Shown piece after piece: positions 1-64,000 of a stretch of 64,000 nucleotides of DNA. Within the stretch, counting starts at the first letter, position 1; every line of letters begins with the position of its first letter. Where the stretch lies: positions 1 to 64,000 of the forward strand of contig NZ_BMZB01000002.1 in NCBI RefSeq assembly GCF_014652575.1. The letters are read 5' to 3'. A program made the translations under genes and the position numbers. Below the pieces are notes generated by a model. That model worked only from the letters and a program-made list of their open reading frames with translations. It had not been told where the DNA came from and ran no database searches. The DNA is from Asticcacaulis endophyticus (GTDB lineage: Bacteria; Pseudomonadota; Alphaproteobacteria; Caulobacterales; Caulobacteraceae).

Positions 1-1541
1 TCCAAAAGCAAACGCAGATTTCCTTGTATATCAAGGATCACACGGCCCTTCGGGTCGGGATTTGGCGTGAGCGTTATCGAGTGCACCATTTCGCGCAGTA
101 TCTGTGCTTGTGCCGGTGAATGCTCCAAGCCCTTCGTCAGTTCATCACGCAGGTTATTAAGGCCAGCCTCATAGCGGGCTATTGTGCCAGGGTGAATCGC
201 GACGACATCTACCGGCGCGGGTTCGCGGGCCAGTTCCTCACGCGCTGCTTGTAGTTCGGCCTCTGTGGCATTCATCTGTTCGCCCAGACGCTCCTCGTTG
301 CCGACATTTTTAATCAGCAATTGTAGTATGCGTTCAGCTTGAGCGTTTAAGGTCGTCACCCGTTTTTCGAGCTGATCACGTCGCTTATGGGCCGCGCGGG
401 CAAACTCGACGCGGGCGGCGTTATATTCGCGGACATACTCAGCCAGCATTTCAGGATCGCGCAGGCCTTCCTTCAGCGCGTCGATCACTAAAGGCTCTAT
501 CTCATCGAGATAATAGGTTTTAGGGTTTGGACAGGTCACCCCGTCACGGTGACGGCTGCACATGATCCGGGTGCGAGATTTTCGATCTGCGCCGAACGCG
601 CTCATGCCGCCGCCACAGGCTCCACATTTCAGCAAACCGGACAGCAGGCGCTTAGGCCGCTTTGAGGTTCCGGCTTCAGCGGGCGTCTTGGTGCGGCCTG
701 CGCACAGGGCCTGTGCGTCATCCCATGTCTTTTGATCGAGAATGCGCAGGTGCGGCGCTTCACCATAGTGCCATTCGGAGCGCGGGTTGACGCGGCTGAT
801 CCGACTGCCGGTGTCAGGGTCTTTGATGAAATGGGTCCGGTTCCAAACGATTTTACCGATATATAGCGGGTTTCGCAGTATGCCGGTGCCGCGCTTTTCC
901 CAGCCATATATGGCAGATGGGAGCCAAACCTTACCACGCGGGCCGTTGATCTTCTCATTATTCAGGCGCGTGCAGATGTCACGCGGCGATTTTCCAGCGA
1001 TGTATTCGGAGAAAATGCGGCGGATGATATCGGCCTGATCCTCGTCAATCTCTGCATGGCCCTTCTTTTCACCCGTCAGTCGGTAGCCATAGGCGGCACC
1101 GGCGGCGATCAGGCCCTGATCAACCTTACCCTTCATGCCACGCTTGGTCTTATGGACGTTGTCTTCACGGAACATCTGACCGATGATTCCGCGCAGGCCG
1201 ACTGTCAGGGAATTAGCCTCGCCTTCGTGAAGCGCGATTATTTTGATCCCTGCAAAGGTCAGTCTTTTATGAATACCCGCCAAATCTTCCATGTCGCGGG
1301 ATAGCCGGTCGAGCGATTCCACCAAAACGACGCTGAATAATTGGTGTTTGGCGTCGGCCATCAGGTCTTGAAGGCCGTCTCGGTTGATCATGGATGCGCC
1401 GGATTGGGCCGCATCTGCATAGGTTCTAAGGATTGTTAGGCCATTGCGGTCGGCATAGGCGCGCGCCATAGCCTCTTGATCGGCAATTGACCGTTCATTT
1501 TGTAGGTCTGTTGAATAGCGTGAGTAAATGACGGCGCGCAT
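1..1541 (-). CDS. Large serine recombinase, probable prophage integrase (C-terminus cut by window edge)
   Basis: Open from an ATG at 1541 to the window edge, about 513 codons with no stop. The N-terminus has the serine-recombinase catalytic pattern Y-x-R-x-S (SRYS, nucleophile Ser10), then SLDRLSRD. A recombinase domain follows, then a zinc ribbon (LLKCGACGGG ... MCSRHRDGVTCPNP) and a long coiled coil, the usual layout of large serine integrases. It is the last gene of the leftward early operon; its ATG overlaps the stop of the 59-aa gene before it (TAATG). P2 itself uses a tyrosine integrase, so this is a swap of the integration module. Its position at the left end fits an attL just beyond the window. 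The family is clear; the att site it uses is inferred. Confidence 0.93.
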   Translation of the reverse strand, partial: MRAVIYSRYSTDLQNERSIADQEAMARAYADRNGLTILRTYADAAQSGASMINRDGLQDLMADAKHQLFSVVLVESLDRLSRDMEDLAGIHKRLTFAGIKIIALHEGEANSLTVGLRGIIGQMFREDNVHKTKRGMKGKVDQGLIAAGAAYGYRLTGEKKGHAEIDEDQADIIRRIFSEYIAGKSPRDICTRLNNEKINGPRGKVWLPSAIYGWEKRGTGILRNPLYIGKIVWNRTHFIKDPDTGSRISRVNPRSEWHYGEAPHLRILDQKTWDDAQALCAGRTKTPAEAGTSKRPKRLLSGLLKCGACGGGMSAFGADRKSRTRIMCSRHRDGVTCPNPKTYYLDEIEPLVIDALKEGLRDPEMLAEYVREYNAARVEFARAAHKRRDQLEKRVTTLNAQAERILQLLIKNVGNEERLGEQMNATEAELQAAREELAREPAPVDVVAIHPGTIARYEAGLNNLRDELTKGLEHSPAQAQILREMVHSITLTPNPDPKGRVILDIQGNLRLLL

Positions 1542-1720
1542 TAGGTCTCTGAATCAGTCGTGGACGCGACATGATCAGCCCATGCGTGTGCTCTAGCAAG
1601 CTCTCTTATCATTTTTTTGAGCGATGCGCGCAAATCATCATGTGCGCGGGCGTCGGCCAACGACAGCACGGCAGGGCCGTGGTGGGGTTTTCCCATGTTG
1701 TCGTTGACCGGGTTGTTCAT
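1541..1720 (-). CDS. Small hypothetical protein (59 aa) before the integrase
   Basis: A 59-residue reading frame with no recognised domain. The middle is rich in His, Ala and Asp (DARAHDDLRA). Support comes from gene packing: its ATG shares one base with the TGA of the methyltransferase upstream (TGATG), and its TAA shares a base with the integrase ATG. This suggests translational coupling and perhaps a role as an excision or direction factor, but that is only position-based inference. Confidence 0.6.
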   Translation of the reverse strand: MNNPVNDNMGKPHHGPAVLSLADARAHDDLRASLKKMIRELARAHAWADHVASTTDSET

Positions 1721-2445
1721 CAGATGTCGATGTCTTCCGGCCGGAAGTGGCGGGCCTTGGCACCTACGGGGATGGGTAGGCCGGTATAGCTGCCGGTGTA
1801 TCCGCGCTCATAGACAAAGAAGGCGTATTCCTGTGGTTTCGAGCATTTGGCGTTGTACTCACCAAGCTGCATGGGGGCGCGTTCGGCCAAGGGCAGGAGG
1901 AAACGCAAGTTCCCCGCCGGGTTATGGTGGTGCAGTTTCTGGCGCTCCTGACCGAACAGGAAGCCGCTACGGGCTAGAATGATCACACAGTCGCACGATG
2001 TTTGAGCGTGCCTGACGATCCTTTCAGCCATGCCTCGGAGGGGCTTATCAAAGGGCGGGTTGGTGAAACAGACGTTATACATTTCCGGGTGCTTTGGCCC
2101 CCATGTCAGGGCATCTCCCAGGTCAAAGCCCTTGCCCCAATCTTCGATATCGAAGGCATGGACGCGGGGGAACAGTTCTCGCAAGGGGGCGACCATGTGA
2201 CCAAGGCCTGCGCACGGTTCATAGATGTCCACATCTGCCGGAATATGAGGCCATGAAAAGGGGAACAAGATCGGGCCTAAGACTTCCCAGACCGCGCGCA
2301 CTGTCCACGGGTGCGACGGGAAAAGCTGCAAATGGTTGGCGCGGTCGAAGAATTCCACGCTTTTGAACATGTCGGACTGATATCCGCCGATGGGCGCGGG
2401 GCGGTGCTGTTCAGACACCGCCTTGCCTTTGGAGGTCGGGCGCAT
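1720..2445 (-). CDS. SAM-dependent DNA methyltransferase, probably N6-adenine
   Basis: A 241-aa protein started at the ATG at 2445, which overlaps the stop of the ASCH gene (TGATG). It shows the class I methyltransferase glycine motif in YEPCAGLGHM and the amino-methyltransferase catalytic motif NPPF (FTNPPF), separated as in N6-adenine or N4-cytosine enzymes. The short length and absence of a separate target-recognition domain fit phage orphan methyltransferases that protect phage DNA from host nucleases. It sits in the early operon between an ASCH protein and the small gene before the integrase. The fold is clear; the base modified and the target site cannot be read from the sequence. Confidence 0.8.
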   Translation of the reverse strand: MRPTSKGKAVSEQHRPAPIGGYQSDMFKSVEFFDRANHLQLFPSHPWTVRAVWEVLGPILFPFSWPHIPADVDIYEPCAGLGHMVAPLRELFPRVHAFDIEDWGKGFDLGDALTWGPKHPEMYNVCFTNPPFDKPLRGMAERIVRHAQTSCDCVIILARSGFLFGQERQKLHHHNPAGNLRFLLPLAERAPMQLGEYNAKCSKPQEYAFFVYERGYTGSYTGLPIPVGAKARHFRPEDIDI

Positions 2446-2915
2446 CAATCAGCCTGCTGGATTGGTGTGAGAAGGGGGGAACTGCCGGAGGTGCGGCCAA
2501 GGTTTGCACGCCAGTTGAAAAAGCCGAGTGCGCCCACAAGCGGGATGAATTTCACTGGGCTGACATTGGCCAGCCGGTAGCCATAACGGCCTTGGAACCA
2601 CGGGCTATCGTCTTCGGTGACGATTTCGGTGATGGTGGCGACCGCGACAATTCCGCCGAACCTGGCATCGGTCAGGATTTTGTTTTGACGGCGGAGATGC
2701 TCACGCGGAGAGCCGAGCGGGGCGGCTTTGTCGATGAACTCAAACGCGTCGGACATGTCTTCGCGCTTCATGCCCAGAGAGGCATGGATGCAGATGTCGA
2801 GCGGCAATTCTGTGCGGGCTTTCCAGTTGCGGTTTTCAATATCCTTGCCCAGATGCATGATCGCGTAGGCATGTGGCTGACGTATCGACAGGGCGAAATG
2901 GGGGAGGTCGTTCAT
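2445..2915 (-). CDS. ASCH-domain protein
   Basis: 156 aa. The start at 2915 is chosen because the homologous part begins there and the ATG overlaps the stop of the preceding gene (ATGA). The N-terminus has the ASCH/PUA-like pattern SIRQPHAYAI ... GKDIENRNW, with the usual Gly-Lys followed by E-N-R. ASCH proteins bind RNA or modified nucleosides, and some are amidohydrolases acting on N4-acetylcytidine. In phages they often accompany nucleic-acid modification genes, and here the next gene is a DNA methyltransferase. The exact substrate is unknown. Confidence 0.78.
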   Translation of the reverse strand: MNDLPHFALSIRQPHAYAIMHLGKDIENRNWKARTELPLDICIHASLGMKREDMSDAFEFIDKAAPLGSPREHLRRQNKILTDARFGGIVAVATITEIVTEDDSPWFQGRYGYRLANVSPVKFIPLVGALGFFNWRANLGRTSGSSPLLTPIQQAD

Positions 2916-3190
2916 GTTAAAATTTCCACGACAGAGAGAATGACGGTGATCAGGAAGGCGATGGCCACGGCGGCGGCTGCGAACGGCACGATGGGGTGAT
3001 CGTCGCAAACCAAACGGGTCGGGGGCCATGTCGGCTTTTCCGGCGGGACGGCGGGTTGAACGATGCCGGATTGCTGGGCGGTGAACCGGGCATGGCAGGC
3101 GCGGCACATGTTCCAGTCGTCCTGACCGAAGAAGGCGGCTTCGTCGCCGCACAGGGTGCATTCTTTGGCAGGGCAATAGGGGGCGGTCAT
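2912..3190 (-). CDS. Small zinc-ribbon protein with C-terminal membrane segment
   Basis: 92 aa. The start MTAPY at 3190 is preferred because its ATG overlaps the stop of the upstream gene; an ATG four codons earlier is possible. Cys11/Cys14 and Cys29/Cys32 form a zinc ribbon (CTLC, CRAC). A proline-rich linker follows, then one hydrophobic helix (about residues 68-90) at the C-terminus. It would be a tail-anchored membrane protein with the zinc domain in the cytoplasm. No function is recognised. It is one of a run of tiny, overlapping early genes. Confidence 0.65.
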   Translation of the reverse strand: MTAPYCPAKECTLCGDEAAFFGQDDWNMCRACHARFTAQQSGIVQPAVPPEKPTWPPTRLVCDDHPIVPFAAAAVAIAFLITVILSVVEILT

Positions 3191-3384
3191 GATACCCCCC
3201 ATGTCAGGGCGCAGAGGGCACCGAAGACGATAGACAGGCCGAGAGCGGTGAAATGCGCGATCTGGCCCCAGTCGGCCTCAACGTGTCGGCCTTCCGAGGC
3301 CGCGCTATCGATAAGAGGTATCAACGCCTGAGAGATGCAAAGCAGGGCCACGGCTAGAAATCCAAACATAGATGACCAGTTCAT
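3187..3384 (-). CDS. Small two-helix membrane protein (65 aa)
   Basis: The start MNWSSMF at 3384 overlaps the stop of the 46-aa gene upstream. Two hydrophobic stretches (about residues 6-25 and 42-62) are joined by a short polar loop (DSAASEGRHVEADW). It has no cysteine motif or enzymatic signature. It lies in the early operon, so it is more likely a host-takeover or superinfection-exclusion factor than a lysis protein, but that is inference. Confidence 0.6.
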   Translation of the reverse strand: MNWSSMFGFLAVALLCISQALIPLIDSAASEGRHVEADWGQIAHFTALGLSIVFGALCALTWGVS

Positions 3385-3521
3385 GCGGCACCTTTGCGGG
3401 CGGCGCGGATGGGCTGGCCTTTGCAGGTCAGGGAGGTGAAGGGTTTGAGCGATTGGCGGTGGCATTTGGTGCAGACAAAGCGGCCTGTTTTCATGTCGGG
3501 CTGTGAGGTGTGGGCGTTCAT
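3381..3521 (-). CDS. Small zinc-binding protein (46 aa)
   Basis: A 46-residue gene, overlapping its neighbours by one to four bases on both sides. It carries CTKCH (Cys17, Cys20, His21) and a further Cys33, enough for one zinc site, and a basic C-terminus (GQPIRAARKGAA). No family is recognised. The tight coupling to neighbours and codon use like theirs support that it is real. Confidence 0.6.
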   Translation of the reverse strand: MNAHTSQPDMKTGRFVCTKCHRQSLKPFTSLTCKGQPIRAARKGAA

Positions 3522-3829
3522 GATGCCTTCCTTTCGTGGTGGTGGCCGACCGCGATCAGGTCGCGGAAGGTGATGTCGCCCCAGATCAGGGCCATGTAGA
3601 CGGGGACGGTTTTGCCTTCGGGCCGTGCGCGGACTTCGATGCCTTCGCCGTCGCCAATTTGGACGGTGCGAAATTCGAGCGCATGGCGGGGGCGGTTCAG
3701 CCGGTTGGTGATCAGTTCCATAACGTCCGCCGGTGTCCGGTCGGCCCGCCAGTCGTAGGCTTCGCCGCCGGGGGCCGCGTCCGTGAAGTGGACGGACACC
3801 CCTGCGCCGTCAGAAAGGGATTTCGTCAT
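3518..3829 (-). CDS. Hypothetical phage early protein (103 aa)
   Basis: 103 aa, overlapping the preceding gene by 20 bases and the next by four. It contains a stretch reading LEFRTVQIGDGEGIEVRA that looks like a small beta-rich fold and ends HHHERKAS. No domain is recognised. Its place in the replication-proximal part of the early operon is the only hint about its role. Confidence 0.65.
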   Translation of the reverse strand: MTKSLSDGAGVSVHFTDAAPGGEAYDWRADRTPADVMELITNRLNRPRHALEFRTVQIGDGEGIEVRARPEGKTVPVYMALIWGDITFRDLIAVGHHHERKAS

Positions 3830-4388
3830 CGAGATCGACCTCCGTTTTCAGAGGGACGGGGACGGGCTTTGATTTTTCGATGATGCGGCGAGCGCGGTAG
3901 CAGGTCAGCGGGCCGTAGACATAGAAAGGCTGATCCGGGTTGGTATCGGCCAGACGCTGGGCCTCGGTTTTGGCGCTGTTTATGCTGCCGTGCTGATAGT
4001 TCGGCTGGCGACCATTGGGGTTCCAGACCAGCCAGCCGGGATGGGCGGGGGTGGGGTGGTTGGCGGCGACCGTGGCTTTTTCATCGGTTAACGGATTGAG
4101 GCCCGCGTCATATCGGGCTTTCATGTAGCCGTCAGCGTGGGCGGCATCCATCAGGCGGTCTAAGTTGAGCGCAATGTCCCGCTCAGACAGGTACCCTTCA
4201 GGTGCGTTTCCCAACTCGGAGAGTTTGCCGGGAATTGTCGATCTTAGGAGGTGCCAGTTTTTGGGCGACAATGAGATTTTCACGGGGTGCCTTTGCGGAA
4301 TAGTGAAGTTGTGAAGGCCCAATTCAGCGAGGCGGGCGGAATCGAAGGCGTAGTTTTCGAGGCTAATGGCGTAGTCGCTTGGGGGCAT
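3810..4388 (-). CDS. Hypothetical phage protein ending in an SSB-like acidic tail
   Basis: 192 aa. The N-terminal two thirds match no fold I recognise. The middle is Pro/Asn rich (GWLVWNPNGRQPNYQHGS). The last residues, VDLDDEIPF, reproduce the C-terminal tip of alphaproteobacterial single-strand-binding protein, which docks replication and repair proteins. It is not SSB itself, as no OB-fold pattern is visible. It lies directly downstream of the FtsK-gamma/GapR chimera and the primase-helicase, so a role in recruiting host DNA enzymes is a reasonable inference. See also 11361-11570, which has a similar tail. Confidence 0.7.
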   Translation of the reverse strand: MPPSDYAISLENYAFDSARLAELGLHNFTIPQRHPVKISLSPKNWHLLRSTIPGKLSELGNAPEGYLSERDIALNLDRLMDAAHADGYMKARYDAGLNPLTDEKATVAANHPTPAHPGWLVWNPNGRQPNYQHGSINSAKTEAQRLADTNPDQPFYVYGPLTCYRARRIIEKSKPVPVPLKTEVDLDDEIPF

Positions 4389-4390
4389 GA

Positions 4391-5134
4391 TCAGACCTCC
4401 CCGATGGTGGACATGTAGAGGTCGAACAGGGCCTCTTCCTCTTCGCGCTTGACCTTGTCTTTGCGGCGCGCGCGGATGACCATCATGATGATTTTGACGT
4501 CGAAACCTTCGCCTTTGGCTTCGTTTCGCACCTCTTTGGCATCGCCCTGCAGCATGGCGATGTCCTCGAAAAGCCGTTCGAGACGCTCGATCATGGTACG
4601 CAGACGGCCCTGAGCGGCGGCGTTGATCACATCATTCGGGGTGCCGTCATTGCCCGCGTTAAGGATTTCCTCGGTGGACATGCGGCCTGTGGCGATGCGG
4701 CTGGCGTTTTTCATCGCGCAGTCATGGCACCGCGGCACTTCGCCCAGGCGGGCCGTGGTTTGCCAATGCCAGCCATCGGGCAGGGCGTCAGGCGGGCCAT
4801 CACCGTGCGCATCACAGCCGGAGCAGGTGAAGCGTTTAACCGGGCCAGTATAGACGGGCTTTGGCTTTGGTGCCGGTACCGGTTCGGCGTCTGGTGCCGG
4901 TGTGGCGGTGGCTGGCGAGGGCTCGATGTTTGCATCCGGCGGGCCGACCAAGATGTCGCGTTTGCCGACATGATCGCATGGGCCCACGATGCCGTTTTTC
5001 TCCATCTCTTCCATTATGGCGGCGGCGGAGTTGTAGCCGATCTGCAGCCTGCGCTGAATGTAGGAGGTTGATGCCTTGCGGTCGAAGGTCACATGATAGA
5101 CGGCTTTTTTATAGTGATCTGGATCAATGCCCAT
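4391..5134 (-). CDS. Chimera: FtsK-gamma DNA-binding domain + zinc ribbon + GapR domain
   Basis: 247 aa with three recognisable parts. Residues about 10-63 match the FtsK gamma winged helix, including [16 protein letters not shown], which is close to cellular FtsK and binds polarity sequences on the chromosome. A Pro/Ala linker (66-97) follows. Cys104/Cys107 and Cys136/Cys139 form a zinc ribbon. Residues about 175-246 match GapR (formerly DUF2312), with the coiled-coil pattern [10 protein letters not shown] ... [11 protein letters not shown]; GapR clamps overtwisted DNA in Caulobacter. It sits between the primase-helicase and an SSB-tailed protein, so it probably acts on replicating DNA. I know of no described protein with this domain order. 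Both end domains look recently captured from host-type genes. Confidence 0.85.
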
Positions 5135-5136
5135 GA

Positions 5137-7824
5137 TCAGCTTCCTTTCTTAAGAAGGGGGGTGGTGCGAAAAACCCAGCAATGTTCTGACTTGTCTGTG
5201 AGTGCAGAATTCACGGTGCCGACTTCGACAAACGGGCGGGACTTGCAGGCCTTGAGGTGCTTTTTCACATCGTCGATGGTGAAGGTCATTTGCAGGTTGG
5301 CGCGCTTCACGGCTTGCTCAACCTCAAGCGGTTTGAGGGCGATGCGGTCAGGCTGGCGATGATGGTTTAAGCCTGCGAGTGAGCCGTCAGCGTTGAGCTT
5401 TTTGGCCGTCTCCTGCAGGAAATCGAACCATTCCCAGAACTTTTTGACATAGGGGTGATCATCACCGATGCGGTCGGCGCGGGCGCGGGCCATGTCGGTG
5501 ATGTGCTCATGGCCGACCAGCATCATATTGTCTGGGATATCGATCAGTGCGCACAGAGCGTCGAGGCCTGCATGAAGCTGGGCATGACATTTGCGCACCC
5601 GGTCGTGGCCCACACCTGCCTTGATCAACAGGCTTTCATATTTGGGAATGGCTTCGTTAAAGGCCTTCATGTAGGCGGCTTCGCGCCTGATGATATGAAT
5701 CATTGTGCCGGACAACTTGTCGCGGGGCCATTTGGCGATTTGTTCGGCGGCAGCTTTGGTGCGTGATGACCAGTTATCCTTTGTCCACTTGGTGGACATG
5801 ATGCGGCTTAGGATCGGTTCACCCGATTGAACTTCGGCGTTTTGCTCGATCAGCAAAGCGCCGCGAAAGATCGGCTCATTGGTGTCGTTGCTCTGAGATT
5901 TCCGGCCTGTCGCGCGCCCGATGGTGCCGTCGAACAAGCTTTTGATTTCAGACCAGTCATATTTTTTTATGTGGGGGCCTTCCTCTTCGCGGTCGGATTC
6001 CACGAAAATTACGGGCAGGTTTGCTACCTGCGAGAGGGTGCGCAGATATCCAACCATCGTTGATTTAGATGGGTCGATACCTTCGTAGTTTTCCTGCACC
6101 CGTCCGGCCATCCGCCAGAGGAATTTCACGATTGTGGACTTGCCGGTGTTAGCGGGGCCCCACATTTCAAAATAGCCCATCGCCTGTTGCTCAGAGCGGA
6201 TTTGCTCGGCAAAAAATGACATGACCCAGAACGATAGAGCCGCCAGTCCATTACCGGCCCATGCGGCAAACATGGGTTCTAACCACGACGTGTCGAAGTT
6301 TTCGGCGTCATAGACATGTTTTAGGATGCGGGTGCGTGACCTGAGTTTGACCTGCGTAGAGCCAAGGTCGAAATAGTCTTCGGAATTGACCCGAAGCACC
6401 TTGCCTTTATGGACGGCGATATCACCAAGGATGTAGGCACCATGCTCTTTTGAGTAGCCGGTAAAGTCGATAGTTTCGACCTCTTTGATATCCTTGGTGT
6501 GGTGCGAGATTATCCGGTCAAGCTGGCGGGTCGAGCCTTCCCACAGTGCGCCCGGTGCGGCCCCCATGAGGGTTTTTTTAAATTCAGAACCTGACACGAT
6601 AGCGGCAGGGAGGAACGCGCCCTTATAGGTTTTGTCACGGCCCGGCAGATCGATCGATAAAAAGTAATGGCTTTCAAGTGTCGCCGTGTCGGTTTGCTTA
6701 TAGAGAACGCGGAAGGCACAGTTCGATATACAGTGCAGTTCTAGGCAGGCCTCGGCAGCATAGGACTTTGAGACATCGTCTTTTTTGCTGATCTCTTCGA
6801 CCTTGGCGGGGTCAATACCGCCCCACCAGGTGCGGCTGTCGTAGGTGAAAAAGAAGGATGCCGGCCGTTTTTTTTCGTCCTCTTGTTTCTTCCATAACAG
6901 GAGGGCTTTTTCCGATGCGCTTTTTGCCAGAAGTATCTTACCGTTCCATAGGTAATCCTTGATGTGGCGTTCGCCCAGAAGGTCGCGGCCCAGCAAATCA
7001 TTCCAGTCATGATCGCATTTTTCACCTTCGGCCACGGGCTGGGCGGCTGTCGCTTCCCAGCCTTTTTTACGGGCCATCTCCACATATTTGATTGTGAATT
7101 CAGTGCCTGCCTTGCCGGTGTCAAAGGCGAAGATCAATTCCGGCGGCCTGACATCGAGGTCGGCGCAGGTCTTGCGAAGCTGGTCTAAAAATAATGCCGG
7201 GTAATTGTTGGTGCTCATGGCCGAAACGGCAAACTCACCAACCTGCCGCCAGCTTAGAGCGTCAAATATGCCCTCTGTGATCCATATCCGATTTGACCTT
7301 GCTAACTGTTCATAGCCTTGATCCGGGCATAGCCAGACGTGGCCGGAATAGCTGGTGCCCTTTTTGAAGTATGCCTTCCGGTCAAAGCGGGACGGTTGGT
7401 CGAGCAGCCGTTCCCAATAGGCCCCATTGGGCAACGGGAAGCGGATCGTGGCCGAGGTGATATCCTTATTGTAGTCCTTATAGAGTTCCTGCGTGTAGCA
7501 GCCCCGTAGCCCCATGAGATTGAGGCGGCGGGAATGGACAAGGTAGGCATCGGCAGCGGCGTTAGGGCTTTCGGGTGTCGGTTTATACCGGTTCGACCAG
7601 TGGTCGAAAATTTCAGGGTAAAGTTCCTTGACGGAATATTCGCGACCGCACTTGTTCGAGCGTCCACATTTGACCTTCCACGGATTTTCCTTGTGGGTGT
7701 AAAACTCACGCTTTTCGCAGGCCGGGCACCGGCCTTCTTGCAACCACTGGCCCTTATCCTTAAACCCGTAATCGGCAATAAGGCGGGGCAGTAACTCATC
7801 ATAGATGTCCTGTCTCATCGACAT
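5137..7824 (-). CDS. Phage DNA primase-helicase (zinc ribbon, Toprim, P-loop helicase)
   Basis: 895 aa, the main replication protein. An N-terminal zinc ribbon uses Cys33, Cys36, Cys53 and Cys59. A Toprim domain follows with the catalytic Glu in ITEGIFDAL (about residue 184) and an Asp in FAFDTGKAG (about 235). A C-terminal helicase domain has the Walker A motif GPANTGKST (556-564). This arrangement makes primers and unwinds DNA in one polypeptide. P2 uses gpA for rolling-circle replication; no gpA-type replication-initiator nuclease was recognised here, so the replication module differs from P2. It is preceded in the operon by the Ogr gene and followed by the FtsK-gamma/GapR chimera. Confidence 0.88.
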
Positions 7825-7911
7825 AGGGCAGGGGTACTTTCAGGCAAAGAAATAGCGTTCGCGGCCAGAGGCTCCGGCGCGTCACGTCGTAATTGTGGGG
7901 AAGGTGCTGGT

Positions 7912-8274
7912 TTAGCCGGTCGAGTCTGGGCGGGTGCGCGTCTTAAGCCGGAGCATCGGCGCGGGTTCCTTTACGGTGCCCAAAGCTGAGGGCGAGATGG
8001 TTTCAATAAATTCAAGGTGTGCTTTCCAGCTATGGCCACATTCCAGATTTTCACACCGGTAATAGAGCCGTCGCAAGGTGACGCTGATCTCTTCGGAACT
8101 CCGGCAAAGACCACGCTCTCCACAAACTGCGCATGAAAAGACAGGCGCTTGATTGCACTTTCGTTTCGGCTTGCGGACGGGCTCACAAACCAATCCCGCC
8201 GCCGCATGTTCATTGTTCATACGATTATGACCCAGCCCAATGGTTACTAATTGAGGGTGTCCCACCACCATCAT
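7912..8274 (-). CDS. ogr: Ogr/Delta-type zinc-finger activator of late genes
   Basis: 120 aa from the ATG at 8274, which follows GAGAGGGG at good spacing; a later ATG at 8220 is possible. Cys48, Cys51, Cys74 and Cys79 give CX2C-X22-CX4C, the exact spacing of P2 Ogr and P4 Delta, with YYRCENLECG as the family's second cysteine pair. Ogr-family proteins bind dyad elements near -55 of late promoters and contact RNA polymerase alpha. Three palindromes at 22193, 26274 and 35698 fit as its targets. Unlike P2, where ogr lies beside gene D, this gene is in the early operon, so late-gene activation would follow early transcription directly. The N-terminal 40 residues are longer than in P2. Confidence 0.85.
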   Translation of the reverse strand: MMVVGHPQLVTIGLGHNRMNNEHAAAGLVCEPVRKPKRKCNQAPVFSCAVCGERGLCRSSEEISVTLRRLYYRCENLECGHSWKAHLEFIETISPSALGTVKEPAPMLRLKTRTRPDSTG

Positions 8275-8275
8275 A

Positions 8276-8755
8276 TTATTGCCCCTCTCGTTGGGGGATA
8301 TCCTGTTCCTGACCCACATCGACGCCGATCCAGACGGTCGGCGGCGCAGGGTGCTGATAGGCGTTCAAGGCGACCGTATCTGCGTGGGCTATAGTCTCGA
8401 AATTGAGCACAAGCTTAGAGTCCGGTTTATTATATGTGCGGCGCAGGTCGGCCTCGATAGTATCGAGGGTGTCCGGCGTGGTGCGGTGGCGGTCGGCTTC
8501 GGCGCGTTGCAGGGCGTTGAGCCTTGCAATGGTTTCCTTGGCCTCAACCAACTGGCGCTCAATGGATTCGACCTGATCGCAGGCGGTGCCGTGAAGTGCG
8601 CGCGTCTTGGCGTGTTCTCTGCGCTCCGTTTCGATCTCATGATCCAGTCCGCTGAGATAACTACGCAAGGCAACTAGATCGGTCTTTGTCCCTTGCACCC
8701 GGATTGCGCTACGACCGGGGATAGGAATGTCGAGGTAATAATCCCGCGATGACAT
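8276..8755 (-). CDS. Hypothetical coiled-coil early protein (159 aa)
   Basis: The start MSSRDYYLDI at 8755 overlaps the stop of the Cro-like gene (TGATG). An N-terminal beta-like stretch (YYLDIPIPGRSAIRV) is followed by a long charged coiled coil (about residues 40-95, EIETERREHAKTR). No enzymatic motif is visible. It is the second gene after the leftward early promoter, which suggests a regulatory or host-takeover role; this is only positional. Confidence 0.65.
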   Translation of the reverse strand: MSSRDYYLDIPIPGRSAIRVQGTKTDLVALRSYLSGLDHEIETERREHAKTRALHGTACDQVESIERQLVEAKETIARLNALQRAEADRHRTTPDTLDTIEADLRRTYNKPDSKLVLNFETIAHADTVALNAYQHPAPPTVWIGVDVGQEQDIPQREGQ

Positions 8756-8961
8756 CAGGCGTGACCCCCTTGCTGAGTGTTGCCGCCGTTGAGCCAATCA
8801 CCTATCTTTTCGGCCAGGTCTTTCGACGCCGTGCGCTTGCCTGTAGCGACCATTTGGACATACTGACCAGAGACGCCAAGGCGTTCACCAGCCTGTTGGT
8901 AGGTGATGCCCTGCTCGAATATGAAGATCTCTAATTTGGAACGGATGCGATTCTGTTTCAT
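8755..8961 (-). CDS. Cro-like helix-turn-helix regulator (68 aa)
   Basis: First gene of the leftward early operon, divergent from the repressor at 9005. Residues about 14-50 form an HTH_XRE (EQGITYQQAGERLGVSGQYV) with a small C-terminal tail. In temperate phages this position belongs to Cro or Cox/Apl-type proteins that bind the same operators as the repressor and commit to lytic growth. A GTTGA-N5-TCAAC site (8985-8999) and an imperfect copy (8969-8983) lie just upstream. No clear ribosome-binding site precedes the ATG. Confidence 0.78.
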   Translation of the reverse strand: MKQNRIRSKLEIFIFEQGITYQQAGERLGVSGQYVQMVATGKRTASKDLAEKIGDWLNGGNTQQGGHA

Positions 8962-8984
8962 AGTGGTTGTTGATTGGGTGATTT

Positions 8985-8999
8985 GTTGATACAGTCAAC
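8985..8999. promoter_or_regulatory. Early operator 1, GTTGA-N5-TCAAC
   Basis: GTTGATACAGTCAAC, a perfect 5-bp-arm dyad in the 43-base gap between the divergent Cro-like and repressor genes. A second half site GTTGA at 8969-8973 lies 16 bases away in the same phase. Identical arms and spacing recur at 9640 and 9661. Confidence 0.75.
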
Positions 9000-9004
9000 C
9001 CAAT

Positions 9005-9622
9005 ATGTTTAATGGTGGGTTAATTTCTAAACGTAGCAATGTTTATTTCCTCCACGATGATGGCGGGATGCTTAAACCTGCGCCCAAAGATTCGACATTC
9101 GCCGCCGCTATGAAGTCCTTAAGGATGCGGTCAGGAAAAACCCTTTCCGAAATCGCCCCCGATGTCGGCGTCTCGGCGCAGGCTATGTCGCGTTGGGAAA
9201 ACGCCACGGCCTCGTTTCCGAGTGAGCGCGTCATTCCATTTCTTAAAGCTATCGGTGCAACTGAGGCCGATGTTGAAAAGGAAATCGCGCACCTCACTGA
9301 CCCGTCATCGATCCTTGCCCCTGCTAGGGAAGGGAAGTGGTGGCATGAGTTTCCGGACGATCTGGAGAAACATGTCGTCGGTGATGAGGTGATGTCGCCA
9401 TGGGTAGAGCCGGGCGAGTCAGTCTGGGTGCATCGTGATCGGCACCCCCGCCGTATGGAGGGGTGCCTCATCGAATTCAAAGATGGCACGACAAAAATCA
9501 GGCTCTATGAGCGCGGCAAGGATGGTTTTTATTTCTTCAAGCGGCTCGATACCGACATGTCCGAGCAAGTCCTGCACTCTGATGTTGCCGGTATTCATCG
9601 CATCGCGTTTCGTGGGCATTGA
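9005..9622 (+). CDS. Phage repressor, HTH_XRE plus S24-like C-terminal domain
   Basis: 205 aa from 9005; an ATG at 9068 is an alternative start. Residues about 35-90 form an HTH_XRE (SGKTLSEIAPDVGVSAQAMS). The C-terminal half has the LexA/CI (S24) pattern VVGDEVMSPWVEPGE and the catalytic-Lys region TTKIRLYER. The nucleophile Ser normally found in GD-S-M-P is not at its place (GDEVMSP), so self-cleavage may be lost. Divergent orientation to the Cro-like gene and operators on both sides mark it as the lysogeny repressor. If cleavage is lost, induction would need another route, such as an antirepressor. Confidence 0.85.
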   Translation: MFNGGLISKRSNVYFLHDDGGMLKPAPKDSTFAAAMKSLRMRSGKTLSEIAPDVGVSAQAMSRWENATASFPSERVIPFLKAIGATEADVEKEIAHLTDPSSILAPAREGKWWHEFPDDLEKHVVGDEVMSPWVEPGESVWVHRDRHPRRMEGCLIEFKDGTTKIRLYERGKDGFYFFKRLDTDMSEQVLHSDVAGIHRIAFRGH

Positions 9623-9639
9623 TAAATCACCCATTTGTG

Positions 9640-9654
9640 GTTGACAATATCAAC
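9640..9654. promoter_or_regulatory. Early operator 2, GTTGA-N5-TCAAC
   Basis: GTTGACAATATCAAC, 18 bases after the repressor stop and about 55 bases before the next gene. Arms and spacing are identical to operators 1 and 3. It overlaps a TTGACA-type -35 box reading right (TTGACA at 9641), so bound repressor would block transcription of the 9708 operon. Confidence 0.75.
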
Positions 9655-9660
9655 AATATG

Positions 9661-9675
9661 GTTGATCTAATCAAC
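9661..9675. promoter_or_regulatory. Early operator 3, GTTGA-N5-TCAAC
   Basis: GTTGATCTAATCAAC. Including one flanking base on each side it is a 17-bp dyad (GGTTGAT-CTA-ATCAACC). It lies 21 bases from operator 2, two helical turns, which favours cooperative binding. A pair of CTATAG hexamers (9676 and 9691) follows just before the ribosome-binding site of the next gene. Confidence 0.75.
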
Positions 9676-9707
9676 CTATAGCAAATCACGCTATAGGAGA
9701 TTGAAGA

Positions 9708-10112
9708 ATGACCACACCTAAAACAAAGGCTCCGGCACGGGTTGATCTGGCTGTCGGGGCGAACGTCCGCCGTCTGCGAAAGGCGCGCGGCTGGTCGCAG
9801 GAAAAGCTGGCGGATGCCATCGAGCTGACCTTTCAGCAGGTTCAAAAATATGAGCGGGGCTCTAATCGCATCAGCGCGTCAAAGCTGTTTGATATCGCCC
9901 TCGCTCTGGAATGTTCACTTGAAGACCTGTTCCCGCCGCGTGATTGGCAGGTACGCCTTACAGAAGGTGGCACATGGGTCGAAGAGGCGAATACGCTGTC
10001 GGCCAATCACCCCCATCTGTTTGAGGCCCTATGCAGACTTAAGCCGGGGCAGGTGGAAATTCTGCTGGCGACCGCCCGCAATTTCGTGACGCCGCTGCAG
10101 GTCGCGGTCTAA
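9708..10112 (+). CDS. XRE-family transcriptional regulator (134 aa)
   Basis: A typical alphaproteobacterial HTH_XRE protein: residues about 17-72 contain VRRLRKARGWSQEKLADAI and QQVQKYERGSNRISASKL. The C-terminal part (LFEALCRLKPGQVEILLATA) resembles the small tail of CtrA/SciP-era regulators often annotated only as HTH proteins. A strong ribosome-binding site (AGGAG) precedes the ATG. It heads the rightward operon under operators 2 and 3. Its TAA overlaps the next ATG (TAATG). It may be an antirepressor or middle-gene regulator; the exact role is unknown. Confidence 0.82.
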   Translation: MTTPKTKAPARVDLAVGANVRRLRKARGWSQEKLADAIELTFQQVQKYERGSNRISASKLFDIALALECSLEDLFPPRDWQVRLTEGGTWVEEANTLSANHPHLFEALCRLKPGQVEILLATARNFVTPLQVAV

Positions 10113-10342
10113 TGTGCGGTTGCATCGAGCATATTAATACCGAATTGGCACCGGATCACTGCCTTAACACCAGCATGTCTTTTAAGACCAAGGACGAACG
10201 CCCGATCATCAACCTGATCCGGCGTGATCGTTGGGTGACAGAATCCCGCCGGGGTAAGCGGTCATATTTCGTCTGTAATTTTTGTCCGTTCTGCGGGGAG
10301 AAATATCCAGAGACTGCGCAAGCGGTCGAGGTGGCGGCATGA
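10112..10342 (+). CDS. Small cysteine-rich zinc-ribbon protein (76 aa)
   Basis: It carries MCGC at the start and CNFCPFCGEKYP near the C-terminus, a clear one-site zinc ribbon. Small phage proteins of this kind are common next to HTH regulators in alphaproteobacterial phages. It is coupled to the upstream regulator by a TAATG overlap and to the next gene by ATGA. Function is unknown. Confidence 0.7.
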   Translation: MCGCIEHINTELAPDHCLNTSMSFKTKDERPIINLIRRDRWVTESRRGKRSYFVCNFCPFCGEKYPETAQAVEVAA

Positions 10343-10473
10343 GCAAGGAGGATGCGGCCTATTGGGTATTTATAAGCGCGGCGCTCGTCATTATCTGCAT
10401 CACTGGCTGGTTGGTGCATAAATACTTCCCGGCAGACGACAATGATGACGACGACGAAAACCGTCTGCTTTGA
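10339..10473 (+). CDS. Mini membrane protein with acidic tail (44 aa)
   Basis: The start MSKEDAAYW at 10339 overlaps the previous stop (ATGA). One membrane helix (about residues 8-27) is followed by HKYFPADDNDDDDENRLL. The tail Asp-rich/Arg/two hydrophobics recurs in the 39-aa gene at 10985 (DDDDDDRFF). Shared design (one helix, short basic or aromatic linker, acidic tail ending R-x-hydrophobic-hydrophobic or R-F-F) suggests two paralogous or convergent membrane-tethered peptides. No function is recognised. Confidence 0.6.
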   Translation: MSKEDAAYWVFISAALVIICITGWLVHKYFPADDNDDDDENRLL

Positions 10474-10480
10474 CCGCCCG

Positions 10481-10510
10481 CCCGTGCAAATCTGCACGGG
10501 TTATCCCCTT
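10481..10510 (+). terminator. Hairpin after the 9708-10473 operon
   Basis: CCCGTGCA-aatc-TGCACGGG (10481-10500) is a perfect 8-bp stem starting eight bases after the stop codon. The following bases (TTATCCCCTT) are only partly T-rich, so it is a weak intrinsic terminator or an RNA-end stabiliser. Confidence 0.5.
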
Positions 10511-10641
10511 ACCGCGTAACGGTGCTATTTTAGGGGTTTGCATTAATTTAACCACGATCAACCTATTAGGGAATTAGGCAAAGGGTAATCCCGTGATTGG
10601 GGAACTCGGTGAAAAGCGGCGTGATGGAGACAGGTGCCAAT

Positions 10642-10839
10642 ATGAACGAAGTCAACAAAAACGAAATCAGGGAAGCGGCTATTTCCATGCAAAGGGTTTT
10701 GCGTCACATGGGCGTCAGCCTCGATGATCTGGCCAATGGCGCGCCGGAACCGATCAGTTCCCATTTGGTCACGCTGGCGGCAGCGTGTGAAGTCCTGAGC
10801 GATAAGGCCGTTTTTATCGGGCAGACGGTAGGGGATTAG
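10642..10839 (+). CDS. Hypothetical phage protein (65 aa)
   Basis: MNEVNKNEIREA at 10642 is taken as the start, with AGGTG upstream; ATGs at 10624 and 10597 are alternatives. It is predicted helical throughout (AAISMQRVLRHMGVSLDDL). There is no recognised family. A GTTGA-like half site (TCAAC in 10548-10562) lies upstream of its likely promoter. Confidence 0.5.
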   Translation: MNEVNKNEIREAAISMQRVLRHMGVSLDDLANGAPEPISSHLVTLAAACEVLSDKAVFIGQTVGD

Positions 10840-10956
10840 GCCATATCAGCAAAGGCCCAGATGATCACGGAAATTACGGTGGCAGACGCCCTCGCGCCTT
10901 TGACATAGTAACATATTAACGCAAAGGCCTTGCGCCCTGGCATGAAAAATGCAACT

Positions 10957-10984
10957 CCCGCCTGTGTAACTGCAGGCGGGTTTT
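10957..10984 (+). terminator. Hairpin with T4 tail touching the next ATG
   Basis: CCCGCCTG (10957-10964) pairs with CAGGCGGG (10973-10980), followed by TTTT. It can end transcription of the 10642 gene. The ATG of the 39-aa gene follows the TTTT at once, so the same hairpin would also bury the GGCGGG that could serve as its ribosome-binding site. Confidence 0.65.
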
Positions 10985-11104
10985 ATGATCGACTTGATAA
11001 TTAAATGTTTGATTTTATTGGCGTGGGTAGCGTTCGGGATTTGGATTTACAGATTACCGCCAGTTAAACCAAAAGACGATGATGACGATGACCGTTTCTT
11101 TTGA
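10985..11104 (+). CDS. Mini membrane protein with acidic tail (39 aa)
   Basis: MIDLIIKCLILLAWVAFGIW gives one membrane helix, followed by a short linker and KPKDDDDDDRFF. The ending parallels the 44-aa protein at 10339-10473. It starts directly after a terminator-like hairpin, so its expression may depend on read-through or on the hairpin opening. Support rests on the shared tail design; it could be a chance frame. Confidence 0.45.
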   Translation: MIDLIIKCLILLAWVAFGIWIYRLPPVKPKDDDDDDRFF

Positions 11105-11112
11105 GGGCGCAC

Positions 11113-11364
11113 CTAAGTTTTGATTGGCTTTACGAAAACATCGATCTGGTGAAATGGCGCGGATTGCGACCCCATAAACTCGAAAACGAGGGTGTGCCTG
11201 ATCCGCGTCACGATTAAACCCTGCGGTTCGCTATTGCCGGTGGCGACGATAAATATCTCATCGCCGGTCTTCGGCACATGGGACAGCGTTAGGCCTTCGA
11301 GGTTGCCGACGAAGGTTTCATCGCTATCCCAGATCAGAGAAATTTTAGCCGGCTCATCGCTCAA
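11113..11364 (-). CDS. Hypothetical phage protein (83 aa, TTG start)
   Basis: The only in-frame start consistent with the length is TTG at 11364, which overlaps the TGA of the upstream SSB-tailed gene (TTTTGA). The sequence looks beta-rich (GDEIFIVATGNSEPQGLIV). No domain is recognised. It is the last gene of the leftward polymerase operon. Confidence 0.55.
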   Translation of the reverse strand: MSDEPAKISLIWDSDETFVGNLEGLTLSHVPKTGDEIFIVATGNSEPQGLIVTRIRHTLVFEFMGSQSAPFHQIDVFVKPIKT

Positions 11365-11570
11365 AAGGGGATATCCTCATCATCAAAGGCGAACCTTTCA
11401 TTGGGGGTGTCTTCAAGATCGAGGTCGGCTTGCATGATCCGGAAGGCGTCAGGATCGCCATTCCCCAATAGAATCATGACGCGGGCAAGGTCGAGACCGG
11501 CGGGGCCACCGTTCTGGGCGCTTTCAACAAAGCGTTTAATCATCGTTGTTTGTCTTGGTGATAGGCTCAT
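11361..11570 (-). CDS. Small protein ending in an SSB-like tail (69 aa)
   Basis: A short helical N-terminus (SPRQTTMIKRFVESAQNGGP) is followed by an acidic linker and the tip FDDEDIPF, the consensus C-terminal peptide of bacterial SSB. The N-terminal 50 residues are too short for an OB fold. A ribosome-binding site GGATG lies before the ATG. It lies in the operon of the Y-family polymerase, so it may compete with or replace host SSB in docking polymerase, RecO or exonuclease partners. That is inference from the tail. Confidence 0.65.
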   Translation of the reverse strand: MSLSPRQTTMIKRFVESAQNGGPAGLDLARVMILLGNGDPDAFRIMQADLDLEDTPNERFAFDDEDIPF

Positions 11571-11610
11571 GGTTTCATCCTCTCATGAAATTGGTAATTG
11601 GCAATCAGGC

Positions 11611-11862
11611 TTAGGGCATACCGGCCACGAAACCCTCTTCGAGTTTGTCGTGCATGACGCATATCCTGACCGGGCCGTCACACTTACGGTCGAAGCACCG
11701 GAGATCACGCTGCACCTGGTCGATATAGAACCCGCCTAATCGGCCAAGCTTGACCAGATCGCCCGCCCATTCGTAACGGTGCTTGCCGCACATGCGGCAT
11801 GAGACTTCAAATTCTGTGTCCGGATCGAGGTCGCGGAGCATGGTTTCTGTGCGCCAAGACAT
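11611..11862 (-). CDS. Hypothetical zinc-finger protein (83 aa)
   Basis: CRMC near residue 22 and CFDRKC near residue 56 give a CX2C ... CX4C site. The C-terminus is short and acidic (HDKLEEGFVAGMP). Its start overlaps the polymerase stop by one base. It is probably co-translated with the Y-family polymerase and may assist it, but no family is recognised. Confidence 0.65.
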   Translation of the reverse strand: MSWRTETMLRDLDPDTEFEVSCRMCGKHRYEWAGDLVKLGRLGGFYIDQVQRDLRCFDRKCDGPVRICVMHDKLEEGFVAGMP

Positions 11863-13118
11863 CAGTTAAAATCCTCCCTTCTGGGAATACGCGTGTAGGA
11901 AATTTTAGCCCCGGCATGATCGCCGGGCGGCGGCACCCATAGGCCGGGTGTGACTACGGTCGCGCCATATTTACGGGTCAGGTGATCGAGCGCATCCGAC
12001 AGGCCCTCTAACTCACGGCGCTTGGCGTCATCGTCTTCGATCATATCCAGTTGCCGGACATCGATCGGTTTCAATTCGCTCAGGTTCACATCGACGCGGA
12101 AGACCGAAAGTCGCGGATCGACCTCTTGTCGCGCAACGCGCCACAGGTCTTCGACGCGTTCAAGAATGCCGACATAATCCGCATAACCCGCCATGTTGAT
12201 CGACTTCGACCAGCCGCAGTCGCCATATGAGGATATGCAGTACATGCCCAAGGTCAGGCGGTTGGCGCGCCAGTTATCCCGGCGCATCCGCCGAATGGCC
12301 TTGATCAGCAACATGCGCGAAATCGGTCTGGCCTGTTCAAGGGTGCGATGGCTGGGTGGCAATATCCGGCTATGGCCGTACATGCCGCGCTTGGTCGGTT
12401 CGGCCTGAATGTCGTAGCCGTGCAGGGCATGCCACATTCTAATGCCACTGACCCCGCCCCATATGCCCCGTAGCTGATTGGGCGTCAGGTTCATCAGGGC
12501 TTCCATATCCCAGATGCGGGCAGCAAATAGCCGCTTTTTGATACCGGCGGCGATGCCCGGCACATCATCCAGCCGCTTATTGATCAGGATGTTGAACGTA
12601 TCTTCAGGCGCCCACACCAGATTGCCGGTCGGCTTTGAGTCCTTGCAGGCCATCTTGGCCAGCAAACGGTTTGCACCATAGCCGATTGAGCATTCAATCC
12701 ACGGCCCGACCACCTTATAGAGCCTGCGTTTGATTTCCTTGCCCACGGCCAAGGGGTTAAATTGCTGGGAGGGATCGAGCCTGCAGGTCATTTCATCAAT
12801 CGATTTTACCGCATCGACCGGCACAACCATGTTGATCTCAGATATCATTTCATTGTGGGCGCGCCGGTAAAGGTCTGGGTCTTGGGGCCATAAGACTATG
12901 TCGGGGCATTTCTTATAGACCTCATTAATTGGCATGACGTTTTTAACGCCCATCGCCTTGGCTTCCCGCGAACAGGCTATGACGCACGACGATCCCGTTT
13001 TCATAGGGATGACGCCGACCGGCTTGCCTCTTAGATGTGGGTGGCGGAACTGCTCACACGACGCAAAGAAACCGTCGAAATCGAGATAAAGCCGTTCTGG
13101 CCGGATAGGTTTGCGCAT
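11862..13118 (-). CDS. Y-family DNA polymerase (DinB/UmuC type)
   Basis: 418 aa from MRKPIRPERL at 13118. The catalytic motif YLDFDGFFASCEQ (Asp13, Asp15) and the second metal-site motif SIDEM (Asp108, Glu109) are intact. ECSIGYGANRLLAKMA matches the finger/thumb region, and the C-terminal little-finger half is present. No beta-clamp-binding motif stands out at the C-terminus. It copies damaged DNA. A perfect SOS box lies 37 bases upstream (13155-13169), so expression should follow host LexA. The neighbour SRAP gene handles abasic sites, giving a compact damage-tolerance cassette on the prophage. Confidence 0.9.
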   Translation of the reverse strand: MRKPIRPERLYLDFDGFFASCEQFRHPHLRGKPVGVIPMKTGSSCVIACSREAKAMGVKNVMPINEVYKKCPDIVLWPQDPDLYRRAHNEMISEINMVVPVDAVKSIDEMTCRLDPSQQFNPLAVGKEIKRRLYKVVGPWIECSIGYGANRLLAKMACKDSKPTGNLVWAPEDTFNILINKRLDDVPGIAAGIKKRLFAARIWDMEALMNLTPNQLRGIWGGVSGIRMWHALHGYDIQAEPTKRGMYGHSRILPPSHRTLEQARPISRMLLIKAIRRMRRDNWRANRLTLGMYCISSYGDCGWSKSINMAGYADYVGILERVEDLWRVARQEVDPRLSVFRVDVNLSELKPIDVRQLDMIEDDDAKRRELEGLSDALDHLTRKYGATVVTPGLWVPPPGDHAGAKISYTRIPRREDFN

Positions 13119-13154
13119 GAGAAACACCAAAGGGCAGATGACCAATTGCCCGTT

Positions 13155-13169
13155 GTTCTATCTTTGTTC
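13155..13169. promoter_or_regulatory. Alphaproteobacterial SOS box (LexA site) GTTC-N7-GTTC
   Basis: GTTCTATCTTTGTTC is an exact match to the LexA consensus known in Caulobacter and Rhizobiales (direct repeat GTTC with seven bases between). It sits in the 88-base gap between the polymerase start (13118) and the SRAP stop (13207). Confidence 0.8.
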
Positions 13170-13206
13170 TCAGTTTTAAAAAGAGTCAAGCCGTGCGCCG
13201 GTTACC

Positions 13207-13842
13207 TCAAAGCGGGGAGGGGTTAAACCTAAAAGTCCCTGATGGCGCGGACAAATTTACACTTTCGACCGGCTTCAAATCCAGCCAATCGCGCCATTCA
13301 TCTGGCAATAAAGTGATCGGTTCGCGCGTGTGATATGGGGATAAGTCGTCACCAGCGGCGCGGGTGAGCATGGTAAAGCTGATGATCGGTTCGGCCTGAT
13401 CGGTCGGTTTGGCGATATCCCAGATACCGGCAAAGGCCATCATGTGGTTGTCGGCGCGGTGGATTTCCTGACGCTGTTTCTTTTTCGGATCAGTCGGATG
13501 CGGCCCCCACCATTCCCAGAAATAATCAACGGGGATGAGGCAGTGACGTTTCGCAAACGCCCCTCTGAATGACGCGGCGGTCGAGGCCGTTTCGACCTTG
13601 GCGTTAAAGGTGGATAGCTTGAAATCGGCCAGAGGTTTATCCCACCAGTTGGGCACAAGGCTCCACCGGCCATCGACAATCTTGGTCATGCCATCCTTGC
13701 CGACCGCGATAAACGGGTAATGGTTTGTCGGGCGAATTTCGACCTTATCCAGCAGGGCAGGATTCGGGCCGTCCGCAATGGCCAATATGTCCTGCAGTTC
13801 CTGCCAGCTAATAGGGTTCTTTGGGGCAAAGCGTCCGCACAT
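13207..13842 (-). CDS. yedK: SRAP (YedK/HMCES-type) abasic-site protein
   Basis: 211 aa from MCGRF at 13842; Cys2, exposed after Met removal, is the residue that forms the thiazolidine link to abasic sites in single-stranded DNA. Further family features are PNWW, STFNAKVET, FAKRHCLIPVDYFWEWW and PYHTREPITLL (the conserved His). Longer upstream in-frame starts would bury Cys2 and are rejected. It lies upstream of the Y-family polymerase on the same strand. SRAP genes are common in phages and near SOS polymerases. Confidence 0.9.
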   Translation of the reverse strand: MCGRFAPKNPISWQELQDILAIADGPNPALLDKVEIRPTNHYPFIAVGKDGMTKIVDGRWSLVPNWWDKPLADFKLSTFNAKVETASTAASFRGAFAKRHCLIPVDYFWEWWGPHPTDPKKKQRQEIHRADNHMMAFAGIWDIAKPTDQAEPIISFTMLTRAAGDDLSPYHTREPITLLPDEWRDWLDLKPVESVNLSAPSGTFRFNPSPL

Positions 13843-13846
13843 AGTC

Positions 13847-14248
13847 TTAAATTCGCACAGTGATGTCGGTGCATATGTTGCTGGTGAAGCCCTTCGACAA
13901 ATGCGGCGGGTTGATGGATTCGAGTTCTGCAACAATTTCGTCGAAGTCTTCGTCAGGCACAACTTCCTCGCCACGGCAAAATGCGTATTCGCCTTTTACC
14001 CCGCGCCGGATCATGTCCAGCTTCTTAAGACGTTCAAATGTCCAAGGATGGAGGCCGATGCGAAGCGCCTGAAATACATAGCGCCAATGACCTGGTACCG
14101 TCGTGCCGGGTTGTTCCCACTTTTCGATGCCTTGGCGCGATAGGCCTGTCGCCTTCGCCAGATCGGCCTGTGTCCAGCCCATGTATTTGCGAAAGGCTTT
14201 GACCTCGTGCAGGTCGAGGGGTGGCGGGTTGGTGAAATTTAATGACAT
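13847..14248 (-). CDS. XRE-family regulator (133 aa)
   Basis: An HTH_XRE around residues 15-45 (FRKYMGWTQADLAKATGLSR) is followed by an unusual C-terminal part without clear family. It is followed after four bases by the SRAP gene, so it heads the repair operon. Its upstream region (14311-14422) carries two nested dyads that are plausible autoregulatory operators. Confidence 0.78.
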   Translation of the reverse strand: MSLNFTNPPPLDLHEVKAFRKYMGWTQADLAKATGLSRQGIEKWEQPGTTVPGHWRYVFQALRIGLHPWTFERLKKLDMIRRGVKGEYAFCRGEEVVPDEDFDEIVAELESINPPHLSKGFTSNICTDITVRI

Positions 14249-14310
14249 GGTAGGCCCTTTGTGATACCTCTAAGGGAAGGATCGAGGAGCGTTTCCGCCC
14301 CCCAATCCCC

Positions 14311-14422
14311 CCGCTTAGAGTTTTAGTCTCACATTGCTGATCATCAGTTTGGCGACTACAATCAGCTTTGTGAGGCTAAACTTAGCGGAGAGGGTGAAAC
14401 TAAGTTTCATCTTTGGTCTCCG
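14311..14422. promoter_or_regulatory. Nested inverted repeats upstream of the XRE regulator
   Basis: Arms CCGCTTAGAGTTTTAGTCTC (14311-14330) and TGTGAGGCTAAACTTAGCGG (14369-14388) pair with few mismatches. Next come TGAAAC-TAA-GTTTCA (14395-14409) and outer arms CGGAGA/TCTCCG (14386-14391/14417-14422). The CTTAG/CTAAG core recurs four times. This 237-base gap (14249-14485) holds no gene; it is best read as the promoter-operator of the 14248 gene. Confidence 0.55.
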
Positions 14423-14485
14423 TAAGTATCAGGCAACAGCGCCTGACCAGAAGACATTATCCCTACTAAGTAAGGATTGCAAGGC

Positions 14486-15325
14486 TTAATTGCTTTCCTT
14501 TTTGGAAGCTAAATCGGCAGCGAGCTTGGCCTGCTTTCGTGCGTTCTTTTTATCTAAAATGCTCTTCATGGATTCACTGAAAATGCGTTGGCTCCCTTTG
14601 GATGACTGTATCTGCGAGGCGAGGAATGTTAGAACAGATCGAAGGCTTGCCGCATCCTCAAGACATTCTTCATCGGTCTGAGCATGCAGTCCCTCACTGA
14701 AAATTGAATGAAGTATCCCAAGTGGATTGATACCTTCGGTTTTCAGAACAGGCGGCAGTAAATCCATAACGAGTTCGATTTTCTCGGAGGTTTGTTGAGT
14801 TTTCTTGACCTCGATTAATGCCTCATCAAATTTCTTTAAGTGATCAGGTTCAATTAAATCGTGTATATCGTCTATCAGCTGATCGATTAACTCTTCAACT
14901 ATACGTCGATAATACGAGAACGCTGCAATGCCGTATCCTTGGGACTCGCACAACAACCCCTTAGATAAATAATCTCTATGCTCTCCGAGCATATTTTCAA
15001 TGTTAGCATCAGATGACATTCGCCAAGGAGGATGTTGTCCAACTTTCATGACGAATTCGCTTTTTGGGGATGTGTAAATATAGAACCGGTAAGTCGTATT
15101 CTGGCAATGTGTGCATCTATAATCAATTGCTCTGTAACTGTTCGACAGATCAATGTTTCCATGTACAGTAGATGTAAAAGAAAATGTCCTCGTGTTGTTG
15201 CATGAGTCTTTCTTGCAGAATAAGGAAAGCTTAGCAGTAGCGTAGTCGGTCATCACGTTTGGTGTATCATCCTTAAATTTTCGATATAAAGGATATTGTT
15301 CTAAAAATTTTGCAGCCGCCGACAT
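14486..15325 (-). CDS. Accessory (moron) protein, zinc ribbon plus DUF4145-like helical domain
   Basis: 279 aa, visibly more AT-rich than its neighbours. Cys37/Cys42 and Cys71/Cys74 make a zinc ribbon. The following part (LCESQGYGIAAFSYYRRIVE) resembles DUF4145, a domain seen with restriction and defence proteins. The C-terminus is Lys/Ala rich. It stands between tail gene D and the regulatory block, a place where P2-like phages carry lysogenic-conversion genes. It has its own promoter region bounded by a dyad (15330-15372) with TTGTGAGGA as ribosome-binding site. A role against competing phages is a guess from position and composition. Confidence 0.75.
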   Translation of the reverse strand: MSAAAKFLEQYPLYRKFKDDTPNVMTDYATAKLSLFCKKDSCNNTRTFSFTSTVHGNIDLSNSYRAIDYRCTHCQNTTYRFYIYTSPKSEFVMKVGQHPPWRMSSDANIENMLGEHRDYLSKGLLCESQGYGIAAFSYYRRIVEELIDQLIDDIHDLIEPDHLKKFDEALIEVKKTQQTSEKIELVMDLLPPVLKTEGINPLGILHSIFSEGLHAQTDEECLEDAASLRSVLTFLASQIQSSKGSQRIFSESMKSILDKKNARKQAKLAADLASKKESN

Positions 15326-15329
15326 TTTT

Positions 15330-15372
15330 CCTCACAAGCTTATAATATGCTTAAATCATAAAGGTTGTGAGG
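15330..15372. promoter_or_regulatory. Dyad CCTCACAA/TTGTGAGG around the moron promoter
   Basis: CCTCACAA (15330-15337) and TTGTGAGG (15365-15372) are perfect arms 27 bases apart. On the minus strand one arm is the ribosome-binding site of the 14486-15325 gene and a TATTAT -10 box lies between. TTGTGAGG also occurs at 14368-14375 inside the XRE operator region. Confidence 0.55.
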
Positions 15373-15387
15373 AGACGTGTATAGGAA

Positions 15388-16410
15388 TTATATCGTCTCA
15401 AGTTTAAGCCGTGACGACAGACCGCCGCTGCCATCCATCTTGTGTTCGGCCTCTTTGACCAGCCACTTATGCGCGTCGATTTCTGATTTAAATCCGGTCA
15501 AGGTTATGGGCCGCTCCGGCGTGATGTCGGGGCGGCCTAATGCTAACGGGATAGAGGTCGTGGCCTTGGATCGGGACACGCGCTTATGTTCGGCCTCGGC
15601 GGCTTGGCGGGCGCTGGTCTCGCTGGCATAGGTTTTTTTGAGGCGCTTGGGCTTGCCATCGCCGTTGCCGCCTCCGGCCACCACGGTCTTTTTCGTGCCG
15701 GTGGCTATGTCGTGATAGCTGGCTTCCACGCCATTGTAAGTCTCGCGTTCGGCCCGCGAATATTCCGGAGAGCCTTCGGTTTGATTGCGGGCGATGGTCT
15801 CGGTCGGGATGGCCTTGCCGCCTGCGGTCTGGCCCTTGCCGATGGGCGCAAAGATCAGCTTTCCCATCTTGATCGTGGCGACCGCGTCGAACCTGCGTCC
15901 CAATTCACTGAGGCGGGCGGCATCGGAGCGCGCGCCGGTGCCCAGCGCCGGGATCGGCTTGCCTGTCAGGTCTGAATCGATATGGGGCGTCAGGCCATTG
16001 TCGGCAGCTATGGCCCCGATGATGTCGCCCACGGTGGCATTGACGAAAGACCGCTCCCGCCGGATGGCAAAGGCATCGGTAAAATCGGCCGACCGGGCGC
16101 GTATGGTAATTGTGTCGGGATTGCCGCGCCAGCTTGCCTCATCGACTTTGAACGTGCCCTTTTTTATCAGGCCTATGGGTAGGTTAGCCCCTTGTTTCCA
16201 GCCCATTTCAACAGTCAGAGTACGACCGGCGGGCGGAAGTTCGATCTGCCCGTCCTTATCATCGAGCACGATTTCAAGGTCGTCGGCCTCTTCGCCCCGC
16301 TTTTCGGTTAAGGACAGGCTCAAGAGTCGCGGGCGCATGAGGTCGGTCAGGTCGCGACCGTCGAGCGTCACACGCCATGAGGCGATAGGATGGCGCTTTT
16401 CACCGGCCAT
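15388..16410 (-). CDS. D: P2 gpD-like tail protein (late control D, baseplate hub)
   Basis: 340 aa. ASWRVTLDGRDLTDLMRPRL and IGAIAADNGLTPHID match the P2 D family, the hub protein that mimics the T4 gp27 channel at the tail tip. It is the last gene of the leftward V-to-D operon, overlapping the U gene by one base. The usual C-terminal Lys/Ser-rich end is present. Length is near P2 D (387 aa) but somewhat shorter. Confidence 0.88.
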   Translation of the reverse strand: MAGEKRHPIASWRVTLDGRDLTDLMRPRLLSLSLTEKRGEEADDLEIVLDDKDGQIELPPAGRTLTVEMGWKQGANLPIGLIKKGTFKVDEASWRGNPDTITIRARSADFTDAFAIRRERSFVNATVGDIIGAIAADNGLTPHIDSDLTGKPIPALGTGARSDAARLSELGRRFDAVATIKMGKLIFAPIGKGQTAGGKAIPTETIARNQTEGSPEYSRAERETYNGVEASYHDIATGTKKTVVAGGGNGDGKPKRLKKTYASETSARQAAEAEHKRVSRSKATTSIPLALGRPDITPERPITLTGFKSEIDAHKWLVKEAEHKMDGSGGLSSRLKLETI

Positions 16411-16832
16411 TACGCCACCCCTGCTGTCGTGGTCTCAGTCGCCGTTTGGGTGGCCGCATCTTCGGCGCGCTTAAGCTCGATGGTGAAATCGGACTTGCGG
16501 TGCATGCCATCGACAAAAAAGTTCGAGCGTTTCTCATCAAGGCTGAGGATGGCCCATTCGCCCAGGACTTCGCCGGTGCCGCTGACCATCGTATAGGCAT
16601 CGCCTGCGTCGGCCATTTCGCGGATCTGTTCAATCGCGCCGTAGCTCCCGATGACGCCGCCATAAAGCACGCCCGAAACGGTGATGGTCTCTTCGCCGGG
16701 GCCGACATATTGCAGGGCAGGGCGCGCCCCAAAGCGTTCAGTCTGGGCATGACGCCATGAGGTGCGACGCTGCAGTTCCTGATAGGGCATTGAGGCCAGT
16801 TCAAAAATGAACATGCCAAGCGTCATCATCAT
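16410..16832 (-). CDS. U: P2 gpU-like tail terminator protein
   Basis: 140 aa with the family's opening MTLGMFIFELASMPYQELQR and GPGEETITVSGVLYGG. gpU caps the tail tube and stops sheath and tube growth in P2. It lies between T and D in the P2 order. The C-terminal Thr/Ala extension is longer than needed and probably flexible. Confidence 0.9.
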   Translation of the reverse strand: MMMTLGMFIFELASMPYQELQRRTSWRHAQTERFGARPALQYVGPGEETITVSGVLYGGVIGSYGAIEQIREMADAGDAYTMVSGTGEVLGEWAILSLDEKRSNFFVDGMHRKSDFTIELKRAEDAATQTATETTTAGVA

Positions 16833-16844
16833 GTCGCGTTACTC

Positions 16845-19085
16845 CTAATCGTCACTGTCGCGAAAGGCCGACCGGTCGCGGGCCTTTTGCTTGTCCATGA
16901 GGTTGTTAAACCGGCGCTCAACCTCGGCTCCGATATCCTCTACCGATTGACCGGGGGCGGCATGGATATGGATTTCTACCGTGCCGACGCTGGGGGTGGC
17001 GCTCATGGCCATCGGCGCACTATTGGAGGTCAAGGCAGGCGATGCCCCGGCAGACGTTCCCACGGCCACCGCACCGGCGATACTGGCGGCAAGGGTCGTC
17101 ATGCGCTTCAGCGGGTTCATGCCGGTCGTATCGATCCCCTTAGCCAGACCTTCGGTGACATAGCCGCCCATTTGCATCATGACCCGCGACGGGGATTTGA
17201 TGTTCAGCTTTTCCTTGAAAGCATTTAGGCCCGACATGGCGAGCTTGCCAAAGGTCAAGACCAGATTGGGGATGCCGCCTAAAATGCCATTGATGATGCC
17301 CTGCACGATATTGAGGCCAATGGTTTTCCAATCGAGGTTTCGGAAAAAATCCATGATCGGTTGCCATTTGGAAATGATGATCCCAAGCGGCGTCCACCTG
17401 AAGAACGCCTCTTTCAGAGCATCAAAATGTTTGATGGCCAAAAACACACCGGCCCCGATCAGGGCTATGGCCGCGATCACCGCCAGAATTGGCCACAACG
17501 CCGCCCATGTCGTGATCCCCAAGGCCCCGAAGGCAAATGAGGCCGCACCAGCGGCAACGCCCAAGGCTCCTAACAGGGTGATCAAGCCACCGCCGATGGC
17601 GACGAAGGTCATCAGCGCACTGGATAAGGCCGGGTGATCCTTGGCCCAGCCGCGCCACAGATTGGCCATGCCGCGGACTTTGTTCGAGACGGCCACGACC
17701 GTAGGTAACAGGCCTGTGCCCAGTTCAATATTCAGGGCCTTGAGCGAGTTCATGGCCAGACCGGTCGCACCCTCGGTCGTAGCAATCCGATTGAGATATT
17801 CCTGAGTCATCGAACCGGCATAACGCGACCGATCCCCGACCATGTTGAAATTGGTTTGAAGCTGGTCAAGGCTGGTCAGCAGGGGCGCGATGGCGGCAAT
17901 CGACTCTGAGCCGAACAGTTCGGTCAAGGTTCCCGCCTGCGCCGCCTTGGGCAGCTTGGCGATGCGCTGCAGCACATCAAGGATGGTGCCGCGTGAATCG
18001 AGCTGCATACCCTTCGATACTGCCTCGGCATTAAGCCCTAAAGCCGCGAAGGTTTTCACCTGCGTCTTTGTGGCGGCTTGGCCCTTGGTGAGGGCCAGCA
18101 TCATGTTTTTGATGCCGGTGGCGCCGATTTCGGATTCGATGCCGATTGAGTTCAGAAGCTGGGCCATCGCCGCCATGTTGTCGGCGCTGACACCGGCGAC
18201 CTTACCCAAGGGGCCGATACGGGTGACCATATCGGTTACAGCAGCCGCATTGCCGCCATAGCTATTGGTCAGGGCATTGATCTGATCGCCCAACTGGATG
18301 ATGCCAGTTTGATTAAGGCCGAACGCCGTGCGCCATTTGGCCATGGTCGATCCAGCCTCTTCGGCGGATACGTCAAAGGCCACACCCATCTTTGCGGCCT
18401 CTTCGGTAAAGGCCAGCAGTTCTTTGCGGGCCTCATCATAGCGGCCCGCGCGCAAGGCTTCCTGCGCCACACCGGCCCGACCGGCGGCGGCGGCGATCTG
18501 GGTCAAACCCTCGGCGCTCAAGGGAATTCGGGTGCTCATATCGAGCAGATCATTATTGAGCCGGCGAATACCTTCCGGCGTAAAATCCATGACCTTTTTA
18601 ACATCGGCCATCGCCGCTTCCATCGTCATGGCTTGCTGGGTTGCCAGCACCATAGGTGCTGTAATAACCGCCCCAGCCCCCATCATGCTGGCCCCGCCGC
18701 CCATCAGCTTGCCGCCGGTATCCTTAAAGCGTGCCGCGCGCTGTGACGCCGCCGCCAGCTTCTCAAGTTTCTGTTCCTGTTCGCGGATAGCCAGATTGGC
18801 GCGGTCTGCGTTCAGCGTCAGCCTGCGTTCGGATTCAGCCAGGTCATCCATGTTGATGCCCGCCGCCTGCAGCTTGGCCGACAGGCGGGTCAGTTCCTCG
18901 ACGTTCTTGGTAGTCTTAAACTTCTCAAGGTCTTTTTGGGTTTTGGTGATGGCCTTGAGTTCGTCCTTTGCCCCTTTGAGGCTTTCCTTGGCGATCTGAG
19001 CGCGCTCGCCAATGGATTTCAGCGGCCCGGTCAGCTTATCGAGCGCGCCGAAAATGACGCTTATGCGCAGGGATCGATCAGACAT
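16845..19085 (-). CDS. T: Tail tape measure protein (P2 gpT-like)
   Basis: 746 aa from MSDRSLRISV at 19085; the ATG overlaps the end of the E' frame. It has an N-terminal coiled coil, then the phage tail tape-measure TP901 core (TRIPLSAEGLTQIAAAAGRA and GVSADNMAAMAQLL), three hydrophobic segments near residues 490-560 and a C-terminal Gly/Ala-rich tail. It sets tail length and is ejected with DNA. The gene order E-E'-T-U-D is as in P2. Confidence 0.93.
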   Translation of the reverse strand: MSDRSLRISVIFGALDKLTGPLKSIGERAQIAKESLKGAKDELKAITKTQKDLEKFKTTKNVEELTRLSAKLQAAGINMDDLAESERRLTLNADRANLAIREQEQKLEKLAAASQRAARFKDTGGKLMGGGASMMGAGAVITAPMVLATQQAMTMEAAMADVKKVMDFTPEGIRRLNNDLLDMSTRIPLSAEGLTQIAAAAGRAGVAQEALRAGRYDEARKELLAFTEEAAKMGVAFDVSAEEAGSTMAKWRTAFGLNQTGIIQLGDQINALTNSYGGNAAAVTDMVTRIGPLGKVAGVSADNMAAMAQLLNSIGIESEIGATGIKNMMLALTKGQAATKTQVKTFAALGLNAEAVSKGMQLDSRGTILDVLQRIAKLPKAAQAGTLTELFGSESIAAIAPLLTSLDQLQTNFNMVGDRSRYAGSMTQEYLNRIATTEGATGLAMNSLKALNIELGTGLLPTVVAVSNKVRGMANLWRGWAKDHPALSSALMTFVAIGGGLITLLGALGVAAGAASFAFGALGITTWAALWPILAVIAAIALIGAGVFLAIKHFDALKEAFFRWTPLGIIISKWQPIMDFFRNLDWKTIGLNIVQGIINGILGGIPNLVLTFGKLAMSGLNAFKEKLNIKSPSRVMMQMGGYVTEGLAKGIDTTGMNPLKRMTTLAASIAGAVAVGTSAGASPALTSNSAPMAMSATPSVGTVEIHIHAAPGQSVEDIGAEVERRFNNLMDKQKARDRSAFRDSDD

Positions 19086-19254
19086 TCGACTTACTTTCCG
19101 GGGCGTGGCGAACGGCGGCACGTTTGCGCCAGCTCATCAGATCGGTGATGGACATGTCATCCATCACCGAGGGGGGCCAATTGAAGACAAGGGCTATGTC
19201 GGCGTAGCTGTCTTCGATATATCGGGGGAGGCCGTTTGCATGGCCTTCGGCAGC
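19078..19254 (-). CDS. E': gpE' frame, reached from E by -1 frameshift (GpE domain)
   Basis: This frame has no start codon of its own near E. Read in the -1 frame after codon TTG of the slip site (19254-19260), it gives AAEGHANGLPRYIEDSYADI, then ALVFNWPPSVMDDM, the GpE-type motif (hydrophobic, W-P-P-S), ending at TGA 19080-19078. The joined product E+E' would be 143 aa. In P2 and lambda such E/E+E' (G/GT) pairs act as tail assembly chaperones. Confidence 0.82.
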   Translation of the reverse strand, partial: AAEGHANGLPRYIEDSYADIALVFNWPPSVMDDMSITDLMSWRKRAAVRHAPESKSNV

Positions 19255-19508
19255 AAAAAATTGCCCACCTCCACACCGATCGTCATCAGGTCGGCAAGGC
19301 TAAGGGCAGACACTTCCGCCTCAGTCACATGCGGGATCGCAATACGGGGAATGACCGTGATCAGGGCGTCGGTTTTGAGCTGGCCAAGTTCGACCAGGCT
19401 AATGCCGCGCATCTCCCCAGAGGATGGGGCGCGAAGGGTCAATTCCTTGATGGCGTTATCGCCGGTGCCAATGGGCGTATCCAGCGAGACTTTGATAAGC
19501 TTCGTCAT
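19194..19508 (-). CDS. E: Tail assembly chaperone (P2 gpE-like)
   Basis: 104 aa. IKELTLRAPSSGEMRGISL and the DUF-type 'phage tail assembly' pattern match the P2 E family. It lies between FII and T. The frame ends at TAG 19196-19194; a share of ribosomes should slip at 19254-19260 to make E+E'. Both forms are expected to coat the tape measure before tube assembly and not to remain in the virion. Confidence 0.88.
   Translation of the reverse strand: MTKLIKVSLDTPIGTGDNAIKELTLRAPSSGEMRGISLVELGQLKTDALITVIPRIAIPHVTEAEVSALSLADLMTIGVEVGNFLLPKAMQTASPDISKTATPT
19254..19260 (-). other. Programmed -1 frameshift site T TTT TTG
   Basis: The codons AAT TTT TTG of gene E contain the heptamer T-TTT-TTG, identical to the P2 E/E' slippery sequence. 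It is in phase with E (249 bases after its ATG), and the -1 frame is open to a conserved GpE domain. Confidence 0.82.
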
Positions 19509-19529
19509 AGTCGGGTGTCCTTAAGAGGG

Positions 19530-20036
19530 TTAAGCTTCGATGGCGGCGCGCAGTTCGGCGTAGCGGTCAACGCCACCCACGATCATCTTCATGCCCAGCA
19601 CATCATTCTCGATCAGGACGCGGCCATCCTCTTCGATGCGGTAATAAACAAGCTTGGTGGTGACAGTCGGCTCGCCCTTTTCACCAGCCTTGGCCGTGCC
19701 GGGTGCGATCTCACTATGCTTGCCACGCACGATGATCTCGACCTTGCGCACCTCGCCCGTATCATCGGACTGATAGCCGCCTGCAAAGCGTAGCTGAACG
19801 CCATCAAGGGAGGGGACGCCCCACTGCGCATACATGGCTGTCAGATGCCCGCCGGGCTTCCATTCCAGTTGCTGTTGTTCCATGCCCTGATCGATAGAGA
19901 CCGGGCTTTGCATGCCTGCACCGCGATAATCTTCGGTGATGGCCGTCAGGCTGGGTAGGGTGACCTCGGCAATGCGGCCAAGGAAGCTTTGGCCATCAAT
20001 GAACAGGTTAAAGTTTTTGAGTACGGCGGGCAGCAT
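19530..20036 (-). CDS. FII: Major tail tube protein (P2 gpFII-like)
   Basis: 168 aa: MLPAVLKNFNLFIDGQSFLG and GMEQQQLEWKPGGH are characteristic of the P2 FII tube family. It forms the inner tube through which DNA passes. It is immediately downstream of the sheath gene, 75 bases apart, as in P2. Confidence 0.92.
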   Translation of the reverse strand: MLPAVLKNFNLFIDGQSFLGRIAEVTLPSLTAITEDYRGAGMQSPVSIDQGMEQQQLEWKPGGHLTAMYAQWGVPSLDGVQLRFAGGYQSDDTGEVRKVEIIVRGKHSEIAPGTAKAGEKGEPTVTTKLVYYRIEEDGRVLIENDVLGMKMIVGGVDRYAELRAAIEA

Positions 20037-20111
20037 GGGGATGGCTCCGATGTGAAGGGATGGCTAAGCGGGAGGGGAAGGAGGCCAACGCACCGCGAAG
20101 GCCTTTATTGT

Positions 20112-21251
20112 TTAAGCCGCTATCTGGTCGGCCAGATTGGCATAATAGGTGTCGGTGATGCGCTGGTTTAGGGTCAGCGATTCCAGCGGGGCGCAGGGGG
20201 TGTAGTCGTAGTCGATGACCAACTTGCCGCCCGCCAATTGCGCCTGAGCGTTTTTGGCCGGGTCGTACCACATCGAGGCCCCGATCAGATAACCTTGGGC
20301 GACCAGCTTACGCAGGGCGTTGTTGCCGGTTTCAATGATATCCTTGACCAACGACGCGGTCAGGGGCTTATCGATGGCCCATGTCAGGCTATCGCGAATG
20401 ATCTGGCGCACGGCGGCACCGGATCGCACGGCAGGCTCAAAGGCAAACAACGGCTCATCCGAACAGGTGCGGTTACCCCAAAAGCGGAAACCTTCGTTGC
20501 GGATCAATGCCGTGACTTCGGCATCGTTCAAAATCTGCGTGTCGGTATTTTCACCGGAGATGTCGAAGAACACATCTTTCGACAGGCCGGTGACGCCTTG
20601 GACGGCGACATTGGATAGCGACCGGTGCCAGCCTTCGCGCTGATCGATCAGGGCGCGCAGGCCCAAGGCGCGGGCGACCGCCGAGCCCGTCCAGTCGGTG
20701 AAGTCCGGCCAGATCAGCATCATTTCACGCGAAATGAAACCCGCCCTGTAGGCGGTGGCTTCCGCAATGGTGGCACCGATAGCGCGGACATAGGCCATGG
20801 CGTCAAGCTTGGCAGCAATTGAGGCCAGCTCGGTGGCGACAACCTGCGTATCCAGACCCGGCACACCGATGATCTTAGGCTGAACACCCAATTGAGCCTT
20901 TGCGGCCAGCAGGGCTTTCAGTCCGGTTTTCTTACCGGCATTGGTCACGGTGCCGACAATGGCCGTTTCGGTCGCGGCAGGGTTAGCGCCTTCGGCCACG
21001 CGCACGATCACAAGGGTGGGGTTGCACTGTTGCGCGATAGCCAGCAGGGATTTACTAAGTGTGCCATTCACGCCCGCCTTGGCGATGGCGGCATAGATAT
21101 CGGTGAACAGTACCGGTGTGTCCGCCGGGAAGGCGGCGATATCGGCATCGGAAGAGGTGGCCACCAGACCGATGACGGCGGTCGAGGCTTCTGCACTAGG
21201 GCGGGTGCCGGTCGTGATTTCAAGGGTTTTAATGCCGTGGGGATTGGCCAT
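20112..21251 (-). CDS. FI: Tail sheath protein (P2 gpFI-like)
   Basis: 379 aa. It starts MANPHGIKTLEITTGTRPS and contains IGVPGLDTQVVATELASIA and RTCSDEPLFAFEPAVRSGA, typical of contractile-tail sheath proteins of the P2 group. It polymerises around the tube and contracts at infection. It follows W after four bases. P2 has a separate promoter before FI; here no such gap exists, so FI is read from the V promoter. Confidence 0.93.
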   Translation of the reverse strand: MANPHGIKTLEITTGTRPSAEASTAVIGLVATSSDADIAAFPADTPVLFTDIYAAIAKAGVNGTLSKSLLAIAQQCNPTLVIVRVAEGANPAATETAIVGTVTNAGKKTGLKALLAAKAQLGVQPKIIGVPGLDTQVVATELASIAAKLDAMAYVRAIGATIAEATAYRAGFISREMMLIWPDFTDWTGSAVARALGLRALIDQREGWHRSLSNVAVQGVTGLSKDVFFDISGENTDTQILNDAEVTALIRNEGFRFWGNRTCSDEPLFAFEPAVRSGAAVRQIIRDSLTWAIDKPLTASLVKDIIETGNNALRKLVAQGYLIGASMWYDPAKNAQAQLAGGKLVIDYDYTPCAPLESLTLNQRITDTYYANLADQIAA

Positions 21252-21255
21252 CGGG

Positions 21256-21606
21256 TTAAGCTCCGGTTAAGGGGATTTGCAGAGAAACGTCAGTCGGGGT
21301 CGGGACATCAATGCGCTTGGCGTCGATGGTCAGGGTCAGGCGACCGGCGGCGGTCGCGTCTGAAAGGACGATGCGGGTGATGCGCACTCGCGGCTCCCAT
21401 TTGGCGATGGCTCCGGCACTGGCCGCACAGATCAGAAGGCGGGTCTTCGGATTGCCCGGCGCATCGAGCAGGCGATAGAGCAGCGATCCGAAGGTGCGGC
21501 GCATCGGGCATGACCCCAGCGGCGTCGTTAAGATGATGCCGATGCTTTGGGCAATGTGGGCCAGCCCCTCGATGCGCTTGCCGGTTTTGCGATCCATGCC
21601 ACTCAT
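21256..21606 (-). CDS. W: Baseplate wedge protein (P2 gpW-like, gp25 family)
   Basis: 116 aa. The pattern HIAQSIGIILTTPLGSCPMR (the conserved I-L-T-P-x-G-x-x-x-R) is diagnostic of gp25/W baseplate proteins with lysozyme-like fold but no enzyme activity. Its start overlaps the end of V by four bases. It links sheath to baseplate. Confidence 0.92.
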   Translation of the reverse strand: MSGMDRKTGKRIEGLAHIAQSIGIILTTPLGSCPMRRTFGSLLYRLLDAPGNPKTRLLICAASAGAIAKWEPRVRITRIVLSDATAAGRLTLTIDAKRIDVPTPTDVSLQIPLTGA

Positions 21607-22145
21607 TCTGGATTACCGGTCTTAGCCACACCGGCAGACACGCTGCCGTGCTTGTGAGACTTGAGGCTAATGGCTCCGGCAAGGACATCATCTTCCGAGG
21701 TGATCTTGCCGGTGGCATCAATGGGGCCGGTGACCTTAACAGGGCCTTCGATCTCAACACCTTCCGGGGCGATGATCACGGCCTTGCCGGTCAAGTCGAG
21801 GGTAAGGACATTGGCTTCGTAGTTGTAGTCGAAGGTGGTGCCATTTGGCATTTTGATGTGGACGCGCGCACCGGTGACCGGTGGCGGATTGGCCGTGGTG
21901 AACAGGCCGCGCAGGATGACCGCGCTTTCGATATCGCCTTCCATACAAAGTAGGATGACGGACTCGCCCTCCGACGGCGGGCACCAGGTCGAAACGGAAC
22001 CGGCGCATTCACACCACGGCAAGGCCGGAGAGGTGATGTCTCCGACCTTAACCGTGGCGGTGCCGGTATTCAGATCGACAGTGTCAATGATCCCTTTGCG
22101 GATCACATCACCGATCAGGCCGGGGATATCGTCATTGTAGCGCAT
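21603..22145 (-). CDS. V: Baseplate spike protein (P2 gpV-like)
   Basis: 180 aa with start chosen at MRYNDDIPGL (22145). This choice matches the spacing of the other late genes to their activator palindromes, and the P2 V N-terminus begins about here; an ATG at 22160 is possible. RKGIIDTVDLNTGTATVKVG begins the OB-like domain, and the C-terminus has SHKHGSV, the HxH metal-binding tip of the membrane-piercing spike. No ribosome-binding site is visible at 22145, which suggests a leaderless message. It heads the operon V-W-FI-FII-E-T-U-D. Confidence 0.87.
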   Translation of the reverse strand: MRYNDDIPGLIGDVIRKGIIDTVDLNTGTATVKVGDITSPALPWCECAGSVSTWCPPSEGESVILLCMEGDIESAVILRGLFTTANPPPVTGARVHIKMPNGTTFDYNYEANVLTLDLTGKAVIIAPEGVEIEGPVKVTGPIDATGKITSEDDVLAGAISLKSHKHGSVSAGVAKTGNPE

Positions 22146-22158
22146 AACTCGCACGATC

Positions 22159-22192
22159 ATCGCCCCCACCGGATCACGCCAGTGGGGGCGAT
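22159..22192. repeat. Perfect inverted repeat between late activator site and gene V
   Basis: ATCGCCCCCAC (22159-22169) and GTGGGGGCGAT (22182-22192) form an 11-bp perfect stem with 12-base loop directly adjoining the palindrome at 22193. It has no T-run. It spans the promoter spacer of gene V and could end transcription from the tail-fibre operon or be a DNA-bending element. Confidence 0.6.
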
Positions 22193-22211
22193 TGTCAGGT
22201 CGCACCTGACA
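22193..22211. promoter_or_regulatory. Late activator (Ogr-type) site A
   Basis: TGTCAGGTCGCACCTGACA, perfect 8-bp arms around three bases. The TGT...ACA outer letters are as in P2 late promoters (TGT-N12-ACA; here N13). Its centre is 57 bases from the V start codon and the -10-like GATCGT lies 34 bases beyond the ACA. Confidence 0.78.
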
Positions 22212-22221
22212 AGATCAAGGT

Positions 22222-22467
22222 TTATGCAGGCTCAGAGGGCGTATCGCTTACGGGATTGGGCAGGGGGTTGGTAATCACCCCGGCTTCGATCTTGGCTTGC
22301 ACGCCGTTGGCAACCTCAGCCACGCGGGCAGTCGTGGCCTTGGCGTCATACTTGCCCTTGTCGGTAAGGCAGGCATTGACCGGGCGAATGTGGGTCACGC
22401 CGTTGTGCGAGAACTCGACTTCGACGGCTTTGGCTTCCGGATCGAAAGCGCCGATATTGGTTTTCAT
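22222..22467 (-). CDS. Small tail-fibre-linked protein (81 aa)
   Basis: The start MKTNIGAFDP at 22467 has AAGGAG at proper spacing. The sequence includes AVEVEFSHNGVTHIRPVNAC and a Pro-rich end (NPLPNPVSDTPSEPA). It follows the tail fibre gene by ten bases and may be a fibre assembly or accessory factor; no family is recognised with certainty. Confidence 0.7.
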   Translation of the reverse strand: MKTNIGAFDPEAKAVEVEFSHNGVTHIRPVNACLTDKGKYDAKATTARVAEVANGVQAKIEAGVITNPLPNPVSDTPSEPA

Positions 22468-22477
22468 GGGGGGCTCC

Positions 22478-24487
22478 TTAAGCGTAGGCGATGGCGATCC
22501 ACGAGATGTTGATCGCCGGGTTTCCGTTTGAGTTGTTGTTGCAGACGACCATCTGATTGGCGGTCGGGGTGCCTTCGACTTCGCCCTGACCTTCGGTTGC
22601 AGAGTTAAAAACCGCCCTCCCGATACCACTGGCGTTATACCAATGGGGCGGCGCGGCAAAAGCTTCCGGGAAGTTGATCGTGCGTTTCTGATCGGCGGGC
22701 ACGTTCATGGCGATCCCTATCTGGATTTTCCACGGGCCGATGCGCATGACGTGGCCATTGGCATTAGATGCCGCGCTGAACATGCTGTTGATCAGGTCGA
22801 TAAAATATTGTCCCTGATAGCCGTCAAGCAGGTCGGCATCTAGGCCTGATCCAGAGCCATCGTTTGACGGCTTCCATGTATCGGCGACATTGGCGGGCGT
22901 ATAGCCCAGACGGGCGGGAACATTGGTATAGAAGCTGCCGTCCTGACCATCAAGCAGATCAGCATCGAGGCCAGACCCTGCGCCATCATTGGCCGCGTGC
23001 CAGACGATCCCGCCATTCGAGACCATGGTCGCGGCATAAAAGGGCGCGTATGAGCCGGGGTCATCATTGTTGGTGCGCGCACGCAACGAGCCATCCGCGT
23101 ACATTTTCAGGTGGGCAGCGGCGACTCCAGACCAGTGAAACGCGATAGACGGCGCATAGGCCGCGTCATTGGTGACGTTGCCGACATAGTTGACCTCACG
23201 AAGCTGGATCGGGGCCGATCCGAAACCCTGAAGCGCCTGATGACCGGCAAGGATAGCACCTGCTGATTTTGCCGCTGATGCCACACCGTTGTTGCGGACA
23301 TAGCCATCCCCCTGCAGGCCATCGAGCAGATCGGCATCGAGGCCGGAGCCCGCACCATCATTGCCTGCATCCCAAACCCGGTAAAAGGTTGAGTTGCGCG
23401 CGACATTGAGGCCGGTAGCGCTGACGCACCACAGGCCACCCGTGCCAATACTTGGATCAGTTAATGGCACGCCCTTGGCGCGGTATGCGTGCTGGGCATC
23501 GACATCGGAGCGGGCAAACTGCGATCCCTGAACGCCATCGAGCAAGTCCGCATCGGAGCCGGAGCCGGAACCATCATTGCCCGCATTCCAGACCGTTTGA
23601 CCGGCGGCAGTCATTTGGCCGCCGCTTTGAAATAACCCGCTGGCATCAAGGGCGGCACGGGATGCGCCGCCGATCATGAAATAGTAGGTATTGTTGACCC
23701 GGTTGAAATACAGGTAGTCATTAAGGTCAAAACTAATGACCGGGTTATCCCCCTGAATGTCCGCATAGAAATTGGCATCGCGGCGGATGGGGCCGCTAAA
23801 GGTATCTCCTGCCTTATTAGCCGGAGAGTATCCCAGCCGCGCCGGGATATTGGAAAAGTATGCCCCGTGCTGCCCATCGAGCAGGTCGGCGTCCATGCCG
23901 GAGCCGGAACCATCATTCGAGGCCCGCCAGACATCGCTGAGCTGTGCGGCGACCCATGCGGAGAACGCAAACCACAGGGTTTTAGGGGTAATGGCGGCAT
24001 TGGCGACCACACCCGCCTGTGCTTCGGCATTGGTGGCCAGCCGCAACACACCGACCACGGTTTCGGTGGCGGGCGGGTTTAGAAAACCGGTGCCTTCAAA
24101 TTCAATGGTGGCGGCGGCGACATCGACAAAGCCGATATCAGCCGACATCAGGACGTTAGAATTGGCGGTTTTTTCAGCAATCGGCGTGGGCGATCCGAAC
24201 AGGCCGAACAGGGTGCCATCCGAGAGATAGAGCGCAAACCCGCGCAGGGTGTAGTTGGTCGCACTTTCGTCGTTAAGCGTGACGTGGATGATGTCATCGG
24301 CCACGACCAGACCGCCGAAGGTGGCCAGCCGTTTGATTTCACCGGGCAGGGCGATCATGGCGGCATTGGCGACAAAGACCGAGGCCGTTACCCCGATGTG
24401 GGTAATCGTGACCTTATTGGTGCCGGTATTAGCCGCATTGACCAAGGCGGCGCGACCGGCAGTGGTGATTATAAAGGTCTGGCTCAT
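22478..24487 (-). CDS. Tail fibre protein (P2 gpH-type N-terminus) with five internal repeats
   Basis: 669 aa. The N-terminus (TFIITTAGRAALVNAANTGT) is the phage tail-collar/fibre attachment domain found in P2-like H proteins. The shaft carries five copies of NDG-S/A-GSG-x-DADLLDG, spaced irregularly and each followed by a variable stretch. The C-terminal part (PHWYNASGIGRAVFNSATEG) is the likely receptor-binding tip. It determines host range. The DNA repeats lie near 22811-22870, 22931-22997, 23304-23367, 23519-23583 and 23866-23923, close enough in sequence to recombine. Confidence 0.88.
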   Translation of the reverse strand: MSQTFIITTAGRAALVNAANTGTNKVTITHIGVTASVFVANAAMIALPGEIKRLATFGGLVVADDIIHVTLNDESATNYTLRGFALYLSDGTLFGLFGSPTPIAEKTANSNVLMSADIGFVDVAAATIEFEGTGFLNPPATETVVGVLRLATNAEAQAGVVANAAITPKTLWFAFSAWVAAQLSDVWRASNDGSGSGMDADLLDGQHGAYFSNIPARLGYSPANKAGDTFSGPIRRDANFYADIQGDNPVISFDLNDYLYFNRVNNTYYFMIGGASRAALDASGLFQSGGQMTAAGQTVWNAGNDGSGSGSDADLLDGVQGSQFARSDVDAQHAYRAKGVPLTDPSIGTGGLWCVSATGLNVARNSTFYRVWDAGNDGAGSGLDADLLDGLQGDGYVRNNGVASAAKSAGAILAGHQALQGFGSAPIQLREVNYVGNVTNDAAYAPSIAFHWSGVAAAHLKMYADGSLRARTNNDDPGSYAPFYAATMVSNGGIVWHAANDGAGSGLDADLLDGQDGSFYTNVPARLGYTPANVADTWKPSNDGSGSGLDADLLDGYQGQYFIDLINSMFSAASNANGHVMRIGPWKIQIGIAMNVPADQKRTINFPEAFAAPPHWYNASGIGRAVFNSATEGQGEVEGTPTANQMVVCNNNSNGNPAINISWIAIAYA
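22811..23923 (-). repeat. Five DNA repeats inside the tail fibre gene
   Basis: Units of about 55-60 bases at 22811-22870, 22931-22997, 23304-23367, 23519-23583 and 23866-23923 encode N-D-G-(S/A)-G-S-G-x-D-A-D-L-L-D-G. Codons differ only at a few third positions between copies, so homologous exchange could add or remove shaft segments. Confidence 0.8.
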
Positions 24488-25059
24488 TCAGGACGGGCCT
24501 CTTGCGTAAGCGTCACTTGGGATTGCAGGGCGACAAGCTGGGCGCGGATTTGCCCGGAGGTGTCATAGAGATCGAGCATGGACTGAACACAGTCCGCGGC
24601 AGTCATTTGCTCTACCGCTCCGCTGCTTGAGAGCGTCATTCCGATCTGGCTATTTCCCGGCGGCGGACTTTCGGTAGTTCCGGCGGCGGTGTCAGCAGGT
24701 GCGGCGAGATTTCCGGCCGGTTTGGCGTTGGCGAGATCGGCGGCTTGGTCGAGGATGCGCAGGCCGTCAGCATCGACGCAAATAGTGCGATAGACAGGGC
24801 GTACAATAATGCGTTCAGTTTCACGGCGGATTTCCTTCACGGCAGTTTGGCGCTGGGTTTCAGCAATGGCGGCGTCGTGGCTCAACAGGTTGATGTGAGA
24901 CTGCAGCCTGCGGATGGAGGTCATGGCGGCCTCGGCTTGGCGGGCCGATGCCAGTTCCGCTTTCTCGTAAGCATCCTTGCTGCCTTCGAGGTAACCGGCC
25001 CCGAATGTGAGCGTGACCATCGCCAGGCACAGGCCGAGTGATTTTAGAATATCGATCAT
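24484..25059 (-). CDS. Rz: Inner-membrane spanin (Rz-like)
   Basis: 191 aa. One N-terminal membrane helix (LGLCLAMVTLTFGAGY) is followed by a long coiled coil (about residues 30-95) into the periplasm and a flexible C-terminus. Its stop overlaps the tail fibre ATG by four bases and its start overlaps the endolysin stop. A complete second gene (24636-24824) is embedded in another frame, as in classical Rz/Rz1 pairs. Together they fuse inner and outer membranes in the last lysis step. Confidence 0.85.
   Translation of the reverse strand: MIDILKSLGLCLAMVTLTFGAGYLEGSKDAYEKAELASARQAEAAMTSIRRLQSHINLLSHDAAIAETQRQTAVKEIRRETERIIVRPVYRTICVDADGLRILDQAADLANAKPAGNLAAPADTAAGTTESPPPGNSQIGMTLSSSGAVEQMTAADCVQSMLDLYDTSGQIRAQLVALQSQVTLTQEARPE
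24636..24824 (-). CDS. Rz1: Outer-membrane spanin lipoprotein (Rz1-like), nested in Rz
   Basis: 62 aa in a different frame wholly inside Rz. It has a signal peptide (LNALLYALSIALFASM) with lipobox LTAC (acylated Cys22) and a proline-rich mature part (STKPPISPTPNRPEISPHLL), the hallmarks of Rz1. The nesting and both features make it very unlikely to be chance. Confidence 0.85.
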   Translation of the reverse strand: MKLNALLYALSIALFASMLTACASSTKPPISPTPNRPEISPHLLTPPPELPKVRRREIARSE

Positions 25060-25763
25060 TGAAACAACCCGATCAGGTTGCCCGCGATCTTCTTGGCTGT
25101 GGCCAGTTCAAGGACGGCAGCGCCATTGATCCCACGTCGTACCCATTTGGCGTCGTTGCGATCAGCGGGGATCGACAGGCCATTGACGTTCCAGAATTCG
25201 ACGGCGGCAATGGCCGCGTACAGGGGCTGCTCAAGGAATTGAGGGGATTCGATCAGCGGGCGTCCGACTGCCTTTTCCAGATCGGCATAGTTCTTTTTGC
25301 CGGTGTGCATCAAAAAACCCCGACCGCGATATTTAAAGCCGTCGCCACTGGCCTCATTGCCGTTACCGTTACGGTTGGCATAGATCCGATTGCCGATAGC
25401 TTCATCGCCGCGACGGATCAGCCCGGTGGCATCCGCAATCCCTTTAACGGCGCTGAACGTGGCGTCGAGATGGGCGGCGTCTTTATAGTGCAGGCTTTCC
25501 ACGAGCCGGGAAAACCACTGCGATTCAATGGCGGTATTGGCCAGAAAATGGGCGAGGCGGTAACGACCGATGATGCCGCCCTTGATGAGTTGTGGGGCCA
25601 GCGCGTCGGCATAGGTTTGCAACTGCGTATCTTGCCTGCGGCCCGCTGCCATCGCCATCATGGCGCAAAGCTTTTTAGGGCCGAACACACCATCAGTCGG
25701 GCCGGGATTATAGCCACGCTTGATCAGGTTGGTTTGAGCGGTTTTAACTTCGGCGGGCGTCAT
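25056..25763 (-). CDS. Endolysin, GH19-type muramidase/chitinase fold with peptidoglycan-binding domain
   Basis: 235 aa from MTPAEVKTAQ at 25763. The N-terminal peptidoglycan-binding repeat (LIKRGYNPGPTDGVFGPKK) is followed by a GH19-like catalytic domain with the acidic residue in FLANTAIESQWFSRLVES and YRGRGFLMHTGKKNY. It has no signal peptide, so it needs the upstream holin for release. It overlaps Rz by four bases. Confidence 0.88.
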   Translation of the reverse strand: MTPAEVKTAQTNLIKRGYNPGPTDGVFGPKKLCAMMAMAAGRRQDTQLQTYADALAPQLIKGGIIGRYRLAHFLANTAIESQWFSRLVESLHYKDAAHLDATFSAVKGIADATGLIRRGDEAIGNRIYANRNGNGNEASGDGFKYRGRGFLMHTGKKNYADLEKAVGRPLIESPQFLEQPLYAAIAAVEFWNVNGLSIPADRNDAKWVRRGINGAAVLELATAKKIAGNLIGLFQ

Positions 25764-25765
25764 GT

Positions 25766-25882
25766 TCAGGTCTCGCGATTGTGACGGCAATGGACTTCGC
25801 GGCGCGCATGATGAAGGGCTTTGCGAAGGGTAAAAATGAGGGCGATCAGGCCAAGGGCTGTGAGGATCAGGGGCAGGGTCAC
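25766..25882 (-). CDS. Mini membrane protein (38 aa, GTG start) in the lysis cassette
   Basis: A GTG at 25882 overlaps the holin stop (GTGA). The product is one hydrophobic helix (LPLILTALGLIALIFTL) followed by a basic tail (RKALHHARREVHCRHNRET). Size, topology and place between holin and endolysin suit an antiholin or second holin. It is too short for certain assignment. Confidence 0.6.
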   Translation of the reverse strand: MTLPLILTALGLIALIFTLRKALHHARREVHCRHNRET

Positions 25883-26226
25883 GGCGTCGTCTCCATTTCC
25901 AGCTTGCGGCGGATGAAGAATTGCAGCCCGTTCAGCAGGAAGCCGAAGCCCAGCGCCCCCATGATCATGGTGAGCAGAACCGATACGACCGGCGGAAAAT
26001 TGGAATAGACCGTGACGGCGACGCTGACGGTCGCAAAAGCGGGCAGGGCTGACAGATCGGAGATGGCCAGCCAGCGGCGTTTGCGCCGCCAATGGCTGAG
26101 TTCAATCGGATCGGTGGGCGGTTGTTTGCCAATGCCAAACAGCATGTAGCCCAGCCTGCCGGTGATCGAGGTCAGGCCCGCAAAGAAGCTGATTAACCAG
26201 AGGATGGCCATTTCGGGATGCGTCAT
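25879..26226 (-). CDS. Holin-like membrane protein (115 aa)
   Basis: Started at MTHPEM (26226), which lies 57 bases from the centre of activator site B; ATGs at 26241 and 26250 exist but have no ribosome-binding site either. Three hydrophobic segments (about 6-28, 58-75 and 80-103) with a basic loop (HWRRKRRW) are seen. It is first of the lysis genes and likely controls timing. No named holin family is certain. Confidence 0.68.
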   Translation of the reverse strand: MTHPEMAILWLISFFAGLTSITGRLGYMLFGIGKQPPTDPIELSHWRRKRRWLAISDLSALPAFATVSVAVTVYSNFPPVVSVLLTMIMGALGFGFLLNGLQFFIRRKLEMETTP

Positions 26227-26273
26227 AGGCCGCACGTTCATCGCGCGCATGGGGGAAGGGAAGGGTGGCCCCT

Positions 26274-26292
26274 TGTCAGGTCACACCTGACA
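26274..26292. promoter_or_regulatory. Late activator (Ogr-type) site B, divergent
   Basis: TGTCAGGTCACACCTGACA, perfect 8-bp arms. It lies between the leftward lysis/tail-fibre operon and the rightward J-I operon and is symmetric, so it can serve both. Centre to start codon is 56 bases for J and 57 for the holin. -10-like boxes lie 34 bases out: GCAAAT (right) and GAACGT (left). Confidence 0.8.
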
Positions 26293-26338
26293 ATCGCCGT
26301 CGGTCGCGTGTGGTTTCGGCATGGGCGCAAATGGCCTC

Positions 26339-27232
26339 ATGAGCGACGCCACCTTTAACGCCATTGACCTTTCGCGCTTGCCCGCGCCGGACGTGATCGA
26401 AGCCTTAAGCTTCGAGGCGATCTATGCTGAGATGCTGGCCGCGCTCAAAGTCTATATTCCCGATTTTGATGACCTGCTCGAATCCGATCCGGCGGTGCGC
26501 ATCCTTCAGGTGTGCGCCTATTTTCGGATGATCGACCGGCAACGTATCAATGACGCGGCCAAGGCGGTCATGGTGGCCTATGCCTTGGGCGCTGATCTCG
26601 ATCAGCTTGGCGTCATCTTTGGCGTGCGCCGTCTGGAAATCACCCCGGCTGATGTTGAGGCGGGCACCGCCGCCGTCATGGAAAGCGACGATGAATTCCG
26701 CGAACGCATCCTGCTGGCCCCCGAAGGCTATAGCGTGGCCGGGCCGGTCGGGGCCTATATCTTTCATGCCAAGTCCGCCGATGCCGATGTCGCGGACGCC
26801 TCCGTCATCAGCCCAGACCCCGGCGAAGTGCTGGTCACGATCCTATCGCGCTCAGCCAATGGCGCGGCATCGCCCGAACTGATCGCCACCGTAAGCGCGG
26901 CCCTGTCTGATGAAACCGTGCGCCCGTTGACAGATTTTGTCACCATACAGGCGGCGACCCTGACGACGTGGCAGATCGTGGCGGACATCACCACCTATGC
27001 CGGGCCGGATGCGGCGGTCGTGATCGCCCAAGGGCGTACAAATGCCGAGGCGCTAATCGCGCGGCAATACCGTCTGGGGATGCGCCCGACGCGGTCGGCC
27101 ATTATCGCCGCCCTTCACGTAGAAGGGGTTCAGAATGTGGTTCTGACGTCTCCGGCGGCTGATATCGTCATCGGCCCAACCGAGGCCAGCCGATGCACAA
27201 TGATTACCCTCAATCATGACGGGGTGGTCTGA
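26339..27232 (+). CDS. J: Baseplate protein (P2 gpJ-like)
   Basis: 297 aa from MSDATFNAID at 26339. AIDLSRLPAPDVIEALSFEA and the following IPDFDDLLESDPAVRILQ are nearly signature for gpJ, the outer baseplate wedge homologous to T4 gp6. There is no Shine-Dalgarno sequence. Its stop overlaps the ATG of I. In P2 J lies with V and W in one operon; here it is in a separate, oppositely oriented operon. Confidence 0.92.
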   Translation: MSDATFNAIDLSRLPAPDVIEALSFEAIYAEMLAALKVYIPDFDDLLESDPAVRILQVCAYFRMIDRQRINDAAKAVMVAYALGADLDQLGVIFGVRRLEITPADVEAGTAAVMESDDEFRERILLAPEGYSVAGPVGAYIFHAKSADADVADASVISPDPGEVLVTILSRSANGAASPELIATVSAALSDETVRPLTDFVTIQAATLTTWQIVADITTYAGPDAAVVIAQGRTNAEALIARQYRLGMRPTRSAIIAALHVEGVQNVVLTSPAADIVIGPTEASRCTMITLNHDGVV

Positions 27233-27777
27233 TGACATCGGTGCTGCCCCCCAATGCTTCGGCCTTAGAACGCGCCTTTGAACAGGTGATGTCGCCCGGT
27301 TTGCCGGTGCCGCTCCGCGATCTGTGGGATGCAGATACCTGCCCGGCTGTGCTTTTGCCGTGGCTGGCCTTTGGGCTGTCTATCGATGGCTGGTCGGCAG
27401 ACTGGCCGGAGGCGGTTAAGCGCCAGCGTATCCGCACGGCCATTGATATTCAGCGGCGCAAGGGCAGCGTCAAATCGGTGCGCGATATCGTCACGGTGTT
27501 TGGCGGTCAGATCGCCCTACGAGAATGGTGGCAGACTGAGCCGAAAGGTGATCCCCACACCTTCACGATCAATCTCAGTCTGAACGATGGCGCAGGCGCA
27601 CCGGCAACCGCCGCCTATATCGACGCCGTCATCAACGAGGTCAGGCGCACCAAGCCGGTCAGGTCTCATTTCGAGTTTATCCAAGGTCTCAATGTGTCAG
27701 CCAGTGTCGGTATCAAGGCGGTGGCGCGGGTGGCGGTCTATGCCCGCCTCAGCCTGACCGCCCCGGCCGCAGCTTAA
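27232..27777 (+). CDS. I: Tail formation protein (P2 gpI-like)
   Basis: 181 aa: LPPNASALERAFEQVM and RDLWDADTCPAVLLPWLAFG are typical of P2 gpI, with the following W-x-x-D-W pattern. It joins fibres to the baseplate. It is coupled to J by ATGA. Confidence 0.92.
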   Translation: MTSVLPPNASALERAFEQVMSPGLPVPLRDLWDADTCPAVLLPWLAFGLSIDGWSADWPEAVKRQRIRTAIDIQRRKGSVKSVRDIVTVFGGQIALREWWQTEPKGDPHTFTINLSLNDGAGAPATAAYIDAVINEVRRTKPVRSHFEFIQGLNVSASVGIKAVARVAVYARLSLTAPAAA

Positions 27778-27787
27778 GGAACGTAAC

Positions 27788-28018
27788 ATGCCCGATGTCG
27801 AAGGCCGCGAACTCAATGAACAGGATATCCGCGATGCAGGCGGGCTGGCGCGTGCCGATGTCACCGAAAGCTTTCTGATCGACCGGGGCATGATCTCGAC
27901 CGAGGCCATCACGGAAGAACTGTTGGCCGACAAAGGGGCCGCGCTCCGTGACGAAGTCATCGGCACCGATGACGACCCCGGCGATCTCGTTTTGCTGTTT
28001 GAAAACAAGCTTATCTGA
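27788..28018 (+). CDS. Hypothetical tail-operon protein (76 aa)
   Basis: An acidic protein (many Asp/Glu, GTDDDPGDLVLLFENKLI). No domain is recognised. It is placed between gpI and the fibre-like gene with a ribosome-binding site (AAGGAACG) before the ATG. It may be a fibre accessory protein. Confidence 0.65.
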   Translation: MPDVEGRELNEQDIRDAGGLARADVTESFLIDRGMISTEAITEELLADKGAALRDEVIGTDDDPGDLVLLFENKLI

Positions 28019-28028
28019 AGGAGGCCCC

Positions 28029-28538
28029 ATGGCTGCTTTAATTACTCGCGTCCTCGATCTGGCAACCCGTATCGCGACCCAATGTAAATCGATCAAAACC
28101 CTGATTAACGGTAATACCGCTGATCTGTCAGGCCTTAACACGACCATCAAAACCAATCTGGTGGCGGCGCTCAATGAGTTGAAAACGGAACTCGATTCCG
28201 TGGCTTCCGCTGGCGGCGCGACCATTAATGATGCCTCGAACGCGTCGGCTACACAGACCTGGTCGATCAACCGGATCACGGTCAAGATCACTGAGGCCAT
28301 GAATGCGGTCTTAAACAATGCTCCGGCGGCGCTCGATACCCTGGACGAATTGGCGGCGGCGATTGGCGATGATGCTAATTTCGCGGGCACCATCACCACG
28401 GCGCTGGGCAACCGCGTGCGGCATGACACCGCCGCGCAGGGCCTGACCGATGTCCAGAAGCAAAACGCCTGCGCCAATCTGGGCATTGGCAATCCGGACA
28501 CCAATTTCGTCACCACCTTTGAGGCGGGGCTGGTCTAA
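28029..28538 (+). CDS. Tail-fibre-like protein (169 aa)
   Basis: It starts MAALITRVLDLA at 28029 after a strong AAGGAGG. The middle has ALDTLDELAAAIGDDANFAG, a pattern common in long tail fibres, and the end (VQKQNACANLGIGNPDT) is typical of fibre shafts. It lacks a receptor-binding tip. Its stop overlaps the start of the SGNH gene (TAATG), so the two may form one fibre complex with the enzyme at the tip. Confidence 0.78.
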   Translation: MAALITRVLDLATRIATQCKSIKTLINGNTADLSGLNTTIKTNLVAALNELKTELDSVASAGGATINDASNASATQTWSINRITVKITEAMNAVLNNAPAALDTLDELAAAIGDDANFAGTITTALGNRVRHDTAAQGLTDVQKQNACANLGIGNPDTNFVTTFEAGLV

Positions 28539-29956
28539 TGGATTTGGTGGATCGCGTTAAGGCGCTGGCCACGCGCATGGCTGGCGAAATTAAGGCCGTA
28601 CGGCTTGAAATCGGCTCCGGCGGTGCGCCGCGCGGCGTGATCACCTATGACGCGCCCATCGAAGCCGGGACGGTTTTCACCAGCGTCTTGCCGGAGGGTG
28701 TGATTTCCGCCGACCGGCAATGGACGCTCGATGAGGCCAACATTCCCGGCGAAACGGGCGAGACCTATACCGCCACGGCGGCGGGCAGCTTGAAGGCCTT
28801 GGGCTGTAAGCTGTCGAATCCGGTCTATGCCGCCGTCAGCATTGACATGCCTGAAATCGATACCGCCGAAATCGTCATTGTCAGTCTGCCGATCTGGTCA
28901 GCAACCCTCAACGCCGTCCGCGCCGGTGAGCGCAATGGCCGGATCATGGTGTTTGGCGACAGCATTCCTCGCGGTTATTATACTGGTGGGATCAATGGCT
29001 TTGGCAATGACGAAGCCTCCAAGAATCTGACGGCTTTGCTGGCGGATAAGATCACCGCCGACACCACCTTTTTCGCATCGAGCAATTCGCTGGTCGGTAA
29101 CGGCAATATGGGCGCGGTGGCCGCATCGGACTATGACGCGCGCATCACCGATGGCACGGGCTGGGATAATACCGAGGTCTATGACGACGCAGGTATGACA
29201 ACCGGCGCTTATAATCTCTGTATCGTCGGGGCCGGTCGAACCCCGCTGACCTTTGCCCCTGATCATCAGACCGATACCATCGAAATTTATTATCCGCGTG
29301 CCCCCTATCTGGCGGGAGACGGCTTCAACGTCGATCTGGTTGCGGGTGGTGCGGTTACCTTCCTTGATGCCTACAACGCCACGGCGACCTTCCAGAAAAC
29401 CACAGTCACGCGCGCTAAGGGCACCAACGTCTGGCGGCTCACACCTGCATCATCCGATATGACGTTTCTGGCGGGCTTTGTCGCTTATGACTCGACCAAG
29501 AAAGAAATCACGATCCTCAATGCCAGTTGGTCGGGTGGCGGTATCCTCGATCACGCCAGTTCGGCCAATTCCGGTTTACCTTTGGTCGGCATCGATGTCT
29601 TTGATCCCGATCTGGGCATCATAATCCCCAGCGGCAATGATATCTTAGCCGGGGCTACCGAGGCCAGCTATAAAGCGGCGCTCAATGCCCTGATCGACAA
29701 GCTTCAGAGCCTTAACAGTGACGCGCTTGTGGTTCTGCCGCCACCTGCCGCCCCCGCGATGGGTAGCATGACCAATCTGCGCACCTGGTCGACTACCGTT
29801 GCGGCCGCACAGGGCGTGCCGATGATCGATCTATTCGATGTCTTCGACTATGAAGATGCCGTGGCGGCAGGCTGGTATGCGCCGGACGGTGTCCATGTTA
29901 TCGGGGCCGGTCAGGCTGCAATGAGTGATTTCATTTTCGCCCGGATCATGCCGTAG
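28538..29956 (+). CDS. Tail-associated SGNH/GDSL esterase
   Basis: 472 aa. The N-terminal 115 residues are beta-rich with no catalytic motif. The SGNH core has block I VFGDSIPRGYY (Ser142), block III IPSGNDILAG (Gly/Asn, about residue 365) and block V APDGVHVIGAG (Asp and His, about 450), so all catalytic residues are present. A large insert lies between blocks I and III. Such fibre-borne esterases remove acetyl groups from capsule or O-antigen during adsorption. Substrate is inferred only. Confidence 0.82.
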   Translation: MDLVDRVKALATRMAGEIKAVRLEIGSGGAPRGVITYDAPIEAGTVFTSVLPEGVISADRQWTLDEANIPGETGETYTATAAGSLKALGCKLSNPVYAAVSIDMPEIDTAEIVIVSLPIWSATLNAVRAGERNGRIMVFGDSIPRGYYTGGINGFGNDEASKNLTALLADKITADTTFFASSNSLVGNGNMGAVAASDYDARITDGTGWDNTEVYDDAGMTTGAYNLCIVGAGRTPLTFAPDHQTDTIEIYYPRAPYLAGDGFNVDLVAGGAVTFLDAYNATATFQKTTVTRAKGTNVWRLTPASSDMTFLAGFVAYDSTKKEITILNASWSGGGILDHASSANSGLPLVGIDVFDPDLGIIIPSGNDILAGATEASYKAALNALIDKLQSLNSDALVVLPPPAAPAMGSMTNLRTWSTTVAAAQGVPMIDLFDVFDYEDAVAAGWYAPDGVHVIGAGQAAMSDFIFARIMP

Positions 29957-30014
29957 CCCTGTTCATCTCACCGTCCTTAGCTATATTGGGCTCAAGCAAT
30001 CAAAAGGGGCGAGC

Positions 30015-30728
30015 ATGAACATCGACTGGGTCTCGATTATTTCTGGATTAGTCAGCGGTCTCATAGCGGGCGGCGGCATTGTTGGGTTATTCGTGAAGCA
30101 TTTAGGCCAGAAATGGATTGATGAACGCTTTCATAAATCGAGGCTCAAATTACAACATGAAAATCAGCGCGAAATAGAACGCTTAAAAGGCGTCGTGCAA
30201 GGGTACATCGACCATCAAACCCGCTTAAATACTCAGGAATTTAATGCATTAACTCAAACCTACAACTCCATGTATGAGGCTGTCGTAGAAGCTCAGAGTG
30301 CGCTCGCAATATTTAGCAGATCCGATTCGATTTTGGGTGTAAACGAAAAAGTAAAAAAGCATATTATGGAAACAAACGGTCTCATAGATATTGAGATAGA
30401 ATTTGTCTTTGAAAAGAGTTCAGATTTTGAAATGGATAGTGCCTTTCGCACGATACTTTTCCGGAGGAAGGTTCGTTACGCCCGCATTCTTTGCCAAAAC
30501 TTTGGTGATACACTCAACAAAAATTCTATATTTATAGACAGTGAGATTTTAAAAGAGCTTCGAGAAGTCCATAAACTTTCAAGCTGCGCACTCTTTGAGC
30601 GAATGAATGCTGACGATGTTCCTGGCATCCTTCCCGTAGAGCAGGATAAATTTCGCTCCCAAATTACGTCATTGCTTGAAAATGTAGAGCTTCAGATAAG
30701 AAAACGTATTTGGGATCGCCAAATCTGA
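30015..30728 (+). CDS. Accessory (moron) membrane-anchored coiled-coil protein
   Basis: 237 aa from MNIDWVSIIS at 30015, after AAGGGGCG. One membrane helix (residues about 5-28) is followed by a coiled coil (about 38-85) and a helical domain with no recognised family. It is distinctly AT-rich compared with both flanks and lies between the convergent fibre and head/tail-completion operons, a usual site for lysogenic-conversion genes. A superinfection-exclusion or abortive-infection role is possible but unproven. Confidence 0.72.
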   Translation: MNIDWVSIISGLVSGLIAGGGIVGLFVKHLGQKWIDERFHKSRLKLQHENQREIERLKGVVQGYIDHQTRLNTQEFNALTQTYNSMYEAVVEAQSALAIFSRSDSILGVNEKVKKHIMETNGLIDIEIEFVFEKSSDFEMDSAFRTILFRRKVRYARILCQNFGDTLNKNSIFIDSEILKELREVHKLSSCALFERMNADDVPGILPVEQDKFRSQITSLLENVELQIRKRIWDRQI

Positions 30729-30743
30729 TTTGGACTCCTTATT

Positions 30744-31415
30744 TCATCTTAATAAGTGCTTGAATACTATATCCAGCACGTCTTCGCGTTCGGCCAAGGT
30801 CATGCCCAGAAGCTCACGCACGGCGTAGGTGACAGCTTTTTGTCCACTAGCCGGCTCATCTTTAAGGCCCTCCTGATGCACCTTGGCGATGCGGGAAATG
30901 CCGCCGATAAACCCGATCCACGCTTCGCGTTCATTGGCGCCAGAACGCAGGTATCGCGATGATCTGATCTTGCGGAACATGTCGCGGTCGCGCAGTGCCG
31001 GGCGATTGCGGATTTTGCCGCCCCCCTTGTTCTGATCCTCCGGTGAAACGCCCAGCCATCTGATGACCTTGTCCCAGAAGAACGACCGTATGCCGCCCGC
31101 TTCGACATCATAGCCCGTCAGGAGCGGCCCATCCCTGCGCCATGATTTCATGAGCACGGCACGAGCCGGGCCGATGCCGTGCTCTGGGTATAGGAAACGT
31201 ACAGTGTAATTCCCCATTGACGGTTCGCGCTTTTTCCGGCGCGCCTCAAAGGCCGATCCATCGGGATTTTTTTGTGACTTGATCCGGTCGGACTGAGATT
31301 TACGCAGATCCCGCGCCACACGCCGCATGACAGAGCGCTGACCGGCGGGCGACAGATCGCGCAACATTGTGGAGGCTATAGCTTCGAGGTCTTCGACGGC
31401 CTTCAGGTCATCCAT
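30744..31415 (-). CDS. S: Tail completion protein (P2 gpS-like, virion morphogenesis)
   Basis: 223 aa: LSPAGQRSVMRRVARDLRKS and SQKNPDGSAFEARRKK are typical of gpS. It contains an insertion (residues about 115-145) compared with short P2 S (150 aa). It overlaps R by eight bases and is last in the O-to-S operon. Confidence 0.87.
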   Translation of the reverse strand: MDDLKAVEDLEAIASTMLRDLSPAGQRSVMRRVARDLRKSQSDRIKSQKNPDGSAFEARRKKREPSMGNYTVRFLYPEHGIGPARAVLMKSWRRDGPLLTGYDVEAGGIRSFFWDKVIRWLGVSPEDQNKGGGKIRNRPALRDRDMFRKIRSSRYLRSGANEREAWIGFIGGISRIAKVHQEGLKDEPASGQKAVTYAVRELLGMTLAEREDVLDIVFKHLLR

Positions 31416-31983
31416 TTGCGGTTAGCGGCGTGCCGTCTGTGCCGATAATCTGGCTGCCGTCCGATAGCTTCAGGAAGGTGATCACCGGATAGCCCGCGAC
31501 GAATTCGCCCTGCCCATTATAGACGCGGCGCAGGGGCACGGGGGGATTGACGATCAACTCTTCACCCGCGATGTCGGGTTCGGCGCGGTGGGTCATTTCA
31601 TAGTCGCCGGGCTCGCCATTAGGCTTTGGCCGGACATCGACAGCTTCGACCAGGCTAAGCGTGATGTTCAGGTCTATTTCGTCAGTGCTGATGTAGTCGG
31701 CATCAAAGGTAATAGCCTTGTCGCCGGTGCCATGGTTGAGCAGGGCGTCAGGCTGGTGTACCCGAAGCCACAGAACGATCGGCAAAATGATTTCGTCGGG
31801 GTGGCCTGAGAAGCTGCGCACCTCGATTTCGAGCGTGTAGCGATATTCAAAGCCGTGGTTTTCACGGTGATAGCGGGTGGCAATGTGACCGCCGCGTATC
31901 CAGATGCGCAGGTTTGAGGATTCGCGCTTAAGTTCCGGCACGCTCTCGGTAATAAGGGCGCGAAGGCTGGCGGGTTTATCCAT
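31408..31983 (-). CDS. R: Tail completion protein (P2 gpR-like)
   Basis: 191 aa starting MDKPASLRALITESVPELKR, the P2 R pattern, with EIILPIVLWLRVHQPDALL. It works with S at head-tail joining. Order X-R-S differs from P2 only by loss of the lysis genes between X and R. Confidence 0.85.
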   Translation of the reverse strand: MDKPASLRALITESVPELKRESSNLRIWIRGGHIATRYHRENHGFEYRYTLEIEVRSFSGHPDEIILPIVLWLRVHQPDALLNHGTGDKAITFDADYISTDEIDLNITLSLVEAVDVRPKPNGEPGDYEMTHRAEPDIAGEELIVNPPVPLRRVYNGQGEFVAGYPVITFLKLSDGSQIIGTDGTPLTANG

Positions 31984-31989
31984 CGATGT

Positions 31990-32208
31990 TTAATCCCACA
32001 ACTGAACGATTTCGCGGGCCGCGACGGGTGATGCGGCGGCGACCGGTAGAGTGACGGCAAAGCCTTCGGGCAGGATTGCACCAATATCGGCAATACCGCG
32101 GTTAAGATCGAGGACGGTCTCGACGGTGCCAGAGCCTGCGCCTAACACCCGCCAGACCAGCGCATCGAGGGTTTCGCCCTGCAGGGCTGTCTCGACAATC
32201 GTGCGCAT
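31990..32208 (-). CDS. X: Tail protein X (P2 gpX-like)
   Basis: 72 aa from MRTIVETALQ at 32208, whose ATG overlaps the L stop (TGATG). GETLDALVWRVLGAGSGTVE and ILPEGFAVTLP follow the LysM-like tail protein X family. Small tail protein of P2 morphogenesis. Confidence 0.88.
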   Translation of the reverse strand: MRTIVETALQGETLDALVWRVLGAGSGTVETVLDLNRGIADIGAILPEGFAVTLPVAAASPVAAREIVQLWD

Positions 32209-32684
32209 CAGATCAGTTCCACGGTCGTTCGGGTGACGCCCAAGATATCGCGGATGGCATGGACGCCGTTGCGGCGATGGTCGCAAGCGGTAGGAGCCTG
32301 TTCTTCGGCGCGCTTGGCCCCTTCATTGGTGGCGCTCACGTCGCGGTGCGTTTCCATCAGATCGGCGGCGGCGAAGGCCATCACGGCACGTTTCCAGATG
32401 ACCACCAGTGCCTTTTCGCCGTTGACCTCATCAGGGCTGACCGCCGATAGCAGGGCATGGCCTTCGGCCAGCCGGTCGAGCCGCCAATCGCGCAGGTCAC
32501 CATTGACCGTTATAATCGCTCCTTCGATGGCCTCGATCAGGCGGGGATCAGGAATGGTCGAGCCGCCGATCCGCATCGTGTCACGGAAATCATTTAGTCC
32601 GATATCCGGCCAGAACGCGCCGCCGATGACCTTTAATCCGGCGGGGGATGCGGGCTTGGGCGGGGAGGCGATGAAACCGGACAT
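32208..32684 (-). CDS. L: Head completion/stabilisation protein (P2 gpL-like)
   Basis: 158 aa from MSGFIASPPK at 32684. FWPDIGLNDFRDTMRIGGST and the following helices match gpL, which closes the packaged head. It lies between M and X as in P2. Confidence 0.88.
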   Translation of the reverse strand: MSGFIASPPKPASPAGLKVIGGAFWPDIGLNDFRDTMRIGGSTIPDPRLIEAIEGAIITVNGDLRDWRLDRLAEGHALLSAVSPDEVNGEKALVVIWKRAVMAFAAADLMETHRDVSATNEGAKRAEEQAPTACDHRRNGVHAIRDILGVTRTTVELI

Positions 32685-32786
32685 GGATATCAACCATTTT
32701 GTTGACGTCACCAAAAAGGTGGCTGGAAAGGTTTCGGGGGTGGGGATCAGGTTTCAGGACGGTGTTGATGCCGTCTGAAGCCTTCA

Positions 32787-32810
32787 CCGCCCCCGAGCGC
32801 CGGGGGGCGG
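32787..32810. terminator. GC-rich hairpin between M and L
   Basis: CCGCCCCC (32787-32794) pairs with GGGGGCGG (32803-32810). It has no T-run in either direction. It lies in the only sizeable gap of the O-to-S operon and may act as an attenuator or processing site that sets the level of L, X, R and S below that of capsid protein. Confidence 0.4.
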
Positions 32811-32814
32811 TTCG

Positions 32815-33609
32815 TTAGGTGTCAGAAGGTTCAGCCGTTGCGTACGGATCAGTTTCCGGTTCCTGTTCGGCTGGCTCTTTCTTCAGTAGACGGGTGAGGA
32901 CACCGATCTCCTTTTTGACACCGCTATTCGTGTTAAGTTCATAGGCGCGGCGCAGGTGCTTTAAGGCTTCACGGCGGGCGGCATTCGGTGCCCCAACTGA
33001 GGCTTCCTTATTGTCCATAAGGCGGTCGGCCTCGCGCATCAGCAATAGGCCGATAGCCTTATGAAGGTTGGCGCGGGCCTGATCAAACACGTCATGGGTA
33101 AAGGTCAGGGCGGAGGCACGTTGCAGATGTTCGACCGGAAATTCATCATGCAGGGTGTGGGCCTTGATGGCGGCGGCTGACACGGTATCGATCAGGAATG
33201 TAGCAGGGGAGCTTTTGAAACGAGCAGGCAGATCAATATTGTGTTCAAGGATATGTTCGGCCATCGTGAAGGCCGATGAGAAATTGCCCACGTCGAGTTG
33301 CCAGACCATCAAGTTGGCGAAGATTTCATCCTGGAGGGCGAGGCCTGAATCTTCGGCAGCGCTGAGGACGCCGTAAATATAGTCGTCATACTCCGGCAGC
33401 ATGTCGCGCTTTTTGGCGATCTTGTCCTCGGTCGATTCGATCTGCTTAAGCTGGGCGCGGTGCGCGCCAAACTTGGCGCGGAGTAACTCGTACTCTGTCG
33501 CTTCTTTTCCTTCCTGCGGACGGTCGGCGGCGCGCCCGATTGATCCGGCGGCAAGGATAGCGGCTCCGGCAAGGACAGCAATGCGGTGGGCGCGGGCGGG
33601 ACTGGACAT
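32815..33609 (-). CDS. M: Terminase endonuclease/small subunit (P2 gpM-like)
   Basis: 264 aa: SPARAHRIAVLAG at the start, then YDDYIYGVLSAAEDSGLALQ and MVWQLDVGNFSSAFTMAEHI, diagnostic of the P2 M family. With P it cuts cos and starts packaging. A likely cos site is at 40121-40136. Confidence 0.92.
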   Translation of the reverse strand: MSSPARAHRIAVLAGAAILAAGSIGRAADRPQEGKEATEYELLRAKFGAHRAQLKQIESTEDKIAKKRDMLPEYDDYIYGVLSAAEDSGLALQDEIFANLMVWQLDVGNFSSAFTMAEHILEHNIDLPARFKSSPATFLIDTVSAAAIKAHTLHDEFPVEHLQRASALTFTHDVFDQARANLHKAIGLLLMREADRLMDNKEASVGAPNAARREALKHLRRAYELNTNSGVKKEIGVLTRLLKKEPAEQEPETDPYATAEPSDT

Positions 33610-33673
33610 TAAACACCTAAAAAAAAGGGGGGAGCGGACGCGCCGATCCCCCTCAGTTGCAGGGAGGAACGGG

Positions 33674-34699
33674 TTAAGCGGCGTTGCGCTCTTCGATATT
33701 TTCGATCAGGCAGGCAAAGTCCAGGTCTTCGATGACGTAGCATTCGTTCACCGATTGGAAATCATCGACCTGGTCGAGTTCGGGGTTGTCCTTGATGTTG
33801 CGGCGACGGGTGTCTTCCTGCTCATAGATCGACAGGTTCGAGAACTTGGTGATCAGGATTTTTCCGGCGGGGAAGAATGGGGCGCGGTAGGCAGGCAAGC
33901 CGCCGAGGCGCTTTTCGGCCATGATCAGTTTCAGTGCATTTTCTTCGGTCGGGGCCAGAGGCTGGTTGACCTTTGGCAGATACTTGTCATGGAGGAGGTC
34001 GCGACCGACAATGGCGACGAGGCCGGTGTCATCCGCCGCCCATGACGGCAGGAGTTCTTCGACGGCATCCATCACAATGGCGTCAAGGTTCTTATAGCTG
34101 TTGCCAGCGTGCGTGCCGTAGTAGACCTTGGTGCCGCCCGCCGGGGCTATGGACAGTACCTGTGCCGGGGCTTCGACGCGCAGTTTTTGTAGCCAGCCGA
34201 TATTCACATCCTGCAGCATCGGGTTCGCGACCAGATCGGTTGTGACAGCGGCAGAGATGCCGTTAAAACCTATGCAGATACGGTCAAGGCCCTGCGCATG
34301 AGCGATGTGATTAGAGATGCGCACCTCGAAATCGTCGAACTTGGCCCAGCGGTCAACTTCGGAATATTTCAGGTGGGTATCGAAATCGGTCTTTTTACAC
34401 AGGTACTCACGGCCATCCATCGAATGGACGGACTTAGTGGCGCGCTTGGTACCGCCAGCGGTATTGGTGCGTGAGGCGATCCGGCGATTGACGCCAAGCC
34501 CAAGCAGTTGCCCGCCCTGTTCCTTGACCAGTTCGATGTTAATCAGCTTAAGGAAATCAACCGACTCCTGTTGCTTATCGAGCAGCTTTTGCTGGATCGT
34601 CGGATCGACGTTGAATTTCGTTTCAGCCGACGCCACATTATTGATCAGGGCGATGTGGGAAACGAAAGCGGTGTAAAGGAGGCGGGTTTTGTTACGCAT
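33674..34699 (-). CDS. N: Major capsid protein (P2 gpN-like)
   Basis: 341 aa, close to P2 N in length. MRNKTRLLYTAFVSHIALIN, then DVNIGWLQKLRVEAPAQVL and FSNLSIYEQEDTRRRNIKDN are typical of P2 capsid proteins with the HK97 fold. The N-terminal 30 or so residues are expected to be removed by the O protease. Confidence 0.95.
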   Translation of the reverse strand: MRNKTRLLYTAFVSHIALINNVASAETKFNVDPTIQQKLLDKQQESVDFLKLINIELVKEQGGQLLGLGVNRRIASRTNTAGGTKRATKSVHSMDGREYLCKKTDFDTHLKYSEVDRWAKFDDFEVRISNHIAHAQGLDRICIGFNGISAAVTTDLVANPMLQDVNIGWLQKLRVEAPAQVLSIAPAGGTKVYYGTHAGNSYKNLDAIVMDAVEELLPSWAADDTGLVAIVGRDLLHDKYLPKVNQPLAPTEENALKLIMAEKRLGGLPAYRAPFFPAGKILITKFSNLSIYEQEDTRRRNIKDNPELDQVDDFQSVNECYVIEDLDFACLIENIEERNAA

Positions 34700-34746
34700 G
34701 TGCGGGGAGGCTCCGGATAGGTGACAGGGCTACGAGGTGGCGCTGA

Positions 34747-35607
34747 TTAGCAGTCAGCGCGCGGGCGGTTGTCGCCGCCGGGGGAAACGGGGCGTTGGGT
34801 GAAGGTGTTGGACGGGGTAGTTTCCATCTTGGTTTGAAGCGCGGCCAGATCGCCGGTCAGCTTGGTGAAGCGCTCATCATTGGCCTTGGTGGTCGCCTCA
34901 AGCACGGTGCCGATCCTAGTCAGGCCTTCGGTGATCGCGGCGGAAAACTTAGCATAATCAGACGCATCAGCGGGTGGTGTTACGACCGGCGGTGCTGGCT
35001 CAGTCTTGGTGGGTGTCGCCAGACCCGTGAAGAAAGCCTTCATGGCCGAAAATGCCGAGATGACCTCGCTGTTTTCACCGGTCGCCTCGTCTTCCAGTTC
35101 CAGCGTAAATTCTTCGGCGGCGGTGATCAGGTTGCCAGCTTCGACCTTGCGTGTGGCGAACGGATTGACGGTGGCTTTGGCGGCAAATTCAAGCATTTCG
35201 GTCGCCAGCGAGGCCGGGCTATCGGTGACCGCCAAACCCTGCAGATAGGCCTTTCCCGACTGAGCGAAGTTGGGGTTGATTTCGATTGAGGTGAAAAGCT
35301 TCTGCCGCTTTTTGTTGAAGGCGATCAGTTCTTCGGTCGGGTCGATCTGGGCCAACAGGGCCAGACGCTTTTCTTTTTTACCGCCGACTTCGATTTCGAT
35401 TTCTTCGGTTTTCAGCGCCAGCACATCGCCATAAGCTTTGAATGGGCCGTCCGCTGTCAGACCGCGAAAATGTTCCATGTTGACGCGAGACGCATAGGTT
35501 TCACGATTATAGGTCGCGGCCATGTCTTCGATGTCTTTGCGCTCGATCTTGCGACCATCGGCAGTCGCACCCTCAGTGGCTACACGGTGAAATTTCGATT
35601 TGGCCAT
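34747..35607 (-). CDS. O: Capsid scaffold and maturation protease (P2 gpO-like)
   Basis: 286 aa. The N-terminal serine protease of herpesvirus-assemblin type shows Asp17 (TADGR), His46 (NMEHFRG) and Ser107 (LFTSIEI), matching the P2 triad by context. The C-terminal third (about 190-286) is the helical scaffold. AAGGAG precedes the ATG, unlike the other late operon heads. It is first gene of the leftward head operon. Confidence 0.92.
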   Translation of the reverse strand: MAKSKFHRVATEGATADGRKIERKDIEDMAATYNRETYASRVNMEHFRGLTADGPFKAYGDVLALKTEEIEIEVGGKKEKRLALLAQIDPTEELIAFNKKRQKLFTSIEINPNFAQSGKAYLQGLAVTDSPASLATEMLEFAAKATVNPFATRKVEAGNLITAAEEFTLELEDEATGENSEVISAFSAMKAFFTGLATPTKTEPAPPVVTPPADASDYAKFSAAITEGLTRIGTVLEATTKANDERFTKLTGDLAALQTKMETTPSNTFTQRPVSPGGDNRPRADC

Positions 35608-35697
35608 AGCTGGCGGCTCCTTGGGTCAAACGGGGCATGAAAATGCGTTTGGGGCCAAAGAGGTGCTACGCGGTGTTTGAAGGCAACCAGCCCCAAT

Positions 35698-35716
35698 TGT
35701 GAGGTATGACCTGACA
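35698..35716. promoter_or_regulatory. Late activator (Ogr-type) site C, divergent
   Basis: TGTGAGGTATGACCTGACA, same layout as sites A and B with one arm mismatch. It lies between divergent O and P. Its centre is 57 bases from the P start codon, with TATCGT as a -10-like box at -12 to -7 of that codon. O starts 100 bases away and has a normal ribosome-binding site. Confidence 0.78.
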
Positions 35717-35763
35717 AATGGCGTGTCTCACGGGCGCGCGATGGGGCGGCATATCGTCCGCAA

Positions 35764-37560
35764 ATGACCTGCGTCCACCCTGACACCATCCCCTTTGATG
35801 CCCGCCGGATGGCGCGAAGCCTATATTGGCGCGGCTGGGGTGTGTCTGAGATCGCAGAGGAACTGCGTTTAAATCCAAACACGGTGCAGTCGTGGAAAAC
35901 GCGCGAAAAATGGGATGACGCCCCGGCGATCCGCAAAGCCGAAGACAATATGGTCACCCGCTTCAATATGTTGATCGCGAAGGAAAAAAAGACGGGGGCG
36001 GACTTTAAGGAAATCGACCTTGTGGGTCGTCAGCTTGAGAGGTTTGCGCGGATACATCGATATTTAGAGCCTGACGGGCATGAGGGCCACCTTAACCCCA
36101 AGGTCGAGAACCGGAACAAGGGGCCGAAAAAGGCACCGGATAAAAACCTGATCGATGCCGAAGCGGCTATAAAGTTGATTGAGGCGTTTTCGGCTGGCCT
36201 GTTTGAATATCAGGAAGGCTGGCGCGATTCATCGTCTTATCGCACCCGCTTTATCCTCAAGTCCCGTCAGATTGGGGCAACCTACTACTTTGCGCGTGAA
36301 GCCTTCATTCGTGGCCTTGAGACCGGCAATAATCAGATTTTCATATCGGCCAGCCGGGCGCAGGCCAATATCTTCAGGCAGTATATCGTTGAGTTCGTCA
36401 GGGCCGCGACCGGCATTAAGCTGACCGGCGATCCTATGGTTATCGAGCGAACGGACGCAGACGGCAATTCACTGGAACCGTTTACGCTCTATTTCCTCGG
36501 CACCAATTATCGCACCGCCCAAGGTTATCACGGCGATGTCTATATCGATGAAACCTTTTGGATTTACGGCTTTGACGAAATCTTTAAGGTCGCGTCAGCT
36601 ATGGCGACCCACAAGCGTTACCGCCGCACGCTGTTTTCGACGCCGTCGACCATCGCCCATCAGGCCTATCACATGTGGACGGGCGAACGGTTTAACCGCC
36701 GCCGCGCCAAGGACAAGCGGGTTAAAATCGATGTCAGTCACAAGACGCTTAAAAACGGACACTTAGGCCCAGACGGCATCTGGCGTCAGATTATATCGGT
36801 TCACGACGCCATAGCGGGCGGTTTCGACCTGGTCGATCTTGACGAGTTGATGATCGACTATTCGGTCGGAGAGTTCGCAAACCTGTTTTTGTGCGAGTTC
36901 ATTGACGATAGTGAATCGTGCTTCCCGCTGTCGCTGGTCAGGCCGTGTATGGTCGACAGCTATGAGGTGTGGGACGACTATGAGCCCTATGCCTTGCGGC
37001 CTTATGCGGGTGAAGTCTGGATCGGGTACGACCCGAATAAGGGCAATGTGGGTGATCCGGCGGGCTTGGTCGTTCTGGCGGCACCCCGAAATTCCAAGGG
37101 CAAGTTCCGGGTACTTGAGCGGGTGCGCCTGATCGGCAAGGACTTTGAAGAACAAGCCGCCGAAATCAAAAAATACTGCGCCAAATACCGCGTGACCGAA
37201 ATAGCCATCGACACGCAAGGCGTGGGCGAGGGGGTCTATCAAATCGTTAAGCGCTGGTTCCCGACCGTTCGGTCTGTGGCCTATTCGTCGCAGTCCAAAG
37301 GCCAGATGGTGCTTAAGGCGCAAAACGTCATGCGCAATGGCCGTCTGGAATTTGATGCGGGCTGGATCGACCTCTATGCGGCGCTCGCTTCAATCCATCC
37401 GCAAATTACCGCCAGTGGCCGGGACGTGACCTATGTGTCGCGCCGGTCGACGGAAACCGGGCATGGCGACATCGCCTGGGCGCTTTTGAACGCGCTTTTC
37501 TGTGAACCAATGGACGCCACAGACGGCGTCACCCCTACCGCAACCGTGGAGTTCTTCTGA
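35764..37560 (+). CDS. P: Terminase ATPase subunit (P2 gpP-like)
   Basis: 598 aa. An N-terminal HTH (VSEIAEELRLNPNTVQSWK) is followed by the ATPase with Walker-A-like FILKSRQIGATYYF (about residue 165) and Walker B VYIDETFW (about 260), then a nuclease-like domain (WIGYDPNKGN near 419). It drives DNA into the prohead. There is no Shine-Dalgarno sequence. Its stop overlaps the Q start (TGATG). Confidence 0.95.
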   Translation: MTCVHPDTIPFDARRMARSLYWRGWGVSEIAEELRLNPNTVQSWKTREKWDDAPAIRKAEDNMVTRFNMLIAKEKKTGADFKEIDLVGRQLERFARIHRYLEPDGHEGHLNPKVENRNKGPKKAPDKNLIDAEAAIKLIEAFSAGLFEYQEGWRDSSSYRTRFILKSRQIGATYYFAREAFIRGLETGNNQIFISASRAQANIFRQYIVEFVRAATGIKLTGDPMVIERTDADGNSLEPFTLYFLGTNYRTAQGYHGDVYIDETFWIYGFDEIFKVASAMATHKRYRRTLFSTPSTIAHQAYHMWTGERFNRRRAKDKRVKIDVSHKTLKNGHLGPDGIWRQIISVHDAIAGGFDLVDLDELMIDYSVGEFANLFLCEFIDDSESCFPLSLVRPCMVDSYEVWDDYEPYALRPYAGEVWIGYDPNKGNVGDPAGLVVLAAPRNSKGKFRVLERVRLIGKDFEEQAAEIKKYCAKYRVTEIAIDTQGVGEGVYQIVKRWFPTVRSVAYSSQSKGQMVLKAQNVMRNGRLEFDAGWIDLYAALASIHPQITASGRDVTYVSRRSTETGHGDIAWALLNALFCEPMDATDGVTPTATVEFF

Positions 37561-38585
37561 TGACTAATGCCGCCCCTGCGACCAAAACACCCGCCAAGCG
37601 CTCAAAGGGGAAGGTCGAAGCCTTCACGTTTGGCGATGCCGAAAGCGTTCTGGATCGGCGCGAGTTGCTGGAGCATATCGAGTGCTGGCGCAACGGAAAA
37701 TGGTATGAGCCGCCGATCAGCCTTAAGTCTTTGGCGCGGGTCATGAACGCGGGATCGCATCACCGGTCAGCCATCGTTCTCAAAAAGAACTTACTGGCGG
37801 AAAGCTTTATTCCGACATCGTTGTTATCGCGGGCAGACTTTGAGCAATTGGCGTTGGATTATCTGGCGGTAGCGAATTGCTATGTCGAGCGCGTCGACAA
37901 TATGATCGGCAGGCCAATGGCGCTCAAGCGGTCAATGGCCATGTATACGCGCCGGGGTGTCGAGCCTGATCAGTTTTATTACGTGAATAACCGGTTTCAG
38001 GCCCATGAGTTCGCCAACGGCTCAATCCTGCAAATCATGGAATATGACCTGTCGCAGGAGATTTACGGCCTGCCTGAGTATCTGGGGGCGCTGCAAAGCC
38101 TGCTGCTCAATGAGGCCGCGACCCTGTTCCGCCGCCGCTATTACCTTAATGGCGCTCATGCCGGGTTCGTGTTTTACCTGTCGGAATCGACGCTGGCGGT
38201 AAAAGACGTGGACGCTATCCGCGAACAAATCCGCAAGGCCAAGGGCGTCGGCAACTTCAAAAACCTGTTCCTGCATGTGCCAAACGGCAAAAAGGACGGG
38301 GTGCAGATCGTGCCCATGAGCGAGGCGGCGGCGAAAGACGAATTTCTTGGCATCAAAAACACGACCCGCGATGACGTGCTGGCCGCGCATCGGGTGCCCC
38401 CTCAATTGCTGGGTATCGTTCCTGCCAATTCCGGCGGGTTTGGTGACATCGGCAAGGCCCGCGACGTGTTCTTTGAAAACGAAATCAAGCCGCTGCAATC
38501 GAAGTTCCTGCAGATCAATGACTGGCTTGGCGTCGAGGCGGTCAGGTTCAAAGAGTTCCAGGCGGTTGGCGTTGGTTTAGATTAG
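37560..38585 (+). CDS. Q: Portal protein (P2 gpQ-like)
   Basis: 341 aa. IECWRNGKWYEPPISLKSLA, YTRRGVEPDQFYYVNNRFQA and IKNTTRDDVLAAHRVPPQLL are characteristic of the P2 Q portal. It forms the DNA channel at one head vertex. It is read with P. Confidence 0.95.
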   Translation: MTNAAPATKTPAKRSKGKVEAFTFGDAESVLDRRELLEHIECWRNGKWYEPPISLKSLARVMNAGSHHRSAIVLKKNLLAESFIPTSLLSRADFEQLALDYLAVANCYVERVDNMIGRPMALKRSMAMYTRRGVEPDQFYYVNNRFQAHEFANGSILQIMEYDLSQEIYGLPEYLGALQSLLLNEAATLFRRRYYLNGAHAGFVFYLSESTLAVKDVDAIREQIRKAKGVGNFKNLFLHVPNGKKDGVQIVPMSEAAAKDEFLGIKNTTRDDVLAAHRVPPQLLGIVPANSGGFGDIGKARDVFFENEIKPLQSKFLQINDWLGVEAVRFKEFQAVGVGLD

Positions 38586-38634
38586 ACTCTACTAAGCGTT
38601 GTGTTATGGATCATGTGATAGCGGAGGGGCGATA

Positions 38635-39105
38635 ATGATCGAAATAAAATATAATTGGGAACCAATATCCAATATCAGCTTAAGCCTAGACGGAAAGCCG
38701 ACATTCGGTGATCTGAGTAGTTTACAGCTTGCGGGTATCTATAAATTCGACCTGACCTGCACACAACTGGGACCGTGCATCTATATCGGTGAAAGCAAAA
38801 ACATCAAAAATCGTTGGGGAAACTATAGGCTTGGCGCTGCACAGACGGCATATAAGGTTCACCACGTCCTTAAGAGTGTCCTGCGCCGACAGGGTGTAGG
38901 TGCCGCGCATAGGATGATCGACTTAGAACTCAAAATTCACGGCATCACAAGGGACGTGAAATTAGAGGATAAAGATTTTAGGCTGCTATTTGAAACCTCC
39001 GCAATAGAGGACGCCCGGAGCCAAGGATTAATTGTCTTGTCCAGGCAAACCCTAATCGACCGCCTATTGGAATATGATGTTTTAGATGGCGGGGAAGTGA
39101 CCTAA
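38635..39105 (+). CDS. GIY-YIG-type nuclease-like protein (156 aa)
   Basis: The start MIEIKYNWEP at 38635 follows GGAGGGG. AGIYKF (34-36 GIY) and CIYIGESKNIKNRW (50-52 YIG, Arg60) give the GIY-YIG catalytic pattern; an acidic residue in FETSAIEDARS may be the metal ligand. It is more AT-rich than the neighbours. It may be a homing-type, anti-host or packaging-linked nuclease; its place next to cos resembles HNH genes near terminase in other phages. Confidence 0.68.
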   Translation: MIEIKYNWEPISNISLSLDGKPTFGDLSSLQLAGIYKFDLTCTQLGPCIYIGESKNIKNRWGNYRLGAAQTAYKVHHVLKSVLRRQGVGAAHRMIDLELKIHGITRDVKLEDKDFRLLFETSAIEDARSQGLIVLSRQTLIDRLLEYDVLDGGEVT

Positions 39106-39190
39106 ACACCTCTGCTCTTCGTTCAGATCGCACCCCGCCGCCTTGGCAGGCGCGTGGAATAAAGTGTGATTTGAACGGAGTTTCAATAAA

Positions 39191-39988
39191 ATGAATGAGT
39201 TATCAACGGTAAAACCGGTGAAACCTGTTGCCGCATACATTGGCGGTAAACTTGGATTGGCCCGGCGCATCGGTGAGCGGATCAAAGACATCCCGCATGA
39301 GACCTATGCCGAAGCTTTTGTCGGCATGGGCGGGGTGTTTTTCCGGCGGGATGTGAGGCCTAAGTCCGAGGTCATCAACGACTATAGCGAAGACGTGGCA
39401 ACCTTCTTTCGGGTGTTGAGGCATCATTACGTCGCCTTCACCGATATGATCCGCTGGCAGATATCTAGCCGGGCTGAGTTCGAAAGGTTGATCGCCACAG
39501 ATCCCGCGACACTGACGGACATGCACCGGGCAGCGCGGTTCCTCTATCTCCAGCGTCTGGCATTTGGCGGTAAGGTGGCGGGGCGAAATTTTGGGGTATC
39601 GACGGGCAGGCCCGCCGCATTCGATGTCACTAAGCTGGTGCCAATGATCGAAGAGGTGCACGACCGGCTGGCCGGTGTTGTGATCGAGCGGTTGCCGTGG
39701 GCTGAGTTCATCCGGCGTTATGACCGAGAGGGAACGCTATTCTATCTCGACCCGCCTTATTACGGGAACGAGGGCGACTATGGCCGCGATCTGTTCAGTC
39801 GCGATCAATTCGAGGCAATGGCCGAAGTATTGGCCGGGATCAGGGGCCGGTTCATCTTGAGCCTGAATGACAGGCCAGAAGTAAGGGCGATCTTTCAGGC
39901 GTTCGATATTGAGGCGGCAAGGGTGCGGTATACGATCGGCGGAATGGACAAAAGTATTATCGCAGGAGAGGTCATAATAGGTAACTAG
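39191..39988 (+). CDS. D12-class N6-adenine DNA methyltransferase (Dam-like)
   Basis: 265 aa. YIGGK (16-20) and AEAFVGMGGVFFRRD (SAM motif), VINDYSED, and the catalytic DPPYYG (about residue 187) form the D12 class (Dam, DpnIIA). Phage copies mask sites from host restriction or regulate their own DNA. This is the second methyltransferase of the prophage, at the other end from 1720-2445. Target site is not deducible. Confidence 0.9.
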   Translation: MNELSTVKPVKPVAAYIGGKLGLARRIGERIKDIPHETYAEAFVGMGGVFFRRDVRPKSEVINDYSEDVATFFRVLRHHYVAFTDMIRWQISSRAEFERLIATDPATLTDMHRAARFLYLQRLAFGGKVAGRNFGVSTGRPAAFDVTKLVPMIEEVHDRLAGVVIERLPWAEFIRRYDREGTLFYLDPPYYGNEGDYGRDLFSRDQFEAMAEVLAGIRGRFILSLNDRPEVRAIFQAFDIEAARVRYTIGGMDKSIIAGEVIIGN

Positions 39989-40120
39989 ACGGCCACTCAC
40001 TAGCTGTACCACCCAGCAGGCCACGGCCTGTCGGGCTTCTTTTTGCGCGTGAGCGGCCTCCCGTGGGTCAGGGCGGGCCAAAACAAGGCCTTGGGCGTCC
40101 AGCCCTGCGCGCCGCGCTCG

Positions 40121-40136
40121 TCCCCCCACCTCGCCT
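40121..40136 (-). other. Candidate cos site
   Basis: On the minus strand the sequence GGCGAGGTGGGGGGAC closely matches the start of the P2 cohesive end (GGCGAGGCGGGG, as I remember it), with one change in twelve. It lies downstream of Q, the expected place in the circular P2 gene order. Confidence 0.5.
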
Positions 40137-40329
40137 GCGCGCTTTTTGTATCACTTTTAGTGCAGTCTGGCCGATTCGTGCAGCCCTTGCCATGTAAGCA
40201 TTAGCGGTAGGTTTTGAGGTGAGTTGTGATCGTGCAAATTCGTGCAGCCAGAAGGCCTTATTAGCCTCCGTGAGAGTAACGATCTGTGGTGAGAAATCTT
40301 TATGAGGGGAGGAAGTTTTTAAGGTGCAG

Positions 40330-40609
40330 TCGGGAAAAACCTAACATTTTCGATTTTCGCCCTCATCCCTTGCTCGGCTAAATATTTACCTAGTAATTAC
40401 AATATGTTGCGATCTTTAAAATGTCAGGGGTGGTTCCTAATCTCGTCTAACATTCATGCCTCACTTTCCTAATGTCATTGAATTATAAGAATAAAATATA
40501 ACCAATAATATAGAAAAGGTTAGCTGATCAGGTTAGGTCGATGTTAGGCCCCGATTAGACGGAAAGCCGTTTATATTCAATGACATTAGAAATGTTAGGT
40601 TTTTCCCGA
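40330..40609. repeat. Nested perfect inverted repeats
   Basis: Outer arms: TCGGGAAAAACCTAACATTT (40330-40349) and its exact reverse complement (40590-40609), 20 bp. Inner arms: CTAATGTCATTGAAT (40469-40483) and its exact reverse complement (40575-40589), 15 bp; the inner right arm abuts the outer right arm. CCTAACAT-type motifs also occur near 40446, 40530 and 40545. Confidence 0.8.
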
Positions 40610-40715
40610 TAATACCCAGAAAATGGGGGCGGTTTAAACATAGCGCTAAAGGTGACGTGAAAAGCGCCGCGCAGATACCTGAGCGGCGGCGGGCGGTCTA
40701 AGATTTGCGTGGGGA

Positions 40716-42593
40716 TTAAGCGCAGAGGCGCAGATGGTAGGTCGCGGGCGCTTGGCCGGATATGTGTGTGGAACGCCCAAATCTGGCCCCCGCAACCATC
40801 TCAAATTCGCTAGGATTTGAGAGAGCTAAAGTAGAACCAGAAGCCGCCCTATCGGGGCGGCTTTTCTTTTTGTCCAATTTATGATTTGAGCAGTCTTTCG
40901 TAGCCAACTCTGAGTCACCGATATTTGTACCAAGCGATTTGACATCAAGCGGTAGCGAAGAAGCTGCCTGGCGTGGGTCGTGCTTTTGGGATTGCTTGCT
41001 TGGCTTTCGGGTGGAAATATCCAGGATTCCAGCGAGTTCACCTACCACAAGGACTTCGAGTTTTCCGTTCTCAGGTATCAGCGTAAGGTGGCAGACGATG
41101 CCGCGTATTGTTTCGGCGGCGCTTAAACGCTTTGCCTCTGTCTCGTCAGCAAGCGCATTGTAAAGGTCGGAAATTTGAGTGCGGTAGAAGTTTGCCATTT
41201 CCGGATGTAGGAGAGGAGGGGGCTCTACAAACTCGGCAATGAAGCGGTCGAGTTCCAGTTTTCGCCTTTCCATTTTGGAATTCTTGTCTCTGACAGTTTC
41301 TTTCGAGATCGTGTCACTCAGATAGAGATCGATAAGCCTTTCCGCCTCCCTCTTAATTTTGGCGACTTCCGCCCGTGCGGCTTCAATGGCTGCTCGGGCC
41401 TCCATACGACTTAAATTGACTTCCTTAGTGTACTCGACACAAAACTCTTGAAAAAGTGACGGCTCCATCAGACGATGTCGCAAGGCATTGAGAACCCGTT
41501 CTTCCAGTTCGGCTCTGCGTATAGTCAAGTAGTTTGAGCAGGTGCCTTTATTCCGGGCCGTTGCGCAGCCTACCGATGTTGCTGAAACAACTATGAAGCC
41601 GCCACCGCATGTAGCGCATTTGGTCATCCCAGAGAATAGGTACTTTGGGCGCCGGCGCTCGCGGAAATGATTATCGGGTATTTGGTCATCGGCCGCATTA
41701 ACTGGATTATCGTTAGACTTGCCCTTAATACGATCTTGTCGCAGCTTAACCGCTTGCCAAAGTTCGTCCTCAATGATCCGCAATTCTGGAACATCGTGGA
41801 TTACCCACTCAGACGGTGGGTTTGGCCGGGCTTGCCGACGACCGGTACCTGGTTCTTTGACAAAGCGTTGGCGGTTCCAAATCAAACGGCCGATATACAT
41901 CTCATTGTTCAGGATGCCGTTTCCGCGTTTGCGATTGCCGTTTATTGTGCTGAAGCCCCAGTCTCCGCCGCCAGGCGCACGAATTCCACTCCTGTTCATT
42001 TCAGCCGCAATAACCTTTGGCGACTTGCCATTGGAAAAGTCACGATAAATACGGCGTACCACATCCGCCTCGACAGCATTTATGGTGCGATCACCTCGTA
42101 TCAGTTCACCATTGCCGTCGAGTTTGCGAACCACATCATAACCGTATGAATTGCCGCCCCCCGATTTGCCTAGCTCCACTCGACCCTGCATGCCTCGGTG
42201 TGTCTTCTCGGCTAAATCTTTTAGAAACAGCGCGTTCATCGTGCCCTTAAGGCCGATGTGGAGGTGTGAGACTTCGCCCTCCGAAAGGGTGATAATCTTC
42301 ACACCGGCATACGACATGCGTTTAAAAACACCGGCGATATCTTCCTGGTCGCGCGATAACCTATCCATGGCCTCAGAAAGTACGATCTGAAAGCGACCAG
42401 CCATCGCGTCAGTTATCAGAGCCTGAATTCCTGGACGTAGGAGTGAGGCGCCTGATACGGCGTGATCGGAATATTCTTCGACGATCTGCCATCCCTGCTT
42501 TTCGGCATGGGCCCGGCATATACGGAATTGGTCTGATATGGATGCGTCACGTTGATTGTCTGACGAGTACCGAGCATAGAGCGCGACCTTCAT
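40716..42593 (-). CDS. Large serine recombinase, integrase of the second element
   Basis: 625 aa. The N-terminal catalytic domain has ALYARYSSDNQ (Ser10), EAMDRLSRDQED and the recombinase domain. A zinc ribbon follows (TKCATCGGGF ... CATARNKGTCSN), then a coiled coil (residues about 380-450). It is clearly related to the recombinase at 1-1541. The C-terminus runs antisense over the terminator and the tRNA fragment (40798-40778), so the last 20 or so residues are coded by prophage DNA. The original protein probably ended elsewhere. It is likely the integrase of the conjugative element to the right. Confidence 0.92.
   Translation of the reverse strand: MKVALYARYSSDNQRDASISDQFRICRAHAEKQGWQIVEEYSDHAVSGASLLRPGIQALITDAMAGRFQIVLSEAMDRLSRDQEDIAGVFKRMSYAGVKIITLSEGEVSHLHIGLKGTMNALFLKDLAEKTHRGMQGRVELGKSGGGNSYGYDVVRKLDGNGELIRGDRTINAVEADVVRRIYRDFSNGKSPKVIAAEMNRSGIRAPGGGDWGFSTINGNRKRGNGILNNEMYIGRLIWNRQRFVKEPGTGRRQARPNPPSEWVIHDVPELRIIEDELWQAVKLRQDRIKGKSNDNPVNAADDQIPDNHFRERRRPKYLFSGMTKCATCGGGFIVVSATSVGCATARNKGTCSNYLTIRRAELEERVLNALRHRLMEPSLFQEFCVEYTKEVNLSRMEARAAIEAARAEVAKIKREAERLIDLYLSDTISKETVRDKNSKMERRKLELDRFIAEFVEPPPLLHPEMANFYRTQISDLYNALADETEAKRLSAAETIRGIVCHLTLIPENGKLEVLVVGELAGILDISTRKPSKQSQKHDPRQAASSLPLDVKSLGTNIGDSELATKDCSNHKLDKKKSRPDRAASGSTLALSNPSEFEMVAGARFGRSTHISGQAPATYHLRLCA
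40778..40798 (+). other. Probable attR core: 3' end of an initiator tRNA-Met gene
   Basis: The 21 bases ending CCCCCGCAACCA equal the T-arm end, acceptor strand and CCA of alphaproteobacterial tRNA-fMet as I recall it. To the left the T-stem and anticodon arm are missing, so only the 3' fragment is here. To the right follow an 8-bp hairpin (TCTCAAAT/ATTTGAGA) and a strong terminator reading the same way. Confidence 0.65.
40841..40872 (+). terminator. Intrinsic terminator, probably of the tRNA
   Basis: AAGCCGCCC (40841-40849), loop TATC plus G, GGGCGGCTT (40855-40863), then TTTCTTTTT. It reads rightward, antisense to the second recombinase, and lies 43 bases after the CCA of the tRNA fragment. 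Confidence 0.75.
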
Positions 42594-43400
42594 AAGCCTG
42601 ACTCCGGAATGACTATTGTTAGTGATCGACAGGTCTGGCGAGTGGGTCGCGATGGACCTGACGGGCTGCGCGCCGCGCGAGAATTTTTACTAACTCCCGA
42701 AGCCTTGGATCGGGACCGCCCTCTTGTGGTGTCATTTCTAAGGGAAGCTCCAGAACAGAGGAGGGGATACGGTAAGTTTGCTTGGACATTTGCGGGCCTG
42801 AGTAATTGAGATGGCATTATTTCCGCCTAGAATTGATTGAGCTTGGGAAAAAGGCAAACAAATTCATTATGTTGAGTGGAGTGGTTTCTCGCAGCAGCTC
42901 AAGCGACAGCGAACGCAATCGTAATCAAGCGTCGTGCGACGTAGTAGGAAAAGGTAGGGACGGCGGCGACTTCACGTTGCCAGCAAGGTCCAATATGCGT
43001 CGAGCCACTCTGGTCATGGTTAAACCGCTGATGTGGACGTCTAAAGGTAACCAAATTTGTTGATGAGGTTCAAGAGCAAAAATGATCCTGAAGGCCACTC
43101 AGCGCCACCGCGTAATTTATCTGCTGGCCCAAAATCAAAAGACCAGGTTTGTTAGGTACGTGTACGTTGCTCCAAACATCGTGCCCGAAAATCATCTCAA
43201 GCGGAGCCTGCCCGTCTTGCTAAACCCAGCAACGGAGTTACTGAGGGCACGAGGAAGGGGGGAAATGCTAACGCGCGCAGCAAATTCATGGCACGCAAAT
43301 CCATAGCATTCATCGAAGTGAAACCTCCGCAGACTGTTTGCATTCTTGCAGCCTAGACTCATTTAAAGGGTAGCGTTAGGGTTTCACGACGGAGATAATC
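42594..43400. other. Non-coding or decayed region (807 bases)
   Basis: No convincing gene. A 66-codon frame at 42609-42809 and others up to 43306 match nothing and have no good ribosome-binding sites. It may be decayed element DNA between integrase and cargo. Confidence 0.5.
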
Positions 43401-44024
43401 ATGGACCAACAGACAACAGCTATAGCGACGACCCTCGCCAGCCAAGCTGCCGAAAAAACTTCAAACTTTATAAGCGAAGTAATCGGCGACAACTTGAAAA
43501 ACGCTGTGGGTCTAATGGGGGCAGATTGGCTGTTGGTTAAACGGGAGGAAAACCTTGAGCAGCTCCGCAGAAAGAAAGACGAAAGATTAAGCATCCGCGG
43601 AATTGCTGATACGGTGCCGGTGAGTTTATCCATTGCCATCCCGCTCATTAGGGGAGCTGCAGACGAAAGCAGAGATGAAATCCAAGACCTTTGGGCAGCG
43701 CTACTGGCCGCTGCCTTGGACCCAAATCGTGGGAAAGACGTTACCCGGTTTTTTATAGACGTATTGCAAAAGATGGAGCCTTGGGACGCGAAGGTCTTTC
43801 AAGCAATATGGACTTACGAGCCGGACTTGAACAAGGAAGACACTATGGCTGCCCGGATGGGCGCCTCGTTAAACTCCCGAGAGAGCAAGGTGTTGAGCTG
43901 CTTTGCCAACCTCGTAGACCTTGGCCTTGTGAAGGCACGTGGGCCGGGCAACTATTTCCACGATTATTACGAAGTCGTTTTGACCGCTCGCGGGCGGGAG
44001 CTTATCGAGTTATTGCAAGATTAG
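43401..44024 (+). CDS. Abi-alpha family (abortive infection) protein
   Basis: 207 aa. The core IPLIRGAADESRDEIQDLWA, then ALLAAALDPNRG and FFIDVLQKMEPWDAKVF follow the Abi_alpha pattern (a pool-level 'A-D-E-x-x-x-x-L-W-A-x-L-L-A' helix and 'L-x-x-x-D-A'). The C-terminus is a winged-helix-like part (SCFANLVDLGLVKARG). Family members are linked to phage exclusion in lactococci and occur in defence islands. It is the first cargo gene after the integrase. Confidence 0.72.
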   Translation: MDQQTTAIATTLASQAAEKTSNFISEVIGDNLKNAVGLMGADWLLVKREENLEQLRRKKDERLSIRGIADTVPVSLSIAIPLIRGAADESRDEIQDLWAALLAAALDPNRGKDVTRFFIDVLQKMEPWDAKVFQAIWTYEPDLNKEDTMAARMGASLNSRESKVLSCFANLVDLGLVKARGPGNYFHDYYEVVLTARGRELIELLQD

Positions 44025-44451
44025 GCCTATCAGGATTTCCACACTACAAATCAATACTCACAGACCCTTTCGAGATGCACAGGCAGGTAACGACGTATTC
44101 AATTCAAGGAGCGTAGAAATCAATTTTTGGATGAAATTGGTTATCCTTGTGCTTTCGCAGGAGGATATCCTTCAATGGGTCGAAGCCACGAATTTGCATC
44201 AGGATACTGATCAGGTTTTTACCGAGCTACTTCAGACTGTGGAGTCAGCCAGGCACAACGTAGCCATCCGCGATGCAGGTTTAAATACGGGGCCGATGCT
44301 TTGAGGAGGTCTGGTTTGGACGTTGAAACCGTCCCAGGCGTATGTCACTAACATACAGGCACTAAAAACCCCGGGGTCGGCGTACCTGGCCCGGGGTTGG
44401 GGTGCACTAACCTAATAGCGCTGCTTTAGAGAATTGAGACACTAACCAAAA
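44025..44451. other. Intergenic region with one possible mini gene and a hairpin
   Basis: A 57-codon frame at 44131-44304 (MKLVILVLSQEDILQW) has no good ribosome-binding site and no relatives I know. AACCCCGGG (44367-44375) pairs with CCCGGGGTT (44390-44398). On the minus strand a T-run follows, so it would end leftward transcription, though no gene calls for it. Confidence 0.45.
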
Positions 44452-45540
44452 ATGGCCGAAAGTCAAGAAATAATCACTTACACGCGAGCCTTGCTGGCGG
44501 CTCTTGATCGTTCACTTTCGCCGGAACGTCTGGCACCTTATTTAGGGGTTGCGGCTCAGGACCGCAAGCATGCCCTGCATCTTTATCTCTGGAACGCCCG
44601 TCTCAGCAAGTCGTTCCTCTATCCGCTGAACATGGCGGAGGTGGCGATCCGCAATGCCATGTACAACGCGATTTCTAACGAATACGCCGACCCTAACTGG
44701 CTCCTCAATCCGCCCTTTCCGCTGACGCGGCACTCGCGAACGTCTTTAGATGTCTGCGCCGCCTGCGTGGTGCGCCGACCGCGCCCGACCTAGGTGGCGG
44801 CGCTGACGTTCGATTTCTGGTCCAACCTATTCCGATTCGAATATGATGCCGTCTGGTCCCAGAACAACCTGCTTCATCGCACATTTCCCAATCTGCCGGC
44901 GGCAGAGACACGCGGAACCGTACAAGCCCGAATCGCTCGCATAAACGAACTGCGCAACCGCATTGCCCACCATGAGCCCATACATCGCTCACGGCATAAG
45001 GACTTGTACAACTTGATCCTTGAGTGCATCGGCTTCGTCGATACGCAAACGCGCGACTGGGTCAAGTTGCACTCAACCGTGTTCTACGTTGCGGGAACGC
45101 CGCCGACCCGTTCGGCAGAACTTCCGGGCCTGCCTTTATCCTCAACCAATCTACGGCCGCCGCCTATCGTTAGCGCCGATACATCTGTGCTAGACGCGCT
45201 AGGTTTGGCGGTAGCAGCCAGGCCGCCTGTTGTAGTCTTGGAAGAGGAAGGCGCTCCGCCGGTCGCTATCACTTTGGATATGCTGAGCGCCTTCATATCT
45301 GTGCAGGCCACGCATGGAGGGGGTTTGGTCGACTTGAGCGAAACGAACATTGCTGATGTTGTTGCCAACGTCGCTGGACCAGTGACGCGGACTATCGATC
45401 TCGGTGCCAGCACTGGCGACGTACAGGCTGCTTTTTTTCCGCCGGGCGTCGTTCACAATCTTCGGCCGCAGGTCGTGATAGTTACTACCAGTAACAGCAT
45501 AGCTGGGGTCGTGACACACCCCGTGTTGAAATATAGGTAG
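44452..45540 (+). pseudogene. Disrupted HEPN/Abi-like gene
   Basis: The N-terminal piece (44452-44793) has LYLWNARLSKSFLYPLNMAE then AIRNAMYNAI; the C-terminal piece (44794-45540, GTG after an in-frame TAG) has LTFDFWSNLF and the HEPN motif RNRIAH (R-x4-H). Both lie in one frame. Between 44722 and about 44786 the sensible protein (DAALANVFRCLRRLRGAPTA) is in another frame. So two opposite frameshifts, or one with a stop, break the gene. The intact family is the Abi/HEPN ribonuclease type. The remaining C-terminal part beyond the HEPN motif (about 150 residues) is Val/Ala rich and unassigned. Confidence 0.7.
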
Positions 45541-45752
45541 GTGTCGTTGGAGAGGGCCGAAGCGGCGCTCTAAAGTCGATCAAGGTCGGGGGACGGCACC
45601 TCATCCTAAACAGTGATCTGATGGATGCTTAAACGGGTAATCTACACGAAGCGATCGACCAATCGTCGTCCATCGCATGTCACCTGAGATCCCTTAAAGG
45701 TATGGCTCTAACCCGGAAGCGATTTTGTCCTGTGTTCTGGCGCGCTGTGTCG

Positions 45753-46394
45753 TCACGGTCGGATGCCCAGCATCAGAACGCTCCAAGCCGTCTCAAAATA
45801 TTGGCTGCGTTGCTCGCTATCGCGAAGTCCTTCTTCTCCTAAGAGGCCATTTAGCAAGGTCCACCCCGTGACCATACTAGACACCACGCGGCCAAGATTT
45901 CGGATATCGATATCGGCGCGAATTTGACCCTGTTTTTGAGCCTGATTGAGTAGCTCCAGGTTTTTGCCTTCGACGGGTTCCTTCATCTTGCTGACTGTTG
46001 AAGCTACAAGTTCTGGAAACCGTGTACCAGCGTCAATGAGCACGCGGTATATGGCCAGGCCCTCTTCTGTTGCCGTCATATCAAGTATCACTCGGCAGCG
46101 TGCCTTAAGAGCATCTAAGGGAGCATCGACAAAGGCACGGGCCTGTGGCGTTTCCCACATACCGGTGCTCATGCTCTCAAGCACCGCTATGAACAAGGCT
46201 TCCTTCGAGGCGTACCGTCGATAAATCGTCAACTTGCCAATGCCAGCCAAAGACGCGATTTTTTCAACAGAGGCGCCTTCATAGCCTTCCTTGATAAACA
46301 ATGCTTTCGCGGTGTCGATAATCAGGCCGTTGAGGGCTTCGACGTCAACGGCTGCGGGGCGTCCCTGGCGTCTTTGCGCCTGTCTCTCTGTCAT
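45753..46394 (-). CDS. TetR/AcrR-family repressor
   Basis: 213 aa from MTERQAQRRQ at 46394 (GGAGGA upstream); ATGs at 46412 and 46454 are alternatives. An N-terminal HTH (ASVEKIASLAGIGKLTIYRR, residues about 42-61) and a helical ligand-binding half are seen. It faces the patatin gene; two 17-bp operators (46419-46435, 46471-46487) lie between. It probably represses itself and the patatin/MipA genes until a membrane-active ligand binds. Confidence 0.88.
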   Translation of the reverse strand: MTERQAQRRQGRPAAVDVEALNGLIIDTAKALFIKEGYEGASVEKIASLAGIGKLTIYRRYASKEALFIAVLESMSTGMWETPQARAFVDAPLDALKARCRVILDMTATEEGLAIYRVLIDAGTRFPELVASTVSKMKEPVEGKNLELLNQAQKQGQIRADIDIRNLGRVVSSMVTGWTLLNGLLGEEGLRDSEQRSQYFETAWSVLMLGIRP

Positions 46395-46418
46395 AACCCA
46401 AGGCTCCTCCATTTTATT

Positions 46419-46435
46419 ATCGATACTGTACCGTT
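46419..46435. promoter_or_regulatory. TetR operator, imperfect copy
   Basis: ATCGATACTGTACCGTT matches the perfect palindrome at 46471 in most positions (arms with two mismatches) and lies just upstream of the repressor start region. It would mediate autoregulation. Confidence 0.6.
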
Positions 46436-46470
46436 TCTTTATTGACAAAAGCAACCTTACACACGAAAAG

Positions 46471-46487
46471 AACGATACGGTATCGTT
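46471..46487. promoter_or_regulatory. TetR operator, perfect palindrome
   Basis: AACGATACGGTATCGTT, perfect 8-bp arms around one base, 31 bases before the patatin ATG. Its centre is 52 bases from that of the other copy, five helical turns. Confidence 0.75.
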
Positions 46488-46517
46488 TAAATAAGGTATG
46501 CGCGCTTAGGGGCAGGC

Positions 46518-47681
46518 ATGATCAAGTTTTGGGCATCCATAGCCTTGTGTTGCGTCGTGGTGTCCGGCTGCGCATCCGCGCCGCGGGCGGTTTTTGACGA
46601 GCGCCAGGCTGCAGCGGCGCAACCTTATGGATTTGACCATATTCGTGTCTCCCCACGAGATCCGGGACTGGCCCAGCGTCTGGAAGCGGATGTCCGTGAG
46701 GGACTGCGAGCCAACCCAAACTCCGATATATCCATCCTGTCGTTGTCAGGTGGCGGTGCTGACGGCGCCTTTGGCGCTGGCGTGCTCAATGGATGGACGA
46801 AGCGCGGAGACAGACCCGCGTTTAGTGTGGTCACCGGCGTATCGACGGGCGCACTGATTGCGCCTTTCGCCTATCTCGGCCCCCGATATGATGAAAAGCT
46901 TAAAGCGGCCTATTTGAGCGCTGACTCATCAAAAATTCTAAAGCGCAAAGGCTTGAGTGTTTTCGTAAGCCCCGGGGTTTACAGTTCTGAAGGGCTAAAG
47001 GCCCTGGTCGCCCAATTTGTCGATGTCGCCATGATTGAAGACCTCGCCATAGAAAACAATAAGGGGCGCAGACTTCAGGTCGCCACGACCAATCTTGATG
47101 CCCAGGCGGGCGTAATCTGGGATATTGGTGCGATCGCAACCCAAGGCGTCGCGCAAGGTGCGCAAGGCAAGGTTCGCGCGCGCGATCTGGTGCGTGAAAT
47201 TCTCGTGGCCTCCGCTAGCATACCGGGGGCCTTCGCTCCGACGTTTATTCCCGTCAGTTACACAGATCGAAAGATCCGGCATGATTTGTTGGAGATGCAT
47301 GTCGATGGCAGTGTCACCATGCCGTTATTTATATTGCCAGAATCTATGCTGACCTGGCAGGTGCCGCCTGACGTCGCCCTGCATGGCAAACTCTACGTCC
47401 TGATCAATGGTAACATCAATCCGCGTTTTGCGTTCACGCGCTACGGTGCATTCGACGTCATTGGTAAGAGCATTGACACCCTGACCCGCGCGCAGGCCCG
47501 TGCCACGCTGCTGGGGATTGAGGAATTTTCAAAACGAAATGGCTTTGTGCTCTCGGTCGCCAGCTTGCCTGACGATTTCGAAGGCGGGGGCCTAATGGCG
47601 TTTGATCCTGTCAGCATGGGTCGCGTTTACAACGAAGGCTATGCCCTCGGTCTTAGCGGACAGGCCTTCGGTCGCAAGTAA
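46518..47681 (+). CDS. Patatin-like phospholipase, lipoprotein
   Basis: 387 aa. It has a short signal peptide with lipobox VSGC (acylated Cys18). The oxyanion loop GGGADG (78-83), nucleophile elbow GVSTG (Ser109) and catalytic Asp263 (HVDGS) are all present, so it should be an active lipid acyl hydrolase, anchored in a membrane on the outer side. It is followed by a MipA/OmpV gene and controlled by the divergent TetR. It could remodel outer-membrane lipids or attack competitor lipids. Confidence 0.88.
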   Translation: MIKFWASIALCCVVVSGCASAPRAVFDERQAAAAQPYGFDHIRVSPRDPGLAQRLEADVREGLRANPNSDISILSLSGGGADGAFGAGVLNGWTKRGDRPAFSVVTGVSTGALIAPFAYLGPRYDEKLKAAYLSADSSKILKRKGLSVFVSPGVYSSEGLKALVAQFVDVAMIEDLAIENNKGRRLQVATTNLDAQAGVIWDIGAIATQGVAQGAQGKVRARDLVREILVASASIPGAFAPTFIPVSYTDRKIRHDLLEMHVDGSVTMPLFILPESMLTWQVPPDVALHGKLYVLINGNINPRFAFTRYGAFDVIGKSIDTLTRAQARATLLGIEEFSKRNGFVLSVASLPDDFEGGGLMAFDPVSMGRVYNEGYALGLSGQAFGRK

Positions 47682-47733
47682 TCGATGCCATCCTAACGCA
47701 TCATCCCTTTTCCCTCCCCAAGGATACCCCGAA

Positions 47734-48528
47734 ATGCGAACGATCTTACCGACCTTTTTTGCGCTTATGCCCCTGTTGTGGGGGCAAGCGCAGGCGCAGA
47801 GCCAGCCTTTCAAACCGCTTGGCCCGCAACAGACCTGGACGATTGATGCCGGTGGGGGCGCTGTTTATGGTTTTAGTCCAAGTGGCGGCGCTACTGACAA
47901 GGTAAACGCGATCCCTTGGGTATCGTTCAATTACAAGAACAGGGTCTATGGTGATCCATTGAGTGGTGTGGGCTATAATCTTATCTCACGCGATCGTCTG
48001 ATAGCTGGTGTTCAGGTGCGTCCGCATTTCGGGGGCAAATCGGATGAACTGCCCGGCCTTACGGTGCCCGGGCTGGGGGCTGACCTTGCGGCTTACGCCT
48101 TCTACCGGATCGGCGAGAAGACGTCAGTGGGCGGTCGTGTAACGCAGGACGTCACTAATGTATCGCAGGGCGCCGGCTTATTTCTCTCTGCATCGCGTCA
48201 GGACGTTACGCGGGTAGGCTTGTTTCAGACGACGCTCTACTCCCGCTTTGGCGACAAAAAGTCCAATCAGGCCTACTATGGCGTCGATCCGTCGGAAGCC
48301 GTATCCACCGGTCTTAGCCCATACGAGGTGGGCGCCGGCCCGCAGAGTGTCGGAATGGCCGTTTTATGGATCGTGCCTGTTCATGAAAAATTCGTGCTGG
48401 CCAGCTTCCTGAACGCGGATCGTGCTCTGGGTGATGTGGCGGAAAGCCCTTTGCTGCAACTGACCAAAAACAAAGAGATGAGCTACCGAGCCGGCATCCT
48501 CATTATCCGTCGATTTGGAGGCACCTAA
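47734..48528 (+). CDS. MipA/OmpV-family outer-membrane protein
   Basis: 264 aa from MRTILPTFFA at 47734. A signal peptide ends near AQAQ. A beta-barrel pattern follows, with IDAGGGAVYGFSPS and a C-terminal ALGDVAESPLLQ, typical of MipA/OmpV. Family members scaffold cell-wall enzymes or act as porin-like barrels. It lies 52 bases after the patatin gene and is likely in the same transcript. Confidence 0.82.
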   Translation: MRTILPTFFALMPLLWGQAQAQSQPFKPLGPQQTWTIDAGGGAVYGFSPSGGATDKVNAIPWVSFNYKNRVYGDPLSGVGYNLISRDRLIAGVQVRPHFGGKSDELPGLTVPGLGADLAAYAFYRIGEKTSVGGRVTQDVTNVSQGAGLFLSASRQDVTRVGLFQTTLYSRFGDKKSNQAYYGVDPSEAVSTGLSPYEVGAGPQSVGMAVLWIVPVHEKFVLASFLNADRALGDVAESPLLQLTKNKEMSYRAGILIIRRFGGT

Positions 48529-48566
48529 AGCGGTGCCGTTAGGCTCTGTCGATTTATATGCAGATC

Positions 48567-49220
48567 CTAAAAATCAATAATGTCGAAATCTGCGGGCTCC
48601 GGCGGAGTTGCAAATACCCGTCTCGCCACAAATAGTCCCGCAACCGGAATGCCAGGAAACCGTGCAGTTAGGGCTGTTTTCATGGCGCGGAAATGAGTGC
48701 CGGCAGTGAGAACGTCATCCACCACGGCAAGATAGGTCGGAGGCGGGGCTGCCAAATTTTCATTGATCGCGTAAATACTATTAAGTTCGTTCACCGTGAC
48801 CCGTTCACCTACACCCACTTCGTGAGATGCGGCCGTGGATTGAGATTGGGTCACAAGATTTCTGACGTCGACATTCTGCCCGAGGCTTTGACAAATCAGC
48901 TCGATGCGGTTGTCAAAGTCGGGGTGACCTGGGGCCTTCGATCCGGGCACGGGAACAAACGTTGTTGTAGATATCCAGCCGCTATCCAGTGCGCCGCGAA
49001 ATTCACGCGCACACTGCTCTATTGCCCGAGCTTTCCATGCGTACTGCGCGGTGCCGGCCAGACTTGGCTTCTTCTTGAGATTGTTGATCAGATTGTTGGT
49101 CTGGCTGAACGTAAAGTCCCGCCCGGACGTATACTCGTACATAAACACACACGTATCATCTGCCCGAAGATGGGTATGATCCACCCGTGTGGTGTCGTCA
49201 ATTTCAGTGAACCTAGGCAA
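48567..49220 (-). CDS. Phosphoribosyltransferase-like protein, probable toxin of a ShosTA-type pair
   Basis: 217 aa. The PRPP-binding loop LAVVDDVLTAGTHFRA (164-179) is intact; a ComF-like fold is likely. The N-terminal part (about 1-80) has no clear domain. It overlaps the DprA-like gene upstream by eight bases. The pair PRTase + DprA-like is the known arrangement of ShosTA, in which the PRTase is toxic and the DprA-like partner neutralises it, giving anti-phage protection. Which one is toxic here is taken from the family, not shown by the sequence. Confidence 0.75.
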   Translation of the reverse strand: MPRFTEIDDTTRVDHTHLRADDTCVFMYEYTSGRDFTFSQTNNLINNLKKKPSLAGTAQYAWKARAIEQCAREFRGALDSGWISTTTFVPVPGSKAPGHPDFDNRIELICQSLGQNVDVRNLVTQSQSTAASHEVGVGERVTVNELNSIYAINENLAAPPPTYLAVVDDVLTAGTHFRAMKTALTARFPGIPVAGLFVARRVFATPPEPADFDIIDF

Positions 49221-50100
49221 GCGCGTCCCATATATCCTGAGTAGTTCTTACCCGAACGGCCCCTTCAGCTTCAAAACGTGCAGGCCACGTGATGGCGGTG
49301 TTTTTAAAGCATGATTCAAGAATAAAGAGCTTTCGGCCTTGATGAAGGGCTGCCCGCGCTTGAGTTAGAGTGCCTGAGGTTTCGCCAGCCTCGACGATGA
49401 TTGTGCCTTCGGTTAAGGCGCTCATCGTGATATTGCGCTCAGGGAAAAACAGTCTGTTTTGGGGCACCGCTTGGTTGCGGTATCGCAAGACAGGTACTTG
49501 TGAAATGAGCAGATGATCCCGGGCAATTTGGTCCTGAAGCGCTGTGTTTTCCTTAGGGTAGTAAGATCCCAGCGGCGTGCCAATAACAGCAATGGTACGG
49601 CCGTTACTTTGCAAGGCGGCTTGGTGAGCCGCCGTATCAATACCCTTGGCAAGGCCTGAGACCACAGTAAAGTCTCGCTTTACCAGGTCGCGGGCCAACT
49701 GAGCTGCCCTTTGCACGCCCTCAGGCGATGCTTCCCGGCTCCCGACAATCGCTACGCTGCGGGTTTCCGTATACTCCCACGCCCCTTGGTAATAGACCAA
49801 CTCTACCGGGTAGCGCGCATCGCGCAGTTTCTGAGGATAATCGCCACCGTGATTGATGCGTACACCGAATTTATGGACGCCTGCGGCCTTCAGGGCCGCT
49901 AATACCGCCTCTGAACAGCGATCAGCTTCAGCCGGGGATACAAAGTCAGAGGGCAACGCCGAAGGGTCGCGGGCGAACCGATCGGCAATTGTCTTGAAGG
50001 TAGAGCCTTGTTCCAGCCAAAGGGCTTCATAAGCACCAAATTCACGCCGTGGAGAAATTGACCCAATAGCGGGACCATCGCTACGCAGAGCAAGTTGCAT
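49213..50100 (-). CDS. DprA/Smf-like Rossmann protein, probable antitoxin of a ShosTA-type pair
   Basis: 295 aa from MQLALRSDGP at 50100 (AGGA upstream). VAIVGSREAS (116-125), SGLAKGIDTAAH (148-159) and FFPERNITMSALTEGTIIVE (218-237) are the DprA single-strand-DNA and RecA-loading core. It lacks the C-terminal winged helix of chromosomal DprA and has a different N-terminus. It is upstream of and overlapping the PRTase, so antitoxin is translated first. Not the housekeeping DprA by context. Confidence 0.82.
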   Translation of the reverse strand: MQLALRSDGPAIGSISPRREFGAYEALWLEQGSTFKTIADRFARDPSALPSDFVSPAEADRCSEAVLAALKAAGVHKFGVRINHGGDYPQKLRDARYPVELVYYQGAWEYTETRSVAIVGSREASPEGVQRAAQLARDLVKRDFTVVSGLAKGIDTAAHQAALQSNGRTIAVIGTPLGSYYPKENTALQDQIARDHLLISQVPVLRYRNQAVPQNRLFFPERNITMSALTEGTIIVEAGETSGTLTQARAALHQGRKLFILESCFKNTAITWPARFEAEGAVRVRTTQDIWDALA

Positions 50101-50265
50101 TCGTGTTCCTAGGTTGTGACGGTATGAGGCTATCTGCAAAAGAGACTTCTACAATCTATGCTGCGGATCAAGCCAAATTTATTTGATACTGATGTCTACC
50201 GCGATTCCTAAAAAAAGTAATGTTCTTTATTTGTTCCATTTCGTCAGTGATATTGCCCGATGCTG

Positions 50266-51063
50266 TTATCCTTGGTCTTTCAATATCCAGTCCATGACGT
50301 GATTGTAGTCCTTTAGATCCAAGAACCATTCAGCGGTGTGTTTTGTAGCTGCGAACTTTTTGGCGCCGGCTGTAAATTCCGAAGTCGTCGCTAAAATTGC
50401 TTTATTGGCCCCTTCGTTCATCTGAACGCCAAACAAGCTCCGAACGAGCCCAACCCCCACCTTGTTTTGCGGTGCGTACTTTTTACACTCAATTATATAT
50501 TTGCACGGAATACCCATATCGTTTCGCAGAGCGATAACGTCCCGTCCTCCGTCGCGCGAACGCTTGGTCAGATCGACGACAAAGCCATTATTTTTGAACA
50601 CGTGAGCGATTATTTCTTCAAACTGACGGGGGTCGATATCGTGGATTAGATTGTGACGTTTTTTAATCTCAAGGATTAATTCCGCTACTCCGTCATTCAG
50701 GTGGCCGACGATCAGCTTTCGTTCCGGTACAATTAGGCCACTTTCAGATTTATCTACCGTCTCATAATCGTAATCTTCGTCATGAAAGGAGAAATCGACT
50801 AAGGGGACACCTTTAACGATCGTTACGCCTGTTGGATGATATTCAGCGTAGTTTGGCATACCAACTGGATATTCAGACGCTTCATACTCGATCTCGAATG
50901 GGCTTCGGCATTGCGGACAATGAGCTCCAATCGCACCGTGGTAGAATACTTCAAGCCCCATTCCACGTTCATCAGCGCCATCTTGCTGCACATTAAGATC
51001 GTCCCCATCAACCTCAAAAAGGTGAGCGCATCGCTTACATTGAACAATGATTGTTTTGTCCAT
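50266..51063 (-). CDS. Mrr-type restriction endonuclease with N-terminal zinc ribbon
   Basis: 265 aa from MDKTIIVQCK at 51063. Cys9/Cys12 and Cys49/Cys52 form a zinc ribbon. Residues about 145-250 are the Mrr-type PD-(D/E)XK domain: QFEEIIAHVFKNNGF, RDGGRDVIA (Asp175) and ECKKY (Glu192, Lys194) are all intact. Mrr enzymes cut modified foreign DNA. It is adjacent to the ShosTA-type pair, forming a defence block. Low-complexity acidic linker in the middle. Confidence 0.82.
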   Translation of the reverse strand: MDKTIIVQCKRCAHLFEVDGDDLNVQQDGADERGMGLEVFYHGAIGAHCPQCRSPFEIEYEASEYPVGMPNYAEYHPTGVTIVKGVPLVDFSFHDEDYDYETVDKSESGLIVPERKLIVGHLNDGVAELILEIKKRHNLIHDIDPRQFEEIIAHVFKNNGFVVDLTKRSRDGGRDVIALRNDMGIPCKYIIECKKYAPQNKVGVGLVRSLFGVQMNEGANKAILATTSEFTAGAKKFAATKHTAEWFLDLKDYNHVMDWILKDQG

Positions 51064-51210
51064 CGCTAAAATTCTCACTAACGGTCCAGGCACAGGCAGT
51101 ATAGATCGATACTGATTGGAAGGATGTTCGGCGGCAAGTTTAGGATGGCCCGCTAGTTCGAACTTATCAATCGAAAAGCTTGGATGATACCGAGGATCGC
51201 CGACCGTTAC

Positions 51211-51399
51211 CTATATCCACACTGTACCATTGGCGTGGTCAACCTCCGGCGGCGGTGGCTTGACGGAGCGCGGCCGCCTTTTAGGTGGAGCCTTGTCTAT
51301 CTTGCTATTCGTCTCAGGATCGGGAGCGCTATCCGGCAGGGAGTCTGAAGGGATGTCCTCAGGTTTGTCTTCAGGATTTCCAGTGTCATGGTTCGGCAT
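51211..51399 (-). CDS. Small Pro/Asp-rich hypothetical protein (62 aa)
   Basis: Disordered composition (PEDIPSDSLPDSAPDPE) with a basic patch (PPKRRPRSVKPPPP). No family. It may be a real gene at the downstream end of the trb operon or a chance frame. Confidence 0.35.
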   Translation of the reverse strand: MPNHDTGNPEDKPEDIPSDSLPDSAPDPETNSKIDKAPPKRRPRSVKPPPPEVDHANGTVWI

Positions 51400-51702
51400 T
51401 CGACCACTCTTCGAGTTAGGTTAGCACGATGTGCGATGGTTGTTTGCGGGGCCGCTTGAACCAGCTCCTCATCATTGCAAGCTATTGAGTTAGAAGGCCG
51501 CTCGCTGTGGCAATCACATTAATTATTCCCGGTAAGGGTGGTATTAATAAAATTGCACGCAACAGGATAGTTTAAATCCCTAATTGATGGCAGACGTTGC
51601 AAACGGCTCCGCTTTGATGATTTTTTAGGCAATAATTGGCGACTATTGTGTCATTTCCGTGCGACGGTTGGGACAAACCTTTCTCGTCAGCACAACATAA
51701 AT
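51400..51702. other. Intergenic region (303 bases), nothing recognised
   Basis: Between the small Pro-rich frame and the DUF2274 gene. AT-rich in the middle. No promoter, repeat or gene stands out. Confidence 0.5.
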
Positions 51703-51918
51703 CTATCTTCGCCGCAGTTTTGAAAAGGCTCTGTCGGTTCCGATAAACTTGTCGATCATCGGCGCAATTAATTTCACAGGGTCGGGTTTCGCCAGAGCTG
51801 TCTCGCTTGCAAGCGCCTCCGCATAGGCTTCGAGACTGCGGTAGGTAGCGGCGGGCAGTTCTACGGTGATTTTGACCGGTTTATCATCCGTGAGAGGACC
51901 GAGCTTGAGACGTGACAT
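51703..51918 (-). CDS. DUF2274 protein, end of trb operon
   Basis: 71 aa: LKLGPLTDDKPVKITVELPA and the following AYAEALASET are typical of DUF2274, a ribbon-helix-helix-like small protein found right after trbI in alphaproteobacterial conjugative elements. It may regulate the trb operon. It is two bases from the trbI stop. Confidence 0.82.
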   Translation of the reverse strand: MSRLKLGPLTDDKPVKITVELPAATYRSLEAYAEALASETALAKPDPVKLIAPMIDKFIGTDRAFSKLRRR

Positions 51919-51920
51919 GA

Positions 51921-53132
51921 CTATGGCTCCTGCGGGGCGAGAATAAGATCCTTGGTCAGGATTATCCGGACAGGGTGGCCAGGCCTTACCGTCAGGGTCG
52001 GCTGCACGTTCAGTTGGCGCTCGACCACCTGTTGGCCGACTTTATCAAACGTGGCCTGCGCGCCGTCTTTGAGAGCCTTCAGGATGGTGCTTTCGTCATC
52101 ACTGGCGAGTTCAGCACCAACACTCAGAAGGCTCGTCAGCGCTGCCGCTTTGACCATACCGCCCCAGTGGTAATCGGTCCGGTCCGAGAGGCCGGCAAAG
52201 CCCTGACCGTCGGCAGCGGATTGACGTTCGAGCACGATCGATTGGCCTGTCGGGAATATCAGGCGGGTCCACACCAAGAGCACGCGGGTTTGACCGAACG
52301 CGACGGCATTGTCATATTGCCCGACCAGACGCGCACCCTGCGGTATCACCACATAGCGACCCGTCAGACTGTCATAGACATTTTGGGTTACCTGAGCTGT
52401 CACCTGCCCGGGCAGGTCTGAGCGTATACCGGTGATGAGGGCTGCCGCGATAACGCTGCCGGCTTGAAGGATGTGGGGTGACGGCGGGTTTACCAGTCGC
52501 TCTTCCGAGACCACACGCTTGTCCGTTGTTTGACTTAGGAACGCGACCTGTCGATCTTGCGCAGTCGCTATGGCGGGGACTACGCGACTAAGCGGATGGG
52601 ATGCGAGATCGGACACCGGCAGCGGCGGTACATATACCGGAGTTGCGGCGTCCTGCGATTGCGCGGCGGTGGCCGTACCTCGTGCAAATATCTGGCTCGA
52701 TATGGCGGCGTCATGTTCCTGGTCAACCCGCTGCCTTCGCTGTGCGTCCGGGCCATCGAGCGTCGAGGTGTTGCCGTTCGCCATCACCGGTGGGGCAACT
52801 TCTTTGCCTTGAGACCGGGCGGCTAAAATGGGACCGCCCAGGTCACCCGGTAGGGGCGCGCCTAGTTGCGGGATTTCTGAATAGTCCTTTGGAAGGCCTG
52901 CCAGCTTTTCAGATTGGGTTTTTGTCTGTGTGGGCGCGGGCGATTTCTGAGATTGGGACGGTTTGGCAGCCTGATCCTTGAGGGCGACGATCACGGCAGC
53001 CCCCACGCCGAGACCGGCGACGAGGCCTAACCCAGCTAAGGCCTTTCTGGAAAGACGCATCACGGGTTTTGGTTTTGGCCGCAGACGCAGGTCAGGTGTT
53101 TGAAGTGTGGCGGAAGGCGTCGTCTCGGTCAT
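51921..53132 (-). CDS. trbI: TrbI (VirB10-like) mating-pore protein
   Basis: 403 aa. One N-terminal membrane helix (ALAGLGLVAGLGVGAAVIVA) is followed by a Pro/Gln-rich linker and the C-terminal beta-barrel domain with LIPQGARLVGQY-like pattern (VIPQGARLVGQYDN). It spans both membranes and gates the type IV secretion channel. It overlaps trbG by four bases. Confidence 0.93.
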   Translation of the reverse strand: MTETTPSATLQTPDLRLRPKPKPVMRLSRKALAGLGLVAGLGVGAAVIVALKDQAAKPSQSQKSPAPTQTKTQSEKLAGLPKDYSEIPQLGAPLPGDLGGPILAARSQGKEVAPPVMANGNTSTLDGPDAQRRQRVDQEHDAAISSQIFARGTATAAQSQDAATPVYVPPLPVSDLASHPLSRVVPAIATAQDRQVAFLSQTTDKRVVSEERLVNPPSPHILQAGSVIAAALITGIRSDLPGQVTAQVTQNVYDSLTGRYVVIPQGARLVGQYDNAVAFGQTRVLLVWTRLIFPTGQSIVLERQSAADGQGFAGLSDRTDYHWGGMVKAAALTSLLSVGAELASDDESTILKALKDGAQATFDKVGQQVVERQLNVQPTLTVRPGHPVRIILTKDLILAPQEP

Positions 53133-54007
53133 GGCATTTTCCCTTCTACACGGGTGATCCGCACGGCCTTTTGGCTTTTTTTATCGCCGAGCCGCATCTC
53201 CGCGGCGCTAAATATCCGGTCAACGATCAGGTAATTTCGGCTGATGCGATAATTGACGAGTTCGCTGGATCGGTCCGGTCCGACCAAAAATAGGGGAGGC
53301 AGTTCACCCTGGGCTATGTTTGCTGGCAATTCGATGTAGGTTTTCTTTGCGTCATCGAACGCGCGGATAGGCCGCCACGGTGTTTTATCGCCATCGATCC
53401 TGTAGTTAAAATTCAGCGACTGAATATCCAGGCCAGTAGCGATGGGTGCGGCCGCGGCCTCTATGGCCGCCCGTCGCTGAACCGCGATCAAATCATCCTC
53501 GGTGTATCGCCACGACACCGAGGCCATGTAGGTGTTTTGAAACGCACGTAACTCGATATGGTAGGTGCGACGGTTGGTGTTGATGACCAAATTGGTGCTG
53601 AGTCCGATACGGGTCGGCTTGACCAGGATATGGACTTGTTTGCCATCGCCGACGCCGCTTACCGTATCGCCAATGACCCAGCGGGCCGTGTCTCCAGCCG
53701 CTACGGGCCCGGTCCCGGCAAGTTCCTCGCCCGGCTGCAGGGCAATATCGGTGATTTTGCCGACGGCGGTATAGACTTGAAACAAGCTGCCTTGCGTGTA
53801 CGCATAGGTCTGCGTCGCGTTGATGAAGCCTTCCGGTGCGGGTTGGACGCGGGCCGCTGTGTTCGCGGCCCGTACATTGGCCGCAGGCAGGTATAGCCCA
53901 TTGTAGGCAGGCGCTTTGGGCTTGGCGGGTTTAGCGAAAGCTGAAGGGCCGGGAATAGACGACATGGCTATGGCCGTCAGCAGGAGTGCACGTTTGAATA
54001 GGGTCAT
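53129..54007 (-). CDS. trbG: TrbG (VirB9-like) mating-pore protein
   Basis: 292 aa with a signal peptide (LLTAIAMSSIPGPSAFA). YTQGSLFQVYTAVGKITDIA and LNFNYRIDGDKTPWRPIRAF are diagnostic of VirB9/TrbG. It forms the outer-membrane ring with TrbI and a small lipoprotein. Confidence 0.93.
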   Translation of the reverse strand: MTLFKRALLLTAIAMSSIPGPSAFAKPAKPKAPAYNGLYLPAANVRAANTAARVQPAPEGFINATQTYAYTQGSLFQVYTAVGKITDIALQPGEELAGTGPVAAGDTARWVIGDTVSGVGDGKQVHILVKPTRIGLSTNLVINTNRRTYHIELRAFQNTYMASVSWRYTEDDLIAVQRRAAIEAAAAPIATGLDIQSLNFNYRIDGDKTPWRPIRAFDDAKKTYIELPANIAQGELPPLFLVGPDRSSELVNYRISRNYLIVDRIFSAAEMRLGDKKSQKAVRITRVEGKMP

Positions 54008-54688
54008 TTACGAGAGTTCCTTGGACCAGTTAAAGGCGTTTATGTAGATGCCGAGCGGATTCCTGCGCAGGCGTTCGGGATCGCGTGGGGGCTCAACGAC
54101 AAGCGTAAGAATGGCAGTCCAGCGTTCTGTGCTGGCGATCTGCCCGCTGGTGTACGTACGTTCGGTCCAGCTCACACGAAAGCTATCGGGCGAAGCACGG
54201 ATCACGCTGGAGACCTCGACGGCGATCTGTTGCTGGCCGACTTTGGCAAACGGGTCGTTGGTTTGCGCATAGCCGTTCAGTGCCGATGCACCTTTGTCCG
54301 TCATGAACTCGTAGGCCTTCAGCCAGTTTTGGCGGACGATGATCGGGTCGGACGAGACGGCGCGCACATTGCCAATAAAGGCCGCAAGGTGATAAGCAAT
54401 CTGGCTATCAGAGGGTTTGTAGTCCGCCGTGGCGGGGGCGACGGCTTGAGTTTGGCCGAGGGTATCGACCTCAACGACCCAGGGCGTGATCGTTCCGCGC
54501 GCCCCCTGCCAGACCAGAGCCGTCGCCAGACCGCCGACGAGGGCCAGGCAACCAAACGCCATCAGGCGCCAGTTTTTGGCTTGAACGCGGGCTGAACCGA
54601 TGCGGTCATCCCAGACTTGAGCGGCTCGCTGGTAAGGCGTTTCCGGCTGTGGTGTTTCGCTATAGCGGGTAGAGGTTCGCTTAAACAT
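54008..54688 (-). CDS. trbF: TrbF (VirB8-like) inner-membrane protein
   Basis: 226 aa. One membrane helix (LMAFGCLALVGGLATALVW) followed by the periplasmic VirB8-type domain (PWVVEVDTLGQTQAVAPA, then RQNWLKAYEFMTDKGA). It starts six bases after trbL and abuts trbG. Confidence 0.93.
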   Translation of the reverse strand: MFKRTSTRYSETPQPETPYQRAAQVWDDRIGSARVQAKNWRLMAFGCLALVGGLATALVWQGARGTITPWVVEVDTLGQTQAVAPATADYKPSDSQIAYHLAAFIGNVRAVSSDPIIVRQNWLKAYEFMTDKGASALNGYAQTNDPFAKVGQQQIAVEVSSVIRASPDSFRVSWTERTYTSGQIASTERWTAILTLVVEPPRDPERLRRNPLGIYINAFNWSKELS

Positions 54689-54693
54689 GGTGG

Positions 54694-56046
54694 TTATTGA
54701 CCTTCATTGAGATTAGGGGAATGGCCGGCGCCGCCGCCATCGCCGGACCGCACAGCGTGGGTGAGCGTATTCATGCCGTGCTGGAACGATTGTGAGCGTC
54801 TCATGCGCTTGGCCCATTCGGGCGTGGACGTGGCGTTTGTTGAACTGGCTATTGGCGAAGCTGCGGGCTCGCCTACCGTGCCCCGCGTGGATGCGCCGCC
54901 GCTTGCGGTGAATGCTGACCGTGCACCGCTTTTGAAACCATCGGACATGGCGCCGCCGGCGTTTGAAAGCGCGCGCTGAAGGGGAGATATGGCGGTTTTG
55001 GCCGTAGTCTTGGCTACACTGGCCATGCCACCGGCAACGGCAGCGCCGCCTTCCTTACCCAGAGCGCCAAGATTGTATGCGGTCGAGGCGCCGCCAGCCA
55101 GGGAGGCACTGCCTCTGGCAGCGGCCACCCCGCCCGAAGCGATCGCGGCAAGGCCGCGCCCGGCCATGCCAAGGCCGGCACCAGCGGCCATCATGGCGCC
55201 GCCTGCCGCTAAGCCCGTCCCGATGGCGGCGCCAGCACCCAGTTGAGGTCCGCCGGAGACCAGCCCGTTAGCAATGCCGGGGCCAAAAATACCAAGTCCT
55301 AACAGGGTGAGCGCGGCGAGCACGATCGCCATAGCGTCTTCAACGGTTGGCGCGGCCGTGCCGTAATCCTGAACGAAGGTATCAAACAGGGTTGAGCCAA
55401 TGCCGACCACGACGGCTAGCACCAGAACTTTGATGCCGGACGATACGACGTTGCCCAAGACCTTTTCAGCCATAAAGGCGGATTTACCGAAGAGACCAAA
55501 GGGGATCAGGACGAAGCCGGCCAAGGTCGTCAGCTTGAACTCGATAAGCGTAACGAACATCTGTATGGCGAGAATGAAGAAGGCGAGGACGACAATGGCC
55601 CAGGCCAGCATCAGACAAATAATCTGAAGGAAGTTCTCAAAGAAGCTTATAGCGCCCATCAGATCCGAGGCGGCTTGTAACAAGGGCGCGCCCGCGTCCA
55701 GGCCCGTTTGCGCGAGCTTGCCCGGTCGTAAAAGGTCGGCGACGGTAAAACCTGTGCCCGAGGCCTTCAGCCCCAAACCGGCAAACGAATTAAAGATGAT
55801 CGCCGACAGGGCGTTCCAGTTGCCTATGAGGTAGGCAAAGGCCCCGATGAAAAGCGTCTTTTTGACCAGGCGCGCGATAATGTCATCATCGCCGCCCCAA
55901 CTCCAAAACAAGGCTGCGAGCGTTACATCGATGACGATTAATGTCGTTGCAATAAAGGCGACTTCGCCGTGCAGAAGGCCGAAGCCGCTGTCGATGTATC
56001 GCGTGAAGACTTCGAGGAAGTGATCGATGACGCCGGTGTTGGTCAT
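54694..56046 (-). CDS. trbL: TrbL (VirB6-like) polytopic membrane protein
   Basis: 450 aa from MTNTGVIDHF at 56046. Six or more hydrophobic segments (residues about 25-275) include the TrbL/VirB6 core. A long Ala/Gly-rich and Ser/Thr-rich cytoplasmic tail (about 280-450) ends SPNLNEGQ. It makes the inner-membrane channel. It begins five bases after TrbK. Confidence 0.92.
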   Translation of the reverse strand: MTNTGVIDHFLEVFTRYIDSGFGLLHGEVAFIATTLIVIDVTLAALFWSWGGDDDIIARLVKKTLFIGAFAYLIGNWNALSAIIFNSFAGLGLKASGTGFTVADLLRPGKLAQTGLDAGAPLLQAASDLMGAISFFENFLQIICLMLAWAIVVLAFFILAIQMFVTLIEFKLTTLAGFVLIPFGLFGKSAFMAEKVLGNVVSSGIKVLVLAVVVGIGSTLFDTFVQDYGTAAPTVEDAMAIVLAALTLLGLGIFGPGIANGLVSGGPQLGAGAAIGTGLAAGGAMMAAGAGLGMAGRGLAAIASGGVAAARGSASLAGGASTAYNLGALGKEGGAAVAGGMASVAKTTAKTAISPLQRALSNAGGAMSDGFKSGARSAFTASGGASTRGTVGEPAASPIASSTNATSTPEWAKRMRRSQSFQHGMNTLTHAVRSGDGGGAGHSPNLNEGQ

Positions 56047-56051
56047 GGCGG

Positions 56052-56333
56052 TTATTGACTCGTGTTGGCGGTCATGGCGGTCTGGCCGAGGAACTGATCG
56101 CGGCCTTCCTGCCACAGCCTGCGGCAGGCATCGTTCGGGGTGGCCATCAAACGGCAGCGTTTCAGCTCCGCACGTAAAGGTTCAGGATCTGCGGTGGGCG
56201 CTTCGGGAATTTCCAACGACAAGCTTGGCGTGTTGTCGTGTGAGCTGCCGAGTTGGAACGCGGCGAGAGCTACAATCAGAATGCCGAGAGCAACGGCAGA
56301 TAGACGGATCAAAGATTCCGATATCATCATCAT
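56052..56333 (-). CDS. trbK: Putative entry-exclusion protein TrbK-alt
   Basis: 93 aa. An N-terminal membrane helix (RLSAVALGILIVALAAF) is followed by a short periplasmic part with a Cys pair (KRCRLMATPNDACRRLW). It lies between trbJ and trbL where alternate TrbK proteins are found. It probably blocks redundant transfer into cells that already hold the element. Confidence 0.8.
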   Translation of the reverse strand: MMMISESLIRLSAVALGILIVALAAFQLGSSHDNTPSLSLEIPEAPTADPEPLRAELKRCRLMATPNDACRRLWQEGRDQFLGQTAMTANTSQ

Positions 56334-56338
56334 GCCCC

Positions 56339-57088
56339 CTAATTGCCGTAAAACATTTGGGCGGCCCCTGGCTGGTAGCCGGAAGTGCTGTTCAGGAAGC
56401 GCTTGCGTTGCTCGCGTCCTTGCTCGGCGGCGGTCGCCGCTTCGGCCGCCTTCAGGGCGTCCGCTCGCCCGTTGGCGGCGAGGATGGTGGTGAGATCAGC
56501 CAGTTGCTGGGTTTGGAGGGCCAATATCTGGTTGCCGGCTTGGGTTGCAGCCAGCGCGCCCGTTGCGGATTGACTGGCAGACACAAGTGCTGACATTTGT
56601 ATTTGAGTGTCATCGATATTGCCGACAACGGTCGCCTGGGTGCGCAGCGCGTCCTGCAGACCACCAACTGTATTTGCCCAGCGCGTCTTGGCATCTGTGA
56701 TCATCGCGCGGTTGGAGGCCGTCAAAGAGACGGAGCCGTATATGGATTGAAATGCTTCATCGATGCGCGCGACGTTGTAGGCGATATTTTGCGCCTGGGC
56801 GATGAGTTGCCGCGTCCGGTTGATGGTTGTCTGCAGTTGCGACAGCGCAGAATAGGGCAGGTTCGCCAGATTCCGGGCCTGATTAACCAGTGACGTGGCC
56901 TGGTTCTGTATCATCGTAATCTGGTTGTTGATCTGTTGCAGGGCACGCACGGCGGACAGGACGTTCTGTACGTAGTTAGCCGGATCATAGACCGCCAATT
57001 GCGCATCAGCGGCACCGGGCAGAGCTACGGACCCGGCAAGACATAGTGCGCTGGCTAGGAGGGCGCGGCGCTTCGTATCTATCGTCAT
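56339..57088 (-). CDS. trbJ: TrbJ (VirB5-like) pilus-tip protein
   Basis: 249 aa from MTIDTKRRAL at 57088, whose ATG overlaps the TrbE stop. A signal peptide (LLASALCLAGSVALPGAADA) is followed by the long helical TrbJ core (YVQNVLSAVRALQQINNQIT). It helps pilus assembly and adhesion. Confidence 0.92.
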   Translation of the reverse strand: MTIDTKRRALLASALCLAGSVALPGAADAQLAVYDPANYVQNVLSAVRALQQINNQITMIQNQATSLVNQARNLANLPYSALSQLQTTINRTRQLIAQAQNIAYNVARIDEAFQSIYGSVSLTASNRAMITDAKTRWANTVGGLQDALRTQATVVGNIDDTQIQMSALVSASQSATGALAATQAGNQILALQTQQLADLTTILAANGRADALKAAEAATAAEQGREQRKRFLNSTSGYQPGAAQMFYGN

Positions 57089-59520
57089 GGCATACGCTCC
57101 ATATTGTTCAGTTGGGGGATGAGGTCGGCAGCCCAATCGAGGTCACGATGTCTCAGCCAGGCCGCCAAAAATTCGCCTGGGCCGTGCTCGGCGATGATCC
57201 GCGACGCATGTACCTGGTCGGTCTTTGATGAGGCGGCGCATAGGGCGATGGCGATGGCATTCAGCCCAAGCTCAAAAAGTCGATGTCCCTGGCGGGATTG
57301 AAGGTAGTAATCCTGCTTGGGACGGGCGTGAGCGATCAGTTGAATCTGCCGATTGTTCAGACCGAACCGTTGGTAAATGGCGGAAATTTGTGGCTCAAGC
57401 GCATTTGGATTAGGCAGAAACAGGCGCGTTGGGCAGCTTTCCATCAAAATGGGGGCTATAGCGCTGCCTTCGATGTCAGCCAGGCTTTGCGTGGCGAAGA
57501 CCACGGAAGCATTACGCTTGCGCAAGGTCTTCAGCCATTCCTTTAGTTGATCAGCGAAGGCTGGATCATCGAGCGCCAGCCAACCCTCATCAATAATAAT
57601 GAGGGTTGGGCTGCCATCGAGGTGATCACCAATACGATGAAACAGATAAGACAAGACGGCCGGTGCGGCGGGGGTGCCTAAAAGCCCTTCTGTCTCAAAC
57701 ACCTGGACCCGGTTACGTCCCAGACTTTCACTGTCCGCATCGAGCAGACGGCCGTGTGGACCTTCCAGGCAATAGGGCGCAAGTGCCTGCTTAAGTGCTT
57801 GGGACTGGAGTAATACCGACAGGCCAGTAAGGCTGCGTTCGGCCACCGGGGCTGTAGCTAATGAATTCAGGGCTGACCACAGCAGCGCCTTAACATCAGG
57901 TGTGACCTCAATGCCATCGCGCGTAAGGATACCGGCGATCCAGTCTGTGGCCCAGCTTCGTTCCTCGACATCGTCGATGCGGGCCAACGGTTGCAAACGC
58001 ACGGACGCCCCGGTGTCGGAATTTCCATTGCCCAGATCGTACCAGTCGCCGCCCATGCCGTGACAGGCCACACGCATCGAGGCGCCAAAATCGAAAGCAA
58101 ACACTTGGGCAGAGCTGTAGCGACGAAATTGCAGGGCCATCACCGCCAGTAAGACGGACTTTCCAGATCCGGTCGGGCCGATGATGAGGCTGTGGCCGAC
58201 GTCGCCGACGTGAAGGGATAACCGGAACGGGGTCGAGCCCTCGGCCTTGCCGAATAGCAGAGGGGGGCCTGCTAAATGCTCGTCCCGTTCCGGACCCGCC
58301 CAGACCGCCGATACCGGCATCATATGGGCGAGGTTCAATGTCGATAAAGGCGGCTGACGCACATTGGCGTAGACGTGTCCGGGTAGGCTCCCCAGCCAGG
58401 CATCGACGGCGTTAAGGCTCTCCACCGTGCAGGTGAAGTTGCGACTCTGGATGACCTTCTCCGCCGCGCGTAGTTTTTCATCCGCGATCCGGCGATCCCG
58501 GTCCCACACTATAAGCGTGGCCGAGACATACGCCATGCCGGCTAGGTCGGCGCCTAGTTCCTGAAGCGCCAGATCAGCGTCCTGAGCCTTATTGGCGGCA
58601 TCGTTATCGACGAGGCTTGAGGCCTCGTTGGTCATGACTTCCTTGAGTATGGCACCGATCGATTTGCGCTTGGCAAACCATTGGCGCCGCACCTTGCCCA
58701 AAAGCCGTGCCGCATCGACCTTGTCCATCAATATGGCGCGGGTGGCCCACCGGTACGGGAAGGCCAAGCGGTTTAAGTCATCGAGTATGCCAGGGGCGGT
58801 GGTGGTTGGAAAACCAGTTATGGTCAGGACGCGGACATAGGCTTCGCCCAGCATCGGGGCTAGCCCGCCCGTCAGGGGGCGGTCGGCGAGCAGGACATCC
58901 AGATGCATTGGGGTTTCTGGCACGCGGACACTGTGCCGGTTGGTTGACACTGTCGAATGCAGGTATGACAGCGTTTCCGCGTCATCGAGCCAGCGGCATT
59001 CGGGCATAAACCCGGTGAACTGGTTCAAAAACCGCTCGCATTGGTCGCGGAACGCTTCAAGATGGTCGTGACCGTGAGCCGCCGCGCCAGTCCCACCCTC
59101 AAAAAGCCAGCCTTCACCCTTCGCCGTCAGATCCTCAGGGGGCAGGAAGAGGAAAGTCAGGAAATACGCGGATTCAAAATGGGCGTCGGCATCTTCAAAA
59201 TCGGCCTTACGTTCGGCATCTACCAAAGCCGATGCCGCATCAGGGAAGCGTGAATCTGGGTAAACGCTGGCGGCTGAACGTTGGGCTTCGACGAAGATGG
59301 CCCAGCGCGATCCCAATCGCCGGAAGACGCTATTGAGCCGCTCGGCTACGGCGGCCAGTTCCGACGGGACCGAACTGTCAAGATCTGGACCGCGAAACCT
59401 TGCCGATCTCTGGAGCGAGCCATCCTTGTTTAGGACGATGCCATCGGCGACCAGAGCTGCCCAGGGCAGAAAATCTGGAAGATATGAAAAGTGGCGGCGA
59501 TATTCGGCCAGGTTCATCAT
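57085..59520 (-). CDS. trbE: TrbE (VirB4-like) ATPase
   Basis: 811 aa from MMNLAEYRRH at 59520 (AAGGA upstream). The VirB4 CagE-type N-domain and a C-terminal P-loop ATPase with Walker A GPTGSGKSVLL and Walker B LIIIDEGWLALDD are intact. It powers pilus assembly and transfer. Confidence 0.95.
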   Translation of the reverse strand: MMNLAEYRRHFSYLPDFLPWAALVADGIVLNKDGSLQRSARFRGPDLDSSVPSELAAVAERLNSVFRRLGSRWAIFVEAQRSAASVYPDSRFPDAASALVDAERKADFEDADAHFESAYFLTFLFLPPEDLTAKGEGWLFEGGTGAAAHGHDHLEAFRDQCERFLNQFTGFMPECRWLDDAETLSYLHSTVSTNRHSVRVPETPMHLDVLLADRPLTGGLAPMLGEAYVRVLTITGFPTTTAPGILDDLNRLAFPYRWATRAILMDKVDAARLLGKVRRQWFAKRKSIGAILKEVMTNEASSLVDNDAANKAQDADLALQELGADLAGMAYVSATLIVWDRDRRIADEKLRAAEKVIQSRNFTCTVESLNAVDAWLGSLPGHVYANVRQPPLSTLNLAHMMPVSAVWAGPERDEHLAGPPLLFGKAEGSTPFRLSLHVGDVGHSLIIGPTGSGKSVLLAVMALQFRRYSSAQVFAFDFGASMRVACHGMGGDWYDLGNGNSDTGASVRLQPLARIDDVEERSWATDWIAGILTRDGIEVTPDVKALLWSALNSLATAPVAERSLTGLSVLLQSQALKQALAPYCLEGPHGRLLDADSESLGRNRVQVFETEGLLGTPAAPAVLSYLFHRIGDHLDGSPTLIIIDEGWLALDDPAFADQLKEWLKTLRKRNASVVFATQSLADIEGSAIAPILMESCPTRLFLPNPNALEPQISAIYQRFGLNNRQIQLIAHARPKQDYYLQSRQGHRLFELGLNAIAIALCAASSKTDQVHASRIIAEHGPGEFLAAWLRHRDLDWAADLIPQLNNMERMP

Positions 59521-59530
59521 GGTCTTATCC

Positions 59531-59815
59531 TTAAACGTCAAAATAGGTGGGAAGGCGCAGATGGCGGCGAGCGACTTCGACGAACATCGGGTCGCGTTTG
59601 GCGGCCCAGACTGCGCAAAAGTGACCGATCAGGCCGAGTGCAATGCCGGCAAGCCATAGGCGAAGACCGAGGCCCAGGGCCGCGGCCAGTGTGCCGTTGA
59701 TAATGGCAATGGCGCGAGGCGCGCCGGCCATGAGCATCGGCTCCGTTAAGGCGCGGTGAACGGGGGCTTGTAGCCCTGCAAATCCAGTCTCGACGTCATC
59801 TGCACCAAGCCGCAT
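59531..59815 (-). CDS. trbD: TrbD (VirB3-like) membrane protein
   Basis: 94 aa with two hydrophobic segments (about 38-70) and the ending RHLRLPTYFDV as in TrbD/VirB3. It overlaps trbC by one base and supports TrbE at the membrane. Confidence 0.92.
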   Translation of the reverse strand: MRLGADDVETGFAGLQAPVHRALTEPMLMAGAPRAIAIINGTLAAALGLGLRLWLAGIALGLIGHFCAVWAAKRDPMFVEVARRHLRLPTYFDV

Positions 59816-60147
59816 CAGATCAATGCCCCGCCGCCGAAAGAGAAGAAGGTCAGGAAGAAGGATGACGCGGCAAAGGCTATCGACAGACCAAAGACGATCT
59901 GGATGAGTTTGCGGAACCCGCCGGAACTATCCCCGAACGCCAGGGTAAGGCCGGTTACGATGATAATGATGACAGAGACGATCTTGGCGACCGGCCCTTG
60001 GATGGATTCCAGTATTGATTGGAGCGGGGCTTCCCAGGGCATGTTGGAACCGGCCGCGAGCGCAGGCGTGGAGGCGGCGAGGGCGAGAACCGATGCGGCC
60101 AGAATGTAGGTAGCGCCGCGTGGGGTTATGGATAGGTGTTTGATCAT
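59815..60147 (-). CDS. trbC: TrbC (VirB2-like) pilin
   Basis: 110 aa. Signal peptide (YILAASVLALAASTPALAA), then MPWEAPLQSILESIQGPVAK and two hydrophobic helices, typical of TrbC pilin. It is probably cleaved and polymerised to the conjugative pilus. Confidence 0.93.
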   Translation of the reverse strand: MIKHLSITPRGATYILAASVLALAASTPALAAGSNMPWEAPLQSILESIQGPVAKIVSVIIIIVTGLTLAFGDSSGGFRKLIQIVFGLSIAFAASSFFLTFFSFGGGALI

Positions 60148-60148
60148 A

Positions 60149-61129
60149 TCAGGTGTCCGTTGAAATCAGGGTTGCGGGAGATAGGCGGTATTCGCCCGTG
60201 GCACTGAGGCCATCGACGCGGGCGAGCTCGGTCAGGCGGCGGTGACTGCCGCGACCTGAAAGAACGGCGATAAGGTGGATCGTTTCACTGATCAGCGGAC
60301 GCGGCACGGCGATAACACCCTCCTGGATCAGGCTTTCCAGGCGACGTAGGGCGCCCAGCGCCGATCCGGCGTGGAGCGTTGCGATGCCGCCCGGATGGCC
60401 GGTGCCCCAGGCTTTCAGAAGGTCGAGGGCTTCGGGGCCGCGTACCTCGCCTATTGGGATTCGGTCAGGGCGCAGACGAAGGGCGGACCGGACCAGATCT
60501 GATAGGGTGGCCACGCCCTCCTTGGTACGCAGGGCGACCAGGTTCGGCGCGGTGCATTGAAGTTCGCGGGTGTCTTCGATCAGCACGACACGGTCAGACG
60601 TCTTGGCAACTTCTGCCAGCAGAGCGTTGGTTAGCGTTGTCTTGCCGGTGGATGTGCCTCCGGCGACCAGAATATTGAGCCTCTCACGCACGCCATGGCG
60701 CAGGACCTCGGCCTGATCGACTGTGATAATGCCGGTGGTGGTGTAGTCGTCCAAAGTAAAAACCGACACGGCTGGCTTACGAATCGAGAATGATGGTGCT
60801 GTCACCACTGGCGGCAGGAGACCTTCAAAGCGTTCGCCCGTTTCAGGCAGTTCTGCCGATAATCGGGGGGCGGCCGCGTGCACCTCGGCGCCTATGTGGT
60901 GTGCGACCAGGCGGATTATGCGTTCGCCGTCGCTGGCGCTGATGCGCAGACCGGTGTTTTCAAGCCCGCCACGCAATCGGTCGATCCACAGGCGACCGTC
61001 GGGATTGAGCATGACTTCAACAATAGTCGGATCGTTCAGGAACGCGCTAAGGTCCATCCCCATGGCCGATCGCAACATACGAACGCCGCGACTGAGGATC
61101 TCAGTTTGGAGACTGGAATGGCTGGACAT
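60149..61129 (-). CDS. trbB: TrbB (VirB11-like) ATPase
   Basis: 326 aa. Walker [16 protein letters not shown], Asp box LIEDTREL and the His-containing [14 protein letters not shown] are intact, defining the VirB11 hexameric ATPase. It is first of the preserved trb genes. In most related elements traG lies just upstream; here it does not. Confidence 0.94.
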
Positions 61130-61790
61130 GAAACCCCCGTTGGCAATGGCCTGGACTGTCGGGGATCATTAGAAGAAGCAGGATTTGGGCGGTGGCAACC
61201 ACATAAATTGGGGTGTAGGGCCATGGCGAAGTAATAGAAACCATTGCGTAAACTATTCCGCCGATTGATGGGTAGGCGACAGAAAGAAAACTCGTGGTGG
61301 ACGTCCGAACTAGACCACGGTGGGCATAACCCTGTGTTGCCTATCGAACAATTCGTCCGTCAGACAGCGATACAGCGGCAACTGACGTGACCGTCTTTTT
61401 AATAAGTGGCATCGTCGGCATAGTCGTTCATTGGCTAAAGTCTGACTTTCAAGGACAAAATAGCTCGGAACAGATGGCTGTTAGGCTTGCCAGCGATGTT
61501 ACAAAGAGTGCCATTAACTGCGACAAGAAATCAACTGGGTCGGCGACAGAAGTTATCATCACCAAGGCGATATTAGTATAAGTGCAATATAGCAATCGTT
61601 TGAAAATTATTGCTGTGACAATGGTTTAGTAGGGCAGGGCTATTGCGAAAATGCCGAGCAACGTCAAGAGGAGATAACTGGTTAATTTTTCTATTGAAAA
61701 GTGAGTATGAATAAACCTATGATTGTCAGATCGCGTGCTATTTTAGGCGGACAACGGCGAATGGGGACGTCGTGAGCGAAGGTCCGAGGG
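61130..61790. other. Intergenic region upstream of trbB (661 bases)
   Basis: It must hold the trb promoter region. A 64-codon frame at 61387-61581 (one possible membrane helix) has no support. It is AT-rich from about 61560. No traG, copG or relaxase part is visible. Confidence 0.5.
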
Positions 61791-63122
61791 TTGGATTTCC
61801 CTATACGGGTTGGGGCGGACACTTTGACAAATTTCTACGGTTGGGACCTCGCGGTTCGGGGTTTACAGGTTGACTTGAGCGGCTTGGGTGCGGGGGTTGA
61901 GCGTCGCACGGAGTTGGCAATAGTTCTGACTTGGATGTGCATGAAATCGGGAAATTCGCAGGTTCAACGCGTCTTTAAAAAGATACCGCAGGCTGAAATC
62001 GATACGGCGCAGACACGCGCCGATAAGAAAATCGATAGTCCAAGTTTCAATTTCAGACCGGACTTCACCGACCTTCGGTCGCTTCTTATCTCCGTCGCGG
62101 CATTTCTGCGCGCCCTCGAAGCTTTGCATTTAAGCGGACATCAAGCGGATGAACCGGCGTTTCCAAAGGACTGGTTGATCGAAAATGGCAAGGTGTCTGC
62201 GTATCTTATCCCGTTAGGCAAACGGTTGTGGTGCAAAGACAGTGGCGCTTTTCTTTTGCGGGGCTTGAAAAAACATAGGGTCGTGCCGGCTAAGGTCGAT
62301 GGTTCCGACGTCAAACCCATTCGTATCGACAGCCTCGAGCTGGCCGACAGGGACATGCGATTTGGAGCGGCTCTTTTTCCCGCGCTAACCGTCATTAAAG
62401 ACGAAACCCATGACAGTTTTATTATTACGGGTGTAAACTGTAGTGAAATGAAGGGTGTTGTGGGAGAAGCTCTCAAGCAATCCTTTATGTCGGGATGTAT
62501 CGCGACCATGTTCCCCGAGCTTACGATTGATCTAAATACCCGCTGTGAGATTGAAACCCTTCTCATCCGCAAGCCGTGGTTATATGGCGAGGATGGCGAA
62601 CGCGCCGAGGTCGTTAACGGCTTGCCTCGGACCCCTGCGATGATTGTTGCGGGCTCGTGGCACGAGGCTGTTGGTGAGGCGTATCAGAATGTGGCGACCA
62701 TATATGGTGGCAATGGTAAGCCTTTAGTTCGTTATACCAAGCGCTCGATTTTCTCGGATGAAAACGATCGGAGCGAGCGGATTGAGTGCGGCGGCGAATT
62801 TGTGCTGCTTGTTCTTGATGATGCGTTGATAGCATTTGGAATTTGTTTGGATTTTTGTAATTTGGAACAGCCCTCGCCATATGCAGAATTGTCGGCTGAC
62901 CTCATCCTTGTTCCCTCTTTTGGAAACCGGACGACAATGGCGGGGCATATAAACAATGCGCAGCAAGTGTTGATTCGCCAAAAGAGCCGAACCTTCGTCG
63001 TGCAGCAAATGGACAAGCTGGAAGGTGACTTTCTTGGCTACGTGCTTCCGCCGGCCCTAAAGATTCAGGATAACGCCGACCTTTTGCGGGTGGGCTCGCC
63101 CTGGAACCTAATTACTGTATGA
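61791..63122 (+). CDS. Nitrilase/carbon-nitrogen hydrolase superfamily protein, N-terminus uncertain
   Basis: 443 codons from a TTG at 61791; no better in-frame start upstream. The C-terminal half is a nitrilase fold: Glu243 (MFPELTID), Lys317 (RYTKRSIF) and Cys352 (FGICLDFC) make the E-K-C triad, with SADLILVPSFGNR after it. The N-terminal half (about 1-180) is unassigned. In an overlapping frame a GTG at 61772 gives VGFPYTGWGGHFDKFLR, which looks more natural, so a frameshift near 61840 is possible. Nitrilase domains are fused to defence reverse transcriptases (DRT type 1); no reverse-transcriptase motif is visible here. Confidence 0.65.
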   Translation: MDFPIRVGADTLTNFYGWDLAVRGLQVDLSGLGAGVERRTELAIVLTWMCMKSGNSQVQRVFKKIPQAEIDTAQTRADKKIDSPSFNFRPDFTDLRSLLISVAAFLRALEALHLSGHQADEPAFPKDWLIENGKVSAYLIPLGKRLWCKDSGAFLLRGLKKHRVVPAKVDGSDVKPIRIDSLELADRDMRFGAALFPALTVIKDETHDSFIITGVNCSEMKGVVGEALKQSFMSGCIATMFPELTIDLNTRCEIETLLIRKPWLYGEDGERAEVVNGLPRTPAMIVAGSWHEAVGEAYQNVATIYGGNGKPLVRYTKRSIFSDENDRSERIECGGEFVLLVLDDALIAFGICLDFCNLEQPSPYAELSADLILVPSFGNRTTMAGHINNAQQVLIRQKSRTFVVQQMDKLEGDFLGYVLPPALKIQDNADLLRVGSPWNLITV

Positions 63123-63179
63123 TTTTTTTAACTTCCCGTTGACTTGTTGTTCATATTGACCAATGTAAAGTGTTGTGAA

Positions 63180-64000
63180 ATGAACCGGAATATTCCCATG
63201 TCTCAAAGCTCCGCAACTCTTCAAAGCTCGTTAAATGAGCTGTCCACCGGCGATCTTGACATCCGCAAGGCCCGGGAGGTGGTTCACAAGGCCATCGAAG
63301 TGGGGGATGAGATGTTGCAGCGCATCTATACGGCGTTGCGCGGCCTTGCCTGGCGGATGATTCGTGCACGCGAGGTCCCGGCTGACCTGCCTGAATGGCA
63401 TGACGTCTGCACGCATGCGGCAGCCATGATTCGCTTCAAGGGCCGGGAGGACATCGCCGAGAGGATTGAGACCCTTGCCGAACTCATCGCGCAAACGAGT
63501 CGCTTCAACGATTTTCAACCGCTCGATGAGGTTCTCGGACGTTTGCATGTGGCGCAGATACTGAAGACACTTGCCCGTCACAAGGGCAAAGCAAAGCGGT
63601 CCGTTCTAGCCAAGGCCAGTGATTTGGGTGACGCGAATTTGTCGCGCGTCATCGCCGTTCTCATTGCCCACGGCCTTGTCGAACGTCAGCGTTCCGGCAA
63701 AGAAGCCGTGCTATCTCTTACATCGGCCAGTCGCCAGATCCTGCACCGAATAGGCGTGCAGGCGTCGTCACGACCGGCAGCGGACCAGCCGTTGGTGTCG
63801 GAACTCGACCTTGCCACGATATGGTGGAATGTCGATGGAGACGTTTTGGGTGCCACGGATGCGTTCAAGGAACTCCTCCGCGAGCTTGGTTACCTTCCGG
63901 CGGAGATGCCGACCAAGGCCGTGTGGGCGAAATGGATATCGGGAATCATACTCGGCAACCGGGGGGATGACGCCTCGGACGGAGTATCCTTGCAACTGGC
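63180..64000 (+). CDS. Winged-helix protein, C-terminus cut by window edge
   Basis: Open from ATG 63180 (a second ATG at 63198) to the edge, over 270 codons. Residues about 125-180 form a MarR-like winged helix (DLGDANLSRVIAVLIAHGL, then VERQRSGKEAVLSL). A long helical N-domain precedes it. It lies 57 bases after the nitrilase-like gene with a TTGACT (63139) box between, so it may have its own promoter. Likely partner or regulator of the nitrilase gene or of a gene outside the window. Confidence 0.7.
   Translation, partial: MNRNIPMSQSSATLQSSLNELSTGDLDIRKAREVVHKAIEVGDEMLQRIYTALRGLAWRMIRAREVPADLPEWHDVCTHAAAMIRFKGREDIAERIETLAELIAQTSRFNDFQPLDEVLGRLHVAQILKTLARHKGKAKRSVLAKASDLGDANLSRVIAVLIAHGLVERQRSGKEAVLSLTSASRQILHRIGVQASSRPAADQPLVSELDLATIWWNVDGDVLGATDAFKELLRELGYLPAEMPTKAVWAKWISGIILGNRGDDASDGVSLQL

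Follow-up and report, generated by a model that had tools for sequence, protein, structure and literature searches.

Both GapR and the γ domain of FtsK have been studied in depth for their part in replicating and segregating bacterial chromosomes. No description of a γ–GapR fusion was found among the open-licence papers listed, and the closest counterparts in sequence collections are phage proteins clustered as PHROG 4212 ("unknown function"), a full-length model of the layout in which γ precedes GapR. The protein ANH49054.1 of Ruegeria phage 45A6 (L001, 7575–8630) has this γ–GapR layout and matched the PHROG 4212 profile over 1–351 of 353. It is annotated as "cell division protein FtsK", and no motor domain was found in it with Pfam; this annotation and the family label have been misleading. 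In Rhodobacter phage RcFrancesLouise, gp62 (QXN71259.1; L049, 6698–8023), annotated as 'hypothetical protein', contains two tandem γ domains, GapR and a C-terminal extension, and in ten more Rhodobacter phage records the match to the 45A6 protein covered a similar range.

The γ domain is also a fusion module in the small terminase of the Samaravirus Bacillus phages Sam46 and Sam112, in which the partner named in the available excerpt of that paper is Terminase_2, not GapR (PMC8190038). GapR-type proteins carried by phages include ORF28 of Erythrobacter phage R34L1 (PMC12185513) and DsbA of T4, a reported GapR homologue (PMC7824862); the excerpts of these two papers mention neither a γ nor a ribbon part.

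We analyzed a window of 64,000 nucleotides, the whole stretch of Asticcacaulis endophyticus DNA presented above, in which a sequence-only reading had placed a phage-encoded chimera of FtsK γ, a four-cysteine ribbon and GapR at 4391–5134. The position was correct, the gene reading on the minus strand. The features of the locus are as follows.

4391–5134, minus strand: fusion gene, 247 aa, FtsK γ, linker, four-cysteine ribbon and GapR (open reading frame, Pfam and PDB sequence matches)
4946–5116, minus strand: FtsK γ winged-helix domain, residues 7–63 (Pfam, AlphaFold model, Foldseek)
4718–4825, minus strand: four-cysteine ribbon, CxxC...CxxC, Cys104 to Cys139 (cysteine pairs between γ and GapR)
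4400–4615, minus strand: GapR (DUF2312) DNA-binding domain, residues 174–245 (Pfam)
5137–7824, minus strand: primase, directly upstream of the fusion gene, with Toprim and a DUF927-like part below the cut-off (PHROG 1139, Pfam)
3810–4388, minus strand: next gene of the apparent operon, function not assigned (open reading frame list)
7912–8319, minus strand: Ogr/Delta-like zinc-finger late activator (Pfam, E = 3.9e-13)
40716–42593, minus strand: large serine recombinase, probable integrase, at the right prophage end (Pfam Resolvase, Recombinase and Zn_ribbon_recom)

The open reading frame starts with ATG and encodes 247 aa with zero internal stops; the plus strand is another frame and contains a stop. 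Both claimed domains exceeded the curated Pfam cut-offs, FtsK_gamma (PF09397) at residues 7–63 (E = 9.9e-22, 76.9 bits against a cut-off of 30.6) and GapR (PF10073) at residues 174–245 (E = 1.9e-22, 79.1 bits against 22.6), the latter over the whole profile (1–72 of 72); the absence of a profile match, which the sequence-only reading had named as fatal to it, was not what we found. Sequence matches in the PDB were to the GapR entry 6ozx (E = 1.9e-22) and the FtsK γ entry 2j5p (E = 1e-11). Between the two domains lie the two CxxC pairs that had been proposed as a ribbon (Cys104-x2-Cys107 and Cys136-x2-Cys139); all four cysteines were kept in 5 of 5 aligned members of the genus, and the ribbon stretch had no Pfam match.

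The structure prediction that had been suggested as a check gave a confident γ fold (pLDDT 93–97 over residues 1–60) and a confident long GapR helix, with low confidence over the linker and ribbon, so that the ribbon fold is poorly predicted. Foldseek aligned the modelled γ with KOPS-bound 2ve9_A (TM 0.92, target-normalised; rmsd 0.8). With E up to 0.001 it returned matches to γ and none to GapR, and the GapR assignment is accordingly made from sequence. Pfam matches within the 247 aa were to γ and GapR only, with no RecA-type motor domain found, which would place the protein outside the FtsK/SpoIIIE DNA translocases. A frameshift or assembly join, the other outcome that had been named as fatal, is excluded, since the reading frame runs without a break and three other genomes of the genus show an identical layout. 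The gene is real, intact and recurrent.

The window protein matched PHROG 4212 in two stretches (E = 2.9e-36) and not over its full length, as it begins at γ without the N-terminal 130 residues of the model. Like the 45A6 and RcFrancesLouise proteins, it has γ ahead of GapR in one phage protein; however, the 45A6 protein is longer by about 130 residues at its N-terminus and its linker contains no cysteines, whereas the window protein starts at γ and has the ribbon, and the RcFrancesLouise protein has two γ domains and the C-terminal extension. The window gene adjoins a primase, whereas no primase is annotated beside the gene in the stretches examined from these two phages, where many neighbours are 'hypothetical'. 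The chimera is not one of a kind; it is a ribbon-bearing new variant of a phage family already clustered but without an assigned function. Because other phages carry similar fusions, the combination of γ and GapR probably helps phages to manage DNA.

The phage setting of the gene, as had been claimed, was evident from its surroundings, which include D protein, tape measure, tail sheath, baseplate, endolysin, capsid and terminase genes as well as the recombinase, with a contractile tail and with HTH regulators in addition to the Ogr/Delta-type activator; from this gene content we call the prophage P2-like. The window begins at the contig start (position 1), and the left prophage end may be cut. 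The fusion gene starts 2 nt past the primase open reading frame, in agreement with the proposed location, and 2 nt also separate its end from the following open reading frame. The upstream gene had been described as a primase-helicase: the primase part held (PHROG 1139, E = 1.9e-255; Toprim by Pfam), whereas the helicase half is only suggested by a DUF927 match just short of the Pfam cut-off (20.0 against 22.6 bits). Relatives of the 3810–4388 gene were present in two (L191 and L192) of the four other loci of the genus. The host genome (G000) also has an ordinary FtsK gene and two further GapR genes (G000:C6:20438-20653 and G000:C1:363470-363685).

Elsewhere in the prophage, genes for a Y-family DNA polymerase and an SRAP peptidase are adjacent (11862–13974). 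Beyond the recombinase lie conjugation genes of the trb type (54694–61129; TrbL, TrbE-like and a T2SSE-type ATPase), with a patatin-like phospholipase gene (46518–47681) in between; a 100-nt tRNA-Thr (agt) called by ARAGORN at 54412–54511, on the strand opposite to the adjoining conjugation genes, is probably false.

The search for other proteins combining PF09397 and GapR, also suggested by the sequence-only reading, found fusions in the genus, the family and other phages. The family search covered 348 genomes, and 25 genomes of the window's genus (its own included) were among the matches listed. The γ–ribbon–GapR layout was found in three further genomes of the genus, G850 (L191), G825 (L193) and G843 (L194), at 50–57% identity over about 250 residues. 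In a fourth, G819 (L192), an open reading frame directly after the primase (8281–8721) encodes ribbon and GapR without γ. Its similarity to the window protein starts at the ribbon, with 86% identity over residues 99–168 and 72% over residues 99–245, which gives the protein a mosaic look; since G819 has ribbon and GapR without γ right after the primase, these two parts may form the core. A primase 50–54% identical to that of the window lies near the gene in all four loci, and in L193 and L194 a single open reading frame, methyltransferase-like in L193, separates the two. In another genus of the family, G329 (L233) encodes a γ–GapR protein, with the ribbon not matched, and a phage integrase gene lies some 2 kb away. 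When 398 genomes of the order were searched, G329 appeared solely as a GapR match, and fusion counts are to be read as 'at least'; among the matches listed from these 398 genomes, full-length coverage was seen for the window alone. Pfam applied to ten relatives detected both domains over the cut-offs in nine and GapR only in G819.

In IMG/VR, both domains occurred in one open reading frame at 18 of 81 loci, 80 of the 81 being those retrieved with the 45A6 protein as query, and L088 was a 100% match to 45A6. With the window protein as query, one IMG/VR locus was matched, at γ only, and 11 loci in genome contigs at the γ end only, and the Rhodobacter phage protein had no match in IMG/VR. The ribbon alone had no match among 50,697 phage records, and plasmid records were matched in 216 of 72,556 cases, none covering more than 80% of the query. 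In 385 genomes, the PHROG 4212 profile matched FtsK on the one hand and GapR on the other, so that this search cannot count fusions. We also considered long open frames around GapR matches as fusions; γ was present in two (L184 and L188) of the eight regions checked and absent from six. In G672 (L188, 833–1906), the order is reversed, GapR preceding a weak γ that is nevertheless over the cut-off (36.2 bits). This natural series of variants, with γ, without γ, with two γ domains and reversed, lets one ask what directs GapR to DNA.

We then compared the histories of the two modules in trees, the main ones omitting six near-identical IMG/VR fusions and L088. The γ domains of the window, L191, L193 and L194 were nested among FtsK proteins from the genus itself (16 rows, 85/99), and later trees gave a 17-row set (97/99) of 12 genus FtsK proteins and five fusions, L233 included; L233, with its long branch, was placed outside the genus set in one tree and inside it in another. 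The window γ is up to 75% identical to the FtsK γ domains of the genus, and most other fused γ domains came together in a set of nine apart from these (99/92). For GapR, the tree grouped the window, L191 and L192 with one GapR of the genus (4 rows, 99/87), L193 and L194 with another (100/95) and the G329 fusion with the GapRs of its family (96/93), whereas the IMG/VR and Ruegeria fusions fell in one clade with f27 GapRs (100/99). The C. crescentus GapR fell among the GapRs of the window's family.

In AU tests, one clade of 14 fused γ rows was not rejected (P = 0.374; four same-genus and ten other rows, L233 being outside the group, over 66 columns after 21 long-branched or distant rows, five of them fused γ domains, had been dropped), so that independent capture of γ is not proven. 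By contrast, one clade of 15 fused GapR rows was rejected (P = 4.7e-48; L049, L111, L188 and L102 excluded, with free-standing GapRs nested among the fused ones). The four same-genus fusions as one clade gave P = 0.436 for γ and P = 1.2e-6 for GapR, the latter changing to 0.098 when the γ-less L192 was added and to 2.8e-5 when L233 was added instead. Because the fused GapRs were rejected as one clade while the fused γ domains were not, either fusion was repeated or modules were swapped, and within the window's family the trees fit one γ capture with changing GapR partners. A single origin of the fusion was set aside on the GapR result, although module swapping would give the same result. Phage proteins joining the two, with GapR halves from more than one clade, suggest an advantage in combining a sequence reader with a supercoil clamp.

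The γ domain of the fusion resembles that of the host FtsK in fold, in R1289 (E. coli numbering) and in overall sequence (71% identity), and differs from the host protein in having no motor domain beside it and in a changed R1297. It keeps R1289, N1296, E1303 and E1306. At R1297 the window protein has Ser, and each of the five fusions found in its family, this one included, has Ser or Thr; among 62 non-fused γ rows the position is Arg in 60 and Lys in 2, and three of the 20 fused γ rows, all outside the window's family, have Arg as well. In E. coli FtsK, a change of R1297 left XerD activation at the wild-type level, and a change of R1289, the XerD contact, affected recombination most (PMC5052618). 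Since XerD activation does not depend on it there, R1297 is probably conserved for DNA reading, and the phage γ would have changed its DNA target. KOPS reading by the fusion γ is weakened on this reasoning, and the earlier proposal that γ still reads chromosome polarity is unsupported, since the fusion γ has lost a residue that is basic (Arg or Lys) in all 62 non-fused rows. KOPS-blindness through loss of R1300, which is Ala in the window, was also considered and rejected, since Ser occupies this position in the genus's own FtsK, Arg is present in only 31 of the 62 non-fused rows and the genome keeps a polarised GGGNAGGG.

The GapR half contains the full-length domain of host GapR (PF10073; C. 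crescentus CC_3319), at 67% identity to one of the host's GapRs, and differs in its C-terminal position within a larger protein and in K34I and K59M. Four of the seven DNA-contact positions (K34, K42, K49, K56, K59, R63 and K66) are identical and K66 is Arg; K42, K49, K56, R63 and R65 are unchanged. At positions 34 and 59, L191 has Val and Met, L192 has Ala at 34, and L193 and L194 are basic at both, L194 having Gln at 56. According to the excerpt of the C. crescentus study, Ala at K34 or K59 lowers DNA binding (PMC8510090). The DNA clamp that had been proposed is present as a domain but partly altered in its DNA contacts, and it may be weak because K34I and K59M affect two of the seven positions whose Ala mutants bind less.

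We tentatively favour the reading, which we hold at somewhat less than an even chance, that the protein is a phage DNA-topology factor of a replication operon, assembled from host parts and equipped with a retuned winged helix. The GapR half would oligomerise around duplex DNA as a clamp and relieve positive supercoils in front of the phage replication fork, and, because it groups with GapR of the same genus, a mixed oligomer with host GapR may form. The winged helix of γ and the ribbon would steer the protein to particular DNA, most likely a phage sequence over KOPS because the recognition helix of γ changed after capture. We infer the transcription as an operon, the oligomer, the topology role, the target DNA and the time of action. 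In its favour are the two domain matches, the 2-nt spacing to the primase and the primase relatives at the four other genus loci, the closeness of both halves to proteins of the genus, the changed R1297 next to mostly retained GapR contacts, the γ-less form in G819, the DNA-processing genes near other fusions listed below and the reported homology of T4 DsbA to GapR. Against it stand the possibly weak clamp, the fusions elsewhere that keep Arg at R1297 and a search for iteron-like repeats near the gene, which gave two-copy families only. Adjacency to a primase does not prove a role in replication, and the polarised KOPS of the prophage, described below, make a KOPS-related target possible.

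An alternative, which we regard as unlikely, is that γ still recognises octamers of the KOPS type, in the DNA of phage or host, and loads the GapR clamp at such sites. It gains from the retained N1296, E1303 and E1306, against which stands the changed R1297, and from the distribution of KOPS. In the prophage (1300–42700), GGGNAGGG occurs 12 times forward and once in reverse, compared with 3.1 and 1.5 expected, and 0 of 100 order-3 simulations reached 12 forward copies; within prophage genes the counts were 7 and 1, whereas codon shuffling gave 2.4 and 1.2 (P = 0.01). Most copies of the motif are on the strand opposite to the fusion gene, both in the prophage (12:1) and in the 17 kb surrounding the gene at each of the four same-genus loci (7:3, 4:0, 10:1 and 4:1), giving 37 opposite and 6 on the same strand over the five stretches. 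However, such polarity is expected of DNA residing in a chromosome with KOPS-guided FtsK (507 forward and 194 reverse in the whole host genome), some contigs without a fusion also seem polarised, and these KOPS therefore do not decide the target of γ.

Similarly, IMG/VR loci with a fusion were richer in KOPS (2.46 times expectation, n = 16, including the close relatives L091–L094 and L097) than those without (1.37 times, n = 56; permutation P = 0.003), but the scrambled word GGGGNAGG showed a larger excess (2.73 compared with 1.33, P < 0.001). Of five scrambled words, GGGGNAGG was enriched beyond KOPS, two gave P = 0.07 and two nothing clear (P = 0.15 and 0.50). We accordingly rejected this enrichment as support for KOPS reading, as it is non-specific.

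It is rather improbable, in our estimate, that the protein is a motor-free Xer activator in which γ, independently of KOPS, touches XerD, so that the GapR-held protein turns on XerCD recombination of phage or host DNA without the FtsK pump. This would explain why Arg is retained at R1289 in the window, in all five fusions of the family and altogether in 17 of the 20 fused γ rows, although contact of the same surface with DNA may also account for this. A γ domain fused to XerC or XerD works motor-free (PMC5052618), and the E. coli R1300A and E1303A variants, as given in an excerpt of the source, still support XerCD recombination although their recognition of KOPS is impaired (PMC2680272). Against this reading, the prophage already encodes a serine recombinase, and a crude E. 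coli-type dif pattern, possibly different from the dif of the host, had no match in the window.

We give a similarly low probability to a transcription regulator, a promoter-directed DNA clamp on phage genes. A winged helix, a ribbon and GapR make a plausible regulator layout, and it has been proposed, in the part of the source available, that DsbA of T4, the reported GapR homologue, may bring RNA polymerase to late promoters (PMC7824862), but the prophage already contains an Ogr/Delta-type activator and HTH regulators. Interference with the host, in which the protein would slow host chromosome work by drawing host GapR into poisoned mixed oligomers or by competing with FtsK for XerD, is quite improbable, since despite the closeness of both domains to the host's own the gene stays by a primase in five loci of the genus and is carried by resident prophages, in which constant poisoning would be costly unless repressed.

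Extending the favoured reading of a retuned DNA-topology factor beyond this locus, it is possible, though doubtful, that alphaproteobacterial phages repeatedly welded host FtsK γ to a host GapR (once in reverse, in L188), exchanged the GapR partner and readjusted the winged helix, which would yield motor-free topology factors aimed at chosen DNA and still contacting XerD.

We also scanned ten neighbouring genes of other fusions. Three had no match of the methyltransferase, resolvase or ATPase type, one was Holliday-junction resolvase-like, one was AAA ATPase-like and five were DNA methyltransferase-like. DNA methyltransferase-like genes at or near fusions include those at 9015–9767 in L193, 6893–9103 in L103, 7677–9449 in L090 and 7041–7610 in L108.
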